Shown: piece by piece, positions 1 to 64,000 of the stretch
How positions within the stretch are numbered: position 1 is the stretch's first letter
Layout of the letters: each line of letters begins with the position of its first letter
Origin: Sphaerisporangium corydalis
Lineage (GTDB): Bacteria; Actinomycetota; Actinomycetes; Streptosporangiales; Streptosporangiaceae
Direction: 5' to 3'
Length of the DNA stretch: 64,000 nt
Assembly: GCF_025506355.1 (NCBI RefSeq)
Contig: NZ_JANZYP010000034.1
Coordinates: forward strand, 1 to 64,000
Notes under the pieces: generated by a model
Told to the model about the DNA's origin: nothing
What the model saw: the letters and a program-made list of their open reading frames with translations, nothing else
The model's database searches: none
Program-made: the position numbers and the translations under genes

Positions 1-1642
<1,642 letters not shown>

Positions 1643-1742
1643 TAGGGGCTCTCCTTCCAGATTGGGGGGTGGGAGCTTGCAGTCCTTCGTCCGGCATCCG
1701 CCCTCGCCGCGACCGGATGCCGGAGTCTGGCTGGAATGTGGG

Positions 1743-2000
1743 CTAGCTTCTGGTCCAGCGTTGGGTGGCGCGGCCGTCGCAGGTTCTGATGATCACGCCC
1801 GCGGTGTTGGCCGTGCCGTTGGCGTCCAGGCACAGCCCGCCGGCACCGTTGGTGATGGTGCCGCCGGCGACGAGCATCGCCGCGCCCGCGACCGAGCCGA
1901 AGGCCGTCCGGCGCCGCGACCTCACGGATGTGGAACCCTTCGGTCGCTCTCCGTGGCCGGGGGCGACCGTGCCGAGAGCCTTCCAGAATGGATCGATCAT
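1743..2000 (-). pseudogene. Remnant of a ricin-tailed secreted protein (N-terminus joined to last ricin repeat)
   Basis: An 85-residue frame joins an N-terminal piece (basic stretch SVRSRRRTAFGSV followed by a short hydrophobic run, signal-peptide-like) directly to the final ricin-B repeat, which includes GGLCLDANGTANTAG and IIRTCDGRATQRW. That tail closely matches the C-terminus of the CE3 esterase (3806-3910). No catalytic domain lies between. The simplest reading is an internal deletion that removed the body of a secreted carbohydrate-active enzyme. It could still be translated as a small lectin-like peptide, so pseudogene status is inference. It lies on the same strand as, and just upstream of, the CE15 esterase. 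Confidence 0.65.
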
Positions 2001-2165
2001 CTGTTGAACCCGATCCCCTCTGCCCCTAGGGGCGATACGTCCGCTCCTGGCCGCCGCCCGAACCGGGCTACGGGCCTGTGCGAACAGCGGTCTGTGACAG
2101 GTCGGAACGCCCGCCGGCGCAGATGGGGATCGCTTGGACCGGCGCGGAATCGTCGGTGGTCGGGG

Positions 2166-2421
2166 TTATGCCTTGGGCCGTCTCCGGGTGGTTCGGCCGT
2201 CGCAGGTGGCGATGGTGTGTTCGCCCGCTGGAGTGACTTCCTTCCTCCGCATGCCTGTTCCTCCACTGGAGCCTCGGTGACGGGAACGATGACGTCCGCG
2301 GTGCGCGGACGTCATGGCAGGCCACCACCTGCGATGAGCCGGCGGCCGGGCGCTCACCGGCGAAGCGGGCGCGTCGGGCCGTCTGGGGACTCAGTGTGAG
2401 AAAGGCTACGAAATGTGTCAA
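2166..2421 (-). pseudogene. Possible second, more decayed ricin-repeat remnant
   Basis: On the minus strand near 2170-2215 the sequence again reads like the end of a ricin repeat (IATCDGRTTRRRPK, compare IIRTCDGRATQRW at 1743-1860), and at DNA level it shares the core reading gttcggccgtcgcag. The flanking sequence shows no recognisable domain. This is a weak assignment based on one short similarity. Confidence 0.3.
2291..2313. terminator. Perfect 10-bp stem, 3-base-loop hairpin
   Basis: The arm gacgtccgcg at 2291-2300 pairs perfectly with cgcggacgtc at 2304-2313 across a gtg loop. There is no U-run. It may be a factor-dependent terminator-like hairpin or an operator; the sequence alone does not decide. 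Confidence 0.4.
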
Positions 2422-2899
2422 GCGTATGGCCGATATGTTTCACAAGATGATCGCCCGTAGATGGTCTTGACCTGCATGTATCACACCCGAATTTCCACAA
2501 CTATCGGGCCGGCTGCCGTAAGGTTCATGAGTTAGACCCCCTGGAGGAGCCCTCCTCGAAATATTTCGGAAACTTTCCGGGCCGGTTCAGATGAATGTTT
2601 CAGCGGCCACGACGCTTCAAAAGCGGACGCATGGCGTCGATGTCACAGTTGGGGCCGACATTCGCGCACAGGCACCGGTAGGCGGGAATGCCCACCTCTT
2701 GACTCCGGCTCGCCCCGTCAGGTTGGCTCCGCCGCACCGGCACGTACCGCCGGCCGCCAGAGAAATTGCCAGAAAGATGAAGTGTTAGCGTTCACATTGC
2801 ACCGGCCCGCACTGTTCGTCGATTCCCGTGAAGCGTGATCGTCATCAGTGGCGCGTCGATTGTCCGTGCTCCCGGCGCGGGGAAGGGAACGGGAACTCC
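2422..2899 (+). promoter_or_regulatory. Leader of the CE3 esterase gene with two adjacent palindromes (2557-2579)
   Basis: No gene was recognised in this 478-base stretch. It holds CGAAATATTTCG at 2557-2568, a perfect 12-base palindrome, followed by CGGAAAcTTTCCG at 2567-2579, a perfect inverted repeat around one base. GAAA/TTTC palindromes of this kind occur upstream of xylan and cellulose degradation genes in actinomycetes, usually as operators for LacI-type repressors; that link is inference here. The stretch is less GC-rich than its surroundings, as expected of a promoter, but no convincing -35/-10 pair was seen. Confidence 0.5.
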
Positions 2900-3910
2900 A
2901 TGGCGATGTTCACGCGCCTGCTGGCCGTCCTGGCCGCTGGATTGACCCTGATCGCGACGGTCGTGTACGCCACCGGTGTGGCCGGTGCCGAGTCCAACGG
3001 CGGGGTGCGGGTGATGCCGCTGGGTGACTCGATTACCGATGGGCTGACCGTCCCGGGCGGCTACCGGATCAACCTGTGGCAGAAGATGGTGGCCGACGGC
3101 CGCCGGGTCGACTTCGTGGGCTCGCTGTTCAACGGGCCGAGCGGTCTGGGCGACCACGACCACGAGGGGCACTCGGGCTGGCGGATCGACCAGGTCGACG
3201 CCAACATCGTGAACTGGTCGCGCACCTACACGCCGCGCACGGTGCTGCTGCACATCGGCACCAACGACATGTACCAGAACCCGAGCGGGGCGGCGGGCCG
3301 GCTCGGCACCCTGCTCGACCGCATCTTCAGCACCGCACCCGACACCTACGTGTTCGTCGCGACGATCATCCCGCTGAACGGCGCCGACGCCACCGTGCGC
3401 GCCTTCAACGCGTCCATCCCCGGCCTGGTGCAGACCCGGGCCGCCGCCGGCCGCCGGATCTTCCTGGTCGACATGTACAGCAAACTGACCACCGCCGACC
3501 TGGCCGACGGCGTCCACCCCAACGCCGGCGGCTACGCCAAGATGGCCACCGCCTGGTACGACGCTCTGCGCGCCGTGCCCGCCAGCCTCGAAGGCGGCGG
3601 CACGCCGACCCCGACGCCCACCGTCACCCCGACCCCCACTCCCACCCCCACGCCCGGCTCCACGTTCCGGCTGCGCAATCAGTCGGCCGGCCGCTGCGTC
3701 GACTCCCCCACCAACGCCGGATCCGGCACCCGGGTGCAACTGTGGGACTGCCACGGCAACACCAACCAGCAGTGGATCTTCAACTCCTCCGGGACCGTCA
3801 CCAGCGCCGCCGGCGGGCTGTGCCTGGACGTCAACGGCACCTCCAACACCGCGGCCGTGATCGTGAGAACCTGCGACGGCCGCGCCGGCCAAAACTGGAC
3901 CAAGGCGTAG
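2900..3910 (+). CDS. Secreted CE3-type SGNH acetylxylan esterase with ricin-type tail
   Basis: CE3 esterases remove acetyl groups from xylan. The 336-residue protein has an N-terminal signal peptide (MAMFTRLLAVLAAGLTLIA and on), then the SGNH blocks: GDSITDG with the nucleophile Ser near residue 40, the CE3-typical HEGHSGWRIDQV, GTNDM (block III), and DGVHPNAGGYAKMA carrying the catalytic Asp-His. A Pro-Thr linker (about 235-252) leads to a short ricin-B domain of about 85 residues, only two repeats, so the tail is shorter than the usual three-repeat fold. The chosen start is ATG 2900, preceded by a purine-rich GGGAAGGGAAC; an in-frame ATG at 2828 would add 24 residues unlike a signal peptide. 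It probably acts with the CE15 esterase at 1-1642 on substituted xylan. Confidence 0.88.
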   Translation: MAMFTRLLAVLAAGLTLIATVVYATGVAGAESNGGVRVMPLGDSITDGLTVPGGYRINLWQKMVADGRRVDFVGSLFNGPSGLGDHDHEGHSGWRIDQVDANIVNWSRTYTPRTVLLHIGTNDMYQNPSGAAGRLGTLLDRIFSTAPDTYVFVATIIPLNGADATVRAFNASIPGLVQTRAAAGRRIFLVDMYSKLTTADLADGVHPNAGGYAKMATAWYDALRAVPASLEGGGTPTPTPTVTPTPTPTPTPGSTFRLRNQSAGRCVDSPTNAGSGTRVQLWDCHGNTNQQWIFNSSGTVTSAAGGLCLDVNGTSNTAAVIVRTCDGRAGQNWTKA

Positions 3911-4023
3911 CTCCCACGCGAGACGTACACGGTGCGCGTGCCGAATGATCCGGCCCTGCGCGCCGTGTACGGGATGAGCACCCGCCGGGCGGCGCCCGGT
4001 GTTCCGGGCAGGGGCTCAGGGGA

Positions 4024-4684
4024 TCACCGAGAGCCGGAGTCGCGGACGAGGAGGGCGATCTGGACGCGGTTGGTCAGCCCGAGCTTGGCGAGCGAGCGGC
4101 TGACGTGGGCCTTGACCGTGGTCTCGCTCATGTCGAGTTCGCGGGCGATCTCGTTGTTGGCCAGCCCCCGGGCGACGGCACCGGCGACCTGCCGCTCCTT
4201 GCCGGTGAGGACGGCCAGCCGCTCCCGGGCGGCGTGGGCGTCCGGTGATCGCAGGTCGGCGAACGCGTCGATCAGCCGTCTGGTGACCGTCGGGGCGAGC
4301 ATGGCGTTGCCCTCGGCCACCGTGCGGACGGCCGTGATCAGGTCGCGGGGCCGCGGTGTCCTTCAGCAGGAATCCGGCCGCTCCGAGGCGCAGGGCGGTG
4401 TGGACGTAGTCGTCGAGGTCGAAGGTGGTCAGCATCACCACCTTCGGCGCGCCCGGCGACCGGTTGATCTCCTTCAGCGCGGACAGGCCATCCATGCCGG
4501 GCATCCGGACGTCCATGAGCACGACCTGGGGCCGGTGCTCAAGGACGGCGGTCACCGCCTGGCGCCCGCCCTCCGCCTCGGCGACGACGTCGATGTCGTC
4601 GGCCGCCTGCAGGATGAAGCGGAGCCCGGCCCGTACGAGGGCCTCGTCGTCGACGACCAGAACCCGGATCACGTCGGGAGCCAT
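4024..4684 (-). pseudogene. Frameshifted NarL/LuxR-type response regulator
   Basis: The first part reads as a normal receiver domain: VVDDEALVRAGLRFIL with acidic pocket, phosphoacceptor Asp in VVLMDVRMPGMDG, and FLLKDTAA at the end of the domain. After about 4357 the frame is lost and the linker and LuxR-type helix-turn-helix continue in another frame (RDLITAVRTVAEGNAM, then ELDMSETTVKAHVSRSLAKL) to a stop at 4024. Removing one C from a run of four in the junction restores a full regulator of about 220 residues, so this is a one-base insertion or a sequencing error in a homopolymer. The ATG at 4684 overlaps the end of the sensor kinase gene, the normal arrangement. Without correction the product would lack DNA binding. 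Confidence 0.8.
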
Positions 4685-5462
4685 GCCCGCACCGTGAAGC
4701 CCCCGTCCGCCTCGCGCCGGGCCGTGAACTCCCCGTCCAGCAGCTCGACGCGCTCCCTCAGGCCGGCGAGGCGTCCACGCCCGTGGTGCGGATGAGCTCG
4801 GCCCGCGCCGCGGTGTCCCGCTCCACCGCGTTGATCTCCAACGCTCCCGCGTGCAGGACCATCAGCGAGACGCGGTGCGCCACCACGTCGTGCATGTCCC
4901 GGGCTATCCGGGCCCGCTCCTGCGCGCGGGCCCGCTCGGTACGGGCGAGCTGCTCGCCCTCCAGCCGGTCGGCCCGCTCGCACAGTCCTTCCAGCACCTG
5001 CCCGCGCGCGGTGGTCCACAACCCGAGCGCCATCGGGAGCCAGACGAACAGGGCCACGCCGCCGAGGGAGGAGGCCAGGGCCGCCCCGGGCGGCGGCAGC
5101 ACGAAGAGCAGGCTCGCCGACATCGCGTAGGTCGCCAGATGGGACCGGCGCCGGCAGGTCGTCGCCACGACGTAGGAGGTGACCGCCACCAGCAGACCCG
5201 GCGACCGCGCCAGCGCGTCCACGGCCGTGACCGTCAGCAGCGGCCACACCCGCCTCGGCGCCACCGCGACCCCGGACGCGGCCAGCAGCCCGACCAGCGT
5301 GGCCTGCGCGTAGTCATGGACCAGGGACAGGTGCAGAAAATTCTGGAGATACGATCGCGACCCGCTGACGACGGGGAAGAACGCGGCGCAGAAGGCGAAA
5401 GCGGGCAGCGTGCGCGGAGCCAGGCGATCGCGTAGCGACCACACCCATGACGTATCCACCAC
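4669..5462 (-). pseudogene. Sensor histidine kinase lacking its ATP-binding domain
   Basis: The N-terminal part has several hydrophobic segments, then a HisKA_3 dimerisation domain with phosphoacceptor His in ARIARDMHDVVAHRVSLM. Right after this domain (AELIRTTG) the reading frame ends at 4758, while the family's last C-terminal residues (LAGLRERVELLDGEFTARRE) follow in another frame to 4671. The roughly 100 residues that should form the HATPase_c domain, with its N, G1 and G2 boxes, are absent. An internal deletion plus frame change is the simplest explanation, so the protein cannot autophosphorylate. The start is GTG at 5462 or 5459, with no clear ribosome binding site. It forms a damaged pair with the regulator at 4024-4684. 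Confidence 0.8.
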
Positions 5463-6279
5463 GGAGCCCAGCGTAGGCGGGCCCGTCACCAGCCGAGGAT
5501 CCGCGGCGGTACGCGGTCGGCCGTTCCGTCCACGTCCGGACGTCCGGAAGGCGGCCGCGCAGCACCTGGACGCCCAGAGGGACGAACGCGAGCCAGGCGA
5601 GGCCGGCCACAACGACGTCGGAGAGAAGGCTCTCCTTGAGCACTCCTCCCCACAGCGTCCCCCACCCGAGCAGCAGAAGACACCGGACCGGCCCGAACGT
5701 CCCCGACCGGTAGGCGCCCACGGCCAGGAGCAGCGTTCCCGGGTACGCCCCGGCGGAGCAGAGGACGGGAACCAGCCACGGCCCGTAGGAGATGTCCACG
5801 TAGGCGTCCATCGCCAGCCCCGTCGTCCGGTCGAGGCCCAGCCGCCCCGTCAGCTGGAACAGGGTCTGCTCGACACCGGTGAAGTACAGCCGCGAGAACA
5901 GGCCGAGGACGAAGAGCCCGGCACCCCAGAACGCAAGCCGGGGACACCGGGTGGCGATGACGCGCGCGAGCGTGACGATCGCGGGACACAGCAGCACGGC
6001 CCCCGCGCAGAACACGGCGTAACCGGCCGTGACCAGCGCCGGCTCACGCGCGTACGCGGCCAGCTGCGAGGGGGCGGCGAACGGCTGCTCACGAAACCAG
6101 GCGAGCTGCTCGGAGGTGAAGGTCCCCGAATGAAGGACCAGGTAGCGCAGCAGCAGCCCCGCGAACCAGCCGACCGGCCCGATGACGAGCGTCACCCCTC
6201 CGACCAGGCGACCCGGAAACCACACGTTACGGTGCACGGTGCCGGACGTGGCTCGTTTTTCTCTCGTCACGCGGAGCAT
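5314..6279 (-). CDS. Multi-pass membrane protein of unknown function next to the broken two-component system
   Basis: No family was recognised. There are about six hydrophobic segments, for example VGGVTLVIGPVGWFAGLLL, ALVTAGYAVFCAGAVLLC, LAFWGAGLFVLGLFSRLYF and VVVAGLAWLAFVPLGVQVL, with a basic N-terminus. The last 50 residues or so (after about 5490) are Arg- and Gly-rich and run 149 bases into the sensor kinase gene, which is unusual. In another frame a stop lies at 5486, just before the kinase start, so the original C-terminus may have been lost by a small indel; this is inference. The gene probably belongs to the same transcription unit as the kinase and regulator. The start at ATG 6279 is supported only by frame. 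Confidence 0.6.
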   Translation of the reverse strand: MLRVTREKRATSGTVHRNVWFPGRLVGGVTLVIGPVGWFAGLLLRYLVLHSGTFTSEQLAWFREQPFAAPSQLAAYAREPALVTAGYAVFCAGAVLLCPAIVTLARVIATRCPRLAFWGAGLFVLGLFSRLYFTGVEQTLFQLTGRLGLDRTTGLAMDAYVDISYGPWLVPVLCSAGAYPGTLLLAVGAYRSGTFGPVRCLLLLGWGTLWGGVLKESLLSDVVVAGLAWLAFVPLGVQVLRGRLPDVRTWTERPTAYRRGSSAGDGPAYAGLRGGYVMGVVATRSPGSAHAARFRLLRRVLPRRQRVAIVSPEFSAPVPGP

Positions 6280-6410
6280 CGTCGCCGCGCGCGCGGCGCT
6301 TCACATCGTCCGATCGATACGGCCGGATGTCTCTTTGGATGCCTCCCGCTCCCGAACGTGTCCCAGACATCCGAGCACGTTGTGGCGTCAAACAGCGGTT
6401 ACTAGATGAG

Positions 6411-6554
6411 ATGGAAAGATTCGGCGGCCAAGTCACCGATGACCGCCGCAACCTCACCCACGAGATCCGCCACCACCTGGTGGACATGCGTCACCTCGGG
6501 CAGATCATCGCCGATCACCTGCCCGAGCTAGGGGCCAGTCTTAAAGCCGGCTGA
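6411..6554 (+). CDS. Small open frame, unknown (low confidence)
   Basis: This 47-residue frame (MERFGGQVTDDRRNLTHEIR and on, ending LPELGASLKAG) has no recognised domain and no clear ribosome binding site. It lies between decayed genes and may itself be a fragment. The frame is open from 6327. Confidence 0.25.
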   Translation: MERFGGQVTDDRRNLTHEIRHHLVDMRHLGQIIADHLPELGASLKAG

Positions 6555-6584
6555 TTTGATCTTGTGACGAGATCGCGGGATGCT

Positions 6585-6955
6585 GCGACTCCGTCATCGA
6601 CTGCCCGGACACGATGAAACTGGTGGCCTTCTACTCTGAGGTGACAGGTCGCCTGATCAAGGAGGGCAGCCACGAGAACTGGGCCGAAATCAGTTCGGCG
6701 AGATCGAGCTGGCCTTCAACCCGGTGAAGAACTACCATCCCCCGCAGTGGCCCGACAGCGAGCACCCCAAGCAGTTCCACCTCGACTTCGAAGTCGACGA
6801 CATCGAGGCCGAACAAAGCCGCGTCCTGACTCTCGGCGCGTCCCTGCACCGGATTCCATTGGCTCCGACGGCGATGGCTGGCGCGTCTAAACCGACCCTG
6901 TCGGCCACCCCTTCTGCTTGGCGCCTGAGCCACTTCCGCTCCCGGTGTAGCGAGC
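6585..6955 (+). pseudogene. Broken glyoxalase/VOC-family protein gene
   Basis: Three frames together read as a typical actinobacterial VOC protein: IDCPDTMKLVAFYSEVTGR at about 6590-6650, then ELAFNPVKNYHPPQWPDSEH and FHLDFEVDDIEAEQSRVLTL at 6710-6830, then TDPVGHPFCLA at about 6893-6925. The frame changes near 6690 and again near 6860-6895, where the ending GDGWRVY is scrambled. The metal-ligand and fold blocks are recognisable but no single start-to-stop frame exists. This adds to the decayed character of 4.0-7.0 kb. Confidence 0.75.
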
Positions 6956-7067
6956 CCGTTAAGAACGTTGAGCACGTCGGCCTGGTCTGACTCACCACTG
7001 ACCTGCACCTCATCGTGCCGGTCCGAGCTGGACATCGCTTTCCCGCGCCCCTTCTTCAATTGTAGGT

Positions 7068-9833
7068 TTATTCCTCCTCATCATCGGCGAGGGTGGGAAG
7101 GACGTACTCCTGCGCCAGCCTGGCGAGATGCATAGGCAGCGGGAGTGCCAGGGCGTCGGGATAGTCCGGCGGACGGCGCATTTGATGGAGAGCGGCGGCG
7201 AAAGCCTCCGGCATGTCGCCGTCTGCCTCGTGGCAACCCAGTATGGAGATCTCGACCAGGCCAGGGTTCCATGCCTGTTTATCGGTGTCGATCGTGAAGC
7301 CACCCTTGTTTTTTCCCAGTTGAAGCACCCGCGGTGCCAACTTGTCGGCTTCTACGGCCGAGGCGGAGAACTGGCTCGCCTTCGGGGTGGTGCTCCAGAA
7401 CACGCGGGTAGCGCCTGGCAGCGTCCACAGCTGGGACGGCAGGCCATTGACGCCGGCGTCCGGGTGAATGCCCCACCACTGTGGGGTCTCCCGGTTCAAG
7501 GTCGAGCGTACGCGCGCCAGCCGCAGATCCGGGTCGAGGGGGCGGGGCATGGCGTGGCCGGTGCGGATGCGGTCGGGCTCGATCCGGCCATCTTGTAGCC
7601 AGGTCCAGTGTGAGCGGGCGTTCTGAGCATGCGCCAGCAGCAGCGTCGGCGTACGGCGGAGTGTGCGCAACAGCCGCTGGAGCCATTCCTCGGTGCTGCG
7701 GCGCTGCTCGTCCATGTCCCGCCGAAAGGACGGGCGAGTCCCGTCCTCGGCGGGAGCGAGCTCGGCCCTGCGTGCCAGGCCGATCAGCATCTCCGGGTAG
7801 GAGACCCAGGATCCGGCCCCGTCATCACCGTCTGGATCCCAACCTTCGACCTTGGCCAGGCCTCCGCCCACGGAGATCACTCGGACGGCGACCGGCACGT
7901 GGCCCGCCCAGCGGTTGGCGGTCGTCTTGTTCTTCCGGACGATCCACAGGGCGACGTAGCGCAGATCATCGGGGACGCCTTCCGTCAGGGTATGTTCGGG
8001 ATGAACCCGGACACCGAGCTGGCGGAGCGCGTCTGACCATGCCTTCCCCGCGCGGTGCGGTGCGGTCTTCACCGAGTCGTAGCGCCCCTCCCTCATGGGG
8101 ACGGTGACGAACTGGCTGAGGACACGGGCGTCCGCGCAGCCGAGCCGCAGTGCGAACTTCGGGTCCTCGTCAGTCGCGAAGTGCTCACGACGGTCCAGCT
8201 CGATCAGGGCGATCGTCGGCAGCAGCCCGGGGGCGTCGGCCTTGAGGAACTGCTCGGCCGCGATGCGGCGGGTCCTGATCGCCGCCGCGACCACGGCGTC
8301 AGTACGGCGGGTGCCCTCCGCGTAGGCGAGTTTGTCGGCGAGGCCGGCGGTCAGCTTGATACAGCGCAGCCGGACGATCAGCTCGGGGGTGGTCCACGTG
8401 AGGGTCTCGGCGTCGTCGAAAAGGGCAGGGCTCCCGCCGTCGCCGGACAACCCGAGGTGGGCAGCGAGCTGCGCGATCGCGGTGTCGCGCATGAGTGGCG
8501 TCTGCCAGAGGAGCCGTGCCTCCAGGACGGGGACGGCATCGCCGGCCGCCAAGCATGACAACGCGTAGGCGGTACCTGAGCGGCGACGCGCAGCGGCACG
8601 CTCCGCTTCAGCGGCGGCTTCGGCCTCGGACCGTCGCTTTACGGCGTTGGCCGGAGTGCTCTTGGCAAGGGTGGTCTCCGTAAGGGGCGCCACCGGAACC
8701 AGCTCCGGCGGAAACGCTCCGGCCGCCCAGTCGATGATCTGCGACCGCTGATGCGGCATGAGACCCGTCCCGACATCGTGGGAGCCCATTGCAGTGCTGT
8801 GGACGATCGCGGCATGCATGGCGTCGGTCAGCCAGCGGTCCGGAGCAGACACCAGCTGATCCGCAGACGGGAACGGACTGCCAAGTGAACCACCGCTCAG
8901 GATCCTGGTGGGGCCGCCATTCGTCCAGTCCGTCACGTAGGTCCTGGTGTCCTCATCCCAGCGGCGGCTCAACCGGGCCACGGCGAATCGCTCACTGAGT
9001 GGGGCACCGGCCAGCCACGGAACAGTTGGGCGAAGAAGCACCGTGACCTTGCGGCGGGCTGGGATCCGTACTCGGCCGTCCCTGCCCGTCCGGGTCGCCC
9101 ACCGACGGATGGAGCAGTGCAGATGGACCCGCGGCAGAGGTTGGAAGGGGACCGTTTGCACGGTCACGTTCAGGACCACCGAGAACCACGAGGGCCGAGT
9201 GCGCCCCTCGAACCGCAGCGGCTGTGAGACCAGCTCGGCGCCTTGGTCACGTGGCCCGCGCGGGACCGCCCGAAACTCCAGCGAGCCGCCCTCGTAGGGG
9301 TAAGAGCCGTGGGCCAGGATTCGGCGGGCCACCCAGTCGGTCAGCAACGGGTACTGGTGTTCGGTGGGCACGGCGGTGCCACCGTCACTCAGCCCACAAC
9401 GCAAGAGCTCCAGGTCAATCCTCGTCCAGCGGGGTGGAGCGGCGGCCAGCGCCGTCCGCGCGACTTTGAGCTCCTGTCGGGCACCGTCCGGGGAGAGCTC
9501 GGCCAACCAGTCGTTGATCAGCTTCCAGAAGACGGTATCGGGTGGCGGCTCTTGGTCCGTCGGGACCAGCAGCCACGGCGTGCCGGGCTCGGAACGCCCC
9601 TGCCGAGGTCGGGGAAGCACTCGCAAATCGGGCAGCAGCGCCTGCATGGCGTACTCCAGCCGGGCCGTTGGAACGGTCATGACCGGTTCGGATCGACCGA
9701 CGCTGCACAGGGCGAGAATCGCTTCCTGCCAGTGCTCGGGAAACGGCAGCATGCAGTAGCCGACGACAAGCGAGGCGTCAGGCGAGGACGGAATCCAGGC
9801 GGCTGTGCCGACCTGGCGATAGCGGACGGGCAT
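7068..9833 (-). CDS. PIWI-RE family protein (MID-PIWI, RNase H-fold) of a predicted nucleic-acid defence cassette
   Basis: PIWI-RE proteins are distant relatives of Argonaute, predicted from comparative genomics to bind guide/target hybrids in defence against invading DNA. This 921-residue protein has the expected long N-terminal module (about 1-520), then an RNase H-like region. Seen there: IALIELDRREHF near 545; LLLAHAQNARSHWTWLQDG near 740; a block with the family-defining Arg and Glu, VRSTLNRETPQWWGIH near 780; and the C-terminal LVEISILGCHEADGD near 866, followed by LPLPMHLARLAQEYVLP. It is the last gene of a four-gene minus-strand operon, 34 bases after the helicase. Whether it cuts or only binds cannot be told: the usual catalytic Asp set is not obvious. 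The neighbours (helicase, two nucleases) strongly support the call. Confidence 0.82.
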   Translation of the reverse strand: MPVRYRQVGTAAWIPSSPDASLVVGYCMLPFPEHWQEAILALCSVGRSEPVMTVPTARLEYAMQALLPDLRVLPRPRQGRSEPGTPWLLVPTDQEPPPDTVFWKLINDWLAELSPDGARQELKVARTALAAAPPRWTRIDLELLRCGLSDGGTAVPTEHQYPLLTDWVARRILAHGSYPYEGGSLEFRAVPRGPRDQGAELVSQPLRFEGRTRPSWFSVVLNVTVQTVPFQPLPRVHLHCSIRRWATRTGRDGRVRIPARRKVTVLLRPTVPWLAGAPLSERFAVARLSRRWDEDTRTYVTDWTNGGPTRILSGGSLGSPFPSADQLVSAPDRWLTDAMHAAIVHSTAMGSHDVGTGLMPHQRSQIIDWAAGAFPPELVPVAPLTETTLAKSTPANAVKRRSEAEAAAEAERAAARRRSGTAYALSCLAAGDAVPVLEARLLWQTPLMRDTAIAQLAAHLGLSGDGGSPALFDDAETLTWTTPELIVRLRCIKLTAGLADKLAYAEGTRRTDAVVAAAIRTRRIAAEQFLKADAPGLLPTIALIELDRREHFATDEDPKFALRLGCADARVLSQFVTVPMREGRYDSVKTAPHRAGKAWSDALRQLGVRVHPEHTLTEGVPDDLRYVALWIVRKNKTTANRWAGHVPVAVRVISVGGGLAKVEGWDPDGDDGAGSWVSYPEMLIGLARRAELAPAEDGTRPSFRRDMDEQRRSTEEWLQRLLRTLRRTPTLLLAHAQNARSHWTWLQDGRIEPDRIRTGHAMPRPLDPDLRLARVRSTLNRETPQWWGIHPDAGVNGLPSQLWTLPGATRVFWSTTPKASQFSASAVEADKLAPRVLQLGKNKGGFTIDTDKQAWNPGLVEISILGCHEADGDMPEAFAAALHQMRRPPDYPDALALPLPMHLARLAQEYVLPTLADDEEE

Positions 9834-9867
9834 GGCGGACTCCTCGGGAGGAAGGCGCGAGGAAGGA

Positions 9868-12800
9868 CTATGAGCCGACGGTCAGATTGCGGATCGCGTT
9901 GTAGAGCGGCTCGTACAGTAGGTGCGCGAGCTCCGGGTCGTCGGGATTGCTCAGTACGTGGCGAAGTGACGAGAGCAAGCCGTCCGGCTGTCCGACGAGC
10001 GTATCGGCGGAGCCAAGGCCGGGGGCGTTCGCCGCCGCAAGCCGCGGGGCGAACCGGGCGTCAATGAAGACGACGCGAGCCGGGACACCGCCTCGGACGA
10101 GCCGACCGATCACTTGCCACAGAGTGACGAGCTGATCCCAGGCGAAGACCTCCTTCTCCCACATTGGGAGCAGCGAGTGAACATAGCGCCGGGACAGCAG
10201 TCGCCGCCATTCGACTCGGGCGAGATGGCGGAACGCCAGCCCGGCATGTTCAAGGGTCGGCGCGTCGGAGACAAGCTCGGAGAAGGTCAGCGGACCCTGC
10301 GCTCGGCCGTCCCGCCGGGGTTGGTCACGGACGAAGCGGGTCGCCCAGTCGTTGATCGCGAAGATGGCGAGCGTCAGGTCGTCCGGGCGGGGATGCGGGC
10401 GGACCAGGAAGAATGCCGTACCGAACGCCGCGTTCCGCTGCGTGTTGAGGATGTTGTGGCCGCGTTCGACCGCCATCAGCGGCGCCACCAGGATCTCAGC
10501 CAAGCCATCCTCTGCGAACGTCGCCAGATCGCCGCGACGCAGCACTCCGGCCGCGTCCAGACCAGCGGGATCGAGCTCGGCGTCGTCGGACGCCAGCACC
10601 CGCACTCCGTTCTTCCAGCGGTCCATCTTCCTCATGGTCTCAGCGACGGCCGCGGCCTCTCGGTAGCTGCCGACCAGCAGCAGAGCCCGCTTGCGCGAGC
10701 CGTCCGAGACTCTCGCCAACTCCTGGTCGATCACGTTGGACAGGCCACCACGGCCCGGCCCCGCCAGCCGCTCGACGAGCGTGTTCACGACGGCGGGACG
10801 CACCTTCTGCGGCAAACCGGACACACTGATGGGCTTGTCGTCGTCGGTGTACAGGAAACGCGTCGTGAAGGTCGTCCTGGCGACGGCTTCCATCGACTCG
10901 GAAGACGGCATGAGCACCGCCGTGACCGGGGCGAGCACGTGAGCTCGACTGGATGAGCCCGCCCAGCTCGTCCCGGACATGAGCACGACGTGCGGTCCCG
11001 GTGTTCCCGGCGCGGTGCCGAGCCGATCGAGGTTGAGCAGCAGCTCTCTGCCAACGCCGGCGCACCGGAAGAACCGGAGGGTTCCGCTGAGCCGACCGAC
11101 GTCGTCGCGGGTGTGCTCGTTGGGCAGGAACTGGTAGCCGAGCACGTTGCCCATAGGCGACTCCGGCACGAACGGCGCATAGTCCAGCGGGGGGCGCCGA
11201 CCCAGTTCGTTGCCGGACGGGTCGAGGCGCAGCGCCGCTTCGACGACTGGCCACAGGAACGTCAGCCGCTCCAGCCTGTGGTCGAGTACGGTCAGCATCA
11301 GAGTGAATTCCAGCCTGCGGCACGTTGTCTCGCGCCAGTTCCGGTTGGTGACCACGGCCGGGGTGTTCTCGATCAGGGCGTCCAAGAGCTCTTGAACACG
11401 CGGCCGGACGTCGGCCGTGGCCAAGGCATGAAGCAGATCGGAGGCGACCGCGATCAGCCGAGTGGTGATCTCGTCATGGGGTCCGTGTTCGCCGAGCGGG
11501 TCGTCGCGGAAGGTGTCGAAAGACGCTTGGAGCGCCGTACGGAACGGGTCCTTCTCGGGCTCCGGAAGGTTATCGTCCTCGAAAAGGTCAGCGTCAGTGG
11601 GTTCGTCCGAGTCTGTGTCGGAGACGCCGAACCAGTCGGCGAGAAGTTTGTCCTGGAGGGTCCACGGACTGAAGTATTCGATGTCGATCCAGTCCCGAAG
11701 TTCCCCGTCAGATAGCAACGGGCGGTAGAGCCGGTCGGTCGCGGCGCTCACGGTGGTGAGAGCACTGTTCCAGCGTTCGATCTCCGGGTCGGTGAGAGGG
11801 AGCCGACCTCGAAGCGACATCTCGTTGATCTTGTGGGAGTGCAGGAGGTCCAACCAGGAGTCCGGGCCGGGCTGCACGAGCGTCGCGGACGGCGAGAAGA
11901 TCTGATCGAAGCGCATCTGAACGGCGTCGGCCTCATCGACGATCACGATGTCGCTCAGCAGGCAGGCCAGCTCGAGATGGCGGATTCGTTCCTCGTTGAG
12001 CGGGTGCGGGACGGCCGCTTGGACCAGGCTGGCCGGATTCGCCACCCAAATCAGAGAATCGACGAGTGATCGGGCCGTGCGATGCCGCGGACAGACGCTC
12101 CACATCGGGCAACTGTGCGGGGTGCCGGACACGTCATCGGCGGGCCGTTCGGGCTGCGCCGCCGTAGTGCCGTCGTAAGGACGCAGGGTCACGGTCGAGG
12201 GAGCGGCCCTGCGCGAGGGGCGCGGATGCAGAGTGACGCAGGGGGCGTCAGCGAATCGCAGCGGGCGAGCGGGCTCGAAACCGCGCAGAGCATCGAGCGG
12301 GCACGCTGTACTGAGGTCGTCGAACGCTTCGTCCAGGTGATCTAGGAGATTGGTCTCGCCGCGAGAGGCCAGCCGCCGATGAAGCCGCTGCACATGGGTC
12401 TCGCGGGTGCTGGCCCCGAGGACAGGAGCCGTGAAGCCAAGGGCTTCTTGGAAGACACGCAGGGCTTTGGTGATCCGCAGTTGCTCCGCGACATCGCCGA
12501 CGACAAGTGTCGTACGCAGGCCTCGACGAGCCGCCCAGACCGCGGTGATCAGCATCAGCGTACTCTTGCCCGCGCCGACCATGCCGACCAGGTGCAGCAG
12601 GCCGTTCAGAGTGAGGGTGTCGCTTTCGGTGAACGCGCCGATGGGACTAGGTCGAACCGCGAACCGCACCTGACTGAGCCGGGAATGCCAGCGACCCGCT
12701 GGCGCCGCAGCCAGACGCTCTTGCTCGTCCATCCATACGGCGGTCTCGGCTAGCTGCACCCGGTCTAGGTGAAGCGGCGAACCGTCTCCGGGCCGGCCCG

Positions 12801-13368
12801 CAGCAAGATTGTGACCGGAAACGGGCTCGAAGCAGAGCGTCTCAGGGATTGTGACGGAGGCGATGCGTCTGTGCTCCAGAAAGGTACTCCGGCCGGCGGG
12901 AGCGACCGGCACCTGCTTGACCGCGAACGGGGGCAGCGCCGACAGTGCGAGGTCGTACGCGGAGAGGCGGTCTTCCACTACGGTCGGCGTCAGCGGCCGG
13001 ACCGGCGCGGACAACTCCGCAGCCTCGAAGGCGCGCAGCCGTTCGGGGACGCGTTGGTAGGCCTCGACGGCTTGGTGCCATGACCGGCGGCGACGCAGGG
13101 CGGGAAGCAGATGGCGGGCAGCGGCGAGGGCGGTCGCCTCGGCTGCCCCGTGGACCACGCCCCTGACATCCGCGAACCGATAGCCGCTGAGCAGCATATG
13201 GGCGCTGCCCACCGGCTCGTCCGGGCAGATCCGAACCAGCAGGCCGAGGAGCAACTCCACCTCGCAGAAAGCCGAGCGTCCCAGCAGAGATGGCTCGGAC
13301 CGCAGCTCCGACCAGTACGGCCGCAGATCGTGAACGATCTTTTGGCACCAGGTCTCACGATCACGCAC
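9868..13368 (-). CDS. DinG/XPD-like Fe-S SF2 helicase of the PIWI-RE cassette
   Basis: This 1166-residue protein starts with a helical N-terminal region of about 230 residues, of the kind seen on helicases in PIWI-RE islands. The motor follows: Walker A in MVGAGKSTLMLIT near residue 266; a Cys-rich insertion (CPLDAL near 355, APCVTL near 376, SCPMWSVCP near 420) placed between Walker A and B exactly where XPD/DinG helicases carry a 4Fe-4S cluster; Walker B in IVIVDEADAVQM near 478; and motif VI in LWQVIGRLVRGG near 1086. DinG relatives unwind DNA and RNA-DNA hybrids with 5'-3' polarity, so it may open R-loops or hybrids for the PIWI-RE protein (inference). The start ATG 13368 overlaps the end of the preceding endonuclease gene, showing translational coupling. 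Confidence 0.82.
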   Translation of the reverse strand: MRDRETWCQKIVHDLRPYWSELRSEPSLLGRSAFCEVELLLGLLVRICPDEPVGSAHMLLSGYRFADVRGVVHGAAEATALAAARHLLPALRRRRSWHQAVEAYQRVPERLRAFEAAELSAPVRPLTPTVVEDRLSAYDLALSALPPFAVKQVPVAPAGRSTFLEHRRIASVTIPETLCFEPVSGHNLAAGRPGDGSPLHLDRVQLAETAVWMDEQERLAAAPAGRWHSRLSQVRFAVRPSPIGAFTESDTLTLNGLLHLVGMVGAGKSTLMLITAVWAARRGLRTTLVVGDVAEQLRITKALRVFQEALGFTAPVLGASTRETHVQRLHRRLASRGETNLLDHLDEAFDDLSTACPLDALRGFEPARPLRFADAPCVTLHPRPSRRAAPSTVTLRPYDGTTAAQPERPADDVSGTPHSCPMWSVCPRHRTARSLVDSLIWVANPASLVQAAVPHPLNEERIRHLELACLLSDIVIVDEADAVQMRFDQIFSPSATLVQPGPDSWLDLLHSHKINEMSLRGRLPLTDPEIERWNSALTTVSAATDRLYRPLLSDGELRDWIDIEYFSPWTLQDKLLADWFGVSDTDSDEPTDADLFEDDNLPEPEKDPFRTALQASFDTFRDDPLGEHGPHDEITTRLIAVASDLLHALATADVRPRVQELLDALIENTPAVVTNRNWRETTCRRLEFTLMLTVLDHRLERLTFLWPVVEAALRLDPSGNELGRRPPLDYAPFVPESPMGNVLGYQFLPNEHTRDDVGRLSGTLRFFRCAGVGRELLLNLDRLGTAPGTPGPHVVLMSGTSWAGSSSRAHVLAPVTAVLMPSSESMEAVARTTFTTRFLYTDDDKPISVSGLPQKVRPAVVNTLVERLAGPGRGGLSNVIDQELARVSDGSRKRALLLVGSYREAAAVAETMRKMDRWKNGVRVLASDDAELDPAGLDAAGVLRRGDLATFAEDGLAEILVAPLMAVERGHNILNTQRNAAFGTAFFLVRPHPRPDDLTLAIFAINDWATRFVRDQPRRDGRAQGPLTFSELVSDAPTLEHAGLAFRHLARVEWRRLLSRRYVHSLLPMWEKEVFAWDQLVTLWQVIGRLVRGGVPARVVFIDARFAPRLAAANAPGLGSADTLVGQPDGLLSSLRHVLSNPDDPELAHLLYEPLYNAIRNLTVGS

Positions 13369-14470
13369 GGCGGTTCTCCTTCAGCCGGGCTTTGGCCTTC
13401 CGGATGAGGGCGTCATCGGTTATCAGGATGAGGTCCGCAGCCGATGCGGGGCGGTTCCGGGCAAATATCTCGAGGTAGCCCGGACGCTCCTGCACACGCT
13501 GTGCCGGCACCACCCAGAACGCCTCGTCGTATGGGGGCGTGGGCGGGACCGGCTTGGCTGCGCGGCCGAGGAAGTACGGATGAGCCCAGTCCTTGACGTC
13601 GATAGCCCAGACCTGACCGTCTGGGAAGGTCAGACGCAGGTCATAGCTGTCGAAGTTCGGCCACATCTCCAGGACGAGGCGGGGCAGCCGCAGCCGCCGC
13701 TCCAGGGAGACTTCGGCCTGACCGGGGCCCGTGACGAACTGCCGCAGCGGACGTTCCAGCTGCCGCAGATCCTCACCCGAGTCGATCTCCCGACCCACCG
13801 GAGGAGGGCCGACGCGGCGGCAGCGGTCGCGTTCGCACCACCACTGACCGTCCTGGACGGGAGTGAGCAGGGTGAGGCAGCGGGCACAGGTCGCGTAGAC
13901 GTGATCTCGGACGAGACCATCGCTGACCTCCTGGTAGATGACCGCGAGAATGGAGCGGACCGGTTCGAGCATCAGATCGCTCATCACGGCGAACGCCTCG
14001 GTGGAGGTGAGCACCGGCTGCTCGATGAGAAGCCCGCGGAACGCCGTATATGCCTCCGGTTCACCGGCGTCGAGACAGAGGCGCAACGCCTTACGAATCA
14101 CCTCACGGTCACGATGCTCAGCCGCACTGTCCTGGCTGCGAGTCTTCCACTCGAAGCACAGCTCGGTCGGACGGCCGACGCCCGGGTCGAGCAGGTGGTC
14201 GTCCGGGCCGATGGTGTCGGGTAGGGAGTCGAGCGGCCAATCCGACAAAGGGCGCTCCCGGCACCAGGAGAACAGCTCCGCCAGGCTCGCCGGCGGTTCG
14301 GCACCGCGCAGCAGGCAGGCCAGGACCGTCCGGTCCAGGGCGCGCTGTGCCTCATCGTCATAGGGGAGGTGGAAGGAGTCGAGGCCGGTCCTCCTGTCGG
14401 CGTTCACCAAGGCCGTGGCCAAGGTATGCAGGAGCAAAATCGTCTCGTGCGGCGCGGAGATCGACATCAC
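13361..14470 (-). CDS. Restriction-endonuclease-fold protein of the PIWI-RE cassette
   Basis: The 369-residue protein has an alpha-helical N-terminal region (about 1-190), then a short Cys-bearing segment (CARCLTLL and WWCERDRCRR near 200-215) that may bind zinc. A C-terminal PD-(D/E)XK nuclease core follows: YDLRLTFPDGQVWAIDVKDW near 275-295 gives the D...DVK metal and catalytic signature. Known PIWI-RE islands carry a protein with a similar N-terminal domain and REase core, so it is probably the cutting component. Its ATG overlaps the stop of the Cas4-like gene by four bases and its end overlaps the helicase start, so the genes are co-translated. The substrate is unknown. Confidence 0.75.
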   Translation of the reverse strand: MMSISAPHETILLLHTLATALVNADRRTGLDSFHLPYDDEAQRALDRTVLACLLRGAEPPASLAELFSWCRERPLSDWPLDSLPDTIGPDDHLLDPGVGRPTELCFEWKTRSQDSAAEHRDREVIRKALRLCLDAGEPEAYTAFRGLLIEQPVLTSTEAFAVMSDLMLEPVRSILAVIYQEVSDGLVRDHVYATCARCLTLLTPVQDGQWWCERDRCRRVGPPPVGREIDSGEDLRQLERPLRQFVTGPGQAEVSLERRLRLPRLVLEMWPNFDSYDLRLTFPDGQVWAIDVKDWAHPYFLGRAAKPVPPTPPYDEAFWVVPAQRVQERPGYLEIFARNRPASAADLILITDDALIRKAKARLKENRRA

Positions 14471-16047
14471 ACCCCCTCCTCACACCAGGCACGAACATCG
14501 CAGGTGCCACAGGTCCGCTCGCAGGGGCGGGCCTGATAGACGGTGTCCTCAGCCCACGGGGCGGCCAGAGCGCTGACGACTTCGCGGGCCTGGGCCTGAG
14601 TGGTCTCGTCGAACGGGTCGATCTCCTCGCAGCCGGCCGGCCGGTCGGGGTAGAGCACCTCGAGCTCGATCCGGGAGCGTCGCGGGTCGCCATCCAAAAC
14701 GCCTGCGCTCATCAGCAGCACTGCCAAGGCGAGTTGGGGAAACGCTTCAAGCAGGGGGCGGCCCTCCCAGAGCCGTGTGCTCAATGTCTTCGTCTCACGC
14801 CAGACCCAGCCGCCACCATCGGTGTACAGCAGATCGGGCAACGCGATGACGACGACGTCGGCGTCCTCGTCATAGGCGGTCACGGTGTGCTGGGTGAGTA
14901 CGGTCTCCTGGTCGCGGAGGCCGTCCAGCGGGCAAACTGCGCGATGGGCTTTCACCATGGCGAGTGCCGCGGGCTCCTCGGCACCGAGATCGGGGAACAT
15001 TTCGGGGAGGGGCACCGAACGGCAGCCACCGATAGGGCGCGCCTTGTGCTGCAGGTTCAACCAGTCATCGACTGCACGCCCCCGGCGAATCGGAAGCGGT
15101 TCGGGATCAGGACTACGCAGATGGAGCACCCTGCAAGCGTGGAACTGAGCCGGACAGGCAGCATGGATGCGCAGGTCGGAGGCGGACACGCTGCGGCGCT
15201 TGCGATTCTGGCGGCGGGCGACGCCGAGCAGATGCGGGGTCCGGGGAGGTTGGACGCAGCCGATCAGACCGTCACAATCCACGCAGTCCGAGCCCGGCAC
15301 GGTCTCCTCATCGCTGATCATTTGCGCGAGAGCGGGACGAACCAGTTCCTTATAGCGGCGAGCGACTGTCGCGGTGTCCCACTCGCCGAGGGTGCTCCAT
15401 TTACCGTCTCCGCAACCCACGGCGACGACCCGCACCGTTTCGGCAGGTGGGTGGGCGCCTTGGACCGGGACGAACGCAGAGCCGTAAGAGGAAGTGGCGG
15501 CGACCCCGAAAGCGGCGACGTAGGCGGCTGCGACGATCTGGGCCTCGGATCGGCTCTCCTTCAAACCGTTGACAGACAGCAGCCACAGTTCGCGGATTGA
15601 GCCGTCCGCCGAGGCGTAGCGGCGGCCCCAGGCGGTGCGCTCGTAGCGGCGAGCGCCGCGCGCGTCCGGTTCGGCCAGCTGGTTGATGGCCACCCAGTCC
15701 CCAGACACTGGGTGGGTAGGCTGCTGGCCGGTCTCGCCGAGCCAGGCCTCGAAGTCCCGACGCGCATTGAAATAGTTCCGAATCGCGAATTTCGCCCACG
15801 CAATGTGAACGGGATGGCACACTTTGTGGCGGGAATCCGCCTGAGTCTCCTGAAGATCGAGGCCGCGCATCACGGGGGCAAGGGCGAAGTCCTCGAACGG
15901 GGACCGCCGAGAGCGCGTCGGATCAAGCCGTATTAGTGGCCGGGCTCGCAGCGCCTTTCCACGCGGGCAGGTACGGGGATCGTCCGCCAGCAAGGGAAGG
16001 CCGACCCGGATCAGGGCTCCAGGATCACCGACCGTAGGCACATGCAT
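14467..16047 (-). CDS. Cas4/RecB-like PD-(D/E)XK nuclease with predicted Fe-S cluster, first gene of the PIWI-RE operon
   Basis: The 526-residue protein has an N-terminal region of unknown fold (about 1-280). The rest reads like the AddB/Cas4 class: a first cysteine in SDLRIHAACPAQFHACRVLH near 297; a nuclease core with VVVIALPDLLYT and WVWRETKT (Asp and Glu-x-Lys) near 400-420; and a C-terminal cysteine set CERTCGTCDVRAWC near 512-523. This order (Cys, D-EXK, CxxC-x5-C) is the one that ties a 4Fe-4S cluster around RecB-family nucleases. It is the first gene of the operon, with ATG at 16047 almost at the divergent promoter. No cas1/cas2 is nearby, so it is not part of CRISPR adaptation. It may process DNA ends made by the helicase. 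Confidence 0.72.
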   Translation of the reverse strand: MHVPTVGDPGALIRVGLPLLADDPRTCPRGKALRARPLIRLDPTRSRRSPFEDFALAPVMRGLDLQETQADSRHKVCHPVHIAWAKFAIRNYFNARRDFEAWLGETGQQPTHPVSGDWVAINQLAEPDARGARRYERTAWGRRYASADGSIRELWLLSVNGLKESRSEAQIVAAAYVAAFGVAATSSYGSAFVPVQGAHPPAETVRVVAVGCGDGKWSTLGEWDTATVARRYKELVRPALAQMISDEETVPGSDCVDCDGLIGCVQPPRTPHLLGVARRQNRKRRSVSASDLRIHAACPAQFHACRVLHLRSPDPEPLPIRRGRAVDDWLNLQHKARPIGGCRSVPLPEMFPDLGAEEPAALAMVKAHRAVCPLDGLRDQETVLTQHTVTAYDEDADVVVIALPDLLYTDGGGWVWRETKTLSTRLWEGRPLLEAFPQLALAVLLMSAGVLDGDPRRSRIELEVLYPDRPAGCEEIDPFDETTQAQAREVVSALAAPWAEDTVYQARPCERTCGTCDVRAWCEEGV

Positions 16048-16107
16048 GGCTTTAGAAGAACACTATTTGTGAGCATAGTCAATGCACATGATGCTAATCT
16101 CGCCGCT
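16048..16107. promoter_or_regulatory. Compact divergent promoter between nuclease operon and kinase
   Basis: Only about 60 bases separate the two divergent start codons, and they are distinctly AT-rich for this window. On the minus strand TTGACT at 16082-16077 is a good -35, but a matching -10 is weak, and the transcript would begin at or near the ATG (leaderless or nearly so). On the plus strand, TTGTGA near 16067 and an AT-rich stretch before GTG 16108 are possible elements. Expression of the two sides is likely coupled. Confidence 0.4.
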
Positions 16108-17529
16108 GTGAACACGTGGGAGATCCCGGACGAGCGCTTCCGGGCCGTCGAGCGGCTCTCCAAAGGCGGGATGGCCGACGTGTGGGTCGCCCTGGTCGTC
16201 GCCACCGGCGAGAAGGTCGTCGCCAAGCGGCCACGTCCGGACCGGATGCTCGACGATGAGACACGGGGTGAGCTGATCCGGCGGTTCGACAGGGAGGTCC
16301 GGCTGCTGAAGAAGATCAAGTGCCGTGGCGTCACCCGCCTGCGCGCCGATGGCGGCTGGCCGAACGACCCGTGGTTCGTCATGGATTATGCGGACGGGCC
16401 GAATCTCGACGCGTACGTCATGAGACATCGAGCGCTCCCGGTCGACGTCGCGGCCGCGATCATGGTGGATCTGCTCGAGATCCTCCGGGTCGTACACGCC
16501 GCCAAGGCTGTGCATCGGGACATCAAACCCTTCAATGTGGCGATCGACCTTACGGGCCGGATCTATCTGCTCGATTTCGGCATCGCCTACCGTGAGGGTT
16601 CGGAGGAGACTCGCCTGACCAAGCTCGGTTCGACTCCGGGCACTCCCGGCTACACGGCGCCCGAGGCGATCAAAGGGATCCGAGAGGTGACCGCCGCCGC
16701 AGACACTTACAGCTGCGGTTGCCTGTTGTACTTCCTGTTGGCCCGACAGCCGCCCTTCCCCACCCATCAAGGGGACCTCGAGCGGAACCACGCGGAGGTC
16801 GTGCCGCGACGCATCAACGAGCGTCTCAGGCCGGATGTCCCCGAACCGCTCGCCGATCTGCTGGCGCGCATGCTGGAGAAGGACCCGAAAATGCGGCCAG
16901 AGGTCGCGGAGGCCCTGCGGATATTGCGACGGTACCTCCCCGTTGCGGGAGCCCTGGCGCCCGATCCGGTATTGGAGCCGGACCCGACCGCATGGCACCG
17001 CGGGGAGGAAGCAGTCCAACCGGCTCCCGTACCCGAGCCGCAGACACGACGTAGAACGGCCTCGCGTCCGGGTCGCATCCAGTTCCGGGGGATGGTGGAA
17101 GCGGCACGGCAAGAGGTCGGCACCGGCAAAGGACCCGCGACCACTGCGCTCGCCGATGCAATGCTCGATGCGCGGAAGGCCTGGGGGCATTCAGACGCCG
17201 ATGTGTTACGAGCGGAGCTCTGCCTGGCCGACTCGGAGCTGGAGGACGAGAACTGGTTGGAAGCGGGTGACGTTTATCGGATGGTGACCCGGTTGAGCGA
17301 GGACCACGCCACTGGACCGCTACGGGACGTCTACATCGCGGCACTGTTCGGCAGGGCGGAATGTGAGCTCGCGGCGCAGTATGTGGAGGAGGCGTTCCAG
17401 TTCTGGAACCAGGCACGATTGATCCTCCGTCCCTCCGATCCGGCAGAACTCTTCACCAGACGGGACAGAATCGCGGAGGAATTGGCCGAGACTGGTTTCA
17501 CCCCGGCGGGACGATCAGCCGACCGGTAG
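16108..17529 (+). CDS. Cytoplasmic Ser/Thr protein kinase with C-terminal helical (TPR-like) region
   Basis: The kinase domain is complete: Gly-rich loop LSKGGMADVWVA, Lys in VVAKRPRP, catalytic loop AVHRDIKPFNVAIDL near residue 138, LLDFGIAYREG near 157, and GYTAPEAI. After a Pro-rich linker (about 295-330) comes a helical region of repeat type (TTALADAMLDARKAWG, LCLADSELEDENWLEAG, ALFGRAECELAAQYVEEAF) ending without any membrane segment, unlike the PASTA-type housekeeping kinases. GTG 16108 begins the conserved part (NTWEIPDERFRAVERL); ATG 16042 upstream is open but would overlap the divergent nuclease gene. It shares a promoter region with the PIWI-RE operon and runs 32 bases into the methylase-like gene at its 3' end. 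It may phosphorylate a cassette component (inference). Confidence 0.82.
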   Translation: MNTWEIPDERFRAVERLSKGGMADVWVALVVATGEKVVAKRPRPDRMLDDETRGELIRRFDREVRLLKKIKCRGVTRLRADGGWPNDPWFVMDYADGPNLDAYVMRHRALPVDVAAAIMVDLLEILRVVHAAKAVHRDIKPFNVAIDLTGRIYLLDFGIAYREGSEETRLTKLGSTPGTPGYTAPEAIKGIREVTAAADTYSCGCLLYFLLARQPPFPTHQGDLERNHAEVVPRRINERLRPDVPEPLADLLARMLEKDPKMRPEVAEALRILRRYLPVAGALAPDPVLEPDPTAWHRGEEAVQPAPVPEPQTRRRTASRPGRIQFRGMVEAARQEVGTGKGPATTALADAMLDARKAWGHSDADVLRAELCLADSELEDENWLEAGDVYRMVTRLSEDHATGPLRDVYIAALFGRAECELAAQYVEEAFQFWNQARLILRPSDPAELFTRRDRIAEELAETGFTPAGRSADR

Positions 17530-19474
17530 TGATCGTCTCTTCCACGGCACGTTGGATGTGTGCGCCCTCTGCAGTGAGAGCGGCGATGGCTCCCTTCAGA
17601 GAGACCGCCTTCTGGTAGATCTCGCCTTGCGCCCGCTGCTGCTCGAATGGCAGGCGGAGGACTCGGAGTCGACGCACATCCACTCGGGACAACGAGGAAG
17701 CCCGGTGTCCCGCCTGCCGGACATTGTCTGGAGCGCGCAGGCAGGCCGCCAGGAACCAGGGGTCTATCACTGAACGGTCCGGTCGGATCAGTTGGAAATG
17801 TGGTCCGAAGATTACGGGCGCCGCGTCCTCCACCCAGAGATCGAACGCTTTCGACATGGCAACCACGATCAGGTCATCCATCGTCGAGGCCGTCAGTTGC
17901 CCGCCGTGCTCCAGGGCATCCTCGCGGCTGATCCATCGGCCACCGTCGGCACCGAGATCGGAGAGAAGCAAGACAGGGACTCCCCCTTGCCCCCGTTCAC
18001 CGAGACGTAGCAGAGGCTCTGGTACCGCGCGGCCTGTGATGATCTCCAGCGCCCCGGACCGCTCTAGCTCGGCGACCGTCACGAAGGAGGGCTTCTCAGG
18101 TGCGGCTGACGGACGGAACCGGGACAGTTCACGGCCAAGCTTGGTGATCTCGGTCAGTTTGGTGTCGAAGGTCGCCCATGACGCTGACAGCATCGCCGCC
18201 GACGACGTTGACGCGGGGATCCGGCGGCTGGGCGTGAGATCTACATGTTCATCGAGCAGCTCGATCACAGGGACGCGGACCGAGCCTTGCTGGGGCGAGT
18301 TGTTACGCGCTCCGGCGATCTGCAGGCTGAGGCCTTCCCATCCGATCATTGTCCGGCCGAGTGAATCGAGGGAACGATGGCCGCTCCCGTCGATGAAAAG
18401 AGGGTCTTCGACAGGTGCCGCCTGGGCGGTCTTGCACAGCACCCAGAGTTGCAGAGCGATGCCGAAAGGCGGAGCCGCTCCCGGCGGAAGCGAGATGACC
18501 GCACGCAGAGTTCCCGTCCGAAGGAGCGCACCTCTAATACTTCGTCCGGCGCGACGCGTAGCCACGGCCGGCGGCAACAGCAGGACCGCCACTCCACCGG
18601 GAGCGAGAGCAGAGACCGCATTCTGCACCCAGGCAAGTTCCGGTTCCGTCCGCAGCGGTTGCCCATAGACCCATCTCGCATCGGTGGCCAGTTCGGCTTG
18701 GCCCCATTCACGTTCGTTCGACGGCGGGACGGAGAGGACCACGTCGAAGACCTCGTCTTGAAAACTGCCGGTCAGGAGGCTGTCGGCCGCAAAAATCACG
18801 GCATCGGAAGCACCTACGAGCTGCAGCCGCAACTCGGCGATCCTGCCGAGGAGAGGATCATGGTCTTGCCCAGCCAGCTTCGCGGCAGGCCATGACCGCT
18901 GCGCTGCGATCAGAACATTTCCCGTACCGCAGGAGGGATCCAGCACCGACGTGACGGCACTGTTATGCCACAAGGCGGCGATAGCGGTCATCAGGTCCGC
19001 CAACGGCGCAGGGGTGGCGGGGATCTGCCTGACGAACGCCTTCAGGAAACGGGCGAAGAGCGCCTCAAGAAAGCCAGATATGTCCTCATTCCCCGCCAGA
19101 TCAACGGCTTGGCTGACGAGCGCTCTGAGTTCGGGATCGTTTCGCACCTCGGATGAGGCTGGCGGCTCGACGCCAGCGAGCTCGGTGCCCACGGCGATGA
19201 TGACCGCACCAATCAGGTCCCGGTCACCGAGAGCCTCGATCCTGGGCCACAAGCTCTTGAGGCCACCGGTCGCCCGTTTGATCTTCTCGTGCCGGAGGAG
19301 CCATCGCTCAATCTCATCGAGAGAAAAGACCGGACTGCTGTCCGTCCCGCCGTTCATCTTCGGAAAGTCGTCGAAACGCCGTCGCCAGTTGCTGACCGCC
19401 GCACGTCCGACTCCAGCCATCCTCGCGGTCTCCGCCAGTGTGATGGTGAACGGTTCTCTCGATGGCTCCGCCAT
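17498..19474 (-). CDS. HTH-N6-adenine methylase-HsdS-like protein with degenerate catalytic motif IV
   Basis: The 658-residue protein has an N-terminal helix-turn-helix (LAETARMAGVGRAAVSNWRR, about 12-32), a helical region, an N6 methylase core with intact SAM motif I (SVLDPSCGTGNVLIAAQ near 181), and a C-terminal region resembling HsdS target-recognition domains (about 450-650, with LRLPFEQQRAQGEIYQKAVS as the usual helical end). The catalytic motif IV, normally NPPF or NPPY followed by N-x-K-D-W-G, reads VVLSVPPSNEREWG near 250: the Asn and the aromatic residue are both replaced. Loss of these residues is expected to abolish methyl transfer while DNA and SAM binding could remain. The gene is convergent with the kinase. 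Its own start ATG follows a GAGGCGAAC purine box. Confidence 0.8.
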   Translation of the reverse strand: MAEPSREPFTITLAETARMAGVGRAAVSNWRRRFDDFPKMNGGTDSSPVFSLDEIERWLLRHEKIKRATGGLKSLWPRIEALGDRDLIGAVIIAVGTELAGVEPPASSEVRNDPELRALVSQAVDLAGNEDISGFLEALFARFLKAFVRQIPATPAPLADLMTAIAALWHNSAVTSVLDPSCGTGNVLIAAQRSWPAAKLAGQDHDPLLGRIAELRLQLVGASDAVIFAADSLLTGSFQDEVFDVVLSVPPSNEREWGQAELATDARWVYGQPLRTEPELAWVQNAVSALAPGGVAVLLLPPAVATRRAGRSIRGALLRTGTLRAVISLPPGAAPPFGIALQLWVLCKTAQAAPVEDPLFIDGSGHRSLDSLGRTMIGWEGLSLQIAGARNNSPQQGSVRVPVIELLDEHVDLTPSRRIPASTSSAAMLSASWATFDTKLTEITKLGRELSRFRPSAAPEKPSFVTVAELERSGALEIITGRAVPEPLLRLGERGQGGVPVLLLSDLGADGGRWISREDALEHGGQLTASTMDDLIVVAMSKAFDLWVEDAAPVIFGPHFQLIRPDRSVIDPWFLAACLRAPDNVRQAGHRASSLSRVDVRRLRVLRLPFEQQRAQGEIYQKAVSLKGAIAALTAEGAHIQRAVEETITTGRLIVPPG

Positions 19475-19497
19475 GTTCGCCTCGCCCTCGTCTTCGT

Positions 19498-19540
19498 TGA
19501 CTCAGTTTACCAACGGGACATGCTGAGTAGCTGAGGGGCC
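19498..19540 (-). promoter_or_regulatory. Candidate promoter of the methylase-like gene
   Basis: On the minus strand TAAACT (19509-19504) fits the actinobacterial -10 pattern TANNNT and would start transcription about 23 bases before the ATG at 19474. No good -35 was seen. A weak call, supported by position and by low local GC. Confidence 0.35.
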
Positions 19541-19658
19541 ACTGCTCCCCCGCAGTTTCTTGGATTCAGGGGCGAAGATGACACGCAGGCCCATGGCCTT
19601 GTCGGCTCGACGGTCGAGCGAGGGCGATTAGGGTGAGTTTCTCCGGTCGGCCAATGGT

Positions 19659-19840
19659 TCAGATGAACAGGACGGCGGTCTCGCGTACGCAGACGTCACG
19701 GGGCTGCACGACCTTGTTGGTGACCGTGAACTCCTGCGGGGACCGGCACCGGTAGTGATGATCGCGACGTTCACACGACGGTCGCAGCCATTTGTGCAGG
19801 TGAGGTAGGGATCGGTGAAGTTGTGCCGATCAGTGTTTGG
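19659..19840 (-). pseudogene. Decayed fragment of an unrecognised gene
   Basis: Two frames with strongly GC-biased third positions join here: NFTDPYLTCTNGCDRRVN at about 19815-19770, then DHHYRCRSPQEFTVTNKVV and PRDVCVRETAVLFI ending at a stop at 19659. They look like one former reading frame broken by a small indel. Several cysteines suggest a former metal-binding protein. No family is claimed. The rest of 19525-19900 shows nothing recognisable. Confidence 0.4.
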
Positions 19841-19900
19841 GTAACGTGGCGGCGGAGATCGTAGGCGGCGAGCATCGCCTACCACCTGCCGCCGAGTCCG

Positions 19901-20389
19901 TCAGCTGGGGTGTTCTGTGGTCCACCTGAAGGCCGCTGCCATGTGGGTCGCGCCTTCGCGGAGGTAGAAGCGGTGTGCCTCGGTTCGGGAGACGCCAGAC
20001 TCCAGGAAGACGTAGTCGGCGCCATGGTCGAGGGCCCATGCTCTGGCGGCCGTCAGCAGGGCGGTGCCAACGCCTTGGGAGCGCCATTCGGGGTGCACCG
20101 CCAGGTCCTCGATCGAGGCCCGGCGGCCGAAGCGCACCGACAGGATGTCCAGGTAGACGCTGGCCACGCCGACCAGCTGATCCTGGTCCGAGCGGGCTTC
20201 GAACAGCGCGGCGTCCTTGGAGGCGAGGACCCGCGTGGTGCGCTCGATGGCGCGGTCGCGGTCCCAATCCGGGGGACGGCTGCCGGGCGGGGCGAAGAGC
20301 CACTCCAGCCCCGTCACGAACTCGGCCTCGGCACCTGGCTGGGACCGTCGAACCTGAATGCTCATCGAAGCGCGTCCGGTGGACACCAT
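19901..20389 (-). CDS. GNAT-family N-acetyltransferase
   Basis: GNAT enzymes move an acetyl group from acetyl-CoA to an amine. In this 162-residue protein the acetyl-CoA-binding motif A is clear: IEDLAVHPEWRSQGVGTALL, with the R-x-x-G-x-G pyrophosphate loop, followed by motif B (DYVFLESGVSRTEAHRFYLR), which includes the conserved Tyr. The substrate cannot be inferred. The ATG at 20389 follows GGAAGGAG at six bases, which decides the start over an internal ATG at 20365. It is transcribed alone, divergent from the AraC-type regulator at 20646. Confidence 0.82.
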   Translation of the reverse strand: MVSTGRASMSIQVRRSQPGAEAEFVTGLEWLFAPPGSRPPDWDRDRAIERTTRVLASKDAALFEARSDQDQLVGVASVYLDILSVRFGRRASIEDLAVHPEWRSQGVGTALLTAARAWALDHGADYVFLESGVSRTEAHRFYLREGATHMAAAFRWTTEHPS

Positions 20390-20645
20390 CTCAGCTCCTT
20401 CCGCGATCAGGCACCGCGCTCATGAGAAATGGGCGCGCCCACAATAGCGCAGCGGACTTCTCCCCCGATCGAGCTCCCGGCCGCGGCCGCCCAGCCGGTG
20501 GTCCTGGCCCGCACGGCACCCATGTAGCGCATGCACAGCTCAGCGCCGTACCGTCGCGTTCGTTCGGCCGGCTGATCGGATCGGATCGCTGCGGTCGGGT
20601 AGGGCCGGGGCTGTTCCGGCAGGGTTGACGTCGGAGGGAGGTCCG

Positions 20646-21515
20646 ATGATCTCGGCGCTCAACAAGCTTGTCGATCTCGTCGAGGAGCACCTCGGCGAGG
20701 AGATCGACGTCCACCTGCTGGCCAGGGAAGTCGGCACGACCGAGTACCACCTGCGCCGGATGTTCTCGTCGTTGGCCGGCATGCCGCTGTCGGAGTACGT
20801 GCGCCGCCGCCGCATGACCGTCGCCGCCGCCGACGTCGTCCGGGGCGAGGACGATCTGCTGAGCATCGCCGTCCGGCACGGATACGGCTCGGCCGAGGCG
20901 TTCGGACGTGCGTTCCGCGCGGTCCACGGTTCCGGCCCCGGGGACGTGCGCCGCGACGGAGGCCCCCTGCGTGCACAACCGCAGCTCAGGTTCCGCCTGA
21001 CCGTCGAAGGGAGCATCCCCATGGACACCCGCATCATCGACCGCCCCGCGTTCCGGCTGGTCGGACACGCGGCCCGGGTTCCGCTCATCCACCAGGGCGT
21101 CAACCCGCACATCCAGCGGCACATCACCGCGCTGCCGCAGGAGGAGCATCTCCGGCTGAAGGCCCTCGGCGACACAGAACCAGGGGGCCTGCTGCAAGTC
21201 TGCGCCGACCTCGACCCGGACGGCACAGAGGGTAGCGAACTGACCTACCTGCACGGGGTCGCCGTCTCCCGGGACACGCCGGCCCCCGACGACCTCGACG
21301 CCATCGAGGTGCCGGCCGGCATGTGGGCGGTCTTCCGTACCGCCGGACCGCATCCGCAGGCGCTGCAGACGACCTGGGCGGCGACCGTGACCGAGTGGTT
21401 CCCCTCCAACCCCTGGCGTATGCGGCCAGGTCCGTCGATCGTCACGGTCCTCGAGCGCGCGGATGACTTCAGCACGGCGACATGCGAGCTGTGGTTACCC
21501 GTCGAACCTGCCTGA
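20646..21515 (+). CDS. AraC-family regulator with GyrI-like effector domain
   Basis: This 289-residue protein has an N-terminal pair of AraC-type helix-turn-helices (LVDLVEEHLGEEIDVHLLAR, then LLSIAVRHGYGSAEAFGRAF, about 5-105). A GyrI-like small-molecule-binding domain follows from about 120 (MDTRIIDRPAFRLVGHAARV, ending ATCELWLPV). This layout, as in the Rob and SoxS/TipA-related regulators, senses lipophilic or antibiotic-like ligands. The start is ATG 20646, after CGGAGGGAGG at five bases; an in-frame ATG at 20625 is less good. The target is unknown; it may regulate itself or the GNAT gene opposite. Confidence 0.85.
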   Translation: MISALNKLVDLVEEHLGEEIDVHLLAREVGTTEYHLRRMFSSLAGMPLSEYVRRRRMTVAAADVVRGEDDLLSIAVRHGYGSAEAFGRAFRAVHGSGPGDVRRDGGPLRAQPQLRFRLTVEGSIPMDTRIIDRPAFRLVGHAARVPLIHQGVNPHIQRHITALPQEEHLRLKALGDTEPGGLLQVCADLDPDGTEGSELTYLHGVAVSRDTPAPDDLDAIEVPAGMWAVFRTAGPHPQALQTTWAATVTEWFPSNPWRMRPGPSIVTVLERADDFSTATCELWLPVEPA

Positions 21516-21561
21516 TGGACCGCGGTGCTGATTTCGGCGTCGGGCCCCGTGCGATGGCCGG

Positions 21562-22407
21562 TCAGAAGCGGTAGTGCAGGATCGTGGTGCCGACCATCCG
21601 CGACAGGGTGGGGCTGGGTGCGACCAGGCGGGCGGCCAGCCGTCCGCCCAGCGACATGTGGGCCAGCTCGGGCGCCCGCGTCAGGAAGATCTCCTCGACC
21701 AGCCGCAGCCTGGGGGCCCATCGTTCGGGCGCGTGGGGGTCGTTGAAGCCGGGGTTGGCGACGCCCCCGGTGATGGCGGCGAAGCCGCGCAGGTGCTTGA
21801 GCGCCCAGACGGCGTACGTGGTGTAGGCGTTGAAGGCCAGGTCGCCGCCGGAGAAGTGGTGAGTGAGCCGGTTGAGCAGCGCCACGAGGTCGTCCTGGGA
21901 GAGGAACCCGATCAGGCCGTCGGCCACGATCACGGTCGGCCGGTCGGCGGGAACGGCGTCCAGCCAGTGGGGATCGGTCAGGTCCGCGGCGAGGTGGTGG
22001 GCGCCGGCGCGCTCGGGCAGCAGGTGCCGCCGCAGGGCCACGATCTCGGGGAAGTCGACGTCGTACCACTCGACACCGTCGGGCGGATCCACCCGGAAGA
22101 CCCTGCCGTCCAGGCCGGCGCCCAGGTCCAGCACGAGCGCGCCGGGGTGACGGGCGACGAACCCACCCACCACCTCGTCCAGCCGCTTGGCCCGCACGGC
22201 GATGTCGAAGACCCTGGTGCGCTCGTCCATGAGCCGGCTGGCGAGCGCGGGGAAGCGGGAGAGGTCGTATCCGGTCCGGCCGAGGATCTCGTCGGCCATG
22301 GCGTCGCCGAGGAAGGGGTGCGGCAGGCGGCTGTCGAGCGCCCTGCCGCCCAGGGTCAGGAACAGGCTCTCCTGCGCCGGCGTCAGTGCCGGAAGGGCGA
22401 TGCCCAT
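21562..22407 (-). CDS. LCM-type class I SAM-dependent methyltransferase
   Basis: The 281-residue protein belongs to the leucine carboxyl methyltransferase-like superfamily: SAM motif I in GALVLDLGAGLDGRVFRV near residue 95, the acidic WYDVDFPEIVALRR near 120, and VIVADGLIGFLSQDD near 160. Members in actinomycetes often methylate carboxyl or hydroxyl groups of small metabolites; the substrate here is unknown. It starts five bases after the stop of the TetR-type regulator at 22413, so the two form an operon in which the regulator comes first, and the regulator probably controls this gene. Confidence 0.8.
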   Translation of the reverse strand: MGIALPALTPAQESLFLTLGGRALDSRLPHPFLGDAMADEILGRTGYDLSRFPALASRLMDERTRVFDIAVRAKRLDEVVGGFVARHPGALVLDLGAGLDGRVFRVDPPDGVEWYDVDFPEIVALRRHLLPERAGAHHLAADLTDPHWLDAVPADRPTVIVADGLIGFLSQDDLVALLNRLTHHFSGGDLAFNAYTTYAVWALKHLRGFAAITGGVANPGFNDPHAPERWAPRLRLVEEIFLTRAPELAHMSLGGRLAARLVAPSPTLSRMVGTTILHYRF

Positions 22408-22412
22408 GGTGG

Positions 22413-23189
22413 TCAGTTCTCTTCCCGTCGTGGTTCGGATGCTTCGCGTCGTGGTTCGGGCGCTTGCCGTCGTGGTTCGGGCGCTTCGAGTCGTGGTTCG
22501 GATGCTTCGCGTCGTGGTTCGGATGCTTCCCCCTGGGGTTCGGATGGGCGCGTGGCGTCCCAGGCCTCCTGCGCGGTCTTGAGCGGCGTGTCGTCGAGGT
22601 AGAGCCCGTGGGTGTACAGCTCCAGCGCCGGCAGCGCCAGCCTGGCCATCACCTCGGGGCCGACGCGCTCGTGGCCCAGCGCGCGCGCCAGAGGAGGGGC
22701 CATGGTCAGCGTCGCCATGCTGACCATGACGCTCAGCACCGCCAGCGCCCGCGGGTCCGAGGACGGCCGCATCGTGCCGTCCCGCGCCCCGGCCCTGAAG
22801 ACGGCCTCGGACTCCTCCACCAGCGTGTTCACGAACGTGCCCGCGGCGGGCACGTCCTCCTGGATCGCGCGGGCCATGTACCGCACGAGCACCTGGTACT
22901 CCTCGGGGTTCGACAGGTACACGGTGGCCAGGTCCCGCACCCCGTCGGGACGGCCCGCGGTGCGCGCCCTGGTGGTGAGCACGTGCAGCACGTGCTCGTC
23001 GCAGGTGGCGCGCAGCCCGTCCTTGCTGCCGAAGTGATGGGAGATCAGGCCGATGCTGACACCGGCCTCGGCGGCGATGGCCCGCAGGTTCGCCCTCTGG
23101 AAGCCGTCGCGGGCGAAGTGGGCGACGGCGATGTTGCGGATCTTCGCCCGGGCGGTCAGATCCTCTGGAGGCGGCTGCGCTGAACTCAT
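22413..23189 (-). CDS. TetR-family regulator with repetitive Glu-Pro-Arg tail
   Basis: The N-terminal helix-turn-helix is typical (IAAEAGVSIGLISHHFGSKD, about 35-55), followed by a helical ligand-binding region. After about residue 210 the protein has an unusual tail of 7-residue units (SEPRREA, SEPRLEA, PEPRRQA) encoded by six 21-base repeats at 22426-22551. The chosen start is ATG 23189 (MSSAQPPPEDLTARAKIRN); the frame is open to 23249, but this ATG lies just at a large concentric palindrome that is the likely autoregulatory operator. The repetitive tail is probably disordered; it may be dispensable. It forms an operon with the methyltransferase downstream. Confidence 0.82.
   Translation of the reverse strand: MSSAQPPPEDLTARAKIRNIAVAHFARDGFQRANLRAIAAEAGVSIGLISHHFGSKDGLRATCDEHVLHVLTTRARTAGRPDGVRDLATVYLSNPEEYQVLVRYMARAIQEDVPAAGTFVNTLVEESEAVFRAGARDGTMRPSSDPRALAVLSVMVSMATLTMAPPLARALGHERVGPEVMARLALPALELYTHGLYLDDTPLKTAQEAWDATRPSEPQGEASEPRREASEPRLEAPEPRRQAPEPRREASEPRREEN
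22426..22551. repeat. Six tandem 21-bp repeats inside the TetR gene
   Basis: The units begin at 22426, 22447, 22468, 22489, 22510 and 22531 (core cgtcgtggttcggatgcttcg on the plus strand); the last is the most diverged. As 21 is a multiple of three, copy-number change keeps the frame and only lengthens the Glu-Pro-Arg tail. It is not a CRISPR: the units abut without spacers. Confidence 0.9.
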
Positions 23190-23215
23190 TTTCAGTATAC
23201 TAAACGTGTGTTCAG
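23180..23215. promoter_or_regulatory. 36-bp concentric palindrome at the TetR start (operator candidate)
   Basis: An inner palindrome AGTATACT (23194-23201), extended to TT-AGTATACT-AA with single mismatches, is centred on the same point as outer arms CTGAAC (23180-23185) and GTTCAG (23210-23215). The centre coincides exactly. It covers the start codon of the TetR gene, consistent with autorepression. Confidence 0.6.
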
Positions 23216-23268
23216 TCACTAGGCAAGCCGACAGTGGACTCAGGGGCACGACCGCCGTCTCGGCAGTC

Positions 23269-23826
23269 CTACGGGGCTCGTGTCCCGGGTTCGCCGGGCC
23301 GTGCGTCGTCGTGGAAGCGCGCGAGTCGTGCCTGCGTCTGCGTGAGGGTGACGTGGTGCCCCCGCTCGCAGTGCACCTCGGCCGTGAGGTGACCGCCGCA
23401 CTCCGCGTGGACGAACTCCACGCCCGTCTTCGACTGGAGGCTCTCGCCCCACTCCATCAGCGCCACGAGCACCGGGAAGAGCGCGCGGCCGCGCGGTGTG
23501 AGGACGTATTCGGATCGCGTCCGGGCCCCCGGCTCGCGGTAGGGGCGCCGGGTGAGCAGTTCGTCGGCGACCATCTGCTTCAGCCGGCCGGCCGTGACCG
23601 CCTCGCTCAGGCCCGTGCGCCGGACCAGGTCCTCGAAGCGGTTCGCGCCGTAGTACACCTCGCGGAGCAGGATCATGGCCGACCGGGTGCCGACGACCTC
23701 CAGGGCGCGTTCGATGGAGCACCAGCCCTGCGCCGTCCAGGCGTCGCGGTCGGCGAACGGACCGACGAGGGTGATCACGTCGTCGCCGCCTTGGGCGCTG
23801 TGCGCACTCTCCGTCATGCCCGCCAT
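23269..23826 (-). CDS. HxlR-family transcriptional regulator
   Basis: The 185-residue protein has the HxlR winged-helix core: WCSIERALEVVGTRSAMILL, then FEDLVRRTGLSEAVTAGRLK as recognition helix and YVLTPRGRALFPVLVALMEW. The C-terminal extension (CGGHLTAEVHCERGHHVTL) has His and Cys residues. HxlR regulators respond to reactive electrophiles or drugs. It is divergent from an MFS pump gene with a 49-base gap carrying an inverted repeat, so it most likely regulates that pump. The start is ATG 23826; a second ATG at 23817 is equally possible. Confidence 0.85.
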   Translation of the reverse strand: MAGMTESAHSAQGGDDVITLVGPFADRDAWTAQGWCSIERALEVVGTRSAMILLREVYYGANRFEDLVRRTGLSEAVTAGRLKQMVADELLTRRPYREPGARTRSEYVLTPRGRALFPVLVALMEWGESLQSKTGVEFVHAECGGHLTAEVHCERGHHVTLTQTQARLARFHDDARPGEPGTRAP

Positions 23827-23833
23827 CCTACGC

Positions 23834-23894
23834 CCTGGCTATGAGTGGCAATAGTCAGGTGTTATCGTCCTCACTATGGAAATGCATAGCCAGG
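23834..23894. promoter_or_regulatory. Inverted repeat in the HxlR/MFS divergent promoter
   Basis: The ten-base arm CCTGGCTATG (23834-23843) is repeated inverted as CATAGCCAGG at 23885-23894, the second arm lying at the start of the pump gene. A smaller imperfect dyad, TGGCTAT/ATAGTCA, overlaps the first arm. These are good candidates for HxlR binding on both sides of the pump promoter. Confidence 0.5.
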
Positions 23895-25462
23895 TGGGAG
23901 AAGTCCCCAGACCGGCCGTCATCCGGCGCGACGACGGGCGCCCCGGCCCCGGGGGTCGCCGGCGCTGGCTCGGCCTGTTCGTCGTGTGCCTGGGCGTGAT
24001 GATGGCCTTCGTCAACGTGTCCTCGACCATCTCCTCCCTCGGCGCCATCCAGGACGACCTGCGCGCCTCGGCCGGCACGCTCGTGTGGATCACCAGCGCC
24101 TACAGCCTCGCGGTGGTGAGCCTGGTCATGTCGGCCGGGACGCTGGGCGACCTGGTCGGGCGGCGGCTGGTGTTCGTCTCCGGCGCCGTCCTGTTCTCCG
24201 CCGGCAGCCTGGCCGCCTTCCTCGCCGACGGCTCCGGCACGCTGATCGCCGCGCAGGCCGTCATGGGCGTGGGCGGCGCCGCCGTGCTGCCCACGAGCCT
24301 CACCATCGTCAGCGTCGCGTTCACCGACCCGCACGAGCGCACCACCGCGATCAGCGTCTGGGCCGCGTGCTCGGGCCTGGGCCTGGCGGTGGGACCGCTG
24401 GTCGCCGGAGCCCTGCTGGAGCGCTTCTCCTGGCATCCCGTCTATCTCATCAACCTCGTCATCGGCGCGACGGCCGCGCTCCTGTCGCCGCTGTTCGTCC
24501 ACGAGAGCAAGCACCCGTCACGCCGCCTGGACCCGGCGGGGGTCCTGCTCGGCACCGTGACGATCGCCTCGGCGACGTACGCGATCATCCAGGGCGGCGC
24601 GACCGGATACACCAGCGCGCCCATCATCGCCGCGTACGCGGTCTTCGCCCTCTCGCTGGCCCTGTTCGTCCGGGTGGAACTGCGCCACCACGACCCGATG
24701 CTCGACCTGCGCCTGTTCCGCAGCCTCTCGTTCACGGCCGTGATGGGTGTGGCCGCCACGACGATGTTCGGGTTCGTCGGCATCTCCCTGCTCACCGTCC
24801 TCTACCTGGAACGGGTCCACCAGGTCAGCGCCCTGGGCACGGGCGTGCGGCTGCTGGCCATGTTCGCGACGTACGTGGCCGTCAGCGCCGTCGCTTCGCG
24901 CCTGGTCCGCAGGGTCGGCTTCACCGTCATGCTCACCGGGGGCCTTGTGCTCATGGGAGCCGGGGCCCTGGCCCTGCTGGCCGTCGGCCCCTTCGACGGA
25001 TTCGACGCCATATGGCCCGGCCTCCTCCTGGCCGGCGTCGGCTCGGGCCTGCTCGTCGCGCCCTCCTCATCCGCCGCCGTCAGCAGCGTCCCCCCGCTTC
25101 AGGCCGGCATGGCCGCCTCGGCCGTCAACATGGCCCGCCAGCTCGGCGGCGTCCTCGGACCCAGCGTGCTGGGCACCATCGTCACGAGCCGCTTCCCCCG
25201 CGACCTCCGTGAGCGGCTCGTGGACGCCGGGCTTCCCGGCCCCGGCGCCGACCAGGTCGTCACGGGCGCCGCGCACGGAGGCGGCACCACCGGGCTCCCC
25301 GCCTCGCTGGCGAGGACGGTGAACATCGCGGTCGCGCAGGCCTTCACCGACGCGGTCCACCTGGGCCTGCTCATCGGCGGGATCGTCCTGCTGGCCATGG
25401 CCGTTCCCGCCGCTCTCTACGTACGCCACCGCCTGCCGGGCGGCGGCGGTCCGGCGGTGTGA
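23876..25462 (+). CDS. MFS drug efflux transporter, DHA2 (EmrB/QacA-like) family
   Basis: The 528-residue protein has about 14 hydrophobic segments, the hallmark of the DHA2 (14-TMS) proton-driven multidrug exporters. Seen: motif A-like LGDLVGRRLVFVSGAVLF in the loop after the second segment, and a motif C-like Gly/Pro-rich helix (SGLGLAVGPLVAGALLE) in the fifth. The N-terminus is cytoplasmic and rich in Pro/Arg. The start is ATG 23876, with a second ATG at 23882. Its stop abuts the stop of the convergent TetR gene with no gap. Likely repressed by the HxlR protein opposite. Confidence 0.87.
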   Translation: MEMHSQVGEVPRPAVIRRDDGRPGPGGRRRWLGLFVVCLGVMMAFVNVSSTISSLGAIQDDLRASAGTLVWITSAYSLAVVSLVMSAGTLGDLVGRRLVFVSGAVLFSAGSLAAFLADGSGTLIAAQAVMGVGGAAVLPTSLTIVSVAFTDPHERTTAISVWAACSGLGLAVGPLVAGALLERFSWHPVYLINLVIGATAALLSPLFVHESKHPSRRLDPAGVLLGTVTIASATYAIIQGGATGYTSAPIIAAYAVFALSLALFVRVELRHHDPMLDLRLFRSLSFTAVMGVAATTMFGFVGISLLTVLYLERVHQVSALGTGVRLLAMFATYVAVSAVASRLVRRVGFTVMLTGGLVLMGAGALALLAVGPFDGFDAIWPGLLLAGVGSGLLVAPSSSAAVSSVPPLQAGMAASAVNMARQLGGVLGPSVLGTIVTSRFPRDLRERLVDAGLPGPGADQVVTGAAHGGGTTGLPASLARTVNIAVAQAFTDAVHLGLLIGGIVLLAMAVPAALYVRHRLPGGGGPAV

Positions 25463-26035
25463 TCAGCGGAGCAGGACGCCGAAGACGGTGTCGAAGAACG
25501 GCTTGAAGGCCTTGGCGGACCGTTCGGTACGGGAGGAGATCAGCGTCCCCTCCCAGGCGTTGAGCAGGAACGCGGCGAGCGTCTCCGCGTCCTGCCCGGC
25601 CGACACCTGGCCCGCCGTCTGGGCGTCGGCGACGGCGCAGGTCAGGCACTCGGCCCAGTAGGCGAAGCCCTGCCGGATCGCCTCGCGGATGATCTCGCTG
25701 TGGTCGCTTATCTCGTTGGCGAAGTCGCCGAACAGGCAGCCTCGCAGGAACCGCTGGTCGAGCTGGCCGTCCCGGAGGAACTCGAAGTGCCTGCGGAGCC
25801 GGGTGAGCGGGTCCACCGAGGAGTCCTTGAGGTCCGCGAGCCGCAGCGTCGAGCCGTACCGCTCCAGCGCGACGACGGCCAGGGCCTCCTTGGACGGGAA
25901 GTGGTTGTAGAACGAGCCCTTCGGCGCGCCCGCCGCGTCGGTGATGTCCTTCACCCCCGCGCCGTTGAAGCCGTGGGCGTGGAACTGCTCGAACGCGGCC
26001 TCGACCAGCTCTCCGCGCAGACTGTGCCGGGCCAT
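25463..26035 (-). CDS. TetR-family regulator of the adjacent alcohol dehydrogenase
   Basis: The 190-residue protein has a standard N-terminal helix-turn-helix (GVKDITDAAGAPKGSFYNHF, about 28-47) and a helical C-terminal domain resembling the electrophile/aldehyde-sensing TetR groups (NemR/AcuR-like; by resemblance only). A Cys in RGCLFGDFANEI near 111 could be a redox or electrophile sensor. ATG 26035 is chosen because GGAGGTGG lies nine bases before it; the frame stays open to 26134. It is divergent from the zinc alcohol dehydrogenase, with two matching palindromes between them. Confidence 0.85.
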   Translation of the reverse strand: MARHSLRGELVEAAFEQFHAHGFNGAGVKDITDAAGAPKGSFYNHFPSKEALAVVALERYGSTLRLADLKDSSVDPLTRLRRHFEFLRDGQLDQRFLRGCLFGDFANEISDHSEIIREAIRQGFAYWAECLTCAVADAQTAGQVSAGQDAETLAAFLLNAWEGTLISSRTERSAKAFKPFFDTVFGVLLR

Positions 26036-26056
26036 GCGTCGCCACCTCCGAGCAAA

Positions 26057-26170
26057 ACGACCGATCGTCTCGACCCGTGGAAGATTACCACCCCAAGCGA
26101 AGAAACCCCAGGCCGGTAGGCGACCACACCTCACGCAAGGAGTGTTTGACTTCTTTTAAGACGACCGGTC
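26057..26170. promoter_or_regulatory. Two copies of a TetR-type operator in the TetR/ADH promoter region
   Basis: ACGACCGATCGT at 26057-26068 and ACGACCGGTCAT at 26161-26172 share the motif ACGACCGRTCRT, each centred on a dyad (the second contains the perfect GACCGGTC). One lies just before the TetR start, the other before the dehydrogenase. This is the arrangement expected of a repressor controlling both genes. Confidence 0.6.
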
Positions 26171-26216
26171 ATTATGAAACCAGACGATGAACCGATCTGA
26201 CCGCGAAAGGGGCAGC

Positions 26217-27236
26217 ATGTCCACGTATCGAGCGATCCAGGTGACCGGGGCGCGGAACTTCTCCCTGGTCGAGCGTGAGCTGGTGGAACCTGGCCGCGGC
26301 CAGGTGCGGATCCGCGTCGAGGCCTGCGGCGTCTGCCACTCCGACGCGGTCGGCGTCGAGGGCATGCGCCCCGACCCCTCGGCCCCGGTCGTCCCCGGGC
26401 ACGAGATCGTCGGCGTCATCGACGCCGTGGGTGAGGGGATCGAGGACTGGCGGGCCGGCGACCGCGTCGGAGTGGGCTACCTCGCGGGCTACTGCGGCAC
26501 GTGCGAGCGGTGCCGGCGCGGCGACTTCGTCACCTGCTCCCGGCAGCCCGCCATGGGTTCCGACCTCGACGGAGGGTACGCCGAGTCCGTGATCGCGCTG
26601 GCGAGCGGCCTCGTCCGCGTCCCCGACGGCCTTTCCGCGATCGAGGCGGCGCCGCTGCTGTGCGCCGGGCTCACCACGTTCATGGGCCTGCGTCTCGTGG
26701 ACGCGGCGCCGGGCCGGCTCGTCGCCGTTCAGGGCATCGGCGGCCTCGGCCACCTCGCCGTCCAGTACGCGGCGCGGCAGGGCTACCGTGTCGCCGCCAT
26801 CGCTCGCGGCGCCGGCAAGGCGGAACTCGCGCTGAGGCTCGGCGCCGACCATTACATCGACAGCGCGAGCGAAGACCCGGGCGAGGCGCTCCAGGCCCTC
26901 GGCGGCGCCGCCGCCGTCATCGCGACCGCGTCCAACGCCCCCTCGATGTCGCCGCTCATCGCGGGCCTGAGCCCGCGCGGCCGGCTCGTCGTCCTCGGCG
27001 TCGACGTCCAGGACCCGATCGCGGTGGACACCGTGACCCTGACGTTCGGCGGCCGCGAGGTCATCGGCAGCATCACCGGCAAGCCCGTCGACAACGAGGA
27101 CAACCTCGCCTTCGCCCTGCACCGGGACGTCCGCCCGATGGTCGAGGTCATGCCGCTCGCCGACGCCCCGAAGGCGTACGAGCACATGATGTCCGGGAAT
27201 GCCCGCTTCCGCGTGGTCCTCGACACGACCGCCTGA
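26217..27236 (+). CDS. Zinc-dependent alcohol dehydrogenase (MDR superfamily)
   Basis: The 339-residue enzyme oxidises alcohols or reduces aldehydes with NAD(P). The catalytic zinc ligands are present in ACGVCHSD (Cys near 37) and PGHEIVG (His near 60); four structural zinc cysteines lie in GYCGTCERCRRGDFVTC near 90-107. The dinucleotide fold shows VAVQGIGGLGHLAVQYAARQ near 170. The start is ATG 26217 after AAAGGGG; an ATG at 26187 is upstream without a site. The neighbouring TetR-type regulator and paired operators suggest induction by a toxic aldehyde or electrophile (inference). Confidence 0.9.
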   Translation: MSTYRAIQVTGARNFSLVERELVEPGRGQVRIRVEACGVCHSDAVGVEGMRPDPSAPVVPGHEIVGVIDAVGEGIEDWRAGDRVGVGYLAGYCGTCERCRRGDFVTCSRQPAMGSDLDGGYAESVIALASGLVRVPDGLSAIEAAPLLCAGLTTFMGLRLVDAAPGRLVAVQGIGGLGHLAVQYAARQGYRVAAIARGAGKAELALRLGADHYIDSASEDPGEALQALGGAAAVIATASNAPSMSPLIAGLSPRGRLVVLGVDVQDPIAVDTVTLTFGGREVIGSITGKPVDNEDNLAFALHRDVRPMVEVMPLADAPKAYEHMMSGNARFRVVLDTTA

Positions 27237-27253
27237 GCCGATGGGGCCCGGCT

Positions 27254-28234
27254 TCAGGGCAGGGTGCGTACGGCGGTGAGGAAACCTCCGGTGGCCGGGC
27301 CGGGCAGATCCCGGCCGTAGGAGCCGGCCAGGGTGGCCAGGTCGTGGAACCGGGGACGCCAGCCGTCCCGGGCGAGCCGTCCGGCCACGTCCCCGCCAGG
27401 ACCGCCCTTCCACATCGCCGTGTACGGCTCCATGGCCGGCATGTCCCCGGCCCGTGACACGAGCGTGGAGTCGCCGCCGGGGAAGTGCTCGAACGAGAGC
27501 CGGCTGCCCGGGGCGGACAGCGTTCCGACGGCCGCGAGCAGGCGGGCGGACTCCCCGGCCGTCAGGTAGATCAGCAGGCCCTCGGCCAGCCATGCCGTAC
27601 GGGCGGCGCGGTCGAACCCGGCGGCGAGCAGCGCGGCCGGCCAATCGTCGCGAAGATCGACCGGCAGCGCGATGCGCTCGTGGCAGCGCGGCAGCGCCGT
27701 GCGCTCGTGGCGGCGCGGCGCCGCCTTCCCCGCGAGCACGGCGTCCTTGAAGGCCAGCACCTCGGGAAGGTCCAGCTCGAACACCCGGGTGCGCTCGGGC
27801 CAGGCCAGCCGGAAGGCCCGGGTGTCCAGGCCCGCCGCGAGCAGCACGACCTGGCGGCAGGCGCGCGCGGCCTCGGTCAGGTAGTCGTCGTAGAAGCGGG
27901 TGCGCATCACCGCATGCGCGTACAGCACCCCACCCAGCGATGCCGCCGACCACGGCATCCCTTCCTCACTCCCGCCCACCTCCGTCCTCGGCACCGCCTC
28001 CCTGCTGTCAACCGCCTCCATCCCCGCTGCGGCTCCCTCGGTGCCGCCCGCTCGTGTCCTCGGTGGGGTCCCGGTCGGTTGGGGGAACATCGCGGGGGCC
28101 GCGTCCACGAACGCCTGGGCGTACGGGTCGGTGAACAGGCGGTCGCGGCGGCGGTTCTCCATGGCCCGTACCACCGCCATGCCGAGGGCGGTCCTGCCCA
28201 CGCCTTCCAACGGCGGTTCCTGCGGCCCCATCAC
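27254..28234 (-). CDS. LCM-type SAM-dependent methyltransferase with inserted low-complexity segments
   Basis: The family core is clear: GRTALGMAVVRAMENRRRD at the start, VVLLAAGLDTRAFRLAWPE as SAM motif I, VFELDLPEVLAFKDAVL with the acidic SAM contact, and TAWLAEGLLIYLTAGES. Unlike relatives it carries a 40-residue insert rich in Gly, Glu, Thr and Arg after residue 50, and a short internal duplication (RRHERTALP, RCHERIALP) near 185. Both are encoded by repetitive DNA and suggest slippage. The substrate is unknown. It is divergent from the small MarR-type regulator, with palindromes between them. Confidence 0.78.
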   Translation of the reverse strand: MMGPQEPPLEGVGRTALGMAVVRAMENRRRDRLFTDPYAQAFVDAAPAMFPQPTGTPPRTRAGGTEGAAAGMEAVDSREAVPRTEVGGSEEGMPWSAASLGGVLYAHAVMRTRFYDDYLTEAARACRQVVLLAAGLDTRAFRLAWPERTRVFELDLPEVLAFKDAVLAGKAAPRRHERTALPRCHERIALPVDLRDDWPAALLAAGFDRAARTAWLAEGLLIYLTAGESARLLAAVGTLSAPGSRLSFEHFPGGDSTLVSRAGDMPAMEPYTAMWKGGPGGDVAGRLARDGWRPRFHDLATLAGSYGRDLPGPATGGFLTAVRTLP

Positions 28235-28264
28235 GCCTCCCCCGCCCCTTCTTTGTATGCCCTG

Positions 28265-28278
28265 GATGAAACTTCATC
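28265..28278. promoter_or_regulatory. Inverted repeat GATGAA-ac-TTCATC
   Basis: A perfect six-base inverted repeat around two bases, in the 95-base gap between the methyltransferase and the MarR-type gene. The surroundings hold further GATG/CATC half sites (near 28285 and 28310). Likely the binding site of the MarR-type regulator. Confidence 0.5.
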
Positions 28279-28329
28279 GCCAACGATACATCTTCAGCGA
28301 TGCTTCAGCGCCGATGTAGTCTGGCGGGC

Positions 28330-28740
28330 ATGGACGGCGGCCAACTGCACCGGCTGGGCAGGCGACTGATCGAGTTGTCGGCGGCGGCGACCGGCGAGGC
28401 GGGGGACCTTCGGCTGACGCCGGGGGAACTGGCCGTGCTGGAGGACGCGATCAAGCACCCTGACGGCTCCGTCGGCGAGATCCATCAGCGCACCGGCTTC
28501 GCGCAGAGCCACGTGTCGGTGTCGGTGTCCCGGCTCAGGGAGCGCGGGCTGGTCGAGACCACCGCCGACCGGGCCGACGGGCGCCGCACCCGCGTCCGGG
28601 TCACCGGCGAGGCCCTCCAGGCGATCACCCGCCGCGCCGCCCGCGACACCGGCGACGCCATCGCCCGCGCCGTCCCCACCCCGGCCGAGGCACGCCGCGT
28701 CGCCGCCCTCTTGGACGAACTGGCCACTCTGCTCCTCTGA
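28330..28740 (+). CDS. MarR-like winged-helix regulator
   Basis: The 136-residue protein has a winged helix with recognition helix in TGFAQSHVSVSVSRLRERGL and wing LVETTADRADGRRTRVRVTG, as in the MarR/ArsR class. N- and C-terminal helices probably form the dimer interface. The start is ATG 28330 (MDGGQLHRLGRRLIELSAAA). It probably regulates itself and the divergent methyltransferase through the palindrome between them. Its last codons (CTG CTC CTC TGA) are the beginning of a tandem repeat that continues downstream. Confidence 0.75.
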   Translation: MDGGQLHRLGRRLIELSAAATGEAGDLRLTPGELAVLEDAIKHPDGSVGEIHQRTGFAQSHVSVSVSRLRERGLVETTADRADGRRTRVRVTGEALQAITRRAARDTGDAIARAVPTPAEARRVAALLDELATLLL

Positions 28741-28832
28741 CCGACGCGCACCCGCCCTGCTCCTCCGACCGGCCCGCGCCCGCCCCTGCTCCTCTGACCG
28801 GCCCGCACCCGCCCCTGCTGCTCTGACCGCAC
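28731..28832. repeat. Tandem 28-29 bp repeats made from the end of the MarR-like gene
   Basis: Units start at 28731, 28759, 28788 and (partial) 28817, each beginning gctcctctgacc or close to it. The first unit contains the last codons and stop of the gene, so the coding end has been copied three times downstream. Compare the 45-base repeat after the sigma factor gene at 32564. Confidence 0.8.
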
Positions 28833-28889
28833 GCTCGCCGCACCGCACGGGGGATCCCCCGGCCCCCGTGATGGGCCGTCCGCGGCGTC

Positions 28890-29609
28890 CTAGGCCATGG
28901 AGACGAGGCGGGCGCCGCCGTCGGTTTCGAGGATTGTGCCGGTGATGTTCGCGTTGGTCGCCGCCAGTACCACGGCCTCGGCGACGTCTTCGGCGGTCGC
29001 GATGCGCCGTGCCGGCAGCAGCTGGGCGGCTTGAGTGAAGTACGCCTGTTTTGCCTGGTCGGGGAGGCCGTTCCACCAAGGGGTGTCGACCAGGCCGGGA
29101 GAGACGCCGTTGACCCGGATGGGAGCCAGTTCGGCGGCGAGTGGCTTGACGAGGGCTTCGACGGCTCCGTTGACGGCCGCGATACCGGCGGTGCCGGGCA
29201 TGCCCGCCCGGGCGGTGATCGCGCCGAGCAGTGTGATCGAGCCCGTGGGCGCCAGGTGCGGCAGGGCCGCCTGGATGGTGGTGACGTGGCCCCAGAATTT
29301 GGCGTCGAAGGCCCGGCGGAGCATGCCGAGGTCCAGGTCGGCGAAGGGTCCCGGGCCTTCGCTGCCGCTGAGGCTGATGACGAGCCAGTCGATCCTGCCG
29401 ATCGCCTCGACGACGGCGGTGATCTCCCCTCGGTCGCCGCCGTCCGCCCGGTGGCCGATGATCTCCGGGTCGGTGGTGGCGATGTCGTCGAGACGCTCCT
29501 TGCCGCGCCCGGCGACGTGGACGGTCGCGCCCAGGGCCTGGAGCCGGCGGGCGGTGGCCAGCCCGATGCCGGAGGTTCCGCCGACGACGAGGGCTACGTG
29601 CTGTGTCAT
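28890..29609 (-). CDS. SDR-family protein lacking the usual catalytic Tyr-Lys pair
   Basis: The 239-residue protein has a classical SDR nucleotide-binding start (ALVVGGTSGIGLATARRL) and cofactor-selecting Arg in HVAGRGKERLDD, so NADP(H) is likely. Near residue 150, where the Y-x-x-x-K motif should be, it reads MPGTAGIAAVNGAVEALVKP: the Tyr and the Lys are both missing (Ile and Asn in the aligned positions), although the Ser-type strand (GSITLLGAITA) and the PG-loop (VNGVSPGLVDTPWW) are normal. It may use other residues or act as a binding protein. It is divergent from a TetR-type regulator with a near-perfect operator between them. Confidence 0.8.
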   Translation of the reverse strand: MTQHVALVVGGTSGIGLATARRLQALGATVHVAGRGKERLDDIATTDPEIIGHRADGGDRGEITAVVEAIGRIDWLVISLSGSEGPGPFADLDLGMLRRAFDAKFWGHVTTIQAALPHLAPTGSITLLGAITARAGMPGTAGIAAVNGAVEALVKPLAAELAPIRVNGVSPGLVDTPWWNGLPDQAKQAYFTQAAQLLPARRIATAEDVAEAVVLAATNANITGTILETDGGARLVSMA

Positions 29610-29625
29610 TCCCTGCTCCTCAATT

Positions 29626-29642
29626 CGATTCGTTACGTATCG
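29626..29642. promoter_or_regulatory. 17-bp near-perfect palindrome between SDR and TetR genes
   Basis: CGATTCGTTACGTATCG is a dyad with one mismatched pair and a central base. It lies 17 bases from the SDR start and 18 from the TetR start, so one bound repressor dimer would cover both promoters. Confidence 0.65.
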
Positions 29643-29659
29643 TTTTGAATGAAGCTAGC

Positions 29660-30268
29660 ATGACTCCCGTGACCGACCAACCCGCCCCCGAGCGCCCGGG
29701 CCGCAAGCGCAGCGAAGACAGCAGGATGGCGATCCTGGCCGCGGCGAGCGAGCTCACCGCCGAGGTCGGCTACGCCGGTCTGACGATCGAAGGGATCGCC
29801 GCCCGGTCCGGGGCCGGCAAGACCACGATCTACCGCTGGTGGCCGTCCAAGGCCGACGTCCTCCTCGACGCGCTGGCGACCAAGGCGGACCTGTACGTGC
29901 CGGTATCGGATGAGGGCAGCTACCCCGCCGACCTCAGCGCCTTTCTGACCGCGAGTTTCGCCCTCGGCCGCGACCCGCAGGTCGCCGAGGTGCTGTGCGC
30001 CCTGATGGCCGAGGCACAGATCAACCCCGAGTTCGGGAAGCGGTTCCGTGCCTCGTTCCTGCGGAACCGCCGGGACGCGCTCGGGGTCATTCTCGATCGT
30101 GCCCAGGCTCGCGGGGATCTTCCGCCGGGCCTGCCTCCCGCGACCGTCGCCGACATCGTGTTCGGCACTCTGTGGTACCGGCTGCTCGCCACCCGCGAAC
30201 CCCTCGATCAGCGGCTTGCCGACGATCTCGTCTCCGCGCTGGCCGGGACGCCGTGCGACCCGCGTTGA
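29660..30268 (+). CDS. TetR-family regulator of the SDR gene
   Basis: The 202-residue protein has the helix-turn-helix TIEGIAARSGAGKTTIYRWW (about 40-60) and a C-terminal domain like the TetR_C_11-type group (GTLWYRLLATREPLDQRLAD near the end). The chosen start is ATG 29660 (MTPVTDQPAPERPGRKRSED); the frame is open further upstream but through the operator and the divergent gene start. It presumably represses the SDR gene and itself through the palindrome at 29626-29642. Confidence 0.85.
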   Translation: MTPVTDQPAPERPGRKRSEDSRMAILAAASELTAEVGYAGLTIEGIAARSGAGKTTIYRWWPSKADVLLDALATKADLYVPVSDEGSYPADLSAFLTASFALGRDPQVAEVLCALMAEAQINPEFGKRFRASFLRNRRDALGVILDRAQARGDLPPGLPPATVADIVFGTLWYRLLATREPLDQRLADDLVSALAGTPCDPR

Positions 30269-30346
30269 CGGCGCCGCCCCGAGCCCGACGCGACCACGAT
30301 GGGTATCTTCCAATCCAAGCGGCACGACCGATCACGACTGGAGTTG

Positions 30347-30793
30347 ATGGCGATGAGCGAGCTGCCTGAGGAGCCGTCGCACCGGCGGTTGCACCACGTG
30401 GCGCCGGACGGGCTGACGCGGGAGACCGCGCAGTCGGCCGGGATGCTCCGCCGCGCGGCGATCAGCGGGGCCACCGTGGGGTCGAAGCGGCAGTGGATGG
30501 GACAGACGCGCATGTCCCCCGCCACCGTCTCGGCCAACCACCACCACGGCGACTCTGAGACCGCGATCTACGTGGTCAGCGGCAGGCCGTCGTTCGTGTT
30601 CCTCGACGTCGAGGGCGACGAGCCGCGCGAGGTCCGGATCGACGCCCGGCCGGGCGACTTCGTCTTCGTGCCTCCGTTCGTGCCCCACCGCGAGGAGAAT
30701 CCGGACCCCGAGGAGGAGGCGGTCGTAGTGATCGCGCGAAGCTCCCAGGAGGCGATCGTGGTGAACCTCGACTCGCTCAGCTGGGACCGGTAG
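30347..30793 (+). CDS. Cupin-domain protein
   Basis: The 148-residue protein has both cupin metal-site motifs: motif 1 in SANHHHGDSETAIYVVSGRP, with His and Glu ligands, and motif 2 in PGDFVFVPPFVPHREENPD, with the final His. Such single-domain cupins may be dioxygenases, isomerases or sugar-binding proteins; nothing decides here. ATG 30347 lies five bases after GGAG; ATG 30353 is an alternative. It follows the TetR gene by about 80 bases on the same strand. Confidence 0.8.
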   Translation: MAMSELPEEPSHRRLHHVAPDGLTRETAQSAGMLRRAAISGATVGSKRQWMGQTRMSPATVSANHHHGDSETAIYVVSGRPSFVFLDVEGDEPREVRIDARPGDFVFVPPFVPHREENPDPEEEAVVVIARSSQEAIVVNLDSLSWDR

Positions 30794-30844
30794 AGGCGAG
30801 AAGATCTTGAGGCGGGTACGCAAGGGCGTGCTCGCCGCCGTGGA

Positions 30845-31609
30845 TCAGCGCCCGACCCGCTCCGCCAGGAAGTCCTCCCAGGTCCGGCTGCCCGGCACGG
30901 CCCCCGTGACGGACAGGTTCTCGCCGGCCCGGTAGGCGCGCCCGGCCTTGCCTGGCATCCGGATCGGCACCATCAACCGGCGCCCCCCGCGCGCCCGCAG
31001 GTACCCCCGGGCCAGGTCGGCCATCCCGTACACCTTCGGCCCGGCCAGGTCGGGTACCAGGCCGGCCGGCTCGGCGAGCGTCAGTTCCACGAGCCGGGCC
31101 GCCACGTCGCGCGCGTCGACCGGCTGGAACCGCAGCCCGCCAGGGACCGGTATCACCGGCGACCGCGCCAGGTTCCGCACCACGGTCAGGACCAGGTCGT
31201 GGAACTGGGCGGCGCGCAGCGTCGTCCACGGCAGGCCGGAGCCGGCCACGGCCTGCTCCGCGCCGAGTTTGGCGGTGAAGTAGGACAGCGGTACCCGGTC
31301 CGCCCCGATGACCGAGATGTACACCAGGTGCCGCGCGCCGGTGTGCGAGGCGGCCCGGACCAGGTTCTGGGTCGCCTCCTGGTCGCCCTTGGCGGCGCCC
31401 GCGAGATGCACGATGATCTCGGCCCCGGCGATCGCGGGCTCGATCCCCTCGTTCTTGAGCAGGTCACCGGGCACGTACTCGATGCCGTCCCCGGACGCGT
31501 GGGCGCGCCGGCTGAGGATCCGTACTTCGTGGCCGGCGTCGCGCAGGAGCGGGGTGACGTGGCGCCCGAGCGTGCCCGTGCCGCCGGTGAGCAGGATGGA
31601 TGGTGTCAT
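30845..31609 (-). CDS. NmrA-like NAD(P)-binding protein, probable ECF41 target
   Basis: The 254-residue atypical SDR has the N-terminal ILLTGGTGTLGRHVTPLLRD and RILSRRAH cofactor signature, followed by AEIIVHLAGAAKGDQEATQN and HLVYISVIGADRVPLSYFTA, where Tyr and Lys are spaced as in extended SDRs. It resembles nucleoside-diphosphate-sugar epimerase or NmrA-type sensors. ECF41 sigma factors are typically encoded beside a carboxymuconolactone decarboxylase, oxidoreductase or epimerase that they transcribe; this gene stands divergent from such a sigma factor and fits the rule. Confidence 0.82.
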   Translation of the reverse strand: MTPSILLTGGTGTLGRHVTPLLRDAGHEVRILSRRAHASGDGIEYVPGDLLKNEGIEPAIAGAEIIVHLAGAAKGDQEATQNLVRAASHTGARHLVYISVIGADRVPLSYFTAKLGAEQAVAGSGLPWTTLRAAQFHDLVLTVVRNLARSPVIPVPGGLRFQPVDARDVAARLVELTLAEPAGLVPDLAGPKVYGMADLARGYLRARGGRRLMVPIRMPGKAGRAYRAGENLSVTGAVPGSRTWEDFLAERVGR

Positions 31610-31640
31610 GCTTTTCTCCGAAATCGTCCAGACCAGTCCC

Positions 31641-31667
31641 CGTCACACCAGCAGGGTTTCGGGGGTC
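31641..31667 (+). promoter_or_regulatory. Candidate ECF41 autoregulated promoter
   Basis: CGTCACA (31641-31647), a 16-base spacer and GGTC (31664-31667) differ by one base in each box from the reported ECF41 pattern TGTCACA-n16-CGTC. It would start transcription about 30-35 bases before the sigma gene. A TGTCACA is also present on the minus strand (31681-31675) toward the NmrA-like gene, though without a good second box. Confidence 0.4.
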
Positions 31668-31705
31668 AGCCTCTGTGACACTTCGCGCGGGGGGAATGTG
31701 ACCTG

Positions 31706-32587
31706 ATGGACGAGAGCATGTGGCTGCTGGAGCGTTTCGAGGAGCACCGGCCCCGGCTGCGAGCGGTGGCCTACCGGATGCTCGGCTCGGCGAGCGAGGC
31801 CGACGACGCCGTCCAGGAGGGCTGGCTGCGCCTCAGCCGGGCCGGCGCCGACGGCGTCGAGAACCTCGGCGGGTGGTTGACCACGGTGGTGGCGCGGGTG
31901 TGCCTGAACATGCTGCGCACGCGCGCGACCCGGCGCGAGGAGCCCCTTGACGCGGGGGCTCCCGGTCCGGTCGCCGGCGACCGGGACGCGGGCGACCCCG
32001 AGGGCGAGGCGTTGCTGGCCGACTCGGTCGGGCTGGCGTTGCTGGTGGTGCTGGACACGCTCACGCCGGCCGAGCGGCTCGCGTTCGTGCTGCATGACAT
32101 GTTCGCCGTGCCGTTCGACGACATCGGCCCGATGATCGAGCGTTCCCCGGCCGCGGCCCGGCAGCTCGCGAGCCGCGCCCGGCGCCGGATCAAGGGGGTC
32201 ACCCCGGAGCGCGACGCCGATCTGACCCGCCGGCGCCGGGTCGTCGAGGCGTTCCAGGCCGCCTCCCGTGGCGGTGACTTCGACGCGCTGATCGCGCTGC
32301 TCGATCCCGATGTGCTGCTGCGGGCCGACCGGGCCGCCGGTCCCACCCCCGAGCCCCTCATGTTCCGCGGTCACCGGGCCGTGACCAAGGGCGCGCTCGC
32401 CGCCGCCGAACGGATGCGGTCCACCCGGCCGGCGCTGGTGAACGGAGATGTGGGACTGGTGATGGCCCCCCGCGGGCGCCTGTTCCTGGCCCTCGCCTTC
32501 ACGTTCGCCGGCGACAGGATCACCGAGATCGACGTGATCGCCGACCCCGGCCGCCTCCGCCTGCTCGACCTCGCCGTCCTGGATTGA
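31706..32587 (+). CDS. ECF41-type (SigJ-like) RNA polymerase sigma factor with SnoaL-like C-terminal domain
   Basis: The 293-residue protein has region 2 (RLRAVAYRMLGSASEADDAV, WLRLSRAGADGVENLGGWLT), region 4 (LTPAERLAFVLHDMFAVPFD and SPAAARQLASRARRRIKG) and then a SnoaL_2-type domain (VEAFQAASRGGDFDALIALL to the end). In ECF41 factors this C-terminal extension takes the place of a separate anti-sigma factor. Start ATG 31706 (MDESMWLLERFEEHRPRLRA). It is divergent from the NmrA-like gene, its probable target. The end of the gene is duplicated downstream as a 45-base repeat. Confidence 0.87.
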   Translation: MDESMWLLERFEEHRPRLRAVAYRMLGSASEADDAVQEGWLRLSRAGADGVENLGGWLTTVVARVCLNMLRTRATRREEPLDAGAPGPVAGDRDAGDPEGEALLADSVGLALLVVLDTLTPAERLAFVLHDMFAVPFDDIGPMIERSPAAARQLASRARRRIKGVTPERDADLTRRRRVVEAFQAASRGGDFDALIALLDPDVLLRADRAAGPTPEPLMFRGHRAVTKGALAAAERMRSTRPALVNGDVGLVMAPRGRLFLALAFTFAGDRITEIDVIADPGRLRLLDLAVLD

Positions 32588-32663
32588 GCGGGCCCGGTCG
32601 CTGAACGGCTCGACCTCGCCGTCCCGGACCGAGCGGCCCCGGTCGCCGGACGGCTCGACCTCG
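32564..32663. repeat. Tandem 45-bp repeat made from the end of the ECF41 gene
   Basis: Units start at 32564, 32609 and (partial) 32654, each beginning ctcgacctcg. The first holds the last codons and stop of the sigma factor gene. In the second copy the stop codon is changed (TTGA to CCGA). The pattern parallels the repeats after the MarR-like gene at 28731. Confidence 0.8.
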
Positions 32664-32693
32664 GTCGCCGGCACCGGCGGCCGTACCCTCTGC

Positions 32694-33926
32694 TTACGAG
32701 CGTGTCGCGGTGACCTCGGGACCGTGTCCGGGGGCGACGGATCCCTGAAGGACGAGGGCCGCCCCGCCGATGGCCGCGGAGTCGCGGGGGTTGCTCGACA
32801 GGTCCACGCGCACCGCGTGGACCCCGCGCGAGAACGCGCGCTCCGCGAGGCGGCGGCGGATCTCGCTGACGTAGAGCGAACCGGCGACGGCGAAGCCGGG
32901 CCCGGCGAGCACGAGCGTGTCGAGGTCCCAGAGGTTGGCGAGCGTCAGGGCGCCGTCGGCGAGGAGCAGGGCCGACTCGTCGATCAGCGCACGCGCCTGC
33001 TCGTCGCCGTAGATCGCCGCGCGGGCCAGGACGTCGAACGCCCGCGCGTCCGGGTCGTCCGGGCGGATCTCCAGGCGGCCCGCGAGGCCGGGGGTGGCCC
33101 GGGCGCGTTCGACGAGCACGGCGGGCGCGGCGTACAGCTCCAGACAGCCCCGGTTGCCGCAGCCGCACCGCGCACCGTCGCGGACCACCGAGACGTGCCC
33201 GATCTCGCCCGCGTTGGAGCTGGCGCCGCGATGGAGCGCTCCGTCCAGGACGACGCCCGAGCCGATTCCCGAGTTCATGTACAGGCAGCCGAAGGTCCGC
33301 TCCCGCGAGACCTGCCGCCCCCAGAACTCGCCCACGGCGGCCGCGGCGGCCTCGCTGTCGACGAGCACCGGCACGCCGAGCCGGGCGGTGAGGTCCCGGC
33401 CGAGGTCGAGGTCGGCCCAGCGTTCCAGTCCCGGAAGCGCGAGGAACCTGCCCCGTGCGACGTCGACCGGGCCGGGGCCGACGACGGCCAGGCCCGCCAC
33501 GCTCTGCGGCGACAGGCCGAGGCCCTGTGTGACGTCGCGGTAGAGGGCGGCGAGCTGGGCTACGATGTCCTCCGGCTTTTCGGGGGACGACGCCCCGGAG
33601 ACGAGCTCGCGTCCGATCGTGCCGCCGCGGGTGTCGGTCACCACGCATGTGAGCGTGTCGGCTTCGACGCGGATCCCGACGCCGTACGCCGATCGGGAGT
33701 TGATCATGAGCAGGGTCCGTGGCTTTCCACCGGTCGCGACCGTGGCGCCGGTCTCGCGCACGACGCCATCGTCGATCAGGCGGCGGACGATGTTGGAGAT
33801 CGTCGGCTGGGTGAGCCCGGTGGCCTTGACCAGCTCCACCCTGCTGATCGGCCCCGAGGACCGGATGAGGTCGACGACGAGCGCCCGGCTCCCCGGCCCC
33901 GCGGCCGCGGACTCCCGTCGGGCCAC
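32694..33926 (-). CDS. ROK-family transcriptional regulator
   Basis: ROK regulators repress sugar utilisation genes and release DNA on binding a sugar. The 410-residue protein has a winged helix-turn-helix (LVKATGLTQPTISNIVRRLI, about 33-52) and a sugar-kinase-like fold: a phosphate-1 loop region (YGVGIRVEADTLTCVVTDTR), the ROK signature with GEIGHVSV, and the zinc motif CGCGNRGCLELYAA. GTG 33926 lies nine bases after GAGAGG; TTG 33932 is too close to it. It is divergent from a LacI-like sensor gene and upstream of the sugar ABC transporter operon, so it is the likely DNA-binding regulator of that locus. Confidence 0.87.
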   Translation of the reverse strand: MARRESAAAGPGSRALVVDLIRSSGPISRVELVKATGLTQPTISNIVRRLIDDGVVRETGATVATGGKPRTLLMINSRSAYGVGIRVEADTLTCVVTDTRGGTIGRELVSGASSPEKPEDIVAQLAALYRDVTQGLGLSPQSVAGLAVVGPGPVDVARGRFLALPGLERWADLDLGRDLTARLGVPVLVDSEAAAAAVGEFWGRQVSRERTFGCLYMNSGIGSGVVLDGALHRGASSNAGEIGHVSVVRDGARCGCGNRGCLELYAAPAVLVERARATPGLAGRLEIRPDDPDARAFDVLARAAIYGDEQARALIDESALLLADGALTLANLWDLDTLVLAGPGFAVAGSLYVSEIRRRLAERAFSRGVHAVRVDLSSNPRDSAAIGGAALVLQGSVAPGHGPEVTATRS

Positions 33927-34022
33927 GCTCAACCGCCTCTCGTCCCGGCCGTAGGTTCGGCACGACTACGTTACGTGGCACGAGGTTAGTTCACGAGGAC
34001 AGTGCGCGAGGAAGGGGCACCG

Positions 34023-34886
34023 ATGGCGGCGGCATCGACGGGTACGGCGACGCGCCCTCGGGCGGGTACGCCGGTGGGTCTGGCCCTCGTACGCGACGCC
34101 GAGGTCCTCGGTGCGGAGCCGTTCTTCCACGAGTTCATCGCGGGCATGGAGCGGGTCCTGGTCCCGCTGGGGGTGCCCGTGCTGCTCCAGGTGGTGGCCA
34201 CGATCCGGCAGGCGAGCGACCGGATGCGCGCGTGGGCGGCCCAGGGGCAGGTGCAGGGGATGATCCTCATCGACCTGCTCCCCGGTGACGAGCGGGTCGC
34301 GCTGGTCGGCGAGCTGGGCATGCCGACGGTGGTCATCGGCGACCCGGTCACCGCCGGCGGGCTGCCCGCGGTGTGGACGCAGGACGAGGTCGCCATGAAC
34401 GACGTCGTCGCCGCGCTGGTCGCGGGCGGGCACACCCATCTCGGGCATGTCGCGGGGCCGGCCGAGATGGCGCACACGATCATCCGCCGCCGCACGTTCA
34501 ACGCCGCCGCGGCGGGGCTCGGCGTGCGCACGACGACGTTCGAGGGGGACTACTCCGAGGCGGCCGGGGTGCGCGCCGTCACCACCCTGGCGGGGATCGA
34601 CGACCGCCCGACGGCGCTGGTCTTCGACAACGACGTCATGGCCCTTGGCGCGCTCCACGAGGCGCGCCGCCTCGGCCTGGCGGTCCCGGCGGATCTCTCG
34701 CTGGTGGCGTGGGACGACTCGGCGCTGTGCCAGCTCGCCGATCCGCCGCTCAGCGCCGTGAGCCATGACGTCCAGGCGCTGGGCGAGCTGGCCGGCGCCA
34801 CTTTGGCCGAGGTGCTGTCGGGGGCGCCGCCGCGTGTGATCATGACCGCGCCGGCGACGTTGGTCGACCGCGGCTCCAGCATTTAA
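34023..34886 (+). CDS. LacI-type effector-binding protein without DNA-binding domain
   Basis: The 287-residue protein is a complete periplasmic-binding-protein-like sensor domain of the LacI/GalR type: VGLALVRDAEVLGAEPFFHE at the start, IHDL-equivalent GMILIDLLPGDERVALVGEL, GHVAGPAEMAHTIIRRRTF, TALVFDNDVMALGALHEARR and LSLVAWDDSALCQLADPPLS. The 60-residue N-terminal helix-turn-helix and hinge that every LacI repressor has is missing; only about 23 Ala/Thr/Arg-rich residues precede the fold, and upstream DNA is too short to hold it. ATG 34023 follows GGAAGGGG. It could be a sugar-sensing partner of the ROK regulator, or the product of an old truncation. There is no signal peptide, so it is not the transporter's binding protein. 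Confidence 0.75.
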   Translation: MAAASTGTATRPRAGTPVGLALVRDAEVLGAEPFFHEFIAGMERVLVPLGVPVLLQVVATIRQASDRMRAWAAQGQVQGMILIDLLPGDERVALVGELGMPTVVIGDPVTAGGLPAVWTQDEVAMNDVVAALVAGGHTHLGHVAGPAEMAHTIIRRRTFNAAAAGLGVRTTTFEGDYSEAAGVRAVTTLAGIDDRPTALVFDNDVMALGALHEARRLGLAVPADLSLVAWDDSALCQLADPPLSAVSHDVQALGELAGATLAEVLSGAPPRVIMTAPATLVDRGSSI

Positions 34887-34887
34887 T

Positions 34888-34900
34888 AGATTACTAATCT
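34888..34900. promoter_or_regulatory. Perfect AT-rich palindrome AGATTA-c-TAATCT before the sugar transporter operon
   Basis: It begins directly after the stop codon of the LacI-like gene, about 140 bases before the solute-binding protein start. Its AT-richness is striking in this genome. Most probably the operator for the ROK (or a LacI-type) repressor of the operon. Nothing else was recognised in 34901-35039. Confidence 0.6.
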
Positions 34901-35039
34901 TTCTTATTGACGGCCGGGCTCCCCGTCCTGCACGCTGTGATTCGAACACGCCTCGGCAACGTCCATGTAATCCCTGAGTAACTCATGGGACACACGACTT
35001 CCGACCACCCCCCGGACCACCAAGCAAAGGAAGCCCCCC

Positions 35040-36347
35040 ATGCACCGCACCACGCCGCGGGCCGTACGCACCGTGGCCGCACTCGCCGCCTGCGCCATGG
35101 TTCTCACCCTCGCCGCCTGCGGCTCCGACGATCCGGCCGAACCGGCGGCCGGCGGCGGCACGCTCGACATCGTCACCCGCTGGTCGTCGGGCAACTCCGC
35201 AGCCAAGGCCCAGAAGCGCATATTCGACGCGTTCACCGCGGAGACCGGCATCAAGATCAACGTCACCGAGGGCCTCGAAGCCATCGACGACCAGGTGGAG
35301 AACGCCGTGGCCGCGGGCAAGTCCCCCGACCTGGTGATCGTCAACCTGTTCGACAAGACGGTGGGCTGGCTGGACGCGGGCGTCACCGTCCCCGTCGACC
35401 AGTACGTCAAGGACTGGGGCCTCGCCGGCAAAATGAAGCCCGAGGCCCTCGACGAGTGGCGCGCCGGTGGCGCCCCCGACGGCAAGCTCCAGGGCCTGCC
35501 GTTCTCCGGGTTCAGCTGGCCGGTGTGGTACAACACCGACCTGCTGACCAAGGCCGGGGTCACGGAGATCCCGAAGACCACCGACGACCTCATCGCCGCC
35601 GCCAAGAAGCTGCGCGCCGCGAAGATCGGCCCCCTCACCGTCGGCGGCAACGACTGGAGCGGGCAGAAGCTCTTCTACCAGATCGCGCAGTCGTTCACCG
35701 ACGCCGCGACGATGGAGAAGGTCATGCAGGGCGGCGGCTACTGCGCGACGCCGTCCGTACTCAACGGCGTCAAGCTCTTCACCCAGCTCCGCGACGCCGG
35801 CGTCTTCGTCGACAACGCCGCCGGCCTCAGCTCCGACGACATGTACGCGTCCTACTACTCCGGCAAGGCCGCGATCATGTCGGCCGGCTCGTGGGCCTAC
35901 ACCGAGTCCGCCGCCTCGGGCACCGGGATCGAGAAGCGCACGACCCTCGACGGCTTCCCGCTGCCGGGCGGCTCGGCCTTCAAGCGGCCGACGTCCTACC
36001 GGGGCTTCACCGGCGTCGGGTTCATGATCACCAAGCACGGCGCCGAGTCCGGCCAGATCGACAAGGTCCGCAAGCTGGTGACCAAGTTCTACGCCGACCC
36101 GGCGGTCGGCGACTTCGTCAAGGACGCCGGCATCCTGCCCCCGACCACCGGCGACTTCGCCTCGTACGCGACCGACCCGCTGCTCGCCAAGTCGCTCGGC
36201 CTCGACGCGGCCGTCGACTACGCGGTCCTGCCCGACGTCTGGATCGGCTCCGCGTCCGACCCGATCACCCAGGTCCTGACCGGGGCCTACGGCAAGGCGA
36301 CTCCGCAGGAGATCTGCGCGGGCCTCGACACCGCCACCAAGGGCTGA
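35040..36347 (+). CDS. Sugar ABC transporter solute-binding lipoprotein
   Basis: This 435-residue extracellular binding protein has a lipoprotein signal peptide ending at the lipobox LTLAAC (Cys near residue 22), so it is anchored to the outer face of the membrane. The mature part is a family 1 solute-binding fold (TLDIVTRWSSGNSAAKAQKR; AFTAETGIKINVTEGLEAID). It delivers an oligosaccharide to the two permeases that follow. No ATP-binding subunit is encoded here, as usual for actinomycete sugar importers that share a common MsiK-type ATPase. The next two genes are a mannosidase and a secreted glycosidase, so a mannose-containing oligosaccharide is a reasonable guess. Confidence 0.87.
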   Translation: MHRTTPRAVRTVAALAACAMVLTLAACGSDDPAEPAAGGGTLDIVTRWSSGNSAAKAQKRIFDAFTAETGIKINVTEGLEAIDDQVENAVAAGKSPDLVIVNLFDKTVGWLDAGVTVPVDQYVKDWGLAGKMKPEALDEWRAGGAPDGKLQGLPFSGFSWPVWYNTDLLTKAGVTEIPKTTDDLIAAAKKLRAAKIGPLTVGGNDWSGQKLFYQIAQSFTDAATMEKVMQGGGYCATPSVLNGVKLFTQLRDAGVFVDNAAGLSSDDMYASYYSGKAAIMSAGSWAYTESAASGTGIEKRTTLDGFPLPGGSAFKRPTSYRGFTGVGFMITKHGAESGQIDKVRKLVTKFYADPAVGDFVKDAGILPPTTGDFASYATDPLLAKSLGLDAAVDYAVLPDVWIGSASDPITQVLTGAYGKATPQEICAGLDTATKG

Positions 36348-36414
36348 GACCCGCCCGACGAGTGGGGCCGCCGCGTCCGGCGGCCCCACCCCTTGCCCGA
36401 AGGAAAGCGTACGA

Positions 36415-37335
36415 ATGTCATCGACCAGCATCCGCCTCAGCGGGCGGAGGCGTGGAAGCGGCCTCGGATCGCGCCGCATCCTCTGGCTGACCGCTCCGTC
36501 CCTGGTGTGGTTCGCCGTCTTCTCCGTCGGCCCCCTCGCCGCCATGTTCGTCATCGCCACCATGCGGTGGAAGGGGCTGCTGTACGAACCGACGTACATC
36601 GGCACCGACAACATCTGGCGCGTCCTCGCCGACCCGACGTTCCACGCCGCGGTGCGCAACAGCGCGATCCAGGTGGCCGTCGCCATCCCGCTGATGATCC
36701 CGCTGGCCTTCATGCTCGGCTACCACCTCAACACCAAGCCCCGCGGCTACCGCGTCCTTTCGGTGCTCTACTTCTCTCCGGGCCTCATCTCGATCTCCAT
36801 GACGGGGATGGTCTTCTACGGGGTGCTGTCCCCCAACGGCGGGGTCAACGGCCTGATGCGCACCCTCGGCCTCGACTCCCTGACCACCTCGTGGCTCGCC
36901 GACCCGAACACCGCGCTGGCGAGCCTCATCGCCATCGACCTGTGGCGCGGCGTCGGCTGGACCGCGGTGCTGTTCGCCGCCCGCCTGGCGAGCCTGCCCG
37001 CCGAGGTGATCGAGGCGGCCCAGATCGACGGCGCCGGGCGGCGGCGCATCATGTGGCGGGTCGCCTTCCCGATGATCAAGGACTATGTCCGCACGCTGAC
37101 GATGCTGCAGTTCCTCTGGACGCTGTTCACCTCGGCCGCACTGATCCTCCTGCTCACCAAGGGCGGGCCTGGCACCTCGTCCACCACGCTGTCCTACCTG
37201 GTCTACGCCAAGGCGTTCTCCCAGCGGGATCTCGGCTACAGCCAGGTGGTCGGCGTCGTGCTCCTGCTTCTCGGCATCGCCGGCATGCTGCTCATCCGCG
37301 CGCTGCTGCGCGGCCCCGAGGAGCGGTCCCGATGA
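36415..37335 (+). CDS. Sugar ABC transporter permease, MalF/UgpA-type
   Basis: The 306-residue protein has six membrane segments ([20 protein letters not shown] as the first) and the EAA loop that contacts the ATPase, in [20 protein letters not shown] near 200. It pairs with the permease encoded next, whose ATG overlaps its TGA. Start ATG 36415 after AAGGAAAGC. Confidence 0.88.
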
Positions 37336-38162
37336 GCCCCCGGCGCCGCAACGCGGGCCCGGTGGCGACGGTCCTGTCCTGGGTGTACGCGCTGGTGCTG
37401 GCCGTGCCGCTGTACTACCTCGTGGTCAGCGCGCTGAAGTCCAACATCGAGATCTTCACCCGGCCGTTCTCGCTGCCGGCGCGGTGGCTGTGGGAGAACT
37501 TCGGCACCGCGTGGCAGACCGCCGACCTCGGGCGCGCCCTGCTCAACTCCCTGCTCATCTCGGTCGTGGCCATCGTGCTGACGCTGTGCCTCGCCGTCCC
37601 GGCGGCGTACGCGCTGGCGCGGCAGGACAACGGCCTCGCCCGCGTGATCACCGGGACCTTCTCCGCGGGCTTCCTCATCCCGCCGTTCGCCGCGCTGATC
37701 CCCACGGTCGTCCTGGCGATCAAGCTGGGGCTGTTCGGCACCCGCGAGTTCCAGATGCTCTTCCTGCCCGCGAGCGCGCTCCCGCTGTCGGTGCTCCTCC
37801 TGACCCAGTTCATGCGCACCGTGCCGCACGCGCTGGTGGAGTCGGCCGCCCTCGACGGCGCCGGGCACTGGCGCCTGCTGACCGGGGTCTTCGTGCCCAT
37901 CGCGATGCCCGGCATCGTCAGCGTGGTGATCCTCCAGCTCCTCACGTTCTGGAACGAGTACCTGTTCTCGCTGACCATCACCGGCACCGGGCCGGACGTG
38001 CGGACGGTCCAGGTGGCCCTGCCGACGCTGGTCTCCGACGCGACCAACCTCGGCGTGCTCGCCGCGGGCACCGTGCTCACCGTCCTGCCGGTCTACATCG
38101 CGTACTCGCTCATGAACCGTCGTATGCAGGAAGCACTCACCGCAGGGGCGGTCAAGGAATGA
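37332..38162 (+). CDS. Sugar ABC transporter permease, MalG/UgpE-type
   Basis: The 276-residue protein has six membrane segments ([20 protein letters not shown] as the first) and the EAA loop in [20 protein letters not shown] near 180. Its ATG overlaps the previous stop (ATGA), and its stop overlaps the ATG of the beta-mannosidase gene in the same way, so the three products are translationally coupled. Confidence 0.9.
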
Positions 38163-40747
38163 CACAGACCACACAGGCGAACGTCTCCGTCACCACCCGG
38201 CTCGACCTCGGCGGCGAGTGGGAGCTGATCTGGTCGGCGGGGCCCGACGACGTCCCCGAGGCCGTCCGCACGGCGGCCATCCCCGCCCAGGTGCCCGGCG
38301 AGGTGCACACGGCCCTCATCGCGGCCGGTCTCATCGCCGATCCCGACGTCGGATGGGGCGAGCTGGCGCAACGGTGGGTCGGCCACTCCCAATGGGTGTA
38401 CCGGCGCCACGTCCAGTGGGCTCCGGTGCCGGGGACCCGCACCGACCTGGTGGCCGACGGCCTCGACACGATCGCCGACGTCTACGTCAACGGCCGCCGG
38501 ATCGGGTCCGCGCGTGACCAGCACCTGGCGTACCGCTGGAGCGTGGAGGAGGTCCTGCTGCCGGGCGACAACCTCGTGGAGGTGCGTTTCGGCTCGGTGT
38601 GGGACGCCGCCCACGAGCACGAACGCGCGCACGGGCCGCTGCCGAGCCCGTACGACGAGCCCTACCCGCACGTGCGCAAGGCCGCGGCCAACTTCGGCTG
38701 GGACTGGGGACCCCACTACGTCACCGCTGGCATCTGGCGGGACATCCGGCTGGAGACCTACGCCGGCCGGATCGGCCACGTCCGGCCGCTCGTCCGGCTC
38801 GACCCCGGCCACACCGCCGCCCACGTGACCGCGCATGTACGCGTGGACGCGCCCGAGGGCGCGGAGGTGCGCGTCCGCCTGACCGACCCGGCCGGACGGC
38901 CCGCCGGGTCGGCCGCGGGCACCGTCGCGGGTGATGAGGTGGCCATCGTCCTGCGGGTCGAGGACCCCGACCTGTGGTGGCCGGTCGGGCTCGGCGCGCA
39001 GCCGCTGTACCGCCTCCAGGTGGAGCTCGCGCACGCCGGGGTGGTGCTCGACTCGGCCGCCGTCCGCGTGGGCCTGCGCAGCGTCGCGGTCGACGAGAGC
39101 CCGGACCCGCTCGGGACGCGCTGGACGCTCGTCGTCAACGGGCGTGCGGTGCGGGTGCGCGGCTACAACTGGATCCCCGACGACACCTTCGCCAGCCGCG
39201 CCACGCCCGAACGCGTGGCCCGGCGGATCGACCAGGCCGTGGCCGGCAACGCCAACCTCCTGCGCGTCTGGGGCGGCGGCCACTTCGCGACCGAGGAGTT
39301 CCTGGACGCCTGCGACGAGCGCGGCGTCCTGGTCTGGCACGACTTCCTCTTCGCGTGCGCCGCGTACTGCGAGGACGACGAGATGGTCGGGCTGGTGACC
39401 GCCGAGGCGGAGCAGGCCGTCGCGCGGATGTCGTCCCATCCGAGCCTCGTGCTGTGGTGCGGCGGCAACGAGACCGTGCTCGGCCGGCACCACTGGGGGT
39501 GGGCCGACCAGATCGGCACACGCGGGTGGGGCGAGCGCTACTACCTGGACGTGCTGCCGGGCGTCCTGGCCCGCCTCGACCCGACGCGGCCCTACGTGCC
39601 CAACTCGCCGTGGTCGGGCGACGACCGCGATCCGGTGGCCGACACGCATGGCCTCAGCCACCTGTGGGACGCCTGGAACGAGCGCGACTACGTCCACTAC
39701 CGCGACCACGACCCCGCGTTCGTCGCGGAGATGGGCTGGTGCGGGCCCCCCGCGTGGACCACGCTCCAGCGCGTCGTCCCGGGTGAGACCCCCGGGCCGG
39801 GCTCGCCGCTGACCCGCCACCACCTGCGCGCGATCGACGGCATGCACAAGCTGACCCGCGGCCTGCAACCGCACGTGCCCACCCCCCGCGACGACGCCGA
39901 CTGGCACTTCGCGACACAGGTGGTCCAGGCCCGCGCCGTTTCGGCCGGCGTGGAGTGGCTGCGTTCCCGCGAGCGCTGCGGCGGGGTCGTCGTCTGGCAG
40001 CTCAACGACTGCTGGCCGGTGATCAGCTGGTCGGCCGTCGACGGCGCGGGCATCGAGAAGCCCCTGTGGCACGCCCTGCGCCGCTCGTTCGCCCCCCGGC
40101 TGGTCACGGTCCAGCCGGTCAGCCCAGGACCGACCCACGACCCCACCGGCGGCGACGGCCTCGTGCTCGTGCTCGTGAACGACTCGGGCGCCGGCTGGCG
40201 TCCCGGCGTCCTCCTGCGCAGGGTCGGGCTGGACGGCCGGGAGCACGCGCGCATGCTTGTGCGGCCCGAATGCCCGGCCGGGGGGATCGTCCGGCTGGCC
40301 GTCGATCCCGCGGTCGGCCGGCCCGCCGACCCGCGCGCCGAGATGCTCGTCGTCGAGGCCGACGGGGTGCGGACCACCTGGACCTACCGCCCGGAGCGGG
40401 ATCTGGTGGCCCCGCCGCCCGAGCGGGCCGTGGACGTCGCCGTCGTCGGCGGCGCGCTGCACGTGACGGTCACCGCCGTGACCCTGCTCCGCGACGTGTG
40501 CGTGGCCGCCGACCGGCTCGCCGCGCCGCTCGGCCTGGAACCGCCCTCGCTCGCAGTGGACGACGCCCTCGTCACGCTCCTGCCAGGCGAGAGCCACGTT
40601 TTTCGGATAACGCGCCGGGACGGCCGCGCGATCCCCACGGATCGCGCCGCCGCCCTGTCCGGCGCGCTGCTCGATACATCGGTCCGGTCCTTCGGCGAGG
40701 TCACCGGTTCGACTGGCAACCCGCTCTGCGACGAAGGAGCACAATGA
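38159..40747 (+). CDS. GH2 beta-mannosidase (intracellular)
   Basis: Beta-mannosidases remove terminal beta-mannose from manno-oligosaccharides or glycans. The 862-residue protein has the GH2 layout: sugar-binding jelly-roll first ([31 protein letters not shown], the mannosidase-type FGWDWG), an immunoglobulin-like domain, and a TIM barrel with [20 protein letters not shown], acid/base Glu in [13 protein letters not shown] near 437 and nucleophile Glu in [13 protein letters not shown] near 523. There is no signal peptide, so it acts on imported oligosaccharides. It is coupled by overlap with the permease before it and the secreted enzyme after it. Confidence 0.9.
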
Positions 40748-43700
40748 GACACCGAAGAACCCTCAGGATCCTGCTCGGCGCGATGCTGAGCGCCGTCCTG
40801 GCCGCGTCGATGGCGGTGCCGTCGATCGCGGAGGCGCGGGCCGCCCTGGCCGCTCGCCTCATCCATGTGGCCAAGACCGGCAACGACGCCAACGCCGGCA
40901 CCCAGGCCCAGCCGTACCGGACGATCAACCGCGCGGCACAGGAAGCGCAGCCCGGTGACACGGTGGTCGTGCACGCCGGTCTGTACCGCGAGACGGTCAA
41001 GCCCGCGCGCGGCGGCACCGACGAGACCCATCGCATCACCTACACCAACGCCGGTGACGGCGAGGTGGTCGTCAAGGGCTCCGAGGAGATCAACACCTGG
41101 GCCAGGCACAGCGGCGACGTCTGGAAGGTCACGCTGCCGAGCACGTACTTCGGCGACTTCAACCCGTACGCGACCGGGCAGCCGCAGGGCGGAGAGGGCG
41201 GCGTCTTCGCCGGCTACACCGCGGGCGACGTCTACCTGGACGAGCAGGCCTACTACGAGAAGGCGTCGCTGAGCAACGTCCAGTCGGCGGCCAACACCTG
41301 GTACACGGAGGTGTCCGGCGGCAACACCACCATCTACGCCAACTTCGCCGGCGCCGACCCGAACGCCAAGCTCGCGGAGATCAACGTGCGCCGCCAGGTG
41401 TTCGCGCCGGACGTCTGGGGTCTCGGGTACATCACCATCAACGGGTTCACCGTCAAGCACGCGGCCGGCACCTACTCCGACTTCCCGAGCAGTCCCACCA
41501 GGCGGCAGGCGGGCGCCATCAGCGTCTACGGCGGGCTGAAGTGGATCATCCAGAACAACATCGTCGTCAACGCGCGCACGATCGGCATCGACATCGGCCT
41601 CGGCAATGACGAATGGGCCGGCAACCGGCCCGGCCAGACGCGGACGAACTTCCACGACACCGCCAAGTACGGCTCGCACATCGTCCGCAACAACTACATC
41701 GCGAAGTCCGGCCAGTCGGGCATCGCAGGCGTGTTCTCCTGGAACTCCGACATTCTGTACAACATGATCGAGGACACGAACTACCGCGGCGAGTTCAGCG
41801 GCGCGGAGACGGCCCCGATCAAGGTTCACTACATGAACGAGGGGCTCATCAAGGGCAACTACATCAAGAACTCCAAGGGCGGCAACTCCGCCGGCATCTG
41901 GACGGACTGGGGGAACCAGAACGTCCGCATCACCGGCAACATCGTCATGAACAGCCCGTGGGGCTACTACGCGGAGGCCGTCCACGGGCCCATCCTCGTG
42001 GACAACAACATCTTCATCGGCAACAGCGACATCCGGACGCTGGACGCGACCGGCATCGTGTTCGCCAACAACCTGTTCCTCGACAACGGCCGGATCAACA
42101 TCGACGGCGGCGGCAGGGACGCCTACTACTTCCAGCCGGGCACGATGAACGAAACGACCGCGCCCACCTCGGTCCAGAAGTTCAACTGGTACAACAACCT
42201 GGTCCAGGGCTCGACGCTGCCCGAGAACGCGACCAACAAGACGCACGTCAAGGAGGGCAACTCCACCGGCGTCCTGTCCAACGTCCAGGTCACGTCGACC
42301 AACAGGGAGATGAAGCTCGGCTTCACCCTCGACGCCTCCGGCATCAGGGGCCTGACGCCCGTCACCAAGGCCAGGGTCGGCATCATCCCGCGTGCCAACG
42401 AGAGCATCGCCGCCGACGTGACCACCGACTTCTTCGGTAGCCCGATCAACACCGGCAACGTCATGGCGGGCCCATTCGCCGCCGCGAAGGGCGGCGCCAA
42501 CTCGTTCACGCTGTGGCCGCCGGCGGGCCAGACGGTGCCGACACCGCCCGCGCCGCCGGCGGACGTGCCGGTCAACCTGTCGCTCAACTCGCAGGCCAGG
42601 GCCACCGCCTCCTACCAGGACGGCACCCTGACCGCCGACAAGGCGATCGACGGCAACGCCTCGTCGCGCTGGTCCAGCGACCACAGCAACGACCCCAACG
42701 CCTGGATCCAGGTCGACCTCGGTAACAGGTACAGCGTGTCCAGGGTGGCCCTGTCGTGGGAGACGGCCTACGCGAAGGCGTACAAGGTCCAGGTCTCCGA
42801 CAACGCCCAGCAGTGGTCCGACGTCTTCTCGACCACGACCGGCGGTGGCGGCGTGGAATCCGTGACGATCGGGAGGAACGCCCGGTACGTCCGCATGCAG
42901 GGCGTCACACCGAACACGCAGTGGGGATACTCCCTGTACGAGTTCGAGGTGTACGGCAAACCGCAACCGGTCACCACCGCAGCGGTGACGACACCCGCCG
43001 CCGCCGAGGCCGGTACCGCCTCGGTGACGGCACTCGGCACCGCCCGGACCGGCGTCTCGTCGGCGACGGCACTCGGCACCACGAAGACGGCGGCGCTCGC
43101 GGCGGCCGCCGCCGCCCCCGGGACCAAGGCGCCCTCCACCACCTACCCGAGCACCTACACCGACTGGGCGAACGGCCTGCTCGCCGGCAACGGCAAGCAG
43201 GGCATCATCGTCTTCGGCAACCCGCGCGCCGAGACGGTCGTCTTCGACGACAAGGACTTCTTCATGGCGCGGTCGGAGGGCCGTCCGCACCGCACGTTCA
43301 ACACCGTCAGCCAGGACAACATCAACAGGATCAGGGACCTGCTGATCGCCGGCAACTACCAGCAGGCGAACCAGCTCGCGGCCGACGTGCAGGGCTACCA
43401 GGGCGGCGGCGAGGGCAGCAAGCACCCCGGCTTCAAGATGACGCTCACGATGCCCGCCAGCGGCACGGTCACCAACTACGTGCGGTCCACCGACTACTCC
43501 TCGGGCGTCGTCGGGGTGAACTGGAACGACTCCAAGGGCGCCTGGCGGCGCGACTCCTTCGTGTCGCGGACGGACGGCGCCACCGTCCAGTACCTGCCGG
43601 CCCCGTCCGGGCAGCGGCTCGACGTCAAGCTCGGCCTGTCCATCGACACTGGCATGAACCTGCTCAACAAGGGCGTCACCTACGCCAACAACTCCAACAC

Positions 43701-45891
43701 CACCTTCCTCAACCTCCGGGCCAAGTACCCGAACGGCAGCTACAACGCCGGGTACGAGGGCGTCACGCGGATCGTGACGGACGGGACCAAGACCATGTCC
43801 GGCACCGACGTGCAGGTCTCGAACGCGTCGTACGTGCTGCTGCTGTCGCTGACCCAGCGCTACAACGGCACCTACCAGGGCGGCGTCACCGCCGAGCAGG
43901 ACTGGAACAAGCAGTTGCTCCAGACGAGGCTGGCGGCGCTCCCCGGCGACTACCAGACGTTGCTCAACCGGCACGTGGCCAAGCACAGCGAGATCTTCAA
44001 CCGCGTCTCCCTCGACCTCGGGGCGAGCACGGCCGACCGCGCGAAGTCCAACGAGGAGCTGCTCGCCCAGCAGAAGTCGTCGTCGACCCCGAACCCGGCG
44101 CTGATGGAGCGGATGTTCTACTCCGGCCGCTACCACCTGCTGGCCTCCAGCAACGAGACGGCGGCCCCCGACCTGCTCGGCAACTGGACCGGCGACAGCA
44201 ACGTCGGTTGGGACGGCTACTACCACCTGGACGCCAACCTCAACCTGCAGATCTCCGGTGGCAACATCGGCAACATGCCGGAGGCGATGGCGGGCTACTT
44301 CTGGCTCAACAAGCAGTGGCAGACCGACTTCCGGACCAACGCCAAGAAACTGCTCGGGACGCGAGGCATGCTGACGGGCGGTAACACGCCCAACGGGGAA
44401 GGCCTCATCTCCAACATCAACTTCGACTACCCGTACCAGTACGTCACCGGCGGGGAGTCCTGGCTGCTGTACCCGTTCTGGGAGTACTACCAGATCACCG
44501 GCGACAAGACGTTCCTCCAGAACCAGTACTACCCGCTGATCCGCGACATGGGGGACTTCTACCAGGACTTCCTGGTCAAGAAGGACGCCAACGGCAAGTA
44601 CATCTTCGCCGGATCCATCTCCCCGGAGAACCGGCCGCCCGGCGGCGTGCCACTCACCGTCAACTCGGTCTACGACATCTCCGGCGCCCGGTTCGCGCTG
44701 TCGACGCTGATCGAGACGAGCAAGACGCTCGGCAAGGACGCGGACAAGATCTCGATCTGGCAGGAGCTGCTCGACCACCTGCCCCCGTACCTGGTCAACA
44801 ACGACGGCGCGCTGGCCGAGTGGGCGTGGCCGGACCTGGCGAACAAGAACCAGTACCAGCACCGGCACGCCAGCGGCCTGATGCCCGTCTGGCCCTACCG
44901 CCAGGTCACGCCGGAGAAGAACAAGCAGCTGTACGACGCGGCCAAGGTGTTCCTGCAGAAGAAGGACGGTGGCAGCTACGAGAACGCCGGCCACGGCCTG
45001 CTGCACGGCGCGCTGATCGCCGCCGACCTGAACGACGCCGCCTCGGTCACCGCGAAGTTGCTGCGGTTCGCGAAGGAGGACTACTACTACACGAGCCTGG
45101 CGACGTCGCACTACAACGGCCACAACACCTTCGCCACCGACGTCGTCAACTCCGTGCCGACGATCATGATGGAGATGCTGGCCACGACCGACCCCGGCAC
45201 GCTGGAACTGCTTCCCGCGCTTCCGAGGGACCTGAAGAAGGGCACCATCTCCGGCACGCGGGGCAAGAGCCGGTTCACCATCAACAACCTCACCTGGGAC
45301 ACCGACGCCCGCACGGTCAAGGTGACGCTCACCTCCGACATCGACCAGAACCTCACGCTGATCCAGCGCGCGGGCATCGCGACGATCACCAGCCCCGACA
45401 TCACGGTCCAGAGCTCGCCGCTCGGCGACATCGCCCGCGTCCTGCCGCTCAAGCAGGGCAAGGCCGTGACGCTCAACCTGACGCTCAAGGGCGCCACGTC
45501 ACGGGCCAACCTGGCCCTGGGCAAGACCGCGCGCGCCTCCTCGGAGTCCAACGCCGACCAGACCGCCGCCAAGGCGTTCGACGGCGACCCGGCCTCGCGC
45601 TGGAGCGCCAGCGAGAGCGCCGACAACTGGCTCCAGGTGGACCTGGGCGCCACCTACAACCTCAACGAGGTCGACCTGCGCTGGGAGGCCTCCTACGCGA
45701 AGCGCTACAAGCTCCAGGTGTCGGCGGACGGCACGACCTGGCGGGACATCTACACCCAATCCGCCTCGACCGGCGGCACAGAGAAGGTCACCGTGAGCGC
45801 GTCGGGCCGTTACGTGCGAATGCAGGGACTGGAGAAGTCCGGCCAGTGGGGCTACTCCCTCTACGAGATGGAGGTGTACGGCACCGCGTGA
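40744..45891 (+). CDS. Large secreted multidomain glycosidase: beta-helix, CBM32, GH95-like, CBM32
   Basis: The 1715-residue protein has a signal peptide ([20 protein letters not shown], cleaved near residue 33). A right-handed parallel beta-helix domain (about 38-600) follows, starting with [20 protein letters not shown] and rich in NNYI/NNIF turns, then a CBM32 (F5/8 type C) domain at about 610-740 and an Ala/Thr-rich linker. The GH95-like (alpha-L-fucosidase class) (alpha/alpha)6 region spans about 795-1585, with [31 protein letters not shown] and [18 protein letters not shown] where family members carry catalytic Asn, Glu and Asp. A second CBM32 (about 1590-1715) ends the protein. GH95 and beta-helix domains are usually separate proteins. 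Substrate by context: a fucose- or galactose-decorated, mannose-containing glycan (inference). Confidence 0.83.
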
Positions 45892-45999
45892 GCCCCGACG
45901 GCGGCGAGCGTCGGCGCGGGGCCGTGAGCCCGCAAACGACCCTCCGCGTGTGACGGTACCGCCGGTGTCTCCGCGCCTCGCCACCGCGGGCATGGCGAA

Positions 46000-46030
46000 A
46001 GGGCCACTTCCGCTGACCGGAAGTGGCCCT
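46000..46030. terminator. 13-bp perfect-stem hairpin closing the glycan operon
   Basis: The arm agggccacttccg (46000-46012) pairs perfectly with 46018-46030 around a five-base loop, about 110 bases after the operon's last stop. It has no U-run, as common for actinomycete terminators. Confidence 0.75.
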
Positions 46031-46463
46031 GAATCCACAGCACCTGCTCCGCCCGGCCCGTATCGCACATCGGTTCCCGGCAACCGGTGGAACCCGGCCG
46101 AGGTGCCGTGAAATCGGCGTCGGCCAGTGATGAGGCCATGAGCTGAGCCGACGAACCGGCCCGTCGATGACACTGATCTTCGCCGTCGTCAACCCCGAGA
46201 TCATGGACCTGAAGCGGTGGCTACCTACGATGGCATCCAGTGCAAGCCGAGTGGCGGCACCCTTTTTGTCGTCATTATCACTAATGTGAAGATCGACCGT
46301 ACAGCCCGCAGGGCGCGGGATTCGCGTTCGGCGCTGTACGGCAACTGGTGGACGATCGGCCGATTGCCCGATTCGTTGAGCCATCATGACCGGCGACCGT
46401 GGGCGCGCCTGTACCCTCACTGATCCGGGGAGCCGGCCGAAAGCGCATGCCACGATCGCCGGC
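46031..46463. other. Intergenic stretch without recognised genes
   Basis: Short frames exist on both strands but none has a recognisable domain, a ribosome binding site or the codon bias of its neighbours. The stretch around 46270-46300 is AT-rich and may hold the promoter of the membrane protein gene at 46464. Confidence 0.5.
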
Positions 46464-47915
46464 ATGGTGGCTAACAGGTTCGACCGTAAGGTCAGGTGCG
46501 AGTTCGAGGTTGATCGGCCGGGCGAGGCCGAGGAGGTCTTGAGTGTTTGCGGATGGCGCTGGGACAAGGTCGCACCCCAGACCTACCAAGCGGACGTGGA
46601 AGTGCGCGGCGGTATGTGGGGGGCAAGCCGCAGGGCGCGCGGCTTGCTGATCACCGAGTTGCATAGGCACGGCCTACGAGCCAGGCTTCGCTGGGTGCGA
46701 CTGCTGGATGTGCCGATGCAGTCGGGCGACCGATTGCCCGTCCACGAGGTGCGCGTCTCGCGCCGGACCAGACTGGAGCGATTCTTGGTCGCGTGCGGGG
46801 CGCGTGACATCGGTGCCTGCATCCAGGCGGTGGACGGGCAGGACGCTCAGCGCCAGTTGATGTTACTCGTGAGCGCGCATGGAGAGGACCGCGACCTGAA
46901 GTGGCGTACCAGGTTCGGGCAGCCACTCCTCCCCGCCGTACCGGGGGCCGAGCGTCCCAAAGCCGTCGGCTGGACGCGCGCTCTCGCCGTCTCCGCGCTG
47001 TCGCTGGGAATCATCCTGGGATCGCTCGGCGGAGGTCTTGTGCCGATCGTCGTCGGCGCTGTGCTCGCCCCGCTGTCGGCTGCGTCGATGATCCGCCTAC
47101 GACGCAGGCCAGCGTGGGGGCTGGTACCACTGACCGCCATGGGGGGCGGCGTATGGCTCGGATCGCTGACCGGCATGTGGTACGTCTGGCCGGCCGTGGC
47201 CCTGGCCGTCCTGATGGGTATAGGCCTGCGGCATCTCGCCCGTGATCTGTCCCTGGCAGAGAAGGCGTCTTGGGCCTTCCCTGCTGCCCTGCCGGTCCTC
47301 GTGCCCCTCACTGCGGCGATCGGGGACCTGGCCTACGGCCGCTACCTCGGCGCACTCGGCCTGTCACGGGAGGACATCGCCCTAGGATTGTGGGACCGGT
47401 TGGGCGCTGCAGCTGTTCCGGTGGGAGTAGCCTTCGGCGTCGCACTGACCCTACTCGGATGTGTCGGGTGGCTCAGATACCTGCACATACGGCTGCCCGT
47501 CGCCGCGGCGCTCATGGTGATCGGAATCTATCTGGTGTCCGGCGCCGCGACGGCCGCCGGACGCGGAGCGGACGCGGCCGCGCGTCCAGGACACGGATTC
47601 GGCGTGCTTCTCCCGGCCCGGGCCTGCGCCTTTCCGTTGAAAACGCGGATCGCGAGCAGAGGGTCGATGCTTCTCGTGCGGCCGCGCCCCCTGCTCTACC
47701 TGGAACTATCAGGCGACCGGATCGCGCTCTGGGATCCGGTCGCCGTTCACCGGCGGGGCCTGGAAAAGGTCGCCGCCGGCGATGTCCAGCTGGTGCGGAT
47801 AGACGATGGCGAACGGGACTGTCAGGCGCTGGGCGTCGAGAGCTCCAGCAACTCCTCCACCAGCGTCCCTACGAGGCCGTCCGCCTTCAGTAGACGGGCG
47901 GCCTCGGCCAGGTGA
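46464..47915 (+). CDS. Polytopic membrane protein with N-terminal soluble domain, unknown function
   Basis: No family was recognised. The first 175 residues are soluble (FDRKVRCEFEVDRPGEAEEV; ending MLLVSAHGEDRDLKW), followed by about eight hydrophobic segments (ALAVSALSLGIILGSLGGGL; YVWPAVALAVLMGIGL; LPVAAALMVIGIYLVSGAAT) and a C-terminal soluble part (LYLELSGDRIALWDPVAVHR). The end overlaps the convergent cyclase-TPR gene by 94 bases, and the last 30 residues are Ser/Arg-rich and may be read-through of an antisense frame. The start ATG 46464 is chosen because the conserved-looking part begins there; ATG 46386 is open. It may belong functionally to the signalling cluster downstream, being its only opposite-strand neighbour. 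Confidence 0.65.
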   Translation: MVANRFDRKVRCEFEVDRPGEAEEVLSVCGWRWDKVAPQTYQADVEVRGGMWGASRRARGLLITELHRHGLRARLRWVRLLDVPMQSGDRLPVHEVRVSRRTRLERFLVACGARDIGACIQAVDGQDAQRQLMLLVSAHGEDRDLKWRTRFGQPLLPAVPGAERPKAVGWTRALAVSALSLGIILGSLGGGLVPIVVGAVLAPLSAASMIRLRRRPAWGLVPLTAMGGGVWLGSLTGMWYVWPAVALAVLMGIGLRHLARDLSLAEKASWAFPAALPVLVPLTAAIGDLAYGRYLGALGLSREDIALGLWDRLGAAAVPVGVAFGVALTLLGCVGWLRYLHIRLPVAAALMVIGIYLVSGAATAAGRGADAAARPGHGFGVLLPARACAFPLKTRIASRGSMLLVRPRPLLYLELSGDRIALWDPVAVHRRGLEKVAAGDVQLVRIDDGERDCQALGVESSSNSSTSVPTRPSAFSRRAASAR

Positions 47916-48925
47916 CGGCGAGCGGCCTCGGGGTTGCCGGCCAGCCGCTCAAGGCGGCCCAGCTCCAGATACCCCTCCGGGGCCAGCGGCACGGAACCGA
48001 CCAAATAAGTGAAGGTATGCCGCGCGATCTTGACGCTGCCGAGCCGCAGGTGCACGCGTCCGAGCCGCAACAGGGTGGAAGGCACCGGGTCATGCTGAAT
48101 ACGGAGCATCTCGTCCAGGACGTTCGCGGCCTCCTGATAGGCACCTAGCGCTATCAGGCAGTCCGCCATAACGTCCAGTAGAGCGAGCCTGTCGGCGTCG
48201 CCGCTCGGGGTCATCGTTTCCAGCGTGCGAAGAGCCTCCCGGTGCTTGCCTTCGTTCGCCAACGCTCGGGCCTGCGCGACCTCCTCGGGTGGGCGTGCCG
48301 CCTCGACCCGCTTTCGCTCTGCGGTCCCGGAGAGCCGGCGGGAGGCGCCGCCTGTGCGGTCGGACACCCACAACCAGGCGTTGGCCGAGAAGTTACGCTC
48401 TGGCATGGAGCTCCGCACGTTCCAGAAGTCCTCCGGACGCATGTCGCGGAAGCCATGCCTGACGACATCGTTATAGAGGTGATCGGAGACGATCACCGCG
48501 AGTTCCGCCGCAGGGTGATCGACCAGCGCCTCCTTCACCGGCGGGCTGTCCAGCAGCCGGAAGCACTCGATGACGGCGGGGCCGCTGAATCCCGTGGGGC
48601 CGGTGGAGACCACGCCATTGGTCAGTGCGAGGCGCAGCCGGATACGCGCCGGCTCGGCCAGCAGCCGGTTCTCCTGGCGCAGCGCGGTCGACAACCCCCG
48701 CACCAAGTTCGGGAGCACCGCCGTCTCGTCGATGTCGCTCGGCGGCATGATGAGCACCCCGTCACCACTAGTCTGCACGATTTCCTCGGGCAGGTCGGCC
48801 TCGCGGCACGCGGCGTGCACGACCGTGATGAGACTCTGTTGGGCGCGTATCTGTTCGGGCACTGGGCGTCCGCTCCAGTCCTTGATATCGATGGCTCCGC
48901 AGAGCGCTCTTCGTGGCAGCGGCAT
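47822..48925 (-). CDS. Cyclase-homology protein with C-terminal TPR repeats; metal-binding residues retained
   Basis: Class III nucleotide cyclases need two metal-binding Asp. This 367-residue protein keeps both: AIDIKDWSGRPVPEQIRAQQ near residue 12 and TSGDGVLIMPPSDID near 55, followed by ARIRLRLALTNGVVSTGPTG and a region ending AVIVSDHLYNDVVRHG. The second half has TPR-type helices (AQARALANEGKHREALRTLE; LLRLGRVHLRLGSVKIARHT). Whether it makes cyclic nucleotide is open: the class is common in actinomycetes and often lacks other catalytic residues. ATG 48925 after GGGGAT is chosen over TTG 48964. It is the last gene of the minus-strand block, separated by 227 bases from the Crp-type regulator and possibly controlled by it. 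Confidence 0.7.
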   Translation of the reverse strand: MPLPRRALCGAIDIKDWSGRPVPEQIRAQQSLITVVHAACREADLPEEIVQTSGDGVLIMPPSDIDETAVLPNLVRGLSTALRQENRLLAEPARIRLRLALTNGVVSTGPTGFSGPAVIECFRLLDSPPVKEALVDHPAAELAVIVSDHLYNDVVRHGFRDMRPEDFWNVRSSMPERNFSANAWLWVSDRTGGASRRLSGTAERKRVEAARPPEEVAQARALANEGKHREALRTLETMTPSGDADRLALLDVMADCLIALGAYQEAANVLDEMLRIQHDPVPSTLLRLGRVHLRLGSVKIARHTFTYLVGSVPLAPEGYLELGRLERLAGNPEAARRHLAEAARLLKADGLVGTLVEELLELSTPSA

Positions 48926-48982
48926 GCGACATCCCCGTTTCGGCCGGTCGGGTGGGACATACAAGGTGGTTTCGTTCCCGAG

Positions 48983-48992
48983 ATGACGTCAT
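48983..48992. promoter_or_regulatory. Perfect palindrome ATGACGTCAT upstream of the cyclase-TPR gene
   Basis: A ten-base perfect dyad in the 227-base gap between the Crp-type gene and the cyclase-TPR gene, about 60 bases before the latter's start. It does not match the Crp consensus exactly, so the binding protein is unknown. No other structure was recognised in 48926-49152. Confidence 0.35.
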
Positions 48993-49152
48993 TGTGCTGG
49001 TCACCTGGCAGGAGTTACCCCTACTGGTGCGGGGAGCCGGGACACGACAGGGGCGTTCCTGAGAAGCATCCCGGCCCCAGGCTGACCGAGCGATCCGCCC
49101 CCGGCCATCCACAGGTGGCATGCGCACTGGGCGCGGCAAGGCAGGCGGCTCG

Positions 49153-49860
49153 CTAGCATTCCGGCGCGTCGAGAAGGACGGCTTCGGGTGGGTCGATCTC
49201 CGCGAAACGAGCAAGCCCGACCACATCCGTGATCACCACCCGTCCGCGCCGGCTCGCGATCAACCCCTTCATGGCGCTTATGGCCTTCTGGACGGTACCT
49301 TCCTTTGCTCCGATGAGCATCGCCAGTTCGGCTTGCAGCAGATCAGTGGTCCAGCATCCGTTGCTCCTCGTCGGGCACCGTTGCAGCTGGTACAGCAGGG
49401 CGCGGGCGAGCCGCCGATCCACTTCGTAGCCCGCCAGGTCCGCCCGGAAGACGTTGGCCTGCCTGAGCCGTTCGGCGGAGGTGGCGGTGAGAGCCCTCGC
49501 GGCCTCCGGGTGCCCTTCGATGAACCGCAGGAAGACATCGTCCGAGACGACCAAGGCGTCGGTCATCACCCGCGCGGCCACGCTCGCCGTGCGCGGCATC
49601 ACACCGACCATGGCCATCTCTCCGACAACGTCCCCCGCGTAGCGGATCGCGAGAAGGGATTCCGAGCCGTTCTCCACCGTGGCGATCACATTGACGCGGC
49701 CGGTGAGCAGAAGATAGACCACTCCCCCCGGGTCACCCTGAAGGATCAGAAACTCGCCATGGTCGTAGGCTCGTACCCGGCCGAGTCTCAGCAGAGCATC
49801 TCGGGAGGGATGCGGCAGAGCGCCTAGGTAGCAGTTCTTGGGCCACGGCTCAGGGGGCAT
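49153..49860 (-). CDS. Crp/Fnr-family cyclic-nucleotide-binding regulator
   Basis: The 235-residue protein has a cNMP-binding beta-roll (YDHGEFLILQGDPGGVVYLL) with the phosphate-binding cassette GDVVGEMAMVGVMPRTASVA that retains Gly-Glu and Arg-Thr-Ala-Ser, as in functional cNMP binders. A winged helix follows (DLLQAELAMLIGAKEGTVQK, about 170-190). There is no Cys set for an Fe-S cluster. ATG 49860 follows GAGGTGA at six bases; GTG 49869 is the other option and would overlap the end of the previous gene. Its place between two cyclase-homology genes suggests that it reads the product of one of them. Confidence 0.85.
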   Translation of the reverse strand: MPPEPWPKNCYLGALPHPSRDALLRLGRVRAYDHGEFLILQGDPGGVVYLLLTGRVNVIATVENGSESLLAIRYAGDVVGEMAMVGVMPRTASVAARVMTDALVVSDDVFLRFIEGHPEAARALTATSAERLRQANVFRADLAGYEVDRRLARALLYQLQRCPTRSNGCWTTDLLQAELAMLIGAKEGTVQKAISAMKGLIASRRGRVVITDVVGLARFAEIDPPEAVLLDAPEC

Positions 49861-51184
49861 GAAGATCACCTCGGATCACGCCCACGGCAGGGGCGCTATT
49901 TGTCGTCCGGTGAGGCGCCACCGGATCGAGGTCGTTCTCCAGCAGCAATTCAATTATGACGTCACCCCCCTTCTGTGATGCGGCACTTGCGAAATGCGTG
50001 TGAACAAAATCCTGAATGTCGCCCGATACCCGTAAAAGGGCCGTGAACAGGAGCCTGCGCGCCGCCCTCGTGTCTCCTCGCTCGGCCGCCCGGTAAGCCA
50101 GTGAGACGAAAGGAAGCGGGCTGGGCGGGTCGGCCTCGGCCGCCGCGTTGAGGCAGGCGTCGGACGTGCCGTGTTCGTTCAGCGTCCGGAAGGCCGAGGC
50201 AAGGTCGAGAAGGAGCGCACACGCGAAGCGGTCCACCCCCGGCTCCGGCCGCATCTTGAGGACACGCAGACCCTCGGCCAGGTAAACCCTCGCCAGGTCC
50301 GCACGTCCCCGCAGGAGTTCGAGGCGTCCCAGACGCTGAAGCGCCGGCCAACTCGTCGGCCGGCAAGCCAGGAGGGACAGCCAGGTTTGAGCCGCCGCTT
50401 CCGCGTCGCCGAGGAGTCGCCGGCACTCACCGAGGGACAACAACGCCTCCTCCACGGCTGGCTCGTCTAGATCGTGCGAAAAACGCAGCGCCTCCTCCAG
50501 CTTCTCGGCCGCTCCGCTGTACTCCCCCTCCCGCAGGAGCCGCCCGGCGTACGACATCAGCGTTTCGACGTGCGGGGCCGAGGCCAGGGGCGCGCGCGGG
50601 CGCGCTGGCGGGCCATTGGTGGTCCAGCCCGGGACGTACACCCAGGCCGACGACGGGAAGCCGGCGCCAAGCCTGATCCGGTGATAGTCCACGGGACGGT
50701 GCCCGAGGAAGCCCCTGTTGACCACGTCATGGTAGAAAGCGTCCGACACGATCACTGTCAGGTCGCACTGCGGCAGACGGCTCAGCGCCACCCTGACCTG
50801 TTCGCTGTACAGAAGACGCAAACCCTCGGCGAGCGCGCGGCCCGGAATGCCAGGGGGCAGGGCCGGCCCCATGGTGAGCGCGAGTCGCACACGTAGCCGG
50901 GGGAGACCGGGCCGATGCGGGTTCGTTTCGATAAGGGCGATGCGCAACTCGCGAATCAGCGCGGGTACGTCGGCCGCTGGGTCGTCTCCGCCGCGCAGGT
51001 CCATGCGGACACCGTGGGCGAAGGCCGACCACGGGGAGTTCATGGTGAAGCCGCTGCGCAGGCATGCGGTCTCGAACGTGTCGGCCAATGCGCTCTGCAG
51101 GTGAATGCGATCGGGAATATGCCGGCCGTACCAGCCGTCAGCGTCGCTGGTCAGGCACAGCCGGCGGACGTCGGCGATGTCCAT
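49850..51184 (-). CDS. Degenerate cyclase-homology protein with TPR repeats
   Basis: This is the same architecture as 47822-48925 (cyclase-like domain, then TPR) but with the catalytic sites lost. The region equivalent to the first Asp reads DADGWYGRHIPDRIHLQSAL, and where the other has SGDG this one reads AFAHGVRMDLRGGDD. The fold landmarks remain: RLRVRLALTMGPALPPGIPG and LTVIVSDAFYHDVVNRGFLG. TPR-type helices follow (AEKLEEALRFSHDLDEPAVE; LGECRRLLGDAEAAAQTWLS; YLAEGLRVLKMRPEPGVDRF), ending near 430. It probably works as a binding or scaffold protein. Its ATG overlaps the stop of the vWA gene (TGATG). Confidence 0.7.
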   Translation of the reverse strand: MDIADVRRLCLTSDADGWYGRHIPDRIHLQSALADTFETACLRSGFTMNSPWSAFAHGVRMDLRGGDDPAADVPALIRELRIALIETNPHRPGLPRLRVRLALTMGPALPPGIPGRALAEGLRLLYSEQVRVALSRLPQCDLTVIVSDAFYHDVVNRGFLGHRPVDYHRIRLGAGFPSSAWVYVPGWTTNGPPARPRAPLASAPHVETLMSYAGRLLREGEYSGAAEKLEEALRFSHDLDEPAVEEALLSLGECRRLLGDAEAAAQTWLSLLACRPTSWPALQRLGRLELLRGRADLARVYLAEGLRVLKMRPEPGVDRFACALLLDLASAFRTLNEHGTSDACLNAAAEADPPSPLPFVSLAYRAAERGDTRAARRLLFTALLRVSGDIQDFVHTHFASAASQKGGDVIIELLLENDLDPVAPHRTTNSAPAVGVIRGDLHAP

Positions 51185-51873
51185 CAGAACTCGACATGGT
51201 CCAGTGGAATGCTCCGGAAGCCCTTGACCCGTTCGGGCACCTGGAGGGCTTCAGCCCTCGCCGTCGCCACCAGCGAGTTGAGCATGGTGCCCAACGCGGC
51301 CGTGATGGCCTGCGTGTCGGTTCCCGCATGCGGATCGGCGATGAACGCGGCGGCGGTCGCCATACGTTTGAGCACAGACTCCACCGCCTCGCCAAAACCG
51401 TACGTGATGACGTGCGGATGCGGACGCCATTCACGGCTGGTCAGGGCGTCGAAGGCGCTCGCCCACCGCTCTTCCGGGTCGGCGGGCGCCCCGTCGGTCA
51501 GCAGGAAGACCACGGGCCGCAAGGGACGCACATTGCGGGCGAGGAGCCGGGGGAGGTCGAACTCGATGCGGTCACGCAGGCTCTCGAACAGTGGTGCGAA
51601 ATACGTAGACCCCCGGCACTCGACCGTCGGCAATCTGGTGAGTTCGGCGATCTCGGTCATCGCCAACACCAGGTGCGGACGGTTGCTGAAGGTCAGAATG
51701 GACAGGTGGATGAACTCTGAGATGCGTGGGCTGGAGTAGAGGGTGTTGATGATGTCCTCCAGCGTGCGGTTCAAAAGCGCCTCGTAAGGCCTCATCGATT
51801 TGGACACGTCGACCACGAGATAGGTGGGCAGACCCTGCGCGTGGGGCGCGGGCGAACTATTCATCATGTTCAT
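51184..51873 (-). CDS. vWA-domain protein, TerY-like
   Basis: The 229-residue protein is a single von Willebrand factor A domain with an intact metal-ion-dependent adhesion site: YLVVDVSKSMRPYEALLNRT (DxSxS), a Thr in CRGSTYFAPLFESL and the Asp in VVFLLTDGAPADPEERW. Soluble vWA proteins of this kind accompany PP2C phosphatases and kinases in TerY-P triads linked to tellurium/stress and conflict systems; both partners are encoded directly upstream here. ATG 51873 is preceded by GGAG at six bases. Confidence 0.82.
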   Translation of the reverse strand: MNMMNSSPAPHAQGLPTYLVVDVSKSMRPYEALLNRTLEDIINTLYSSPRISEFIHLSILTFSNRPHLVLAMTEIAELTRLPTVECRGSTYFAPLFESLRDRIEFDLPRLLARNVRPLRPVVFLLTDGAPADPEERWASAFDALTSREWRPHPHVITYGFGEAVESVLKRMATAAAFIADPHAGTDTQAITAALGTMLNSLVATARAEALQVPERVKGFRSIPLDHVEF

Positions 51874-51893
51874 GGTGACTCCAACACGTCATT

Positions 51894-53126
51894 TCATGAG
51901 AAGAGGGACGTCGCGAGTCCAGCCACCGCGAGCAGTGCCAGGGCCGCGACGAAAAGCGCGATCACCAGTGGCAGCAGGCTTCCCGCCGGTGCGTGCTCGG
52001 CGTCGATCCCCGCTCGCCCCTGGTCCGGGCGAGCGGACGGGCGGGCGCGAGCCGGCTCACCCGTCGAGGGGTGCGGATTCTCGGGAACCGAGGCCCGGCC
52101 GAGCGAGGAAGGTGAAGAGGAGCCGTAGGGCGCAGGTCCGAGCGACGCGGCCACGGAGATGACGGAGGGAGGCCGGGTATCGAGGGAGGGCGCAGCGGCA
52201 GTGGCCGGTTGGGCCGGTTGGGCCGGTTCGAAGCCGGGAGTCGATGCCAGCAGGGCGTGCAGCTCCGACATGGGTGGACGCCGGCTAGGGTCGCCGGTTG
52301 TCACCGCCGTCCAAAGTATCTCGCCCAGCGGACCTCCTCGGACGTCCGCGGGGAGCGCCGCGTGCGCGGCGGCCGGCTCGGGCCCGCGCAGCCCGGTAAG
52401 GCACCGAAGCACGAGGACGGCGAGCTTGTAGCGGTCGGTGTGAACGCTCAGCCGGCTCCCCGAGGGGACAGCCGGGTCGTTCCAGAACTTCGACTCGACC
52501 CAGAGCCGATCGGTCAGGCCACATGAATCCATGTCGATGAGGAAGATCTCGCCGGTGCCCCGGGCCCACAACGCGTTCGCGTACGACCAGTCGCCATAGA
52601 CGATGTCATAGCGTTCCAACAGTACGCCGACGGCCGCGAGGTTCCGCGCCACTGCGAGTCGCTCCTGCGGCGTCGGCGTCGCCCATCCCCGTTTGGCGTA
52701 GAAGTCCAGATCTGTCTGGACAAGTTGGTCGATGTCCATCAGCCGATGCACGCTGGCCCCGGAAATCATCCGCATTTCCACACGGAACTCCGGTGGGGCC
52801 TTGGCCAGCACGACTCCGGCGGCACGCTCGCCATCCATCACCCGGCTGACGGGCCAGCAGAGGCTCCGGTCGACCAGGGCCAGGTCGGCGGGTGGCATCT
52901 CAGCCGGTAGGGCGATCAGGCGGTCCAAGACCTGAACGGGTTCGGTCGCCAGACCGGGTCGGTACAACTTGACCAGCCAGCCAGGATGCTCGGCGCTCTC
53001 GTAGAGAACCTGCGATTCGCCGTTCTCCTCCGCGATCACCACACCGCGCGCCGCAACTTCGGCGAGCGGGGTGACGGCCTCGAACGGGCTGTCCGACCAC
53101 GTCTTCAACCGGGTACGCGGAGTCAT
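51894..53126 (-). CDS. Membrane-anchored TerY-P-type protein kinase
   Basis: The 410-residue protein has a divergent kinase domain: Lys in GWLVKLYRPGLATEPVQVL, a catalytic loop of the Y-G-D-x-x-x-x-N type (RYDIVYGDWSYANALWARG) and the metal Asp in EIFLIDMDSCGLTDRL, so the key catalytic residues are present. After a Pro/Ser-rich stretch of about 80 residues a single membrane helix ends the chain (LPLVIALFVAALALLAVAGL). The chosen start is ATG 53126, which overlaps the stop of the PP2C gene (TGATG). With the phosphatase and the vWA protein it makes a complete TerY-P-like triad. Confidence 0.75.
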   Translation of the reverse strand: MTPRTRLKTWSDSPFEAVTPLAEVAARGVVIAEENGESQVLYESAEHPGWLVKLYRPGLATEPVQVLDRLIALPAEMPPADLALVDRSLCWPVSRVMDGERAAGVVLAKAPPEFRVEMRMISGASVHRLMDIDQLVQTDLDFYAKRGWATPTPQERLAVARNLAAVGVLLERYDIVYGDWSYANALWARGTGEIFLIDMDSCGLTDRLWVESKFWNDPAVPSGSRLSVHTDRYKLAVLVLRCLTGLRGPEPAAAHAALPADVRGGPLGEILWTAVTTGDPSRRPPMSELHALLASTPGFEPAQPAQPATAAAPSLDTRPPSVISVAASLGPAPYGSSSPSSLGRASVPENPHPSTGEPARARPSARPDQGRAGIDAEHAPAGSLLPLVIALFVAALALLAVAGLATSLFS

Positions 53127-54007
53127 CACGGGCACCAGACGACGACGGCGGTTCGATCGTCGAGTCGTCCGGCCGCTTCGAAACCGACGTCCCGCAAGAA
53201 GTCGGCGACGGGGGGCGGTGCCTCCCACCTCCGCGCGAACCATGAGGCGAGTGCGTCGCCTGGCTCCAGGGCGTCTCCCAGCCCATCGGTCGCCAGTGCC
53301 AGAACCGCGCCCGGGGGCAGTTCGGTGGTAATGCTCGTGACCCGGTCGGGATGGAAAGGCAGGAACTCCGCCAGCCTGCCGGCGTCGAGTCCGTCCTTCC
53401 GCGCGCCGATGAGCCTACGCCACCCTTCGGCCGTCCTCAGCCAGCCGCCGACGTCGGCCAGTGCCGCGAGCCAGACGGTGCGCCCGCCGCGGGCATCCGG
53501 TTGCACGGGGATGACCGCCACCAAGGCCGCGGCCCGGACGTCGTCCTCCTCCGCGCCGTGCTGCCGAGCCGAGCCCGCCATCTGCCTGGCCGCGTCCAGG
53601 AACACCTCCGGTGCGCACAGCGGCGTCCCGCTGTCCAAGTCGGATCGGATGCGGCCGACCAGGGCGGTTACGGCGACGTTGGCTCCCAGGTGCGATCGCT
53701 TGCTGTCGGACATGCCGTCGGCCACGGCCACGATGAGGTGGCTTTTGAGGGTGTTCCGGCCGAGCCGGTAAGCGTCCTGACGGGGGACTGCGGGCTCTTC
53801 ACACCTGTGCCCGGGTCCTACGAGCGACGCCGCCCGCACAATGAGCTCGCCGACGGTGGCGGCGTCGGCGGCGATGCCCGCCAGAGCCGGCTCGTCCGGC
53901 AATCGCCATGGCAGACGGGCGGCTTCAGGGGGGTGACCGAGGGGACGAGGGAAGCCGGCCGCGCTCTCCGGCGCGGCCCGGTCGGAGCTAGTAGCCGGAC
54001 GCCGCAT
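53126..54007 (-). CDS. PP2C-family Ser/Thr phosphatase
   Basis: The 293-residue protein has the PP2C metal-binding motifs: LIVAVADGMSDSKRSHLGAN (DG), the second Asp-Gly in AVLALATDGLGDALEPGD and the final GRLDDRTAVVVW. It is soluble. It presumably reverses phosphorylation by the neighbouring kinase. Coupled by TGATG overlap to the SPFH-like gene before it and the kinase after it. Confidence 0.82.
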   Translation of the reverse strand: MRRPATSSDRAAPESAAGFPRPLGHPPEAARLPWRLPDEPALAGIAADAATVGELIVRAASLVGPGHRCEEPAVPRQDAYRLGRNTLKSHLIVAVADGMSDSKRSHLGANVAVTALVGRIRSDLDSGTPLCAPEVFLDAARQMAGSARQHGAEEDDVRAAALVAVIPVQPDARGGRTVWLAALADVGGWLRTAEGWRRLIGARKDGLDAGRLAEFLPFHPDRVTSITTELPPGAVLALATDGLGDALEPGDALASWFARRWEAPPPVADFLRDVGFEAAGRLDDRTAVVVWCP

Positions 54008-55182
54008 CAGAGGTCCTCCTCGCCCTGACCGCGTTGCCAGGGGGTGGGGTTCCAGCCAGTTACGTGGTCCACCGACCCGTCCGTGACCTGGGACGGCAGT
54101 ACGTCTTCCTCGTCGTCCCCCGAATCGGCGCGATGCCGACTGATTGCCTGAGGCTTCTCCGGCGGCGCAAGTTGTTGAATGCCGAAAGTGCCGGTGGGGG
54201 TCGAGCCGACGATGCCCGCGATCGGCTGGATGATCAATTGCCGGATCGTCTCCATCTCGGCTTCCTGGATCAGATCGTTGTCCACCATCTTGTTGAACAG
54301 GTCGATCCGGTTCTGCATGCTCATCTCCCTGCGCTTGCGGATGTCGGTGATGACGTCGCCGACCTGGTCCGGGGCGCGCTGGAGCAGCATCAGAATGAGG
54401 TCTTCCTCGGTGTGGATCCGGCCCTTGAGCCGAGACAGACCGGCCTCGGCAAGGTCGGCCTCGTGCCTCGCCTCCACCACGGCGGCGATCCTTTCGGCCG
54501 CCCCCCTGTCGTGATCGGCGCGTGCCGAGAAGCGGAACATCGAGATGCCCCCCGGGTAATCGTGTACCCGGCCGTGCCCGAGCGACTCGGTCAGATGCTG
54601 CTCCAGTTCGCCGTCCTGTTCGATTTCGTAGCTGCGCGAGATCGGCAGGACGGCCTCGGTGACCCAGGACTGGACGATCGCGTTGCCGTCACGGATGCGC
54701 GCCCGAACGATCTGGGCCGGGTGTGTCACCCGCCATCCGACGTCGATCGTCAGGCGGAACCGGGCGGCCTTGGACCTACTGGGCACCTCCAGGTGGAAGG
54801 AGGTGTAGTGGTCGGAGAGATCGACCTCATAACGCCAGCGATAGCGACGCATGGCGAAGACCCTCGGCGGCTTCTGCAGGTGGAAGACCTCGCCGGTGTC
54901 GTCGGAGTAGAGAAGCGCCCGGCCCGGCTGGATGGGCAGACGGCCGGCCGTGGCCACGGACTGCTCGACGAGGATCAGCGGTACCTGCGGTGGCGCGTAC
55001 TTCGTCCAGTTGTCGTCGACGACCTGCCGGAAACGCTGCCTCTGTACCGGGTTGAGCGGGGGGTCCGGACGCTTTGGTAGGGGCTGGTTGACGTTCGAGG
55101 AGTGCCCCGGTGGGACGGGACCGCCGGGTGGCAGTGGGTGTTGCGCGTTCATGGGCGGGTTGGGAGGCATCGGCTGATTCAT
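54007..55182 (-). CDS. SPFH/band 7-like scaffold protein (tentative)
   Basis: The first 50 residues are Pro/Asn-rich and probably disordered. The region 90-230 reads like a stomatin/SPFH domain (FRLTIDVGWRVTHPAQIVRA; IVQSWVTEAVLPISRSYEIE) and is followed by Ala/Glu-rich helices (AAERIAAVVEARHEADLAEA) that may form a coiled coil, then a region with MQNRIDLFNKMVDNDLIQEA. No membrane segment was seen. SPFH proteins assemble into membrane-bound rings; such a role here is inference from weak similarity. Its ATG overlaps the stop of the HEAT-repeat gene. Confidence 0.5.
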   Translation of the reverse strand: MNQPMPPNPPMNAQHPLPPGGPVPPGHSSNVNQPLPKRPDPPLNPVQRQRFRQVVDDNWTKYAPPQVPLILVEQSVATAGRLPIQPGRALLYSDDTGEVFHLQKPPRVFAMRRYRWRYEVDLSDHYTSFHLEVPSRSKAARFRLTIDVGWRVTHPAQIVRARIRDGNAIVQSWVTEAVLPISRSYEIEQDGELEQHLTESLGHGRVHDYPGGISMFRFSARADHDRGAAERIAAVVEARHEADLAEAGLSRLKGRIHTEEDLILMLLQRAPDQVGDVITDIRKRREMSMQNRIDLFNKMVDNDLIQEAEMETIRQLIIQPIAGIVGSTPTGTFGIQQLAPPEKPQAISRHRADSGDDEEDVLPSQVTDGSVDHVTGWNPTPWQRGQGEEDL

Positions 55183-57317
55183 GGCCTTCGGCTTTCTGGT
55201 GAGATCAGGCGGAGCACTTCAACGGACGCGGTCGGCGCGCGGCGCGTCCCCTTGGCCCATTTGGCGGCCTCGTGAGCGACGATCGTGGCGCTGCGCGGTT
55301 CCTCCGCGACGGTCGCCAAAAGCAGAGCGAGGGACCGGCAGGCGTGCGGTCGATCATTTACGGCGTGCGCCCACTCGGCGAGGACGGTCTTGGCGTACGG
55401 GTGGAGCCGGGGGGCGGTGACCGCATCCCGCCAAAGTGCGGCGATCTCCCGATGCCGCACGGGGTCGCAGGTGGCTATATAGAGCAGGGCGGGCCAGATG
55501 ACTCCGTCCACTTTGCGCACCAGATCGGCCGCGGTGAGCAGGAACGCCAGGCGGGCGGCCGGCTTGCGCCCGCGGTCGTCGAGCCAGGCGAGCAGTGTCG
55601 CGGGGGCCTCCAGCCGCTCGCCCTCGATCTCCCACATCTCGGTGATGCTGTTGCAGACGGCCATCGTCACGTCCAGGTCCTCCGACGAGCTGAGCTTCTC
55701 CAGCGCCTTGAGAGCGGCACCAGCGCCGGCGGCGGCGTACTCGATGCGCCATGACCGAGCCGCGGTCGCCTGTAGTGCAGGGGACGCGTCGGCAGACCAG
55801 GCGTGCACCAGGTTCCTGATCGGGGCGCGCAGATCTGGGTCCGTCTCCCCCGCGGTGCGCAAGGCCCTCGCCGCGGCGTCCCGCAGATCCGGCTCGTCGC
55901 TCTCCGCCCACGGTCTGATGACAGTGGCCCTGACATTGTCGAAGGACTGCACGGCCAGCACCCCGGTCGCCACGGCGGCACGAACACGCACCGATTCCAG
56001 CTCGTGTGTCGCGCACAGTCGCAGCCAGTTCAGCAACCGGGGACGGGCCTCGTCGTACTCGTTCCAAAAGTAGAGTAAGTACTTCCTCTGGAAGCCCTCG
56101 TCCCGATAGCGCACCGCCTGTGTCGGGGCGCCGCCGTGCCAGGTCTGCACGGTGGAGGGCGTCACATGTGCGCGAAGCTTCCGCAACCTCTGGCTCTTGC
56201 CACCGGCCAGGGGGGCCAGCCGGGGACGTTCCGCGCTTTCCAGCGGCGTCTCGGGTTCCAGCCCTCGTTGCAGCCGGTAAGCGGCGGCCGCGACGGTCTC
56301 GTACGGCTCGCCGCCGAGCACGGCCACGGCCAGCGCCATACTCTGCGTGGGCAGGTCGGGCAGGCCCTCGGCCCAGTCCTGGAAATCGGAGTCGCTTCGC
56401 AGCCCGAGCCGCTCCCGCACAGCGTCGAAGAGCGACCCGCCGGCCTGCGACGCCTCGGCAGCGAACTGGGCGAGAATCGCGGCGTGCCTGGGGCTGGCGT
56501 CCCTGGACAGCTCCTCCTGCACCAAGGCCATCAGCTCGGCGTTGTCGAAGATCCGGTCTATGGCCTCGCCGTCGAGGCTTTTGCGCAGATGCCGGTATAT
56601 GACCTCGACGCGATCGGTGACCTCTCCCAGATCCATGACCAGCGCGGCCACCTCCGGATCGGTGAGCCGCCGGCCGGTGACCAGGGTCACCACGAGCCGG
56701 GCGTCGCATTCCTCCAGGACGGCCGTGAGCTTGGCCACCTCATAGGCGGTGAGCTCGCGAGCAGTGGCCCCGGGGAGGTCCGCGAGTATGTACCCGCCCC
56801 CCTTAATAAGGGTGTCGGCGGTGAGCGCCGCCGGTCTCGTCTGAGGGTCCAGCCGGAAGACTGCCGGGCAGCCGAGCAATAAGCGCCTGGCCGTCATGAA
56901 CTTCCCGCGATCGGCGTCCGCCCTGACGAACACAACCCTGCCGGTGGCCATGGCCTCCCGCAGCGCGGCGAAGCCGGTCGGGGCCACGAACAGCTCTTCG
57001 GCCTCCGCAAGATCGGCCGGTTGCAGCCGCATCAGCCGAGGCGCATCCTCGGTCTCGGACACTGCCTGGTAGTAGATGTGCATGTCCCCGCCGGCCACGT
57101 TCTCTGCGCGGACCTTAGCGGAGGCGAAACTGGAGATGGCGTCGGCTTCGGTGTCCAGCCGGTCCTGCACGGTTCCCGGCTGGGCGGCGCGCGCGGCCAA
57201 CTCACGGCCCAGGTTGCTGGCCTTACGCTCCTCGGGTTCGTGCTGCTCACCGTCCTGGTTCTGCTGCTCCGGCTCCTTCGGTTCCTTCTTCTCGGGAGGT
57301 GGTGCGGGCTCGCTCAT
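55179..57317 (-). CDS. HEAT-repeat protein with degenerate P-loop domain and GGD-type motif
   Basis: The 712-residue protein begins with a charged disordered stretch (about 1-45), then a short motif RAENVAGGDMHIYYQAV near 75. A region placed and built like a P-loop NTPase of STAND type follows, but its loop reads VRADADRGKFMTARRLLLG, without the G-x-x-x-x-G-K-T/S signature, so nucleotide binding is doubtful. From about 430 to the end come HEAT-type helical repeats (ESVRVRAAVATGVLAVQSFD; PDLRDAAARALRTAGETDPD). It may be a sensor or scaffold. The motif is echoed at the C-terminus of the gene encoded just upstream (57314-58102). Confidence 0.6.
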   Translation of the reverse strand: MSEPAPPPEKKEPKEPEQQNQDGEQHEPEERKASNLGRELAARAAQPGTVQDRLDTEADAISSFASAKVRAENVAGGDMHIYYQAVSETEDAPRLMRLQPADLAEAEELFVAPTGFAALREAMATGRVVFVRADADRGKFMTARRLLLGCPAVFRLDPQTRPAALTADTLIKGGGYILADLPGATARELTAYEVAKLTAVLEECDARLVVTLVTGRRLTDPEVAALVMDLGEVTDRVEVIYRHLRKSLDGEAIDRIFDNAELMALVQEELSRDASPRHAAILAQFAAEASQAGGSLFDAVRERLGLRSDSDFQDWAEGLPDLPTQSMALAVAVLGGEPYETVAAAAYRLQRGLEPETPLESAERPRLAPLAGGKSQRLRKLRAHVTPSTVQTWHGGAPTQAVRYRDEGFQRKYLLYFWNEYDEARPRLLNWLRLCATHELESVRVRAAVATGVLAVQSFDNVRATVIRPWAESDEPDLRDAAARALRTAGETDPDLRAPIRNLVHAWSADASPALQATAARSWRIEYAAAGAGAALKALEKLSSSEDLDVTMAVCNSITEMWEIEGERLEAPATLLAWLDDRGRKPAARLAFLLTAADLVRKVDGVIWPALLYIATCDPVRHREIAALWRDAVTAPRLHPYAKTVLAEWAHAVNDRPHACRSLALLLATVAEEPRSATIVAHEAAKWAKGTRRAPTASVEVLRLISPESRRP

Positions 57318-58102
57318 CGGTCCCCTCCGTGATTGTGAATGTCCCCGCCGGCGATCTGGCCGCCCCGCATGTTGATCCGAGCCTTGGTGAACGTGGACAC
57401 GGAAGGTCGCCGCGGCGTGTCCGTCTTCGGCGCCGCGCCGGCCATGCCCTGCTTCTCGTCGCCGACGCCCCCATCAGACGAGGCGGCGCCGTCTTCGTCC
57501 GCGTGCGCGTCGTGCTCGCCGGTCGTCTGGTCCGGTAGGGCGCACCCGGGCGCCCACAACCATGCATCTCTGCCGTGAACGTGCAATTTGCGCAGATCCC
57601 GCGTTTCCAGCGAGGTGAGCTGGCCCGCGATGGTGTCCTCGAAGATGGGTTTGGACACGACCACGACGAGATCGGCCTCGCTTCGGTCAAGGACTTCCAG
57701 GGCCCCCCGGCAGCCCGCCATCTCGTGCGCCTCGACGGGCGCGGGACCGTCGAAGCCACTCTCGGCGTTCCCGCCTACCATGCCGAAGTGAATCGCAAGC
57801 CGCAGGCGCAACCGTCCTTCCGTCGCCACCAGGCGGTTGTGCTCCCGAATCGCGATGTGTACCTGCTGGACGAAATGATCGGTCACCAGCGGTTCCGGAG
57901 CGCCCACCGGCAGCACGGCCAGCAGCCGGTGGCCCTCCCGCGTCCGGTGCCATTGATCAGTGCCGAGCCCGGCACGGCCTGCGGCGGCATCGAATGCCGT
58001 GCCCAGGCTCTCCCCGGTCAGCCGTTGCATCAGGGCCGTCCGCTTGTCGTAGCCGTGCGCGTGGACGGCTAGCACCAGCCTGCGCTCGTAGGTTCGCACC
58101 AT
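57314..58102 (-). CDS. Degenerate cyclase-homology protein ending in a GGD-type motif
   Basis: The 262-residue protein is a cyclase-like domain without its metal-binding Asp residues: LVLAVHAHGYDKRTALMQRL replaces the first motif and HRTREGHRLLAVLPVGA replaces SGDG. The landmarks RLRLRLAIHFGMVGG and LVVVVSKPIFEDTIAGQL remain. After an acidic linker (about 190-225) it ends with ARINMRGGQIAGGDIHNHGG. Similar GGD peptides occur at the ends of proteins in actinobacterial conflict systems and resemble short prion-like/amyloid signalling motifs; the resemblance is inference. The stop overlaps the ATG of the HEAT-repeat gene, which carries a related motif. Confidence 0.65.
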   Translation of the reverse strand: MVRTYERRLVLAVHAHGYDKRTALMQRLTGESLGTAFDAAAGRAGLGTDQWHRTREGHRLLAVLPVGAPEPLVTDHFVQQVHIAIREHNRLVATEGRLRLRLAIHFGMVGGNAESGFDGPAPVEAHEMAGCRGALEVLDRSEADLVVVVSKPIFEDTIAGQLTSLETRDLRKLHVHGRDAWLWAPGCALPDQTTGEHDAHADEDGAASSDGGVGDEKQGMAGAAPKTDTPRRPSVSTFTKARINMRGGQIAGGDIHNHGGDR

Positions 58103-58105
58103 GGT

Positions 58106-59782
58106 TCATCTCCAGCCGAGGACCATGAGCATGACCAGCATGGCCAAGGCGGCCGTGGCCAGCGCCCAGATCGGGACGGGCACTCGCTGCCGCCAGATGG
58201 GGGATGACGCGGCCGGCCAACGGCGAGCGTGACCGGCGTGAGACTGCGTCTCCCGGGATGCTCTGGCCCGATTCAGCAGTGCAGGCACGAGATGCTGCTC
58301 CAGCCGCTCCGCGTGGCCGGGGTTCGCCAGCTGGGCGTACAGGACCGTCAGCGCCCCAGCCCAGATGTGCGGCGCCAATGGGCGTGCGAGCAGGTCGTGC
58401 AATCGGTTCAGCAACCTATCGTCCGCCAGCTGCTCGCCGAACAGTGGGTACAGCAGCCCTGCCAGCCGAATGGCCGCCCGATTACCGCCTCGTTTCGCCA
58501 GCTCGGGCGCGTACCACTGGTAATGGGCAAGGTGGTTCATGACGATCTCGGCGTCCGCCTGCGACAGCATGACCCCGCGGCTCGCCGCGGCGCAGATCCA
58601 ATCGACGAGCTCGAAGAAATTCTCTCTGCCGCGCTGGGCTTCCAGTTCCTCGTAAAGGGAGAACAGCGACCTGCTGTCCGGCGTCGCGACGGTGGCCGGT
58701 CGCTCGGGAGGGTACCTCAGGCGAGAGCCGGGCGGCCGGTGCGTCGGCCGTGCCGCGGCCGTCCTGCGTTCCGCCCGAGGAGCCGACCGGGTCCCGACGT
58801 GATCGTACTTGACGAGGCCGGGATGGGTCGCGGCCGCCTCGAGCCGGGCTCGCAGGGAATCGTGCCGGACGATCGGGTCGAGGATCGCGGCCAAGCCGGT
58901 CCCGCCCAGCTCGTCGTAGGCCGCGACCAGGCGGACGGCCACCAGATCGCACTCGTCACGGTAGGGAGGGTCAGCGTCGTCGCATAGCACGAGCATGGTC
59001 TCCTCTCGGAGCTGAGTGGGCGGAGCGCCCCGCTGTCCGGCGCGGTCACGGAAGACAATGTGAGGAAGTTGTGTAGCTACGCCGCCGGGCGGCGGCTCGT
59101 AGGTCGAGAACGACGGAGTCCAGCCGCAGTCCAGGTCACGCAGCAGCACGCCGGCCGTGTCCCGAAGCCCTCGAAGGTAATCGCCTTGCACGGCCGCGGG
59201 ACCGCTCAGTCGGTCTACCGGAAGCAGCGCGGAAATGGGCTTGCCCGGCTCCCGCAACACGCTCGCGACCAGGCGGCAGAGGTCTTCGGGGCGTCGTGCC
59301 GGACTGTCGTCCTGCCACAGCCATCGCTCGGTGAACGCGTCCAGCGCTTCCGGGGAGATCTCCGAAAGCCGGTGACCGGGCTTCACCTGCCCGGGTGACG
59401 GACCGAGGCCCAATATGCCCGACACCCCCCACTGCTGGCAGGCGAGGGCGAGATCGATGCCGAGCGCCGCGCGTGGCCCGACGAGCGCGCGTGCCACCTG
59501 TGGATGGCGGCCCCCATCCTCCCTGGTGTATCCGGCATCGACGGCCGTGGCCTGCCTGTCATAGAGGCGCTGGACGATGGCGGCGAGGTCGTGCTGGGGG
59601 AAGACGAGGTACACCAGACTCCAGTGACCGTCCTCCACTCCTCGTGGGGGCTCCGCCGAGTGGACGAGCATCTGCTTGTACCTGCCGAGCGCCTGAGGAT
59701 CTCCGACCGAGGACGCCGCCGGTCCGAAGTCCTCGTGCCGTAGCCAGCGGAACTCGATTTGCTGTACCGGCGTTGATCCCAT
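58106..59782 (-). CDS. GAP1-like GTPase-associated protein with C-terminal membrane anchor
   Basis: The 558-residue protein resembles the GTPase-associated protein 1 (GAP1) group known from comparative genomics of bacterial conflict systems. Seen: an N-terminal alpha/beta region (HWSLVYLVFPQHDLAAIVQR), a middle helical region (LFSLYEELEAQRGRENFFEL), helical C-terminal part and one terminal membrane helix (VPIWALATAALAMLVMLMVL) followed only by GWR, so it is tail-anchored facing the cytoplasm. Its ATG overlaps the stop of the GTPase gene upstream, which supports the partnership. The family assignment rests on context and overall pattern. Confidence 0.6.
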   Translation of the reverse strand: MGSTPVQQIEFRWLRHEDFGPAASSVGDPQALGRYKQMLVHSAEPPRGVEDGHWSLVYLVFPQHDLAAIVQRLYDRQATAVDAGYTREDGGRHPQVARALVGPRAALGIDLALACQQWGVSGILGLGPSPGQVKPGHRLSEISPEALDAFTERWLWQDDSPARRPEDLCRLVASVLREPGKPISALLPVDRLSGPAAVQGDYLRGLRDTAGVLLRDLDCGWTPSFSTYEPPPGGVATQLPHIVFRDRAGQRGAPPTQLREETMLVLCDDADPPYRDECDLVAVRLVAAYDELGGTGLAAILDPIVRHDSLRARLEAAATHPGLVKYDHVGTRSAPRAERRTAAARPTHRPPGSRLRYPPERPATVATPDSRSLFSLYEELEAQRGRENFFELVDWICAAASRGVMLSQADAEIVMNHLAHYQWYAPELAKRGGNRAAIRLAGLLYPLFGEQLADDRLLNRLHDLLARPLAPHIWAGALTVLYAQLANPGHAERLEQHLVPALLNRARASRETQSHAGHARRWPAASSPIWRQRVPVPIWALATAALAMLVMLMVLGWR

Positions 59783-61743
59783 CAGATACCGATCTTCCTA
59801 GCTTCGGGGGAAGTGAGGACGCCGGTCATCGCCATGAGGGAGATCAGCGGATTGAGCACCCGGCAGGGCCGTACCCCTCGGACGAACGTCTTGTCCACGA
59901 CGATGTCGGACCCGGTCGCCGAGGCGACATGCAGGGTTGCCTTGCGGCCTTCGCGGTACGGCCGCGTCCACGCGTCGGCGTCCCTTGCCCGCAGGTAGGC
60001 GTAGACGTCGGCGCTCTCGTTGAGTGATGCTTGGGCGTCGAGCACCCGGTCCTCCTGCCGCATCCACAGCGTGACCGGATCATCGAAGCGCAGTAGGTCG
60101 GCCTTGCAGAGCACGACCGCCGCACTGACCTCCGCCAACCGGCCCGATCCCTCGAGCAGTTCCAGCACAGTGTTGAAGGTTCGGTCGCCGAGCTCGTCCT
60201 GGCCGAGCTCGGCGGCGTTGACCACGAAAATGAGACCGTCCACTACGTCCAGGAACTTCCGGGCGGCCTCGATCTCCAGCAGGTCGCCGCCGGCCACGTC
60301 GAACAAGGCGATCGGGCGGGCCTCGCCCTCACCGTCGCGGATCAGCAACACGTCCACCAGGCCGACCGTGCCGAGCCGGGTCTGTTCGATCACCTGAGAC
60401 TTGTTGAGGAACGGACTTACCTGCTCATCGATCAAACTCTTGTGACCGGCGAGGGTCAGCGGCCGGTGACGCAAGCCGAAGCCCAGGCCGTGCTTCTCCA
60501 TCTGTCCGATCATGGCGGTGAGCAGGTGGGTCTTCCCCGACTTTGTCGCGCCGATGAACCCGTACACAGCCGGCGCGCCGTACTGTCCATAAGCCAGTGG
60601 CAGGTAGTGCGCGGATCCGGGTTCCTCGGGGTCCACGCAGCGGACGAAGGCCGTGCGCATCATCTGCGCCCGCTGGGTGTCGCTGGCCGTGGCCGGGATC
60701 GTCAGCTCCGCGTAGCTCCCCATGAGCGGGTCGTACCGGTAGAGGGCGGGGTCGGCCCAGTCGACGGTCGAGGCGCAGATCGGACAGGTGATCAGTTTGC
60801 TGGTTACGGAAGCCGGCGATGGGCGTACCGGTACAGGAGAGGGCATATGCGCTCCGGAAGGGTGTGGGTCCGGATCAGCTCCGGCGCGGACGGCAGCGGA
60901 CCTATGGGTATACGTGGCGACCAATTGGTCGGCGACGGACGCGTAGACCGGATGCGAAGCCGGTTCTTTGGCCCCCGTTCGGAAGCGGACGAAGACGCCG
61001 GATCCGCTGGGCAGCGCGGGACGGTCGTCGTAGGTCTCGAAGGTGAGCTTCCATCGCGTACGCCGCGACAGGTCGAAGGCCAAGCCGTCGAGGATCGCCT
61101 GCAGCCCCCAGAGCAGCGAGTACGCGTAGTCGGACGGCGGAAGCTCGACCACCCCTTCGCCCGTCGCGAGCACGTGCGACAGCAACGGCGTGAGCCGCGC
61201 CAGCGCCTCGGGAGAATGCGCCTCAGCGTCCAGGCTCACCCGATACTGATCCAGTGCGCGTATCTCGAGCGGTGCCAGATGCTCCCCCTGCGTGGGAAGC
61301 CATTGCCAGTCCCGCAGCTCCAGCGCGAGTCGCGGAGTGAGCAGCGCGGACGGGCCCACGAGCAGATGAGAGATCGCGCTGCGCCCTCCGCGCGGCTGTA
61401 CCCGCCGGACGAATACGGCGTCCCGGTCGAAGTTTCCGTAGAAGTGGCTGAGGCCGGGTGAGCCGGATGGGCTCGTGCGCAACCAGTGCTCGATCCGCCG
61501 GTGGACGCGTTGGAGCTCTGGGGCCGCCAGGGTCGAGCGGACGGGGCCGAAGGCCGTTCCCGATCTCGTCCGCTGCCAGGAGTAGCTCGCCTGATGCAGG
61601 ACGGTCGTCACCGCCACAACCGCCTCCTTCTCCTGGGCGGCTCGGATGGCTTCGGCGTAGTCCCAGAAGGCGCTGATGGCTTGTCCCGGTCCACCGTGTG
61701 GGGGTGCTTGCATGCCCGTAACCGGAGAAACTCCGCCCGCCAC
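59782..61743 (-). CDS. TRAFAC-type GTPase with zinc-ribbon element, partner of GAP1-like protein
   Basis: The 653-residue protein has an N-terminal region of unknown fold (about 1-310), a Cys pair (KLITCPICASTVDW near 320) and a P-loop domain: YGFIGATKSGKTHLLTAMIG near 399 (Walker A), PIALFDVAGGDLLEIEAARK near 480 (Walker B/G3, DxxGG) and AAVVLCKADLLRFDD near 545 (G4, with Cys-Lys-x-Asp in place of Asn-Lys-x-Asp). The layout resembles the double-GTPase group found with GAP1 proteins. It starts at GTG 61743, or ATG 61713; both lie inside the preceding pseudokinase gene, so the genes overlap by more than 100 bases. Confidence 0.72.
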   Translation of the reverse strand: MAGGVSPVTGMQAPPHGGPGQAISAFWDYAEAIRAAQEKEAVVAVTTVLHQASYSWQRTRSGTAFGPVRSTLAAPELQRVHRRIEHWLRTSPSGSPGLSHFYGNFDRDAVFVRRVQPRGGRSAISHLLVGPSALLTPRLALELRDWQWLPTQGEHLAPLEIRALDQYRVSLDAEAHSPEALARLTPLLSHVLATGEGVVELPPSDYAYSLLWGLQAILDGLAFDLSRRTRWKLTFETYDDRPALPSGSGVFVRFRTGAKEPASHPVYASVADQLVATYTHRSAAVRAGADPDPHPSGAHMPSPVPVRPSPASVTSKLITCPICASTVDWADPALYRYDPLMGSYAELTIPATASDTQRAQMMRTAFVRCVDPEEPGSAHYLPLAYGQYGAPAVYGFIGATKSGKTHLLTAMIGQMEKHGLGFGLRHRPLTLAGHKSLIDEQVSPFLNKSQVIEQTRLGTVGLVDVLLIRDGEGEARPIALFDVAGGDLLEIEAARKFLDVVDGLIFVVNAAELGQDELGDRTFNTVLELLEGSGRLAEVSAAVVLCKADLLRFDDPVTLWMRQEDRVLDAQASLNESADVYAYLRARDADAWTRPYREGRKATLHVASATGSDIVVDKTFVRGVRPCRVLNPLISLMAMTGVLTSPEARKIGI

Positions 61744-62579
61744 TGGCGTAGGTCCGTGTCCGGGACGGCGAGGCGGGGCACTGGATCGGCCAGGTTAAGC
61801 CTGTCGAGCAGCTCGCGGACCGACGGGCGCTCCCCTATGGGACCGAAGATTCCGCCCAGCAGATGAGCCAGGTCCGGCTCGTCGCACACCTGATCGCCGC
61901 GGACCAAATCGCGCCCTGTGGACACGTAGTAGATGAGCCGTCCCGCCGCCCATACGTCGTCCTTGTCGGTCACCGCGCCGTTCACCTGTCCGGGCCGCTG
62001 CTCAGGCGCTTGCCAGGGGGGTACGCCTACCACGGCTCGCGGGGCTCCGGCGATGGTGGCGTCGCTGAAACCGGTGATCTGCGCGCTCATGCCGTCCCAG
62101 TGGACGTTGAAGGGAGAGAGAGCGCGATGCGCGATCCCGGCCGCGCTGACCCACCGGACACCGGCCAGCAGGCTGCGCTGGAACGCCGATTTCTCGGTGG
62201 GGAGAATGCGCCCACCGGTGCTGCCCACTGGTTCCCCCCTGTACGGCGCGAGCAGTGCGAACGGATGCTCACCGTGCGCCTCATAGCCCAGAAGCCGGGA
62301 CACGCAGGAGGGATAGGGGTAAGACCCGCACAGCCGCGACAAACGCAACCCGGCCAGGATTTCGTTGTCCAACGCGTCATAGCCCGCGCTTCGTCCCAGT
62401 TCCGGGCTGAGGTGGAGAACCTCGTTCGGCGTGCCGTCCACGTACTCGAGCGTGAGACTCCGGGACCGGAGGTGCGAGCCGACCGGAAGAGGATCCTCGC
62501 CGACGGCCGTCACGGTCGCCTCTTCCTGGACGCCGCGAACGTCCAGGAAGACGAGTCTCTGACCGGGCTGCGTCGTCAT
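61608..62579 (-). CDS. Pseudokinase (Ser/Thr kinase fold without catalytic residues)
   Basis: The 323-residue protein has a kinase fold that is visible from landmarks (NEILAGLRLSRLCGSYPYPS; SLLAGVRWVSAAGIAHRALS; VVGVPPWQAPEQRPG; DDVWAAGRLIYYVSTGRDLV). The catalytic loop reads HRALSPFNVHW, with the Asp of HRD replaced by Ala, and DFG is replaced by GFS; the ATP-anchoring Lys is also absent. It cannot be a normal kinase and probably binds or regulates another component. The end is strongly basic (PRRRRRLWR). Its ATG overlaps the stop of the membrane protein gene upstream. Confidence 0.78.
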   Translation of the reverse strand: MTTQPGQRLVFLDVRGVQEEATVTAVGEDPLPVGSHLRSRSLTLEYVDGTPNEVLHLSPELGRSAGYDALDNEILAGLRLSRLCGSYPYPSCVSRLLGYEAHGEHPFALLAPYRGEPVGSTGGRILPTEKSAFQRSLLAGVRWVSAAGIAHRALSPFNVHWDGMSAQITGFSDATIAGAPRAVVGVPPWQAPEQRPGQVNGAVTDKDDVWAAGRLIYYVSTGRDLVRGDQVCDEPDLAHLLGGIFGPIGERPSVRELLDRLNLADPVPRLAVPDTDLRQWRAEFLRLRACKHPHTVDRDKPSAPSGTTPKPSEPPRRRRRLWR

Positions 62580-64000
62580 CGCGTAGCCTCCTGCTCCGGT
62601 TCCGCCGTCCAGCTCTGGTAAGCGACACCAGGGCGCACGGGTACCAAGCGGAGGGTGCCGGCATGCCTTCCTGAGGAGGTCCAGACGGTCCCTGCTGGGA
62701 GCAGGTCCTCCAGGGCGCCGCGGCCACGCTCGGGCGCGAATCGCACCACTCCGGATGGCGCCGCACTGAGGTCCAGCAGGGGCAGATCATCGGCCGAGCA
62801 GAGCTGCCACATGGCGTCATGCGGGTCGGCCGCGGCCGCCGTTACCAGCTCGGGCAACTCCTCACCGGGCGTGTCTATCGACTCGACGACCAGCTCCTTC
62901 CCGAACGGGGGCCGGCTGTACAGGCCGTGCTCAGCGGCGTGCTCCTCCCACGCAGTGACCAGCTCGGCGGTGTCCCGCCTCGCTTTCTCCCCGTGCTCGG
63001 CGATTGAGCCCGAGGCCAGCGTTCGTAATCGGGGAGCCATCGCCACGCGTACCAGATCGGCGAGGTAGCGTTCCACAAATCGGTCGCGTGTGCGGGGGAG
63101 CGCCCGGCCTTCGCCCAGCCGCTGCATTTGATCGTCGAGCGCGTCCGCCACCCGGTCGAGCGCGGCGCTCATCCTGGCGACCGCGTCGGCGGCGGCGATC
63201 GAGGCTCCCGCTCTCGTCCAGTCTTGGACGGCCTTGGCGACGAGGGCGAGCAGCTCGTCGACCGCCTTCTCCGCCGTGTCGAGCCCGCGCTCCGCCGCCC
63301 ATCGGGCGGTCCTGGCGCGCCAGGAGACAAGCGAGCCCCAAACTGCCAGGACCAGCGCGGCGATGAGCAGCAGTGCCCACGCGACCGAAGGCAGCGGCTC
63401 GATGACGCCGAGCCAGGCAGCCGTCGTCCCCACCACTCCGGCGACGGCGTTGCATGCCAGCGCCGCGGCATGGCGGGCGAGACGACCGCCCGGTCCGCGC
63501 ACCACGGTGAGCGCGACCAGCAGCGTCCATAGTGAGGCCATCATCAGCCCACTGGCCGGCCCAAACGGGGTGAGAGCCGCCATCGCCGAAGCGGCCAGCC
63601 CGATGACGGGCATCCACGGTTGAGGGCCGACCATCGCGTCGGGCAGGCGCAACCGCGCCGACAGCGCCTCCGGACAGGCTTGGTGCAGTTCGGGAATGCG
63701 CGTCTTGCCGCCGCGGGGCATGAGACGTTCCTGCAGCCGGTCCAAGCCCTCGACGAGTGTCCGCAGGGAGGTTCCAGCGCTCAGCCCCTGGTCGATGTAT
63801 TTCTCGATGGAGCCACGGGTGAGCGTCGGATCGAACTCCTCCATGTCCGGCAGCACCACGCCGGCCCTCTCGATCACCTCGTGCTGTTCGGAGCTGAGAC
63901 CCGTGCTGGCGTGCACTACCGAGAACAGGTCCTCCAGCCGATGCCGCAACTCGTCGAGGCTCTGGCCGGCCTCGGCGGTGACCGCCCCGGCCGCGGAGGT
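62576..64000 (-). CDS. Membrane protein of the signalling cluster (N-terminus beyond the window)
   Basis: No family was recognised. About 475 residues are visible, with no stop before the window edge; TTG 63949 is the first possible start but the frame stays open, so the gene very probably extends further. The N-terminal 150 residues are soluble (YIDQGLSAGTSLRTLVEGLD), followed by four membrane segments (PWMPVIGLAASAMAALTPF; LMMASLWTLLVALTVV; ALACNAVAGVVGTTAAWLGV; VAWALLLIAALVLAVWGSLV) and a C-terminal helical region (VAKAVQDWTRAGASIAAADA; VADALDDQMQRLGEG) that may form a coiled coil. It heads the visible part of the minus-strand operon. Confidence 0.65.
   Translation of the reverse strand, partial: TSAAGAVTAEAGQSLDELRHRLEDLFSVVHASTGLSSEQHEVIERAGVVLPDMEEFDPTLTRGSIEKYIDQGLSAGTSLRTLVEGLDRLQERLMPRGGKTRIPELHQACPEALSARLRLPDAMVGPQPWMPVIGLAASAMAALTPFGPASGLMMASLWTLLVALTVVRGPGGRLARHAAALACNAVAGVVGTTAAWLGVIEPLPSVAWALLLIAALVLAVWGSLVSWRARTARWAAERGLDTAEKAVDELLALVAKAVQDWTRAGASIAAADAVARMSAALDRVADALDDQMQRLGEGRALPRTRDRFVERYLADLVRVAMAPRLRTLASGSIAEHGEKARRDTAELVTAWEEHAAEHGLYSRPPFGKELVVESIDTPGEELPELVTAAAADPHDAMWQLCSADDLPLLDLSAAPSGVVRFAPERGRGALEDLLPAGTVWTSSGRHAGTLRLVPVRPGVAYQSWTAEPEQEATR

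Follow-up and report, generated by a model that had tools for sequence, protein, structure and literature searches.

The locus raises the question of whether a Ser/Thr protein kinase and a methylase-like protein encoded beside a PIWI-RE cassette belong to that cassette, and what they would contribute to it. In 2013, a nucleic-acid-guided restriction system was predicted from PIWI-RE islands (accessible part of PMC3702460). The open-access literature, to which our search was confined (subscription papers and preprints lay outside its scope), holds little functional work on PIWI-RE and nothing on its control; we recognised no case there of a kinase or methylase-like protein accompanying PIWI-RE, and found no experiments on the proteins described here. 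We therefore analyzed the window, that is, the whole 64,000-nt stretch of the Sphaerisporangium corydalis contig NZ_JANZYP010000034.1, whose first-pass annotation had joined the six genes into one unit.

Gene calls and Pfam confirmed the annotated arrangement of a four-gene core on the minus strand, a divergent kinase gene and a convergent methylase-like gene (Table 1). The PIWI-RE and helicase genes are 34 bp apart, and the helicase/REase and REase/PDDEXK pairs overlap by 8 and 4 bp, respectively. The kinase reading frame opens at 16042 with a GTG as the likely start, 60 bp from the PDDEXK start, and its gene overlaps the methylase-like gene tail-to-tail by 32 bp. By gene coordinates, the window has the same strict order of REase, DinG-like helicase and PIWI-RE, with overlapping or close ends, that is described for the three-gene pPIWI-RE islands (accessible part of PMC3702460). 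The PDDEXK nuclease is already the fourth member in the PADLOC Ppr models, as in the window. In contrast to the triad, for which the accessible part of PMC3702460 gives no associated methylase gene, the unit described here has three further regular members: the kinase, the methylase-like M-S protein and a DNA element common to both promoters.

Table 1 Features of the six-gene unit and its two candidate operators (window coordinates)
Feature	Position	Strand	Remarks
PIWI-RE protein	7068..9833	-	921 aa; X, MID and RNase H-like domains; His735
DinG-like helicase (PprDinG)	9868..13368	-	Walker A/B and four conserved Cys
REase-fold nuclease (PprRE)	13361..14470	-	D...DxK retained
Cas4/RecB-like PDDEXK nuclease (PprPDDEXK)	14467..16047	-	PD...ExK and three conserved Cys retained
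Candidate operator 1, element TTGACTATGCTCACA	16068..16082	-	2 mismatches to consensus; between kinase and PDDEXK starts
Ser/Thr protein kinase	16108..17529	+	K, HRD, DFG; all-helical C-terminal tail; divergent from operon
Methylase-like protein (M-S fusion)	17498..19474	-	HTH, N6-methylase-like domain, one target-recognition domain, helix
Motif IV (VPPS) of methylase-like gene	18719-18730	-	motif I retained
HTH of methylase-like protein	19292..19447	-	residues 10-61; best-conserved part
Candidate operator 2, second element copy TTGACTCAGTTTACC	19497..19511	+	2 mismatches; immediately before methylase-like start

The core four matched the PADLOC-DB models PprPIWI, PprDinG, PprRE and PprPDDEXK with E-values from 3.4e-108 to 4.2e-259. 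In Pfam, the PIWI-RE protein matched pPIWI_RE_X (5.2e-106), RNaseH_pPIWI_RE (8.7e-80) and MID (1.5e-29), all above the Pfam cut-offs, and the other core matches were pPIWI_RE_Z (8e-44), pPIWI_RE_Y (8.9e-49) with pPIWI_RE_REase (7.6e-38), and PDDEXK_1 (1.3e-19). Across 69–72 aligned sequences, the catalytic positions of both nucleases, of the helicase and of the kinase are 95–100% conserved, with one exception, the PDDEXK-motif P (81%). His735 of the window PIWI-RE protein occupies the position of a catalytic Asp in some relatives: of the 28 distinct rows readable there (rows L015, L018 and L019 left out), 8 have Asp. This residue is no prerequisite for belonging to the pPIWI-RE islands, and we infer its correspondence to a particular Asp of the Pseudomonas stutzeri protein, the comparison covering this one RNase H position. 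R774/R776 and E861, the candidates for the conserved R and E of PIWI-RE, are invariant across 11 aligned relatives, an alignment that does not include the P. stutzeri protein itself, and the PIWI profile gave no match to PDB sequences at E 0.01. We favor, with moderate confidence, cutting by the REase and PDDEXK nucleases rather than by PIWI.

The annotation had proposed that the kinase and methylase-like protein are part of the unit, to be checked by co-occurrence with PIWI-RE beyond chance. All four core genes are present in 70 of the 78 named loci recovered with the PIWI profile. The kinase diverges from PDDEXK in 69/70 of these four-core loci, the contig of the 70th beginning at PDDEXK, and the methylase-like gene is found in 64/70 (62 in the same place, two moved behind PIWI). 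The loci share ancestry, so that the counts are not independent, and 14 of the 78 match contigs of our order-wide set in length. In that set, the kinase accompanies all 15 loci of this clade besides the window, and the methylase-like gene lies in the same stretch in 13 of them; in the other two, a contig end falls within the kinase gene and splits the locus. Furthermore, the 15 best non-self matches of the methylase-like protein (459–587 bits; the next scores 335) come from exactly the 15 genomes of this clade. Closely related PIWI genes lacking the full set also occur: L066 has a helicase fragment only, L251 helicase and PIWI, and L250 the kinase, methylase-like gene and PIWI only. The co-occurrence is a property of one clade of PIWI-RE loci, not of PIWI-RE in general.

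The partners also group by locus. In FastTree trees, which have long branches, 68 PIWI-linked methylase-like proteins share one side of a branch with a support of 100 (two decayed rows, L254, omitted), and 69 PIWI-linked kinases share one side of a branch with a support of only 71. The window kinase scored 246 bits against another PIWI-locus kinase and 118 against the next best (93 kinase matches in two genomes). That the two genes are mere defence-island neighbors with no part in PIWI-RE action would be in line with the wide occurrence of both families without PIWI-RE: methylase-like homologs are found in 280 of 345 genomes and 30 of 47 sampled methylase-like copies adjoin a kinase (the 47 include two wider-family loci without one, L137 and L139). 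This explanation is largely excluded by the conservation in 69/70 and 64/70 loci, the grouping of the partners and the promoter element that they share. The six genes almost certainly make up one functional unit, and on this point the annotation held.

The methylase-like protein matched Pfam N6_Mtase (6.8e-24), and a methylase fold with a target-recognition domain (TRD) is supported by the predicted structure (pLDDT 86.7, pTM 0.65), by Foldseek and by a profile search, in which S-subunit matches fell at residues 530-655. The fold and TRD are those of type I M-S methylases (Vibrio vulnificus, 7eew; PacII, 7vru), from which the window protein differs by its extra N-terminal HTH, its VPPS motif, its kinase partner and the lack of HsdR in the unit; no HsdR match was found among the six proteins in Pfam or PADLOC-DB. 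Such a protein could mark the host at the TRD site, while the PIWI-RE nucleases attack unmarked DNA and the kinase tunes the process. The match of fold and profile to type I M subunits and to an intact single-chain methyltransferase (7vru, 7eew), and the retained motif I (DPxCGxG), suit such restriction-modification, for which BREX employs methylation similarly (accessible part of PMC11842806). With NPPF kept in 28 of 65 readable linked relatives, methylation may persist in some members of the clade. Against this, motif IV in the window reads VPPS instead of [DNS]PP[FYW], and the whole subclade lacks the aromatic residue. Of the 69 linked rows, four are cut off at motif IV and omitted; among the 65 that can be read, 29 have an aromatic fourth residue, versus 49 of 49 wider-family rows, of which only 32 have the canonical motif (one half-readable row is not counted as aromatic, and an NLPF row is). 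Restriction-modification logic also gives no prediction of a shared element, and we consider it rather unlikely here.

Loss of the motif IV aromatic would lower methylation and need not abolish it. The notion that the protein is active as a methylase everywhere was dropped for the window subclade, in which this residue is missing. The sequence-specific recognition proposed in the annotation is retained in part: the HTH and TRD fit it, but ordinary methylation is unlikely in the window copy because its motif IV is VPPS. The HTH is the most conserved part (0.79, versus 0.60 for the methylase domain and 0.55 for the TRD). We infer that the methylase-like protein no longer methylates, or is on the way to losing this activity, and serves as a regulator that reads DNA.

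A DNA element, TkGACTnAGTTCACA, newly described here together with its shared use at both promoters, points to where this regulator would act. At up to three mismatches it lies between kinase and operon in 65/66 loci and in three more, the tally being 68 of the 70 kinase-bearing loci tested. It also lies upstream of the methylase-like gene in 20/20 cases, including two loci in which that gene is 12 kb away, although nine of these 20 sites match only at three mismatches; in the comparison of locus types one of the 15 six-gene loci (L064) was missed, its site being recovered separately. The two element-free loci (L188 and L212) show no methylase-like gene in the 1.7–1.9 kb visible upstream of the kinase, and their genomes contain neither a close methylase-like copy (best 204 bits in one, none at E 1e-20 in the other) nor an element site at up to one mismatch. 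Furthermore, the element is found in 0/9 kinase-bearing PIWI loci without the methylase-like gene. Locus L210 has the element and no methylase-like gene in the 919 bp visible, and PDDEXK loci without a recognised kinase carry it at up to three mismatches in 4/17 cases. In the window's own genome (9.48 Mb) there are eight sites at up to two mismatches, two of them in the unit, versus three for a reversed-pattern control. Other exact palindromic arms between kinase and PDDEXK are not recurrent, the best occurring in 5/66 loci. The element thus tracks the methylase-like gene, and from this co-variation, in which the two natural losses carry much weight, we predict that the methylase-like protein binds it, which we regard as likely.

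The element could instead be a strong promoter box of the operon, with TTGACT as the −35 hexamer and no operator function; by eye, TTCTCT follows TTGACT after 17 bp in several relatives. However, the conservation extends beyond the hexamer, AGTTCACA carrying 1.3–2.0 bits per base over 63 unique sites (values inflated because the sites were picked by match), and the hexamer itself is TGGACT in many Streptomyces. A promoter box would also fit poorly with the reversed orientation before the methylase-like gene in 20/20 cases, which the two candidate operators of the window share, and with the absence of the element from the two loci without the methylase-like gene and from the nine kinase-only loci. 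We judge this explanation very unlikely.

The reading that we prefer, with a probability of roughly 60%, is a six-gene, two-promoter unit in which the methylase-like protein is an HTH regulator of a PIWI-RE nuclease effector. Its HTH would bind the element at both places, in the gap that separates the kinase from the operon and ahead of the methylase-like gene itself, most likely repressing both the kinase/operon promoter and its own; that it is mainly a repressor is only slightly favored. The switch would be flipped jointly by the kinase and by foreign DNA, which would be sensed by the TRD/SAM module or as a change that a phage brings about; the kinase would most likely act by phosphorylating the methylase-like regulator. 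The regulation by phosphorylation put forward in the annotation accords with the kinase sequence, which matches Pfam Pkinase (4.5e-39) and in which K and HRD, as well as D and G within DFG, do not vary across 69 aligned sequences; that the methylase-like protein is the substrate is a tentative suggestion, to which we give less than even odds. The nine kinase-bearing PIWI loci without a methylase-like gene imply that the kinase can work without that protein. Once released, the operon would yield a complex in which PIWI-RE binds either a guide or an RNA-DNA hybrid but does not cut; DinG would open the duplex, and cutting would fall to the REase and PDDEXK nucleases.

Three known systems share parts of this design. 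BREX type 2 (Pgl) also combines a kinase and a methylase within one system. The window kinase matches BREX_PglW at 54 bits, far below the 990-bit cut-off, and among the matches listed the PglW, X, Y, Z set is not complete, PglY and PglZ being missing. In MADS, mad6 is the best PADLOC match of the window kinase (9.5e-59), and the methylase-like protein matches mad2 (2.8e-16) and, weakly, mad1 and mad5. The likeness to the mad1–mad8 set is confined to kinase and methylase: mad3, mad4, mad7 and mad8 are absent among the matches listed for the six proteins, and the NCBIfam MADS scores are far below cut-off. In DISARM of Streptomyces and relatives, wider methylase-like/kinase pairs follow DrmA in 6/47 and DrmB in 4/47 loci, and three loci have the element upstream of DrmD or DrmA. 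Drm proteins are lacking in the window unit.

The predicted role of the unit is probably defence against mobile DNA. A role in replication or repair would agree with the raised ciprofloxacin sensitivity of a P. stutzeri PIWI-RE knockout (accessible part of PMC10991935), but the patchy distribution (any PIWI-RE in 73 of 345 genomes), the variable flanks and the fact that, in one genome, DISARM, GmrSD and helicase-REase genes carry this element too make it improbable. The G+C content falls from ~0.71 at 21–24 kb to ~0.64 at 17–20 kb, which fits acquisition of the island. The decayed flanks that had been described on both sides hold only on the left, where a histidine kinase is cut short and a response regulator keeps its receiver, the frame beyond the regulator showing no output domain. 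On the right, GNAT (19901-20389), AraC/GyrI-like (20625-21515), LCM methyltransferase and TetR genes, the nearest on that side, have family matches that span most of each gene. No tRNA was found in the window. In 11 genomes of the genus, homologs of two flanking genes (20625-21515 and 2828-3910) are nowhere adjacent outside the window's own genome, and an empty site could therefore not be drawn.

With a six-gene unit of defined extent, a named candidate protein for binding the 15-bp element and two losses that occurred in nature, the regulatory idea is directly testable. If true, it would add a novel type of defence regulator, in which a former methylase switches transcription and has a kinase as its partner, and would suggest common control of unrelated systems within one island. 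We see an even chance that the HTH-fused, worn-out type I M-S protein and its kinase are a portable master regulator of actinobacterial defence islands, in which one operator before the regulator itself, PIWI-RE, DISARM DrmA/DrmD, GmrSD and helicase-REase genes would silence whole islands and then release them together. Related methylase-like/kinase pairs elsewhere adjoin DrmA/DrmB, HsdR or DruE-like proteins with no recognisable site there. Where methylase-like genes of the wider family are linked to DrmA/DrmB or HsdR, the stretches scanned gave no site at up to two mismatches, nor did the regions upstream of DrmA- and HsdR-type operons in nine extra stretches; at three mismatches, there is one site in the earlier loci (L172) and one in the extra stretches, ~3.9 kb from HsdR. 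The genome of Streptomyces sp. VRA16 contains 12 sites at up to two mismatches (five for the reversed-pattern control). Six of these cluster within 38 kb, where five stand at genes of the systems named for this master regulator.

The existence and placement of the six genes described in the first-pass annotation were borne out by the gene coordinates. The four minus-strand proteins correspond to the PIWI-RE set (table below), and PADLOC-DB of 2023 holds models for these core proteins (PprPIWI, PprDinG, PprRE and PprPDDEXK); among the 25 matches listed for either the kinase or the methylase-like protein, there was no Ppr model. The kinase is a Ser/Thr kinase having an all-helical tail; in the methylase-like protein, one chain carries an N6-methylase fold together with an HTH and a single target-recognition domain. 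In the left flank (4016-5612), a two-component system is broken: the response regulator keeps its receiver domain with no output domain in frame, and the histidine kinase is cut short.

Core proteins encoded in the window, and element sites in one stretch of the Streptomyces sp. VRA16 genome (L308 and L309 are stretches of this genome)
Feature	Position	Strand	Assignment or context
PIWI-RE protein		minus	X, MID and RNase H-like domains (Pfam, PADLOC)
DinG-like helicase		minus	domain Z (Pfam, PADLOC)
REase		minus	domain Y (Pfam, PADLOC)
PDDEXK nuclease		minus	fourth protein of the PIWI-RE set (Pfam, PADLOC)
Element, VRA16	L308:2666		between DrmA and UvrD-like helicase
Element, VRA16	L308:10880		before 1925-aa helicase-REase
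Element, VRA16	L308:11868		before GmrSD
Element, VRA16	L309:8314		between methylase-like gene and kinases-DrmD-DrmMI
Element, VRA16			before PIWI unit
Element, VRA16, sixth site	L308:17974		no recognised gene

To follow the six-gene set, 345 genomes of the order were searched with the PIWI-RE RNase H family, giving 73 carriers (72 above the cut-off); homologs of the methylase-like protein occur in 280. The 15 best non-self matches of the latter scored 459 to 587 bits versus 335 for the next, and their hosts are exactly the 15 genomes having a PIWI-RE locus of the window's clade. The kinase is divergent from PDDEXK in all 15 loci, and the methylase-like gene lies inside the same stretch in 13; in the remaining two, the contigs break within the kinase, and the methylase-like gene with a kinase fragment ends another contig. 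Locus L066 (genome G325) has only a close PIWI-RE gene and a helicase fragment, the other four genes being absent, and L134 (G313) is a remnant in which the methylase-like gene adjoins only a PIWI fragment. A second search of named genomes with a PIWI profile yielded 78 loci, mostly from Streptomyces and Streptosporangiales, 14 of which match contigs of the 345-genome set in length. Among the 70 of these loci with all four core genes, which have shared ancestry, the kinase is present in 69 and the methylase-like gene in 64 (62 upstream; two, L215 and L223, behind PIWI), in agreement with the earlier proposal that both belong to the PIWI-RE unit. Where the methylase-like gene was not seen, three contigs end too early to show one (L183, L184, L218), and it is absent from the visible 919 bp of L210 and 1.7-1.9 kb of L188 and L212. 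The eight loci short of four core genes are contig ends (L206, L209, L245, L255) or partial or decayed loci (L250, which has kinase, methylase-like gene and PIWI; L251, which has helicase and PIWI; L258; L259). In L254 (Streptomyces sp. SW4), most unit genes are split across several frames, indicating a decayed copy or poor assembly. The methylase-like gene is inverted in one genome (L088/L242), and the flanks outside the six genes differ between loci.

The simplest account of these sequences is that the methylase-like protein, paired with the kinase, would act as a putative switch of the unit that binds DNA and controls itself. A DNA element, TTGACTnAGTTCACA, was first spotted by eye in the kinase/PDDEXK region and then tested; counted in the same loci where it was noticed, it occurs in this region in 65/66 loci at ≤3 mismatches and 62/66 at ≤2, and elsewhere at 21 sites (≤2 mismatches) in 2.83 Mb strand-summed, including copies before the methylase-like gene. 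L211, L235 and L237 likewise carry the element, bringing the total to 68 of 70 loci. The kinase/PDDEXK regions of L188 and L212 have no element (best 6 and 5 mismatches), and these are the two loci without a methylase-like gene in 1.7-1.9 kb; a search of their genomes for the methylase-like protein gave a single 204-bit homolog in one and none at E 1e-20 in the other, with no element site at ≤1 mismatch. L210 carries the element at 3 mismatches. The consensus of 63 unique sites, TkGACTnAGTTCACA, is an imperfect inverted repeat centred on ACTnAGT, and the HTH is the most conserved part of the methylase-like family.

Later checks covered the methylase-like upstream region, kinase-only loci, loci without the gene, and whole genomes. 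First, the element (≤3 mismatches, exactly 3 in nine) lies 14-130 bp before the estimated methylase-like start, in opposite orientation, in 20/20 loci (the window's among them) whose gene is full-length; in L215 and L223 it still precedes this gene, though 12 kb from the kinase/PDDEXK site. Second, it was found in 0/9 kinase-bearing PIWI loci without the methylase-like gene, and in 4/17 PDDEXK loci without a recognised kinase. Third, the window's own whole genome contains eight sites at ≤2 mismatches, two of them in the unit (reversed pattern, three). At last, eight other genomes were scanned at ≤1 mismatch: five of the six carrying the unit have sites, 7/8 of which are at or within ~1 kb of it, and the two without the unit have none.

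Kinase matches number 44 in the window's own genome and 49 in one relative; against the window kinase, the PIWI-locus kinase of the relative scored 246 bits and the next best 118. In FastTree trees, which have long branches, 69 PIWI-linked kinases fall on one side of a branch with a support of only 71, and 68 PIWI-linked methylase-like proteins on one side of a branch with a support of 100; the nearest relatives of the window's methylase-like protein are mostly from Streptosporangiaceae. Nine other PDDEXK-bearing PIWI-RE loci have the kinase without such a methylase, and further ones have no kinase beside PDDEXK. The methylase-like neighbours in L095 and L122 fall outside the PIWI-linked clade. 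In L095 (11563-19999), the gene adjoins the PIWI-RE operon, and after it comes a fusion of a kinase with a DruE-like helicase; in L122 (3-7154), the methylase-like gene that lies divergent from PDDEXK is a different one (motif IV APPV) and neighbours a 1532-aa protein whose C-terminus matches the MADS model mad8 (9.6e-38). Two loci lacking the methylase-like gene, L081 (2946-5807) and L098 (14378-16447), have a STAND NTPase (NB-ARC and TPR) adjoining their PIWI-linked kinase. A UvrD-like helicase gene lies upstream of the methylase-like gene in L064, L067, L077, L132 and L133, and its cluster recurs next to wider methylase-kinase pairs.

Motif residues are largely conserved in the kinase (K, HRD, and D and G of DFG invariant, F 95%; 69 aligned sequences) and, over 71-72 aligned sequences, in the helicase (Walker residues and four Cys, 98%), the REase (D...DxK, 97-100%) and PDDEXK (D, E, K and three Cys 97-98%, P 81%). 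The window's methylase-like protein retains motif I and has VPPS as motif IV. The fourth residue of motif IV is aromatic in 29/65 readable PIWI-linked rows versus 49/49 wider-family rows, only 32 of which have the canonical first residue as well. On the tree, which shows five changes in total, the aromatic residue is lost throughout the window's subclade and again in L122 and two more Streptomyces rows. His735 of the window's PIWI protein is Asp in 8/28 readable distinct PIWI-RE rows, and His, Gln or another residue in the others; in P. stutzeri, cleavage depended on two Asp (PMC10991935). Because of the VPPS motif, His735 and the retained nuclease residues, the window copy probably reads nucleic acid via PIWI and the methylase fold, while the two nucleases cut.

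In the wider methylase-like family, a related element (≤3 mismatches) lies upstream of 9/51 genes versus 3/400 random windows; DrmA- and HsdR-type loci gave no site at ≤2 mismatches in the sequence scanned. Among 47 wider-family loci, chosen mostly among the highest-ranking similarity matches rather than at random, a co-directional kinase adjoins the methylase-like gene in 30 (25 downstream, 5 upstream). Their recurrent neighbours include clusters of DrmA (6), DrmB (4), HsdR (3), DruE-like helicase (3) and UvrD-like helicase (7), each named from one member (3.2e-228, 1e-71, 2.1e-121, 6.9e-50 and Pfam, respectively). L141, L168 and L178 contain a row of HsdR, YgjP-like metallopeptidase, methylase-like gene and kinase, that is, a type I restriction set plus a kinase. 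In Streptomyces sp. VRA16, the L223 genome, the element precedes several unrelated defence systems in one stretch, and the simplest account is that the putative regulon of the methylase-like switch may span an island in some genomes. Over all compared loci >5 kb, which were chosen for these genes and overlap so that sites are counted more than once, there are 128 sites (≤2 mismatches): 87 have only kinase and/or PDDEXK nearby, 21 lie close to the methylase-like gene, 6 close to DrmD, DrmA/UvrD, helicase-REase or GmrSD, and 14 close to no reference gene. In two further Streptomyces loci, a DrmD homolog adjacent to the PIWI unit has the element before it (L197:16434, L254:15848), and at L215:21457 the element is near helicase-REase and GmrSD homologs.
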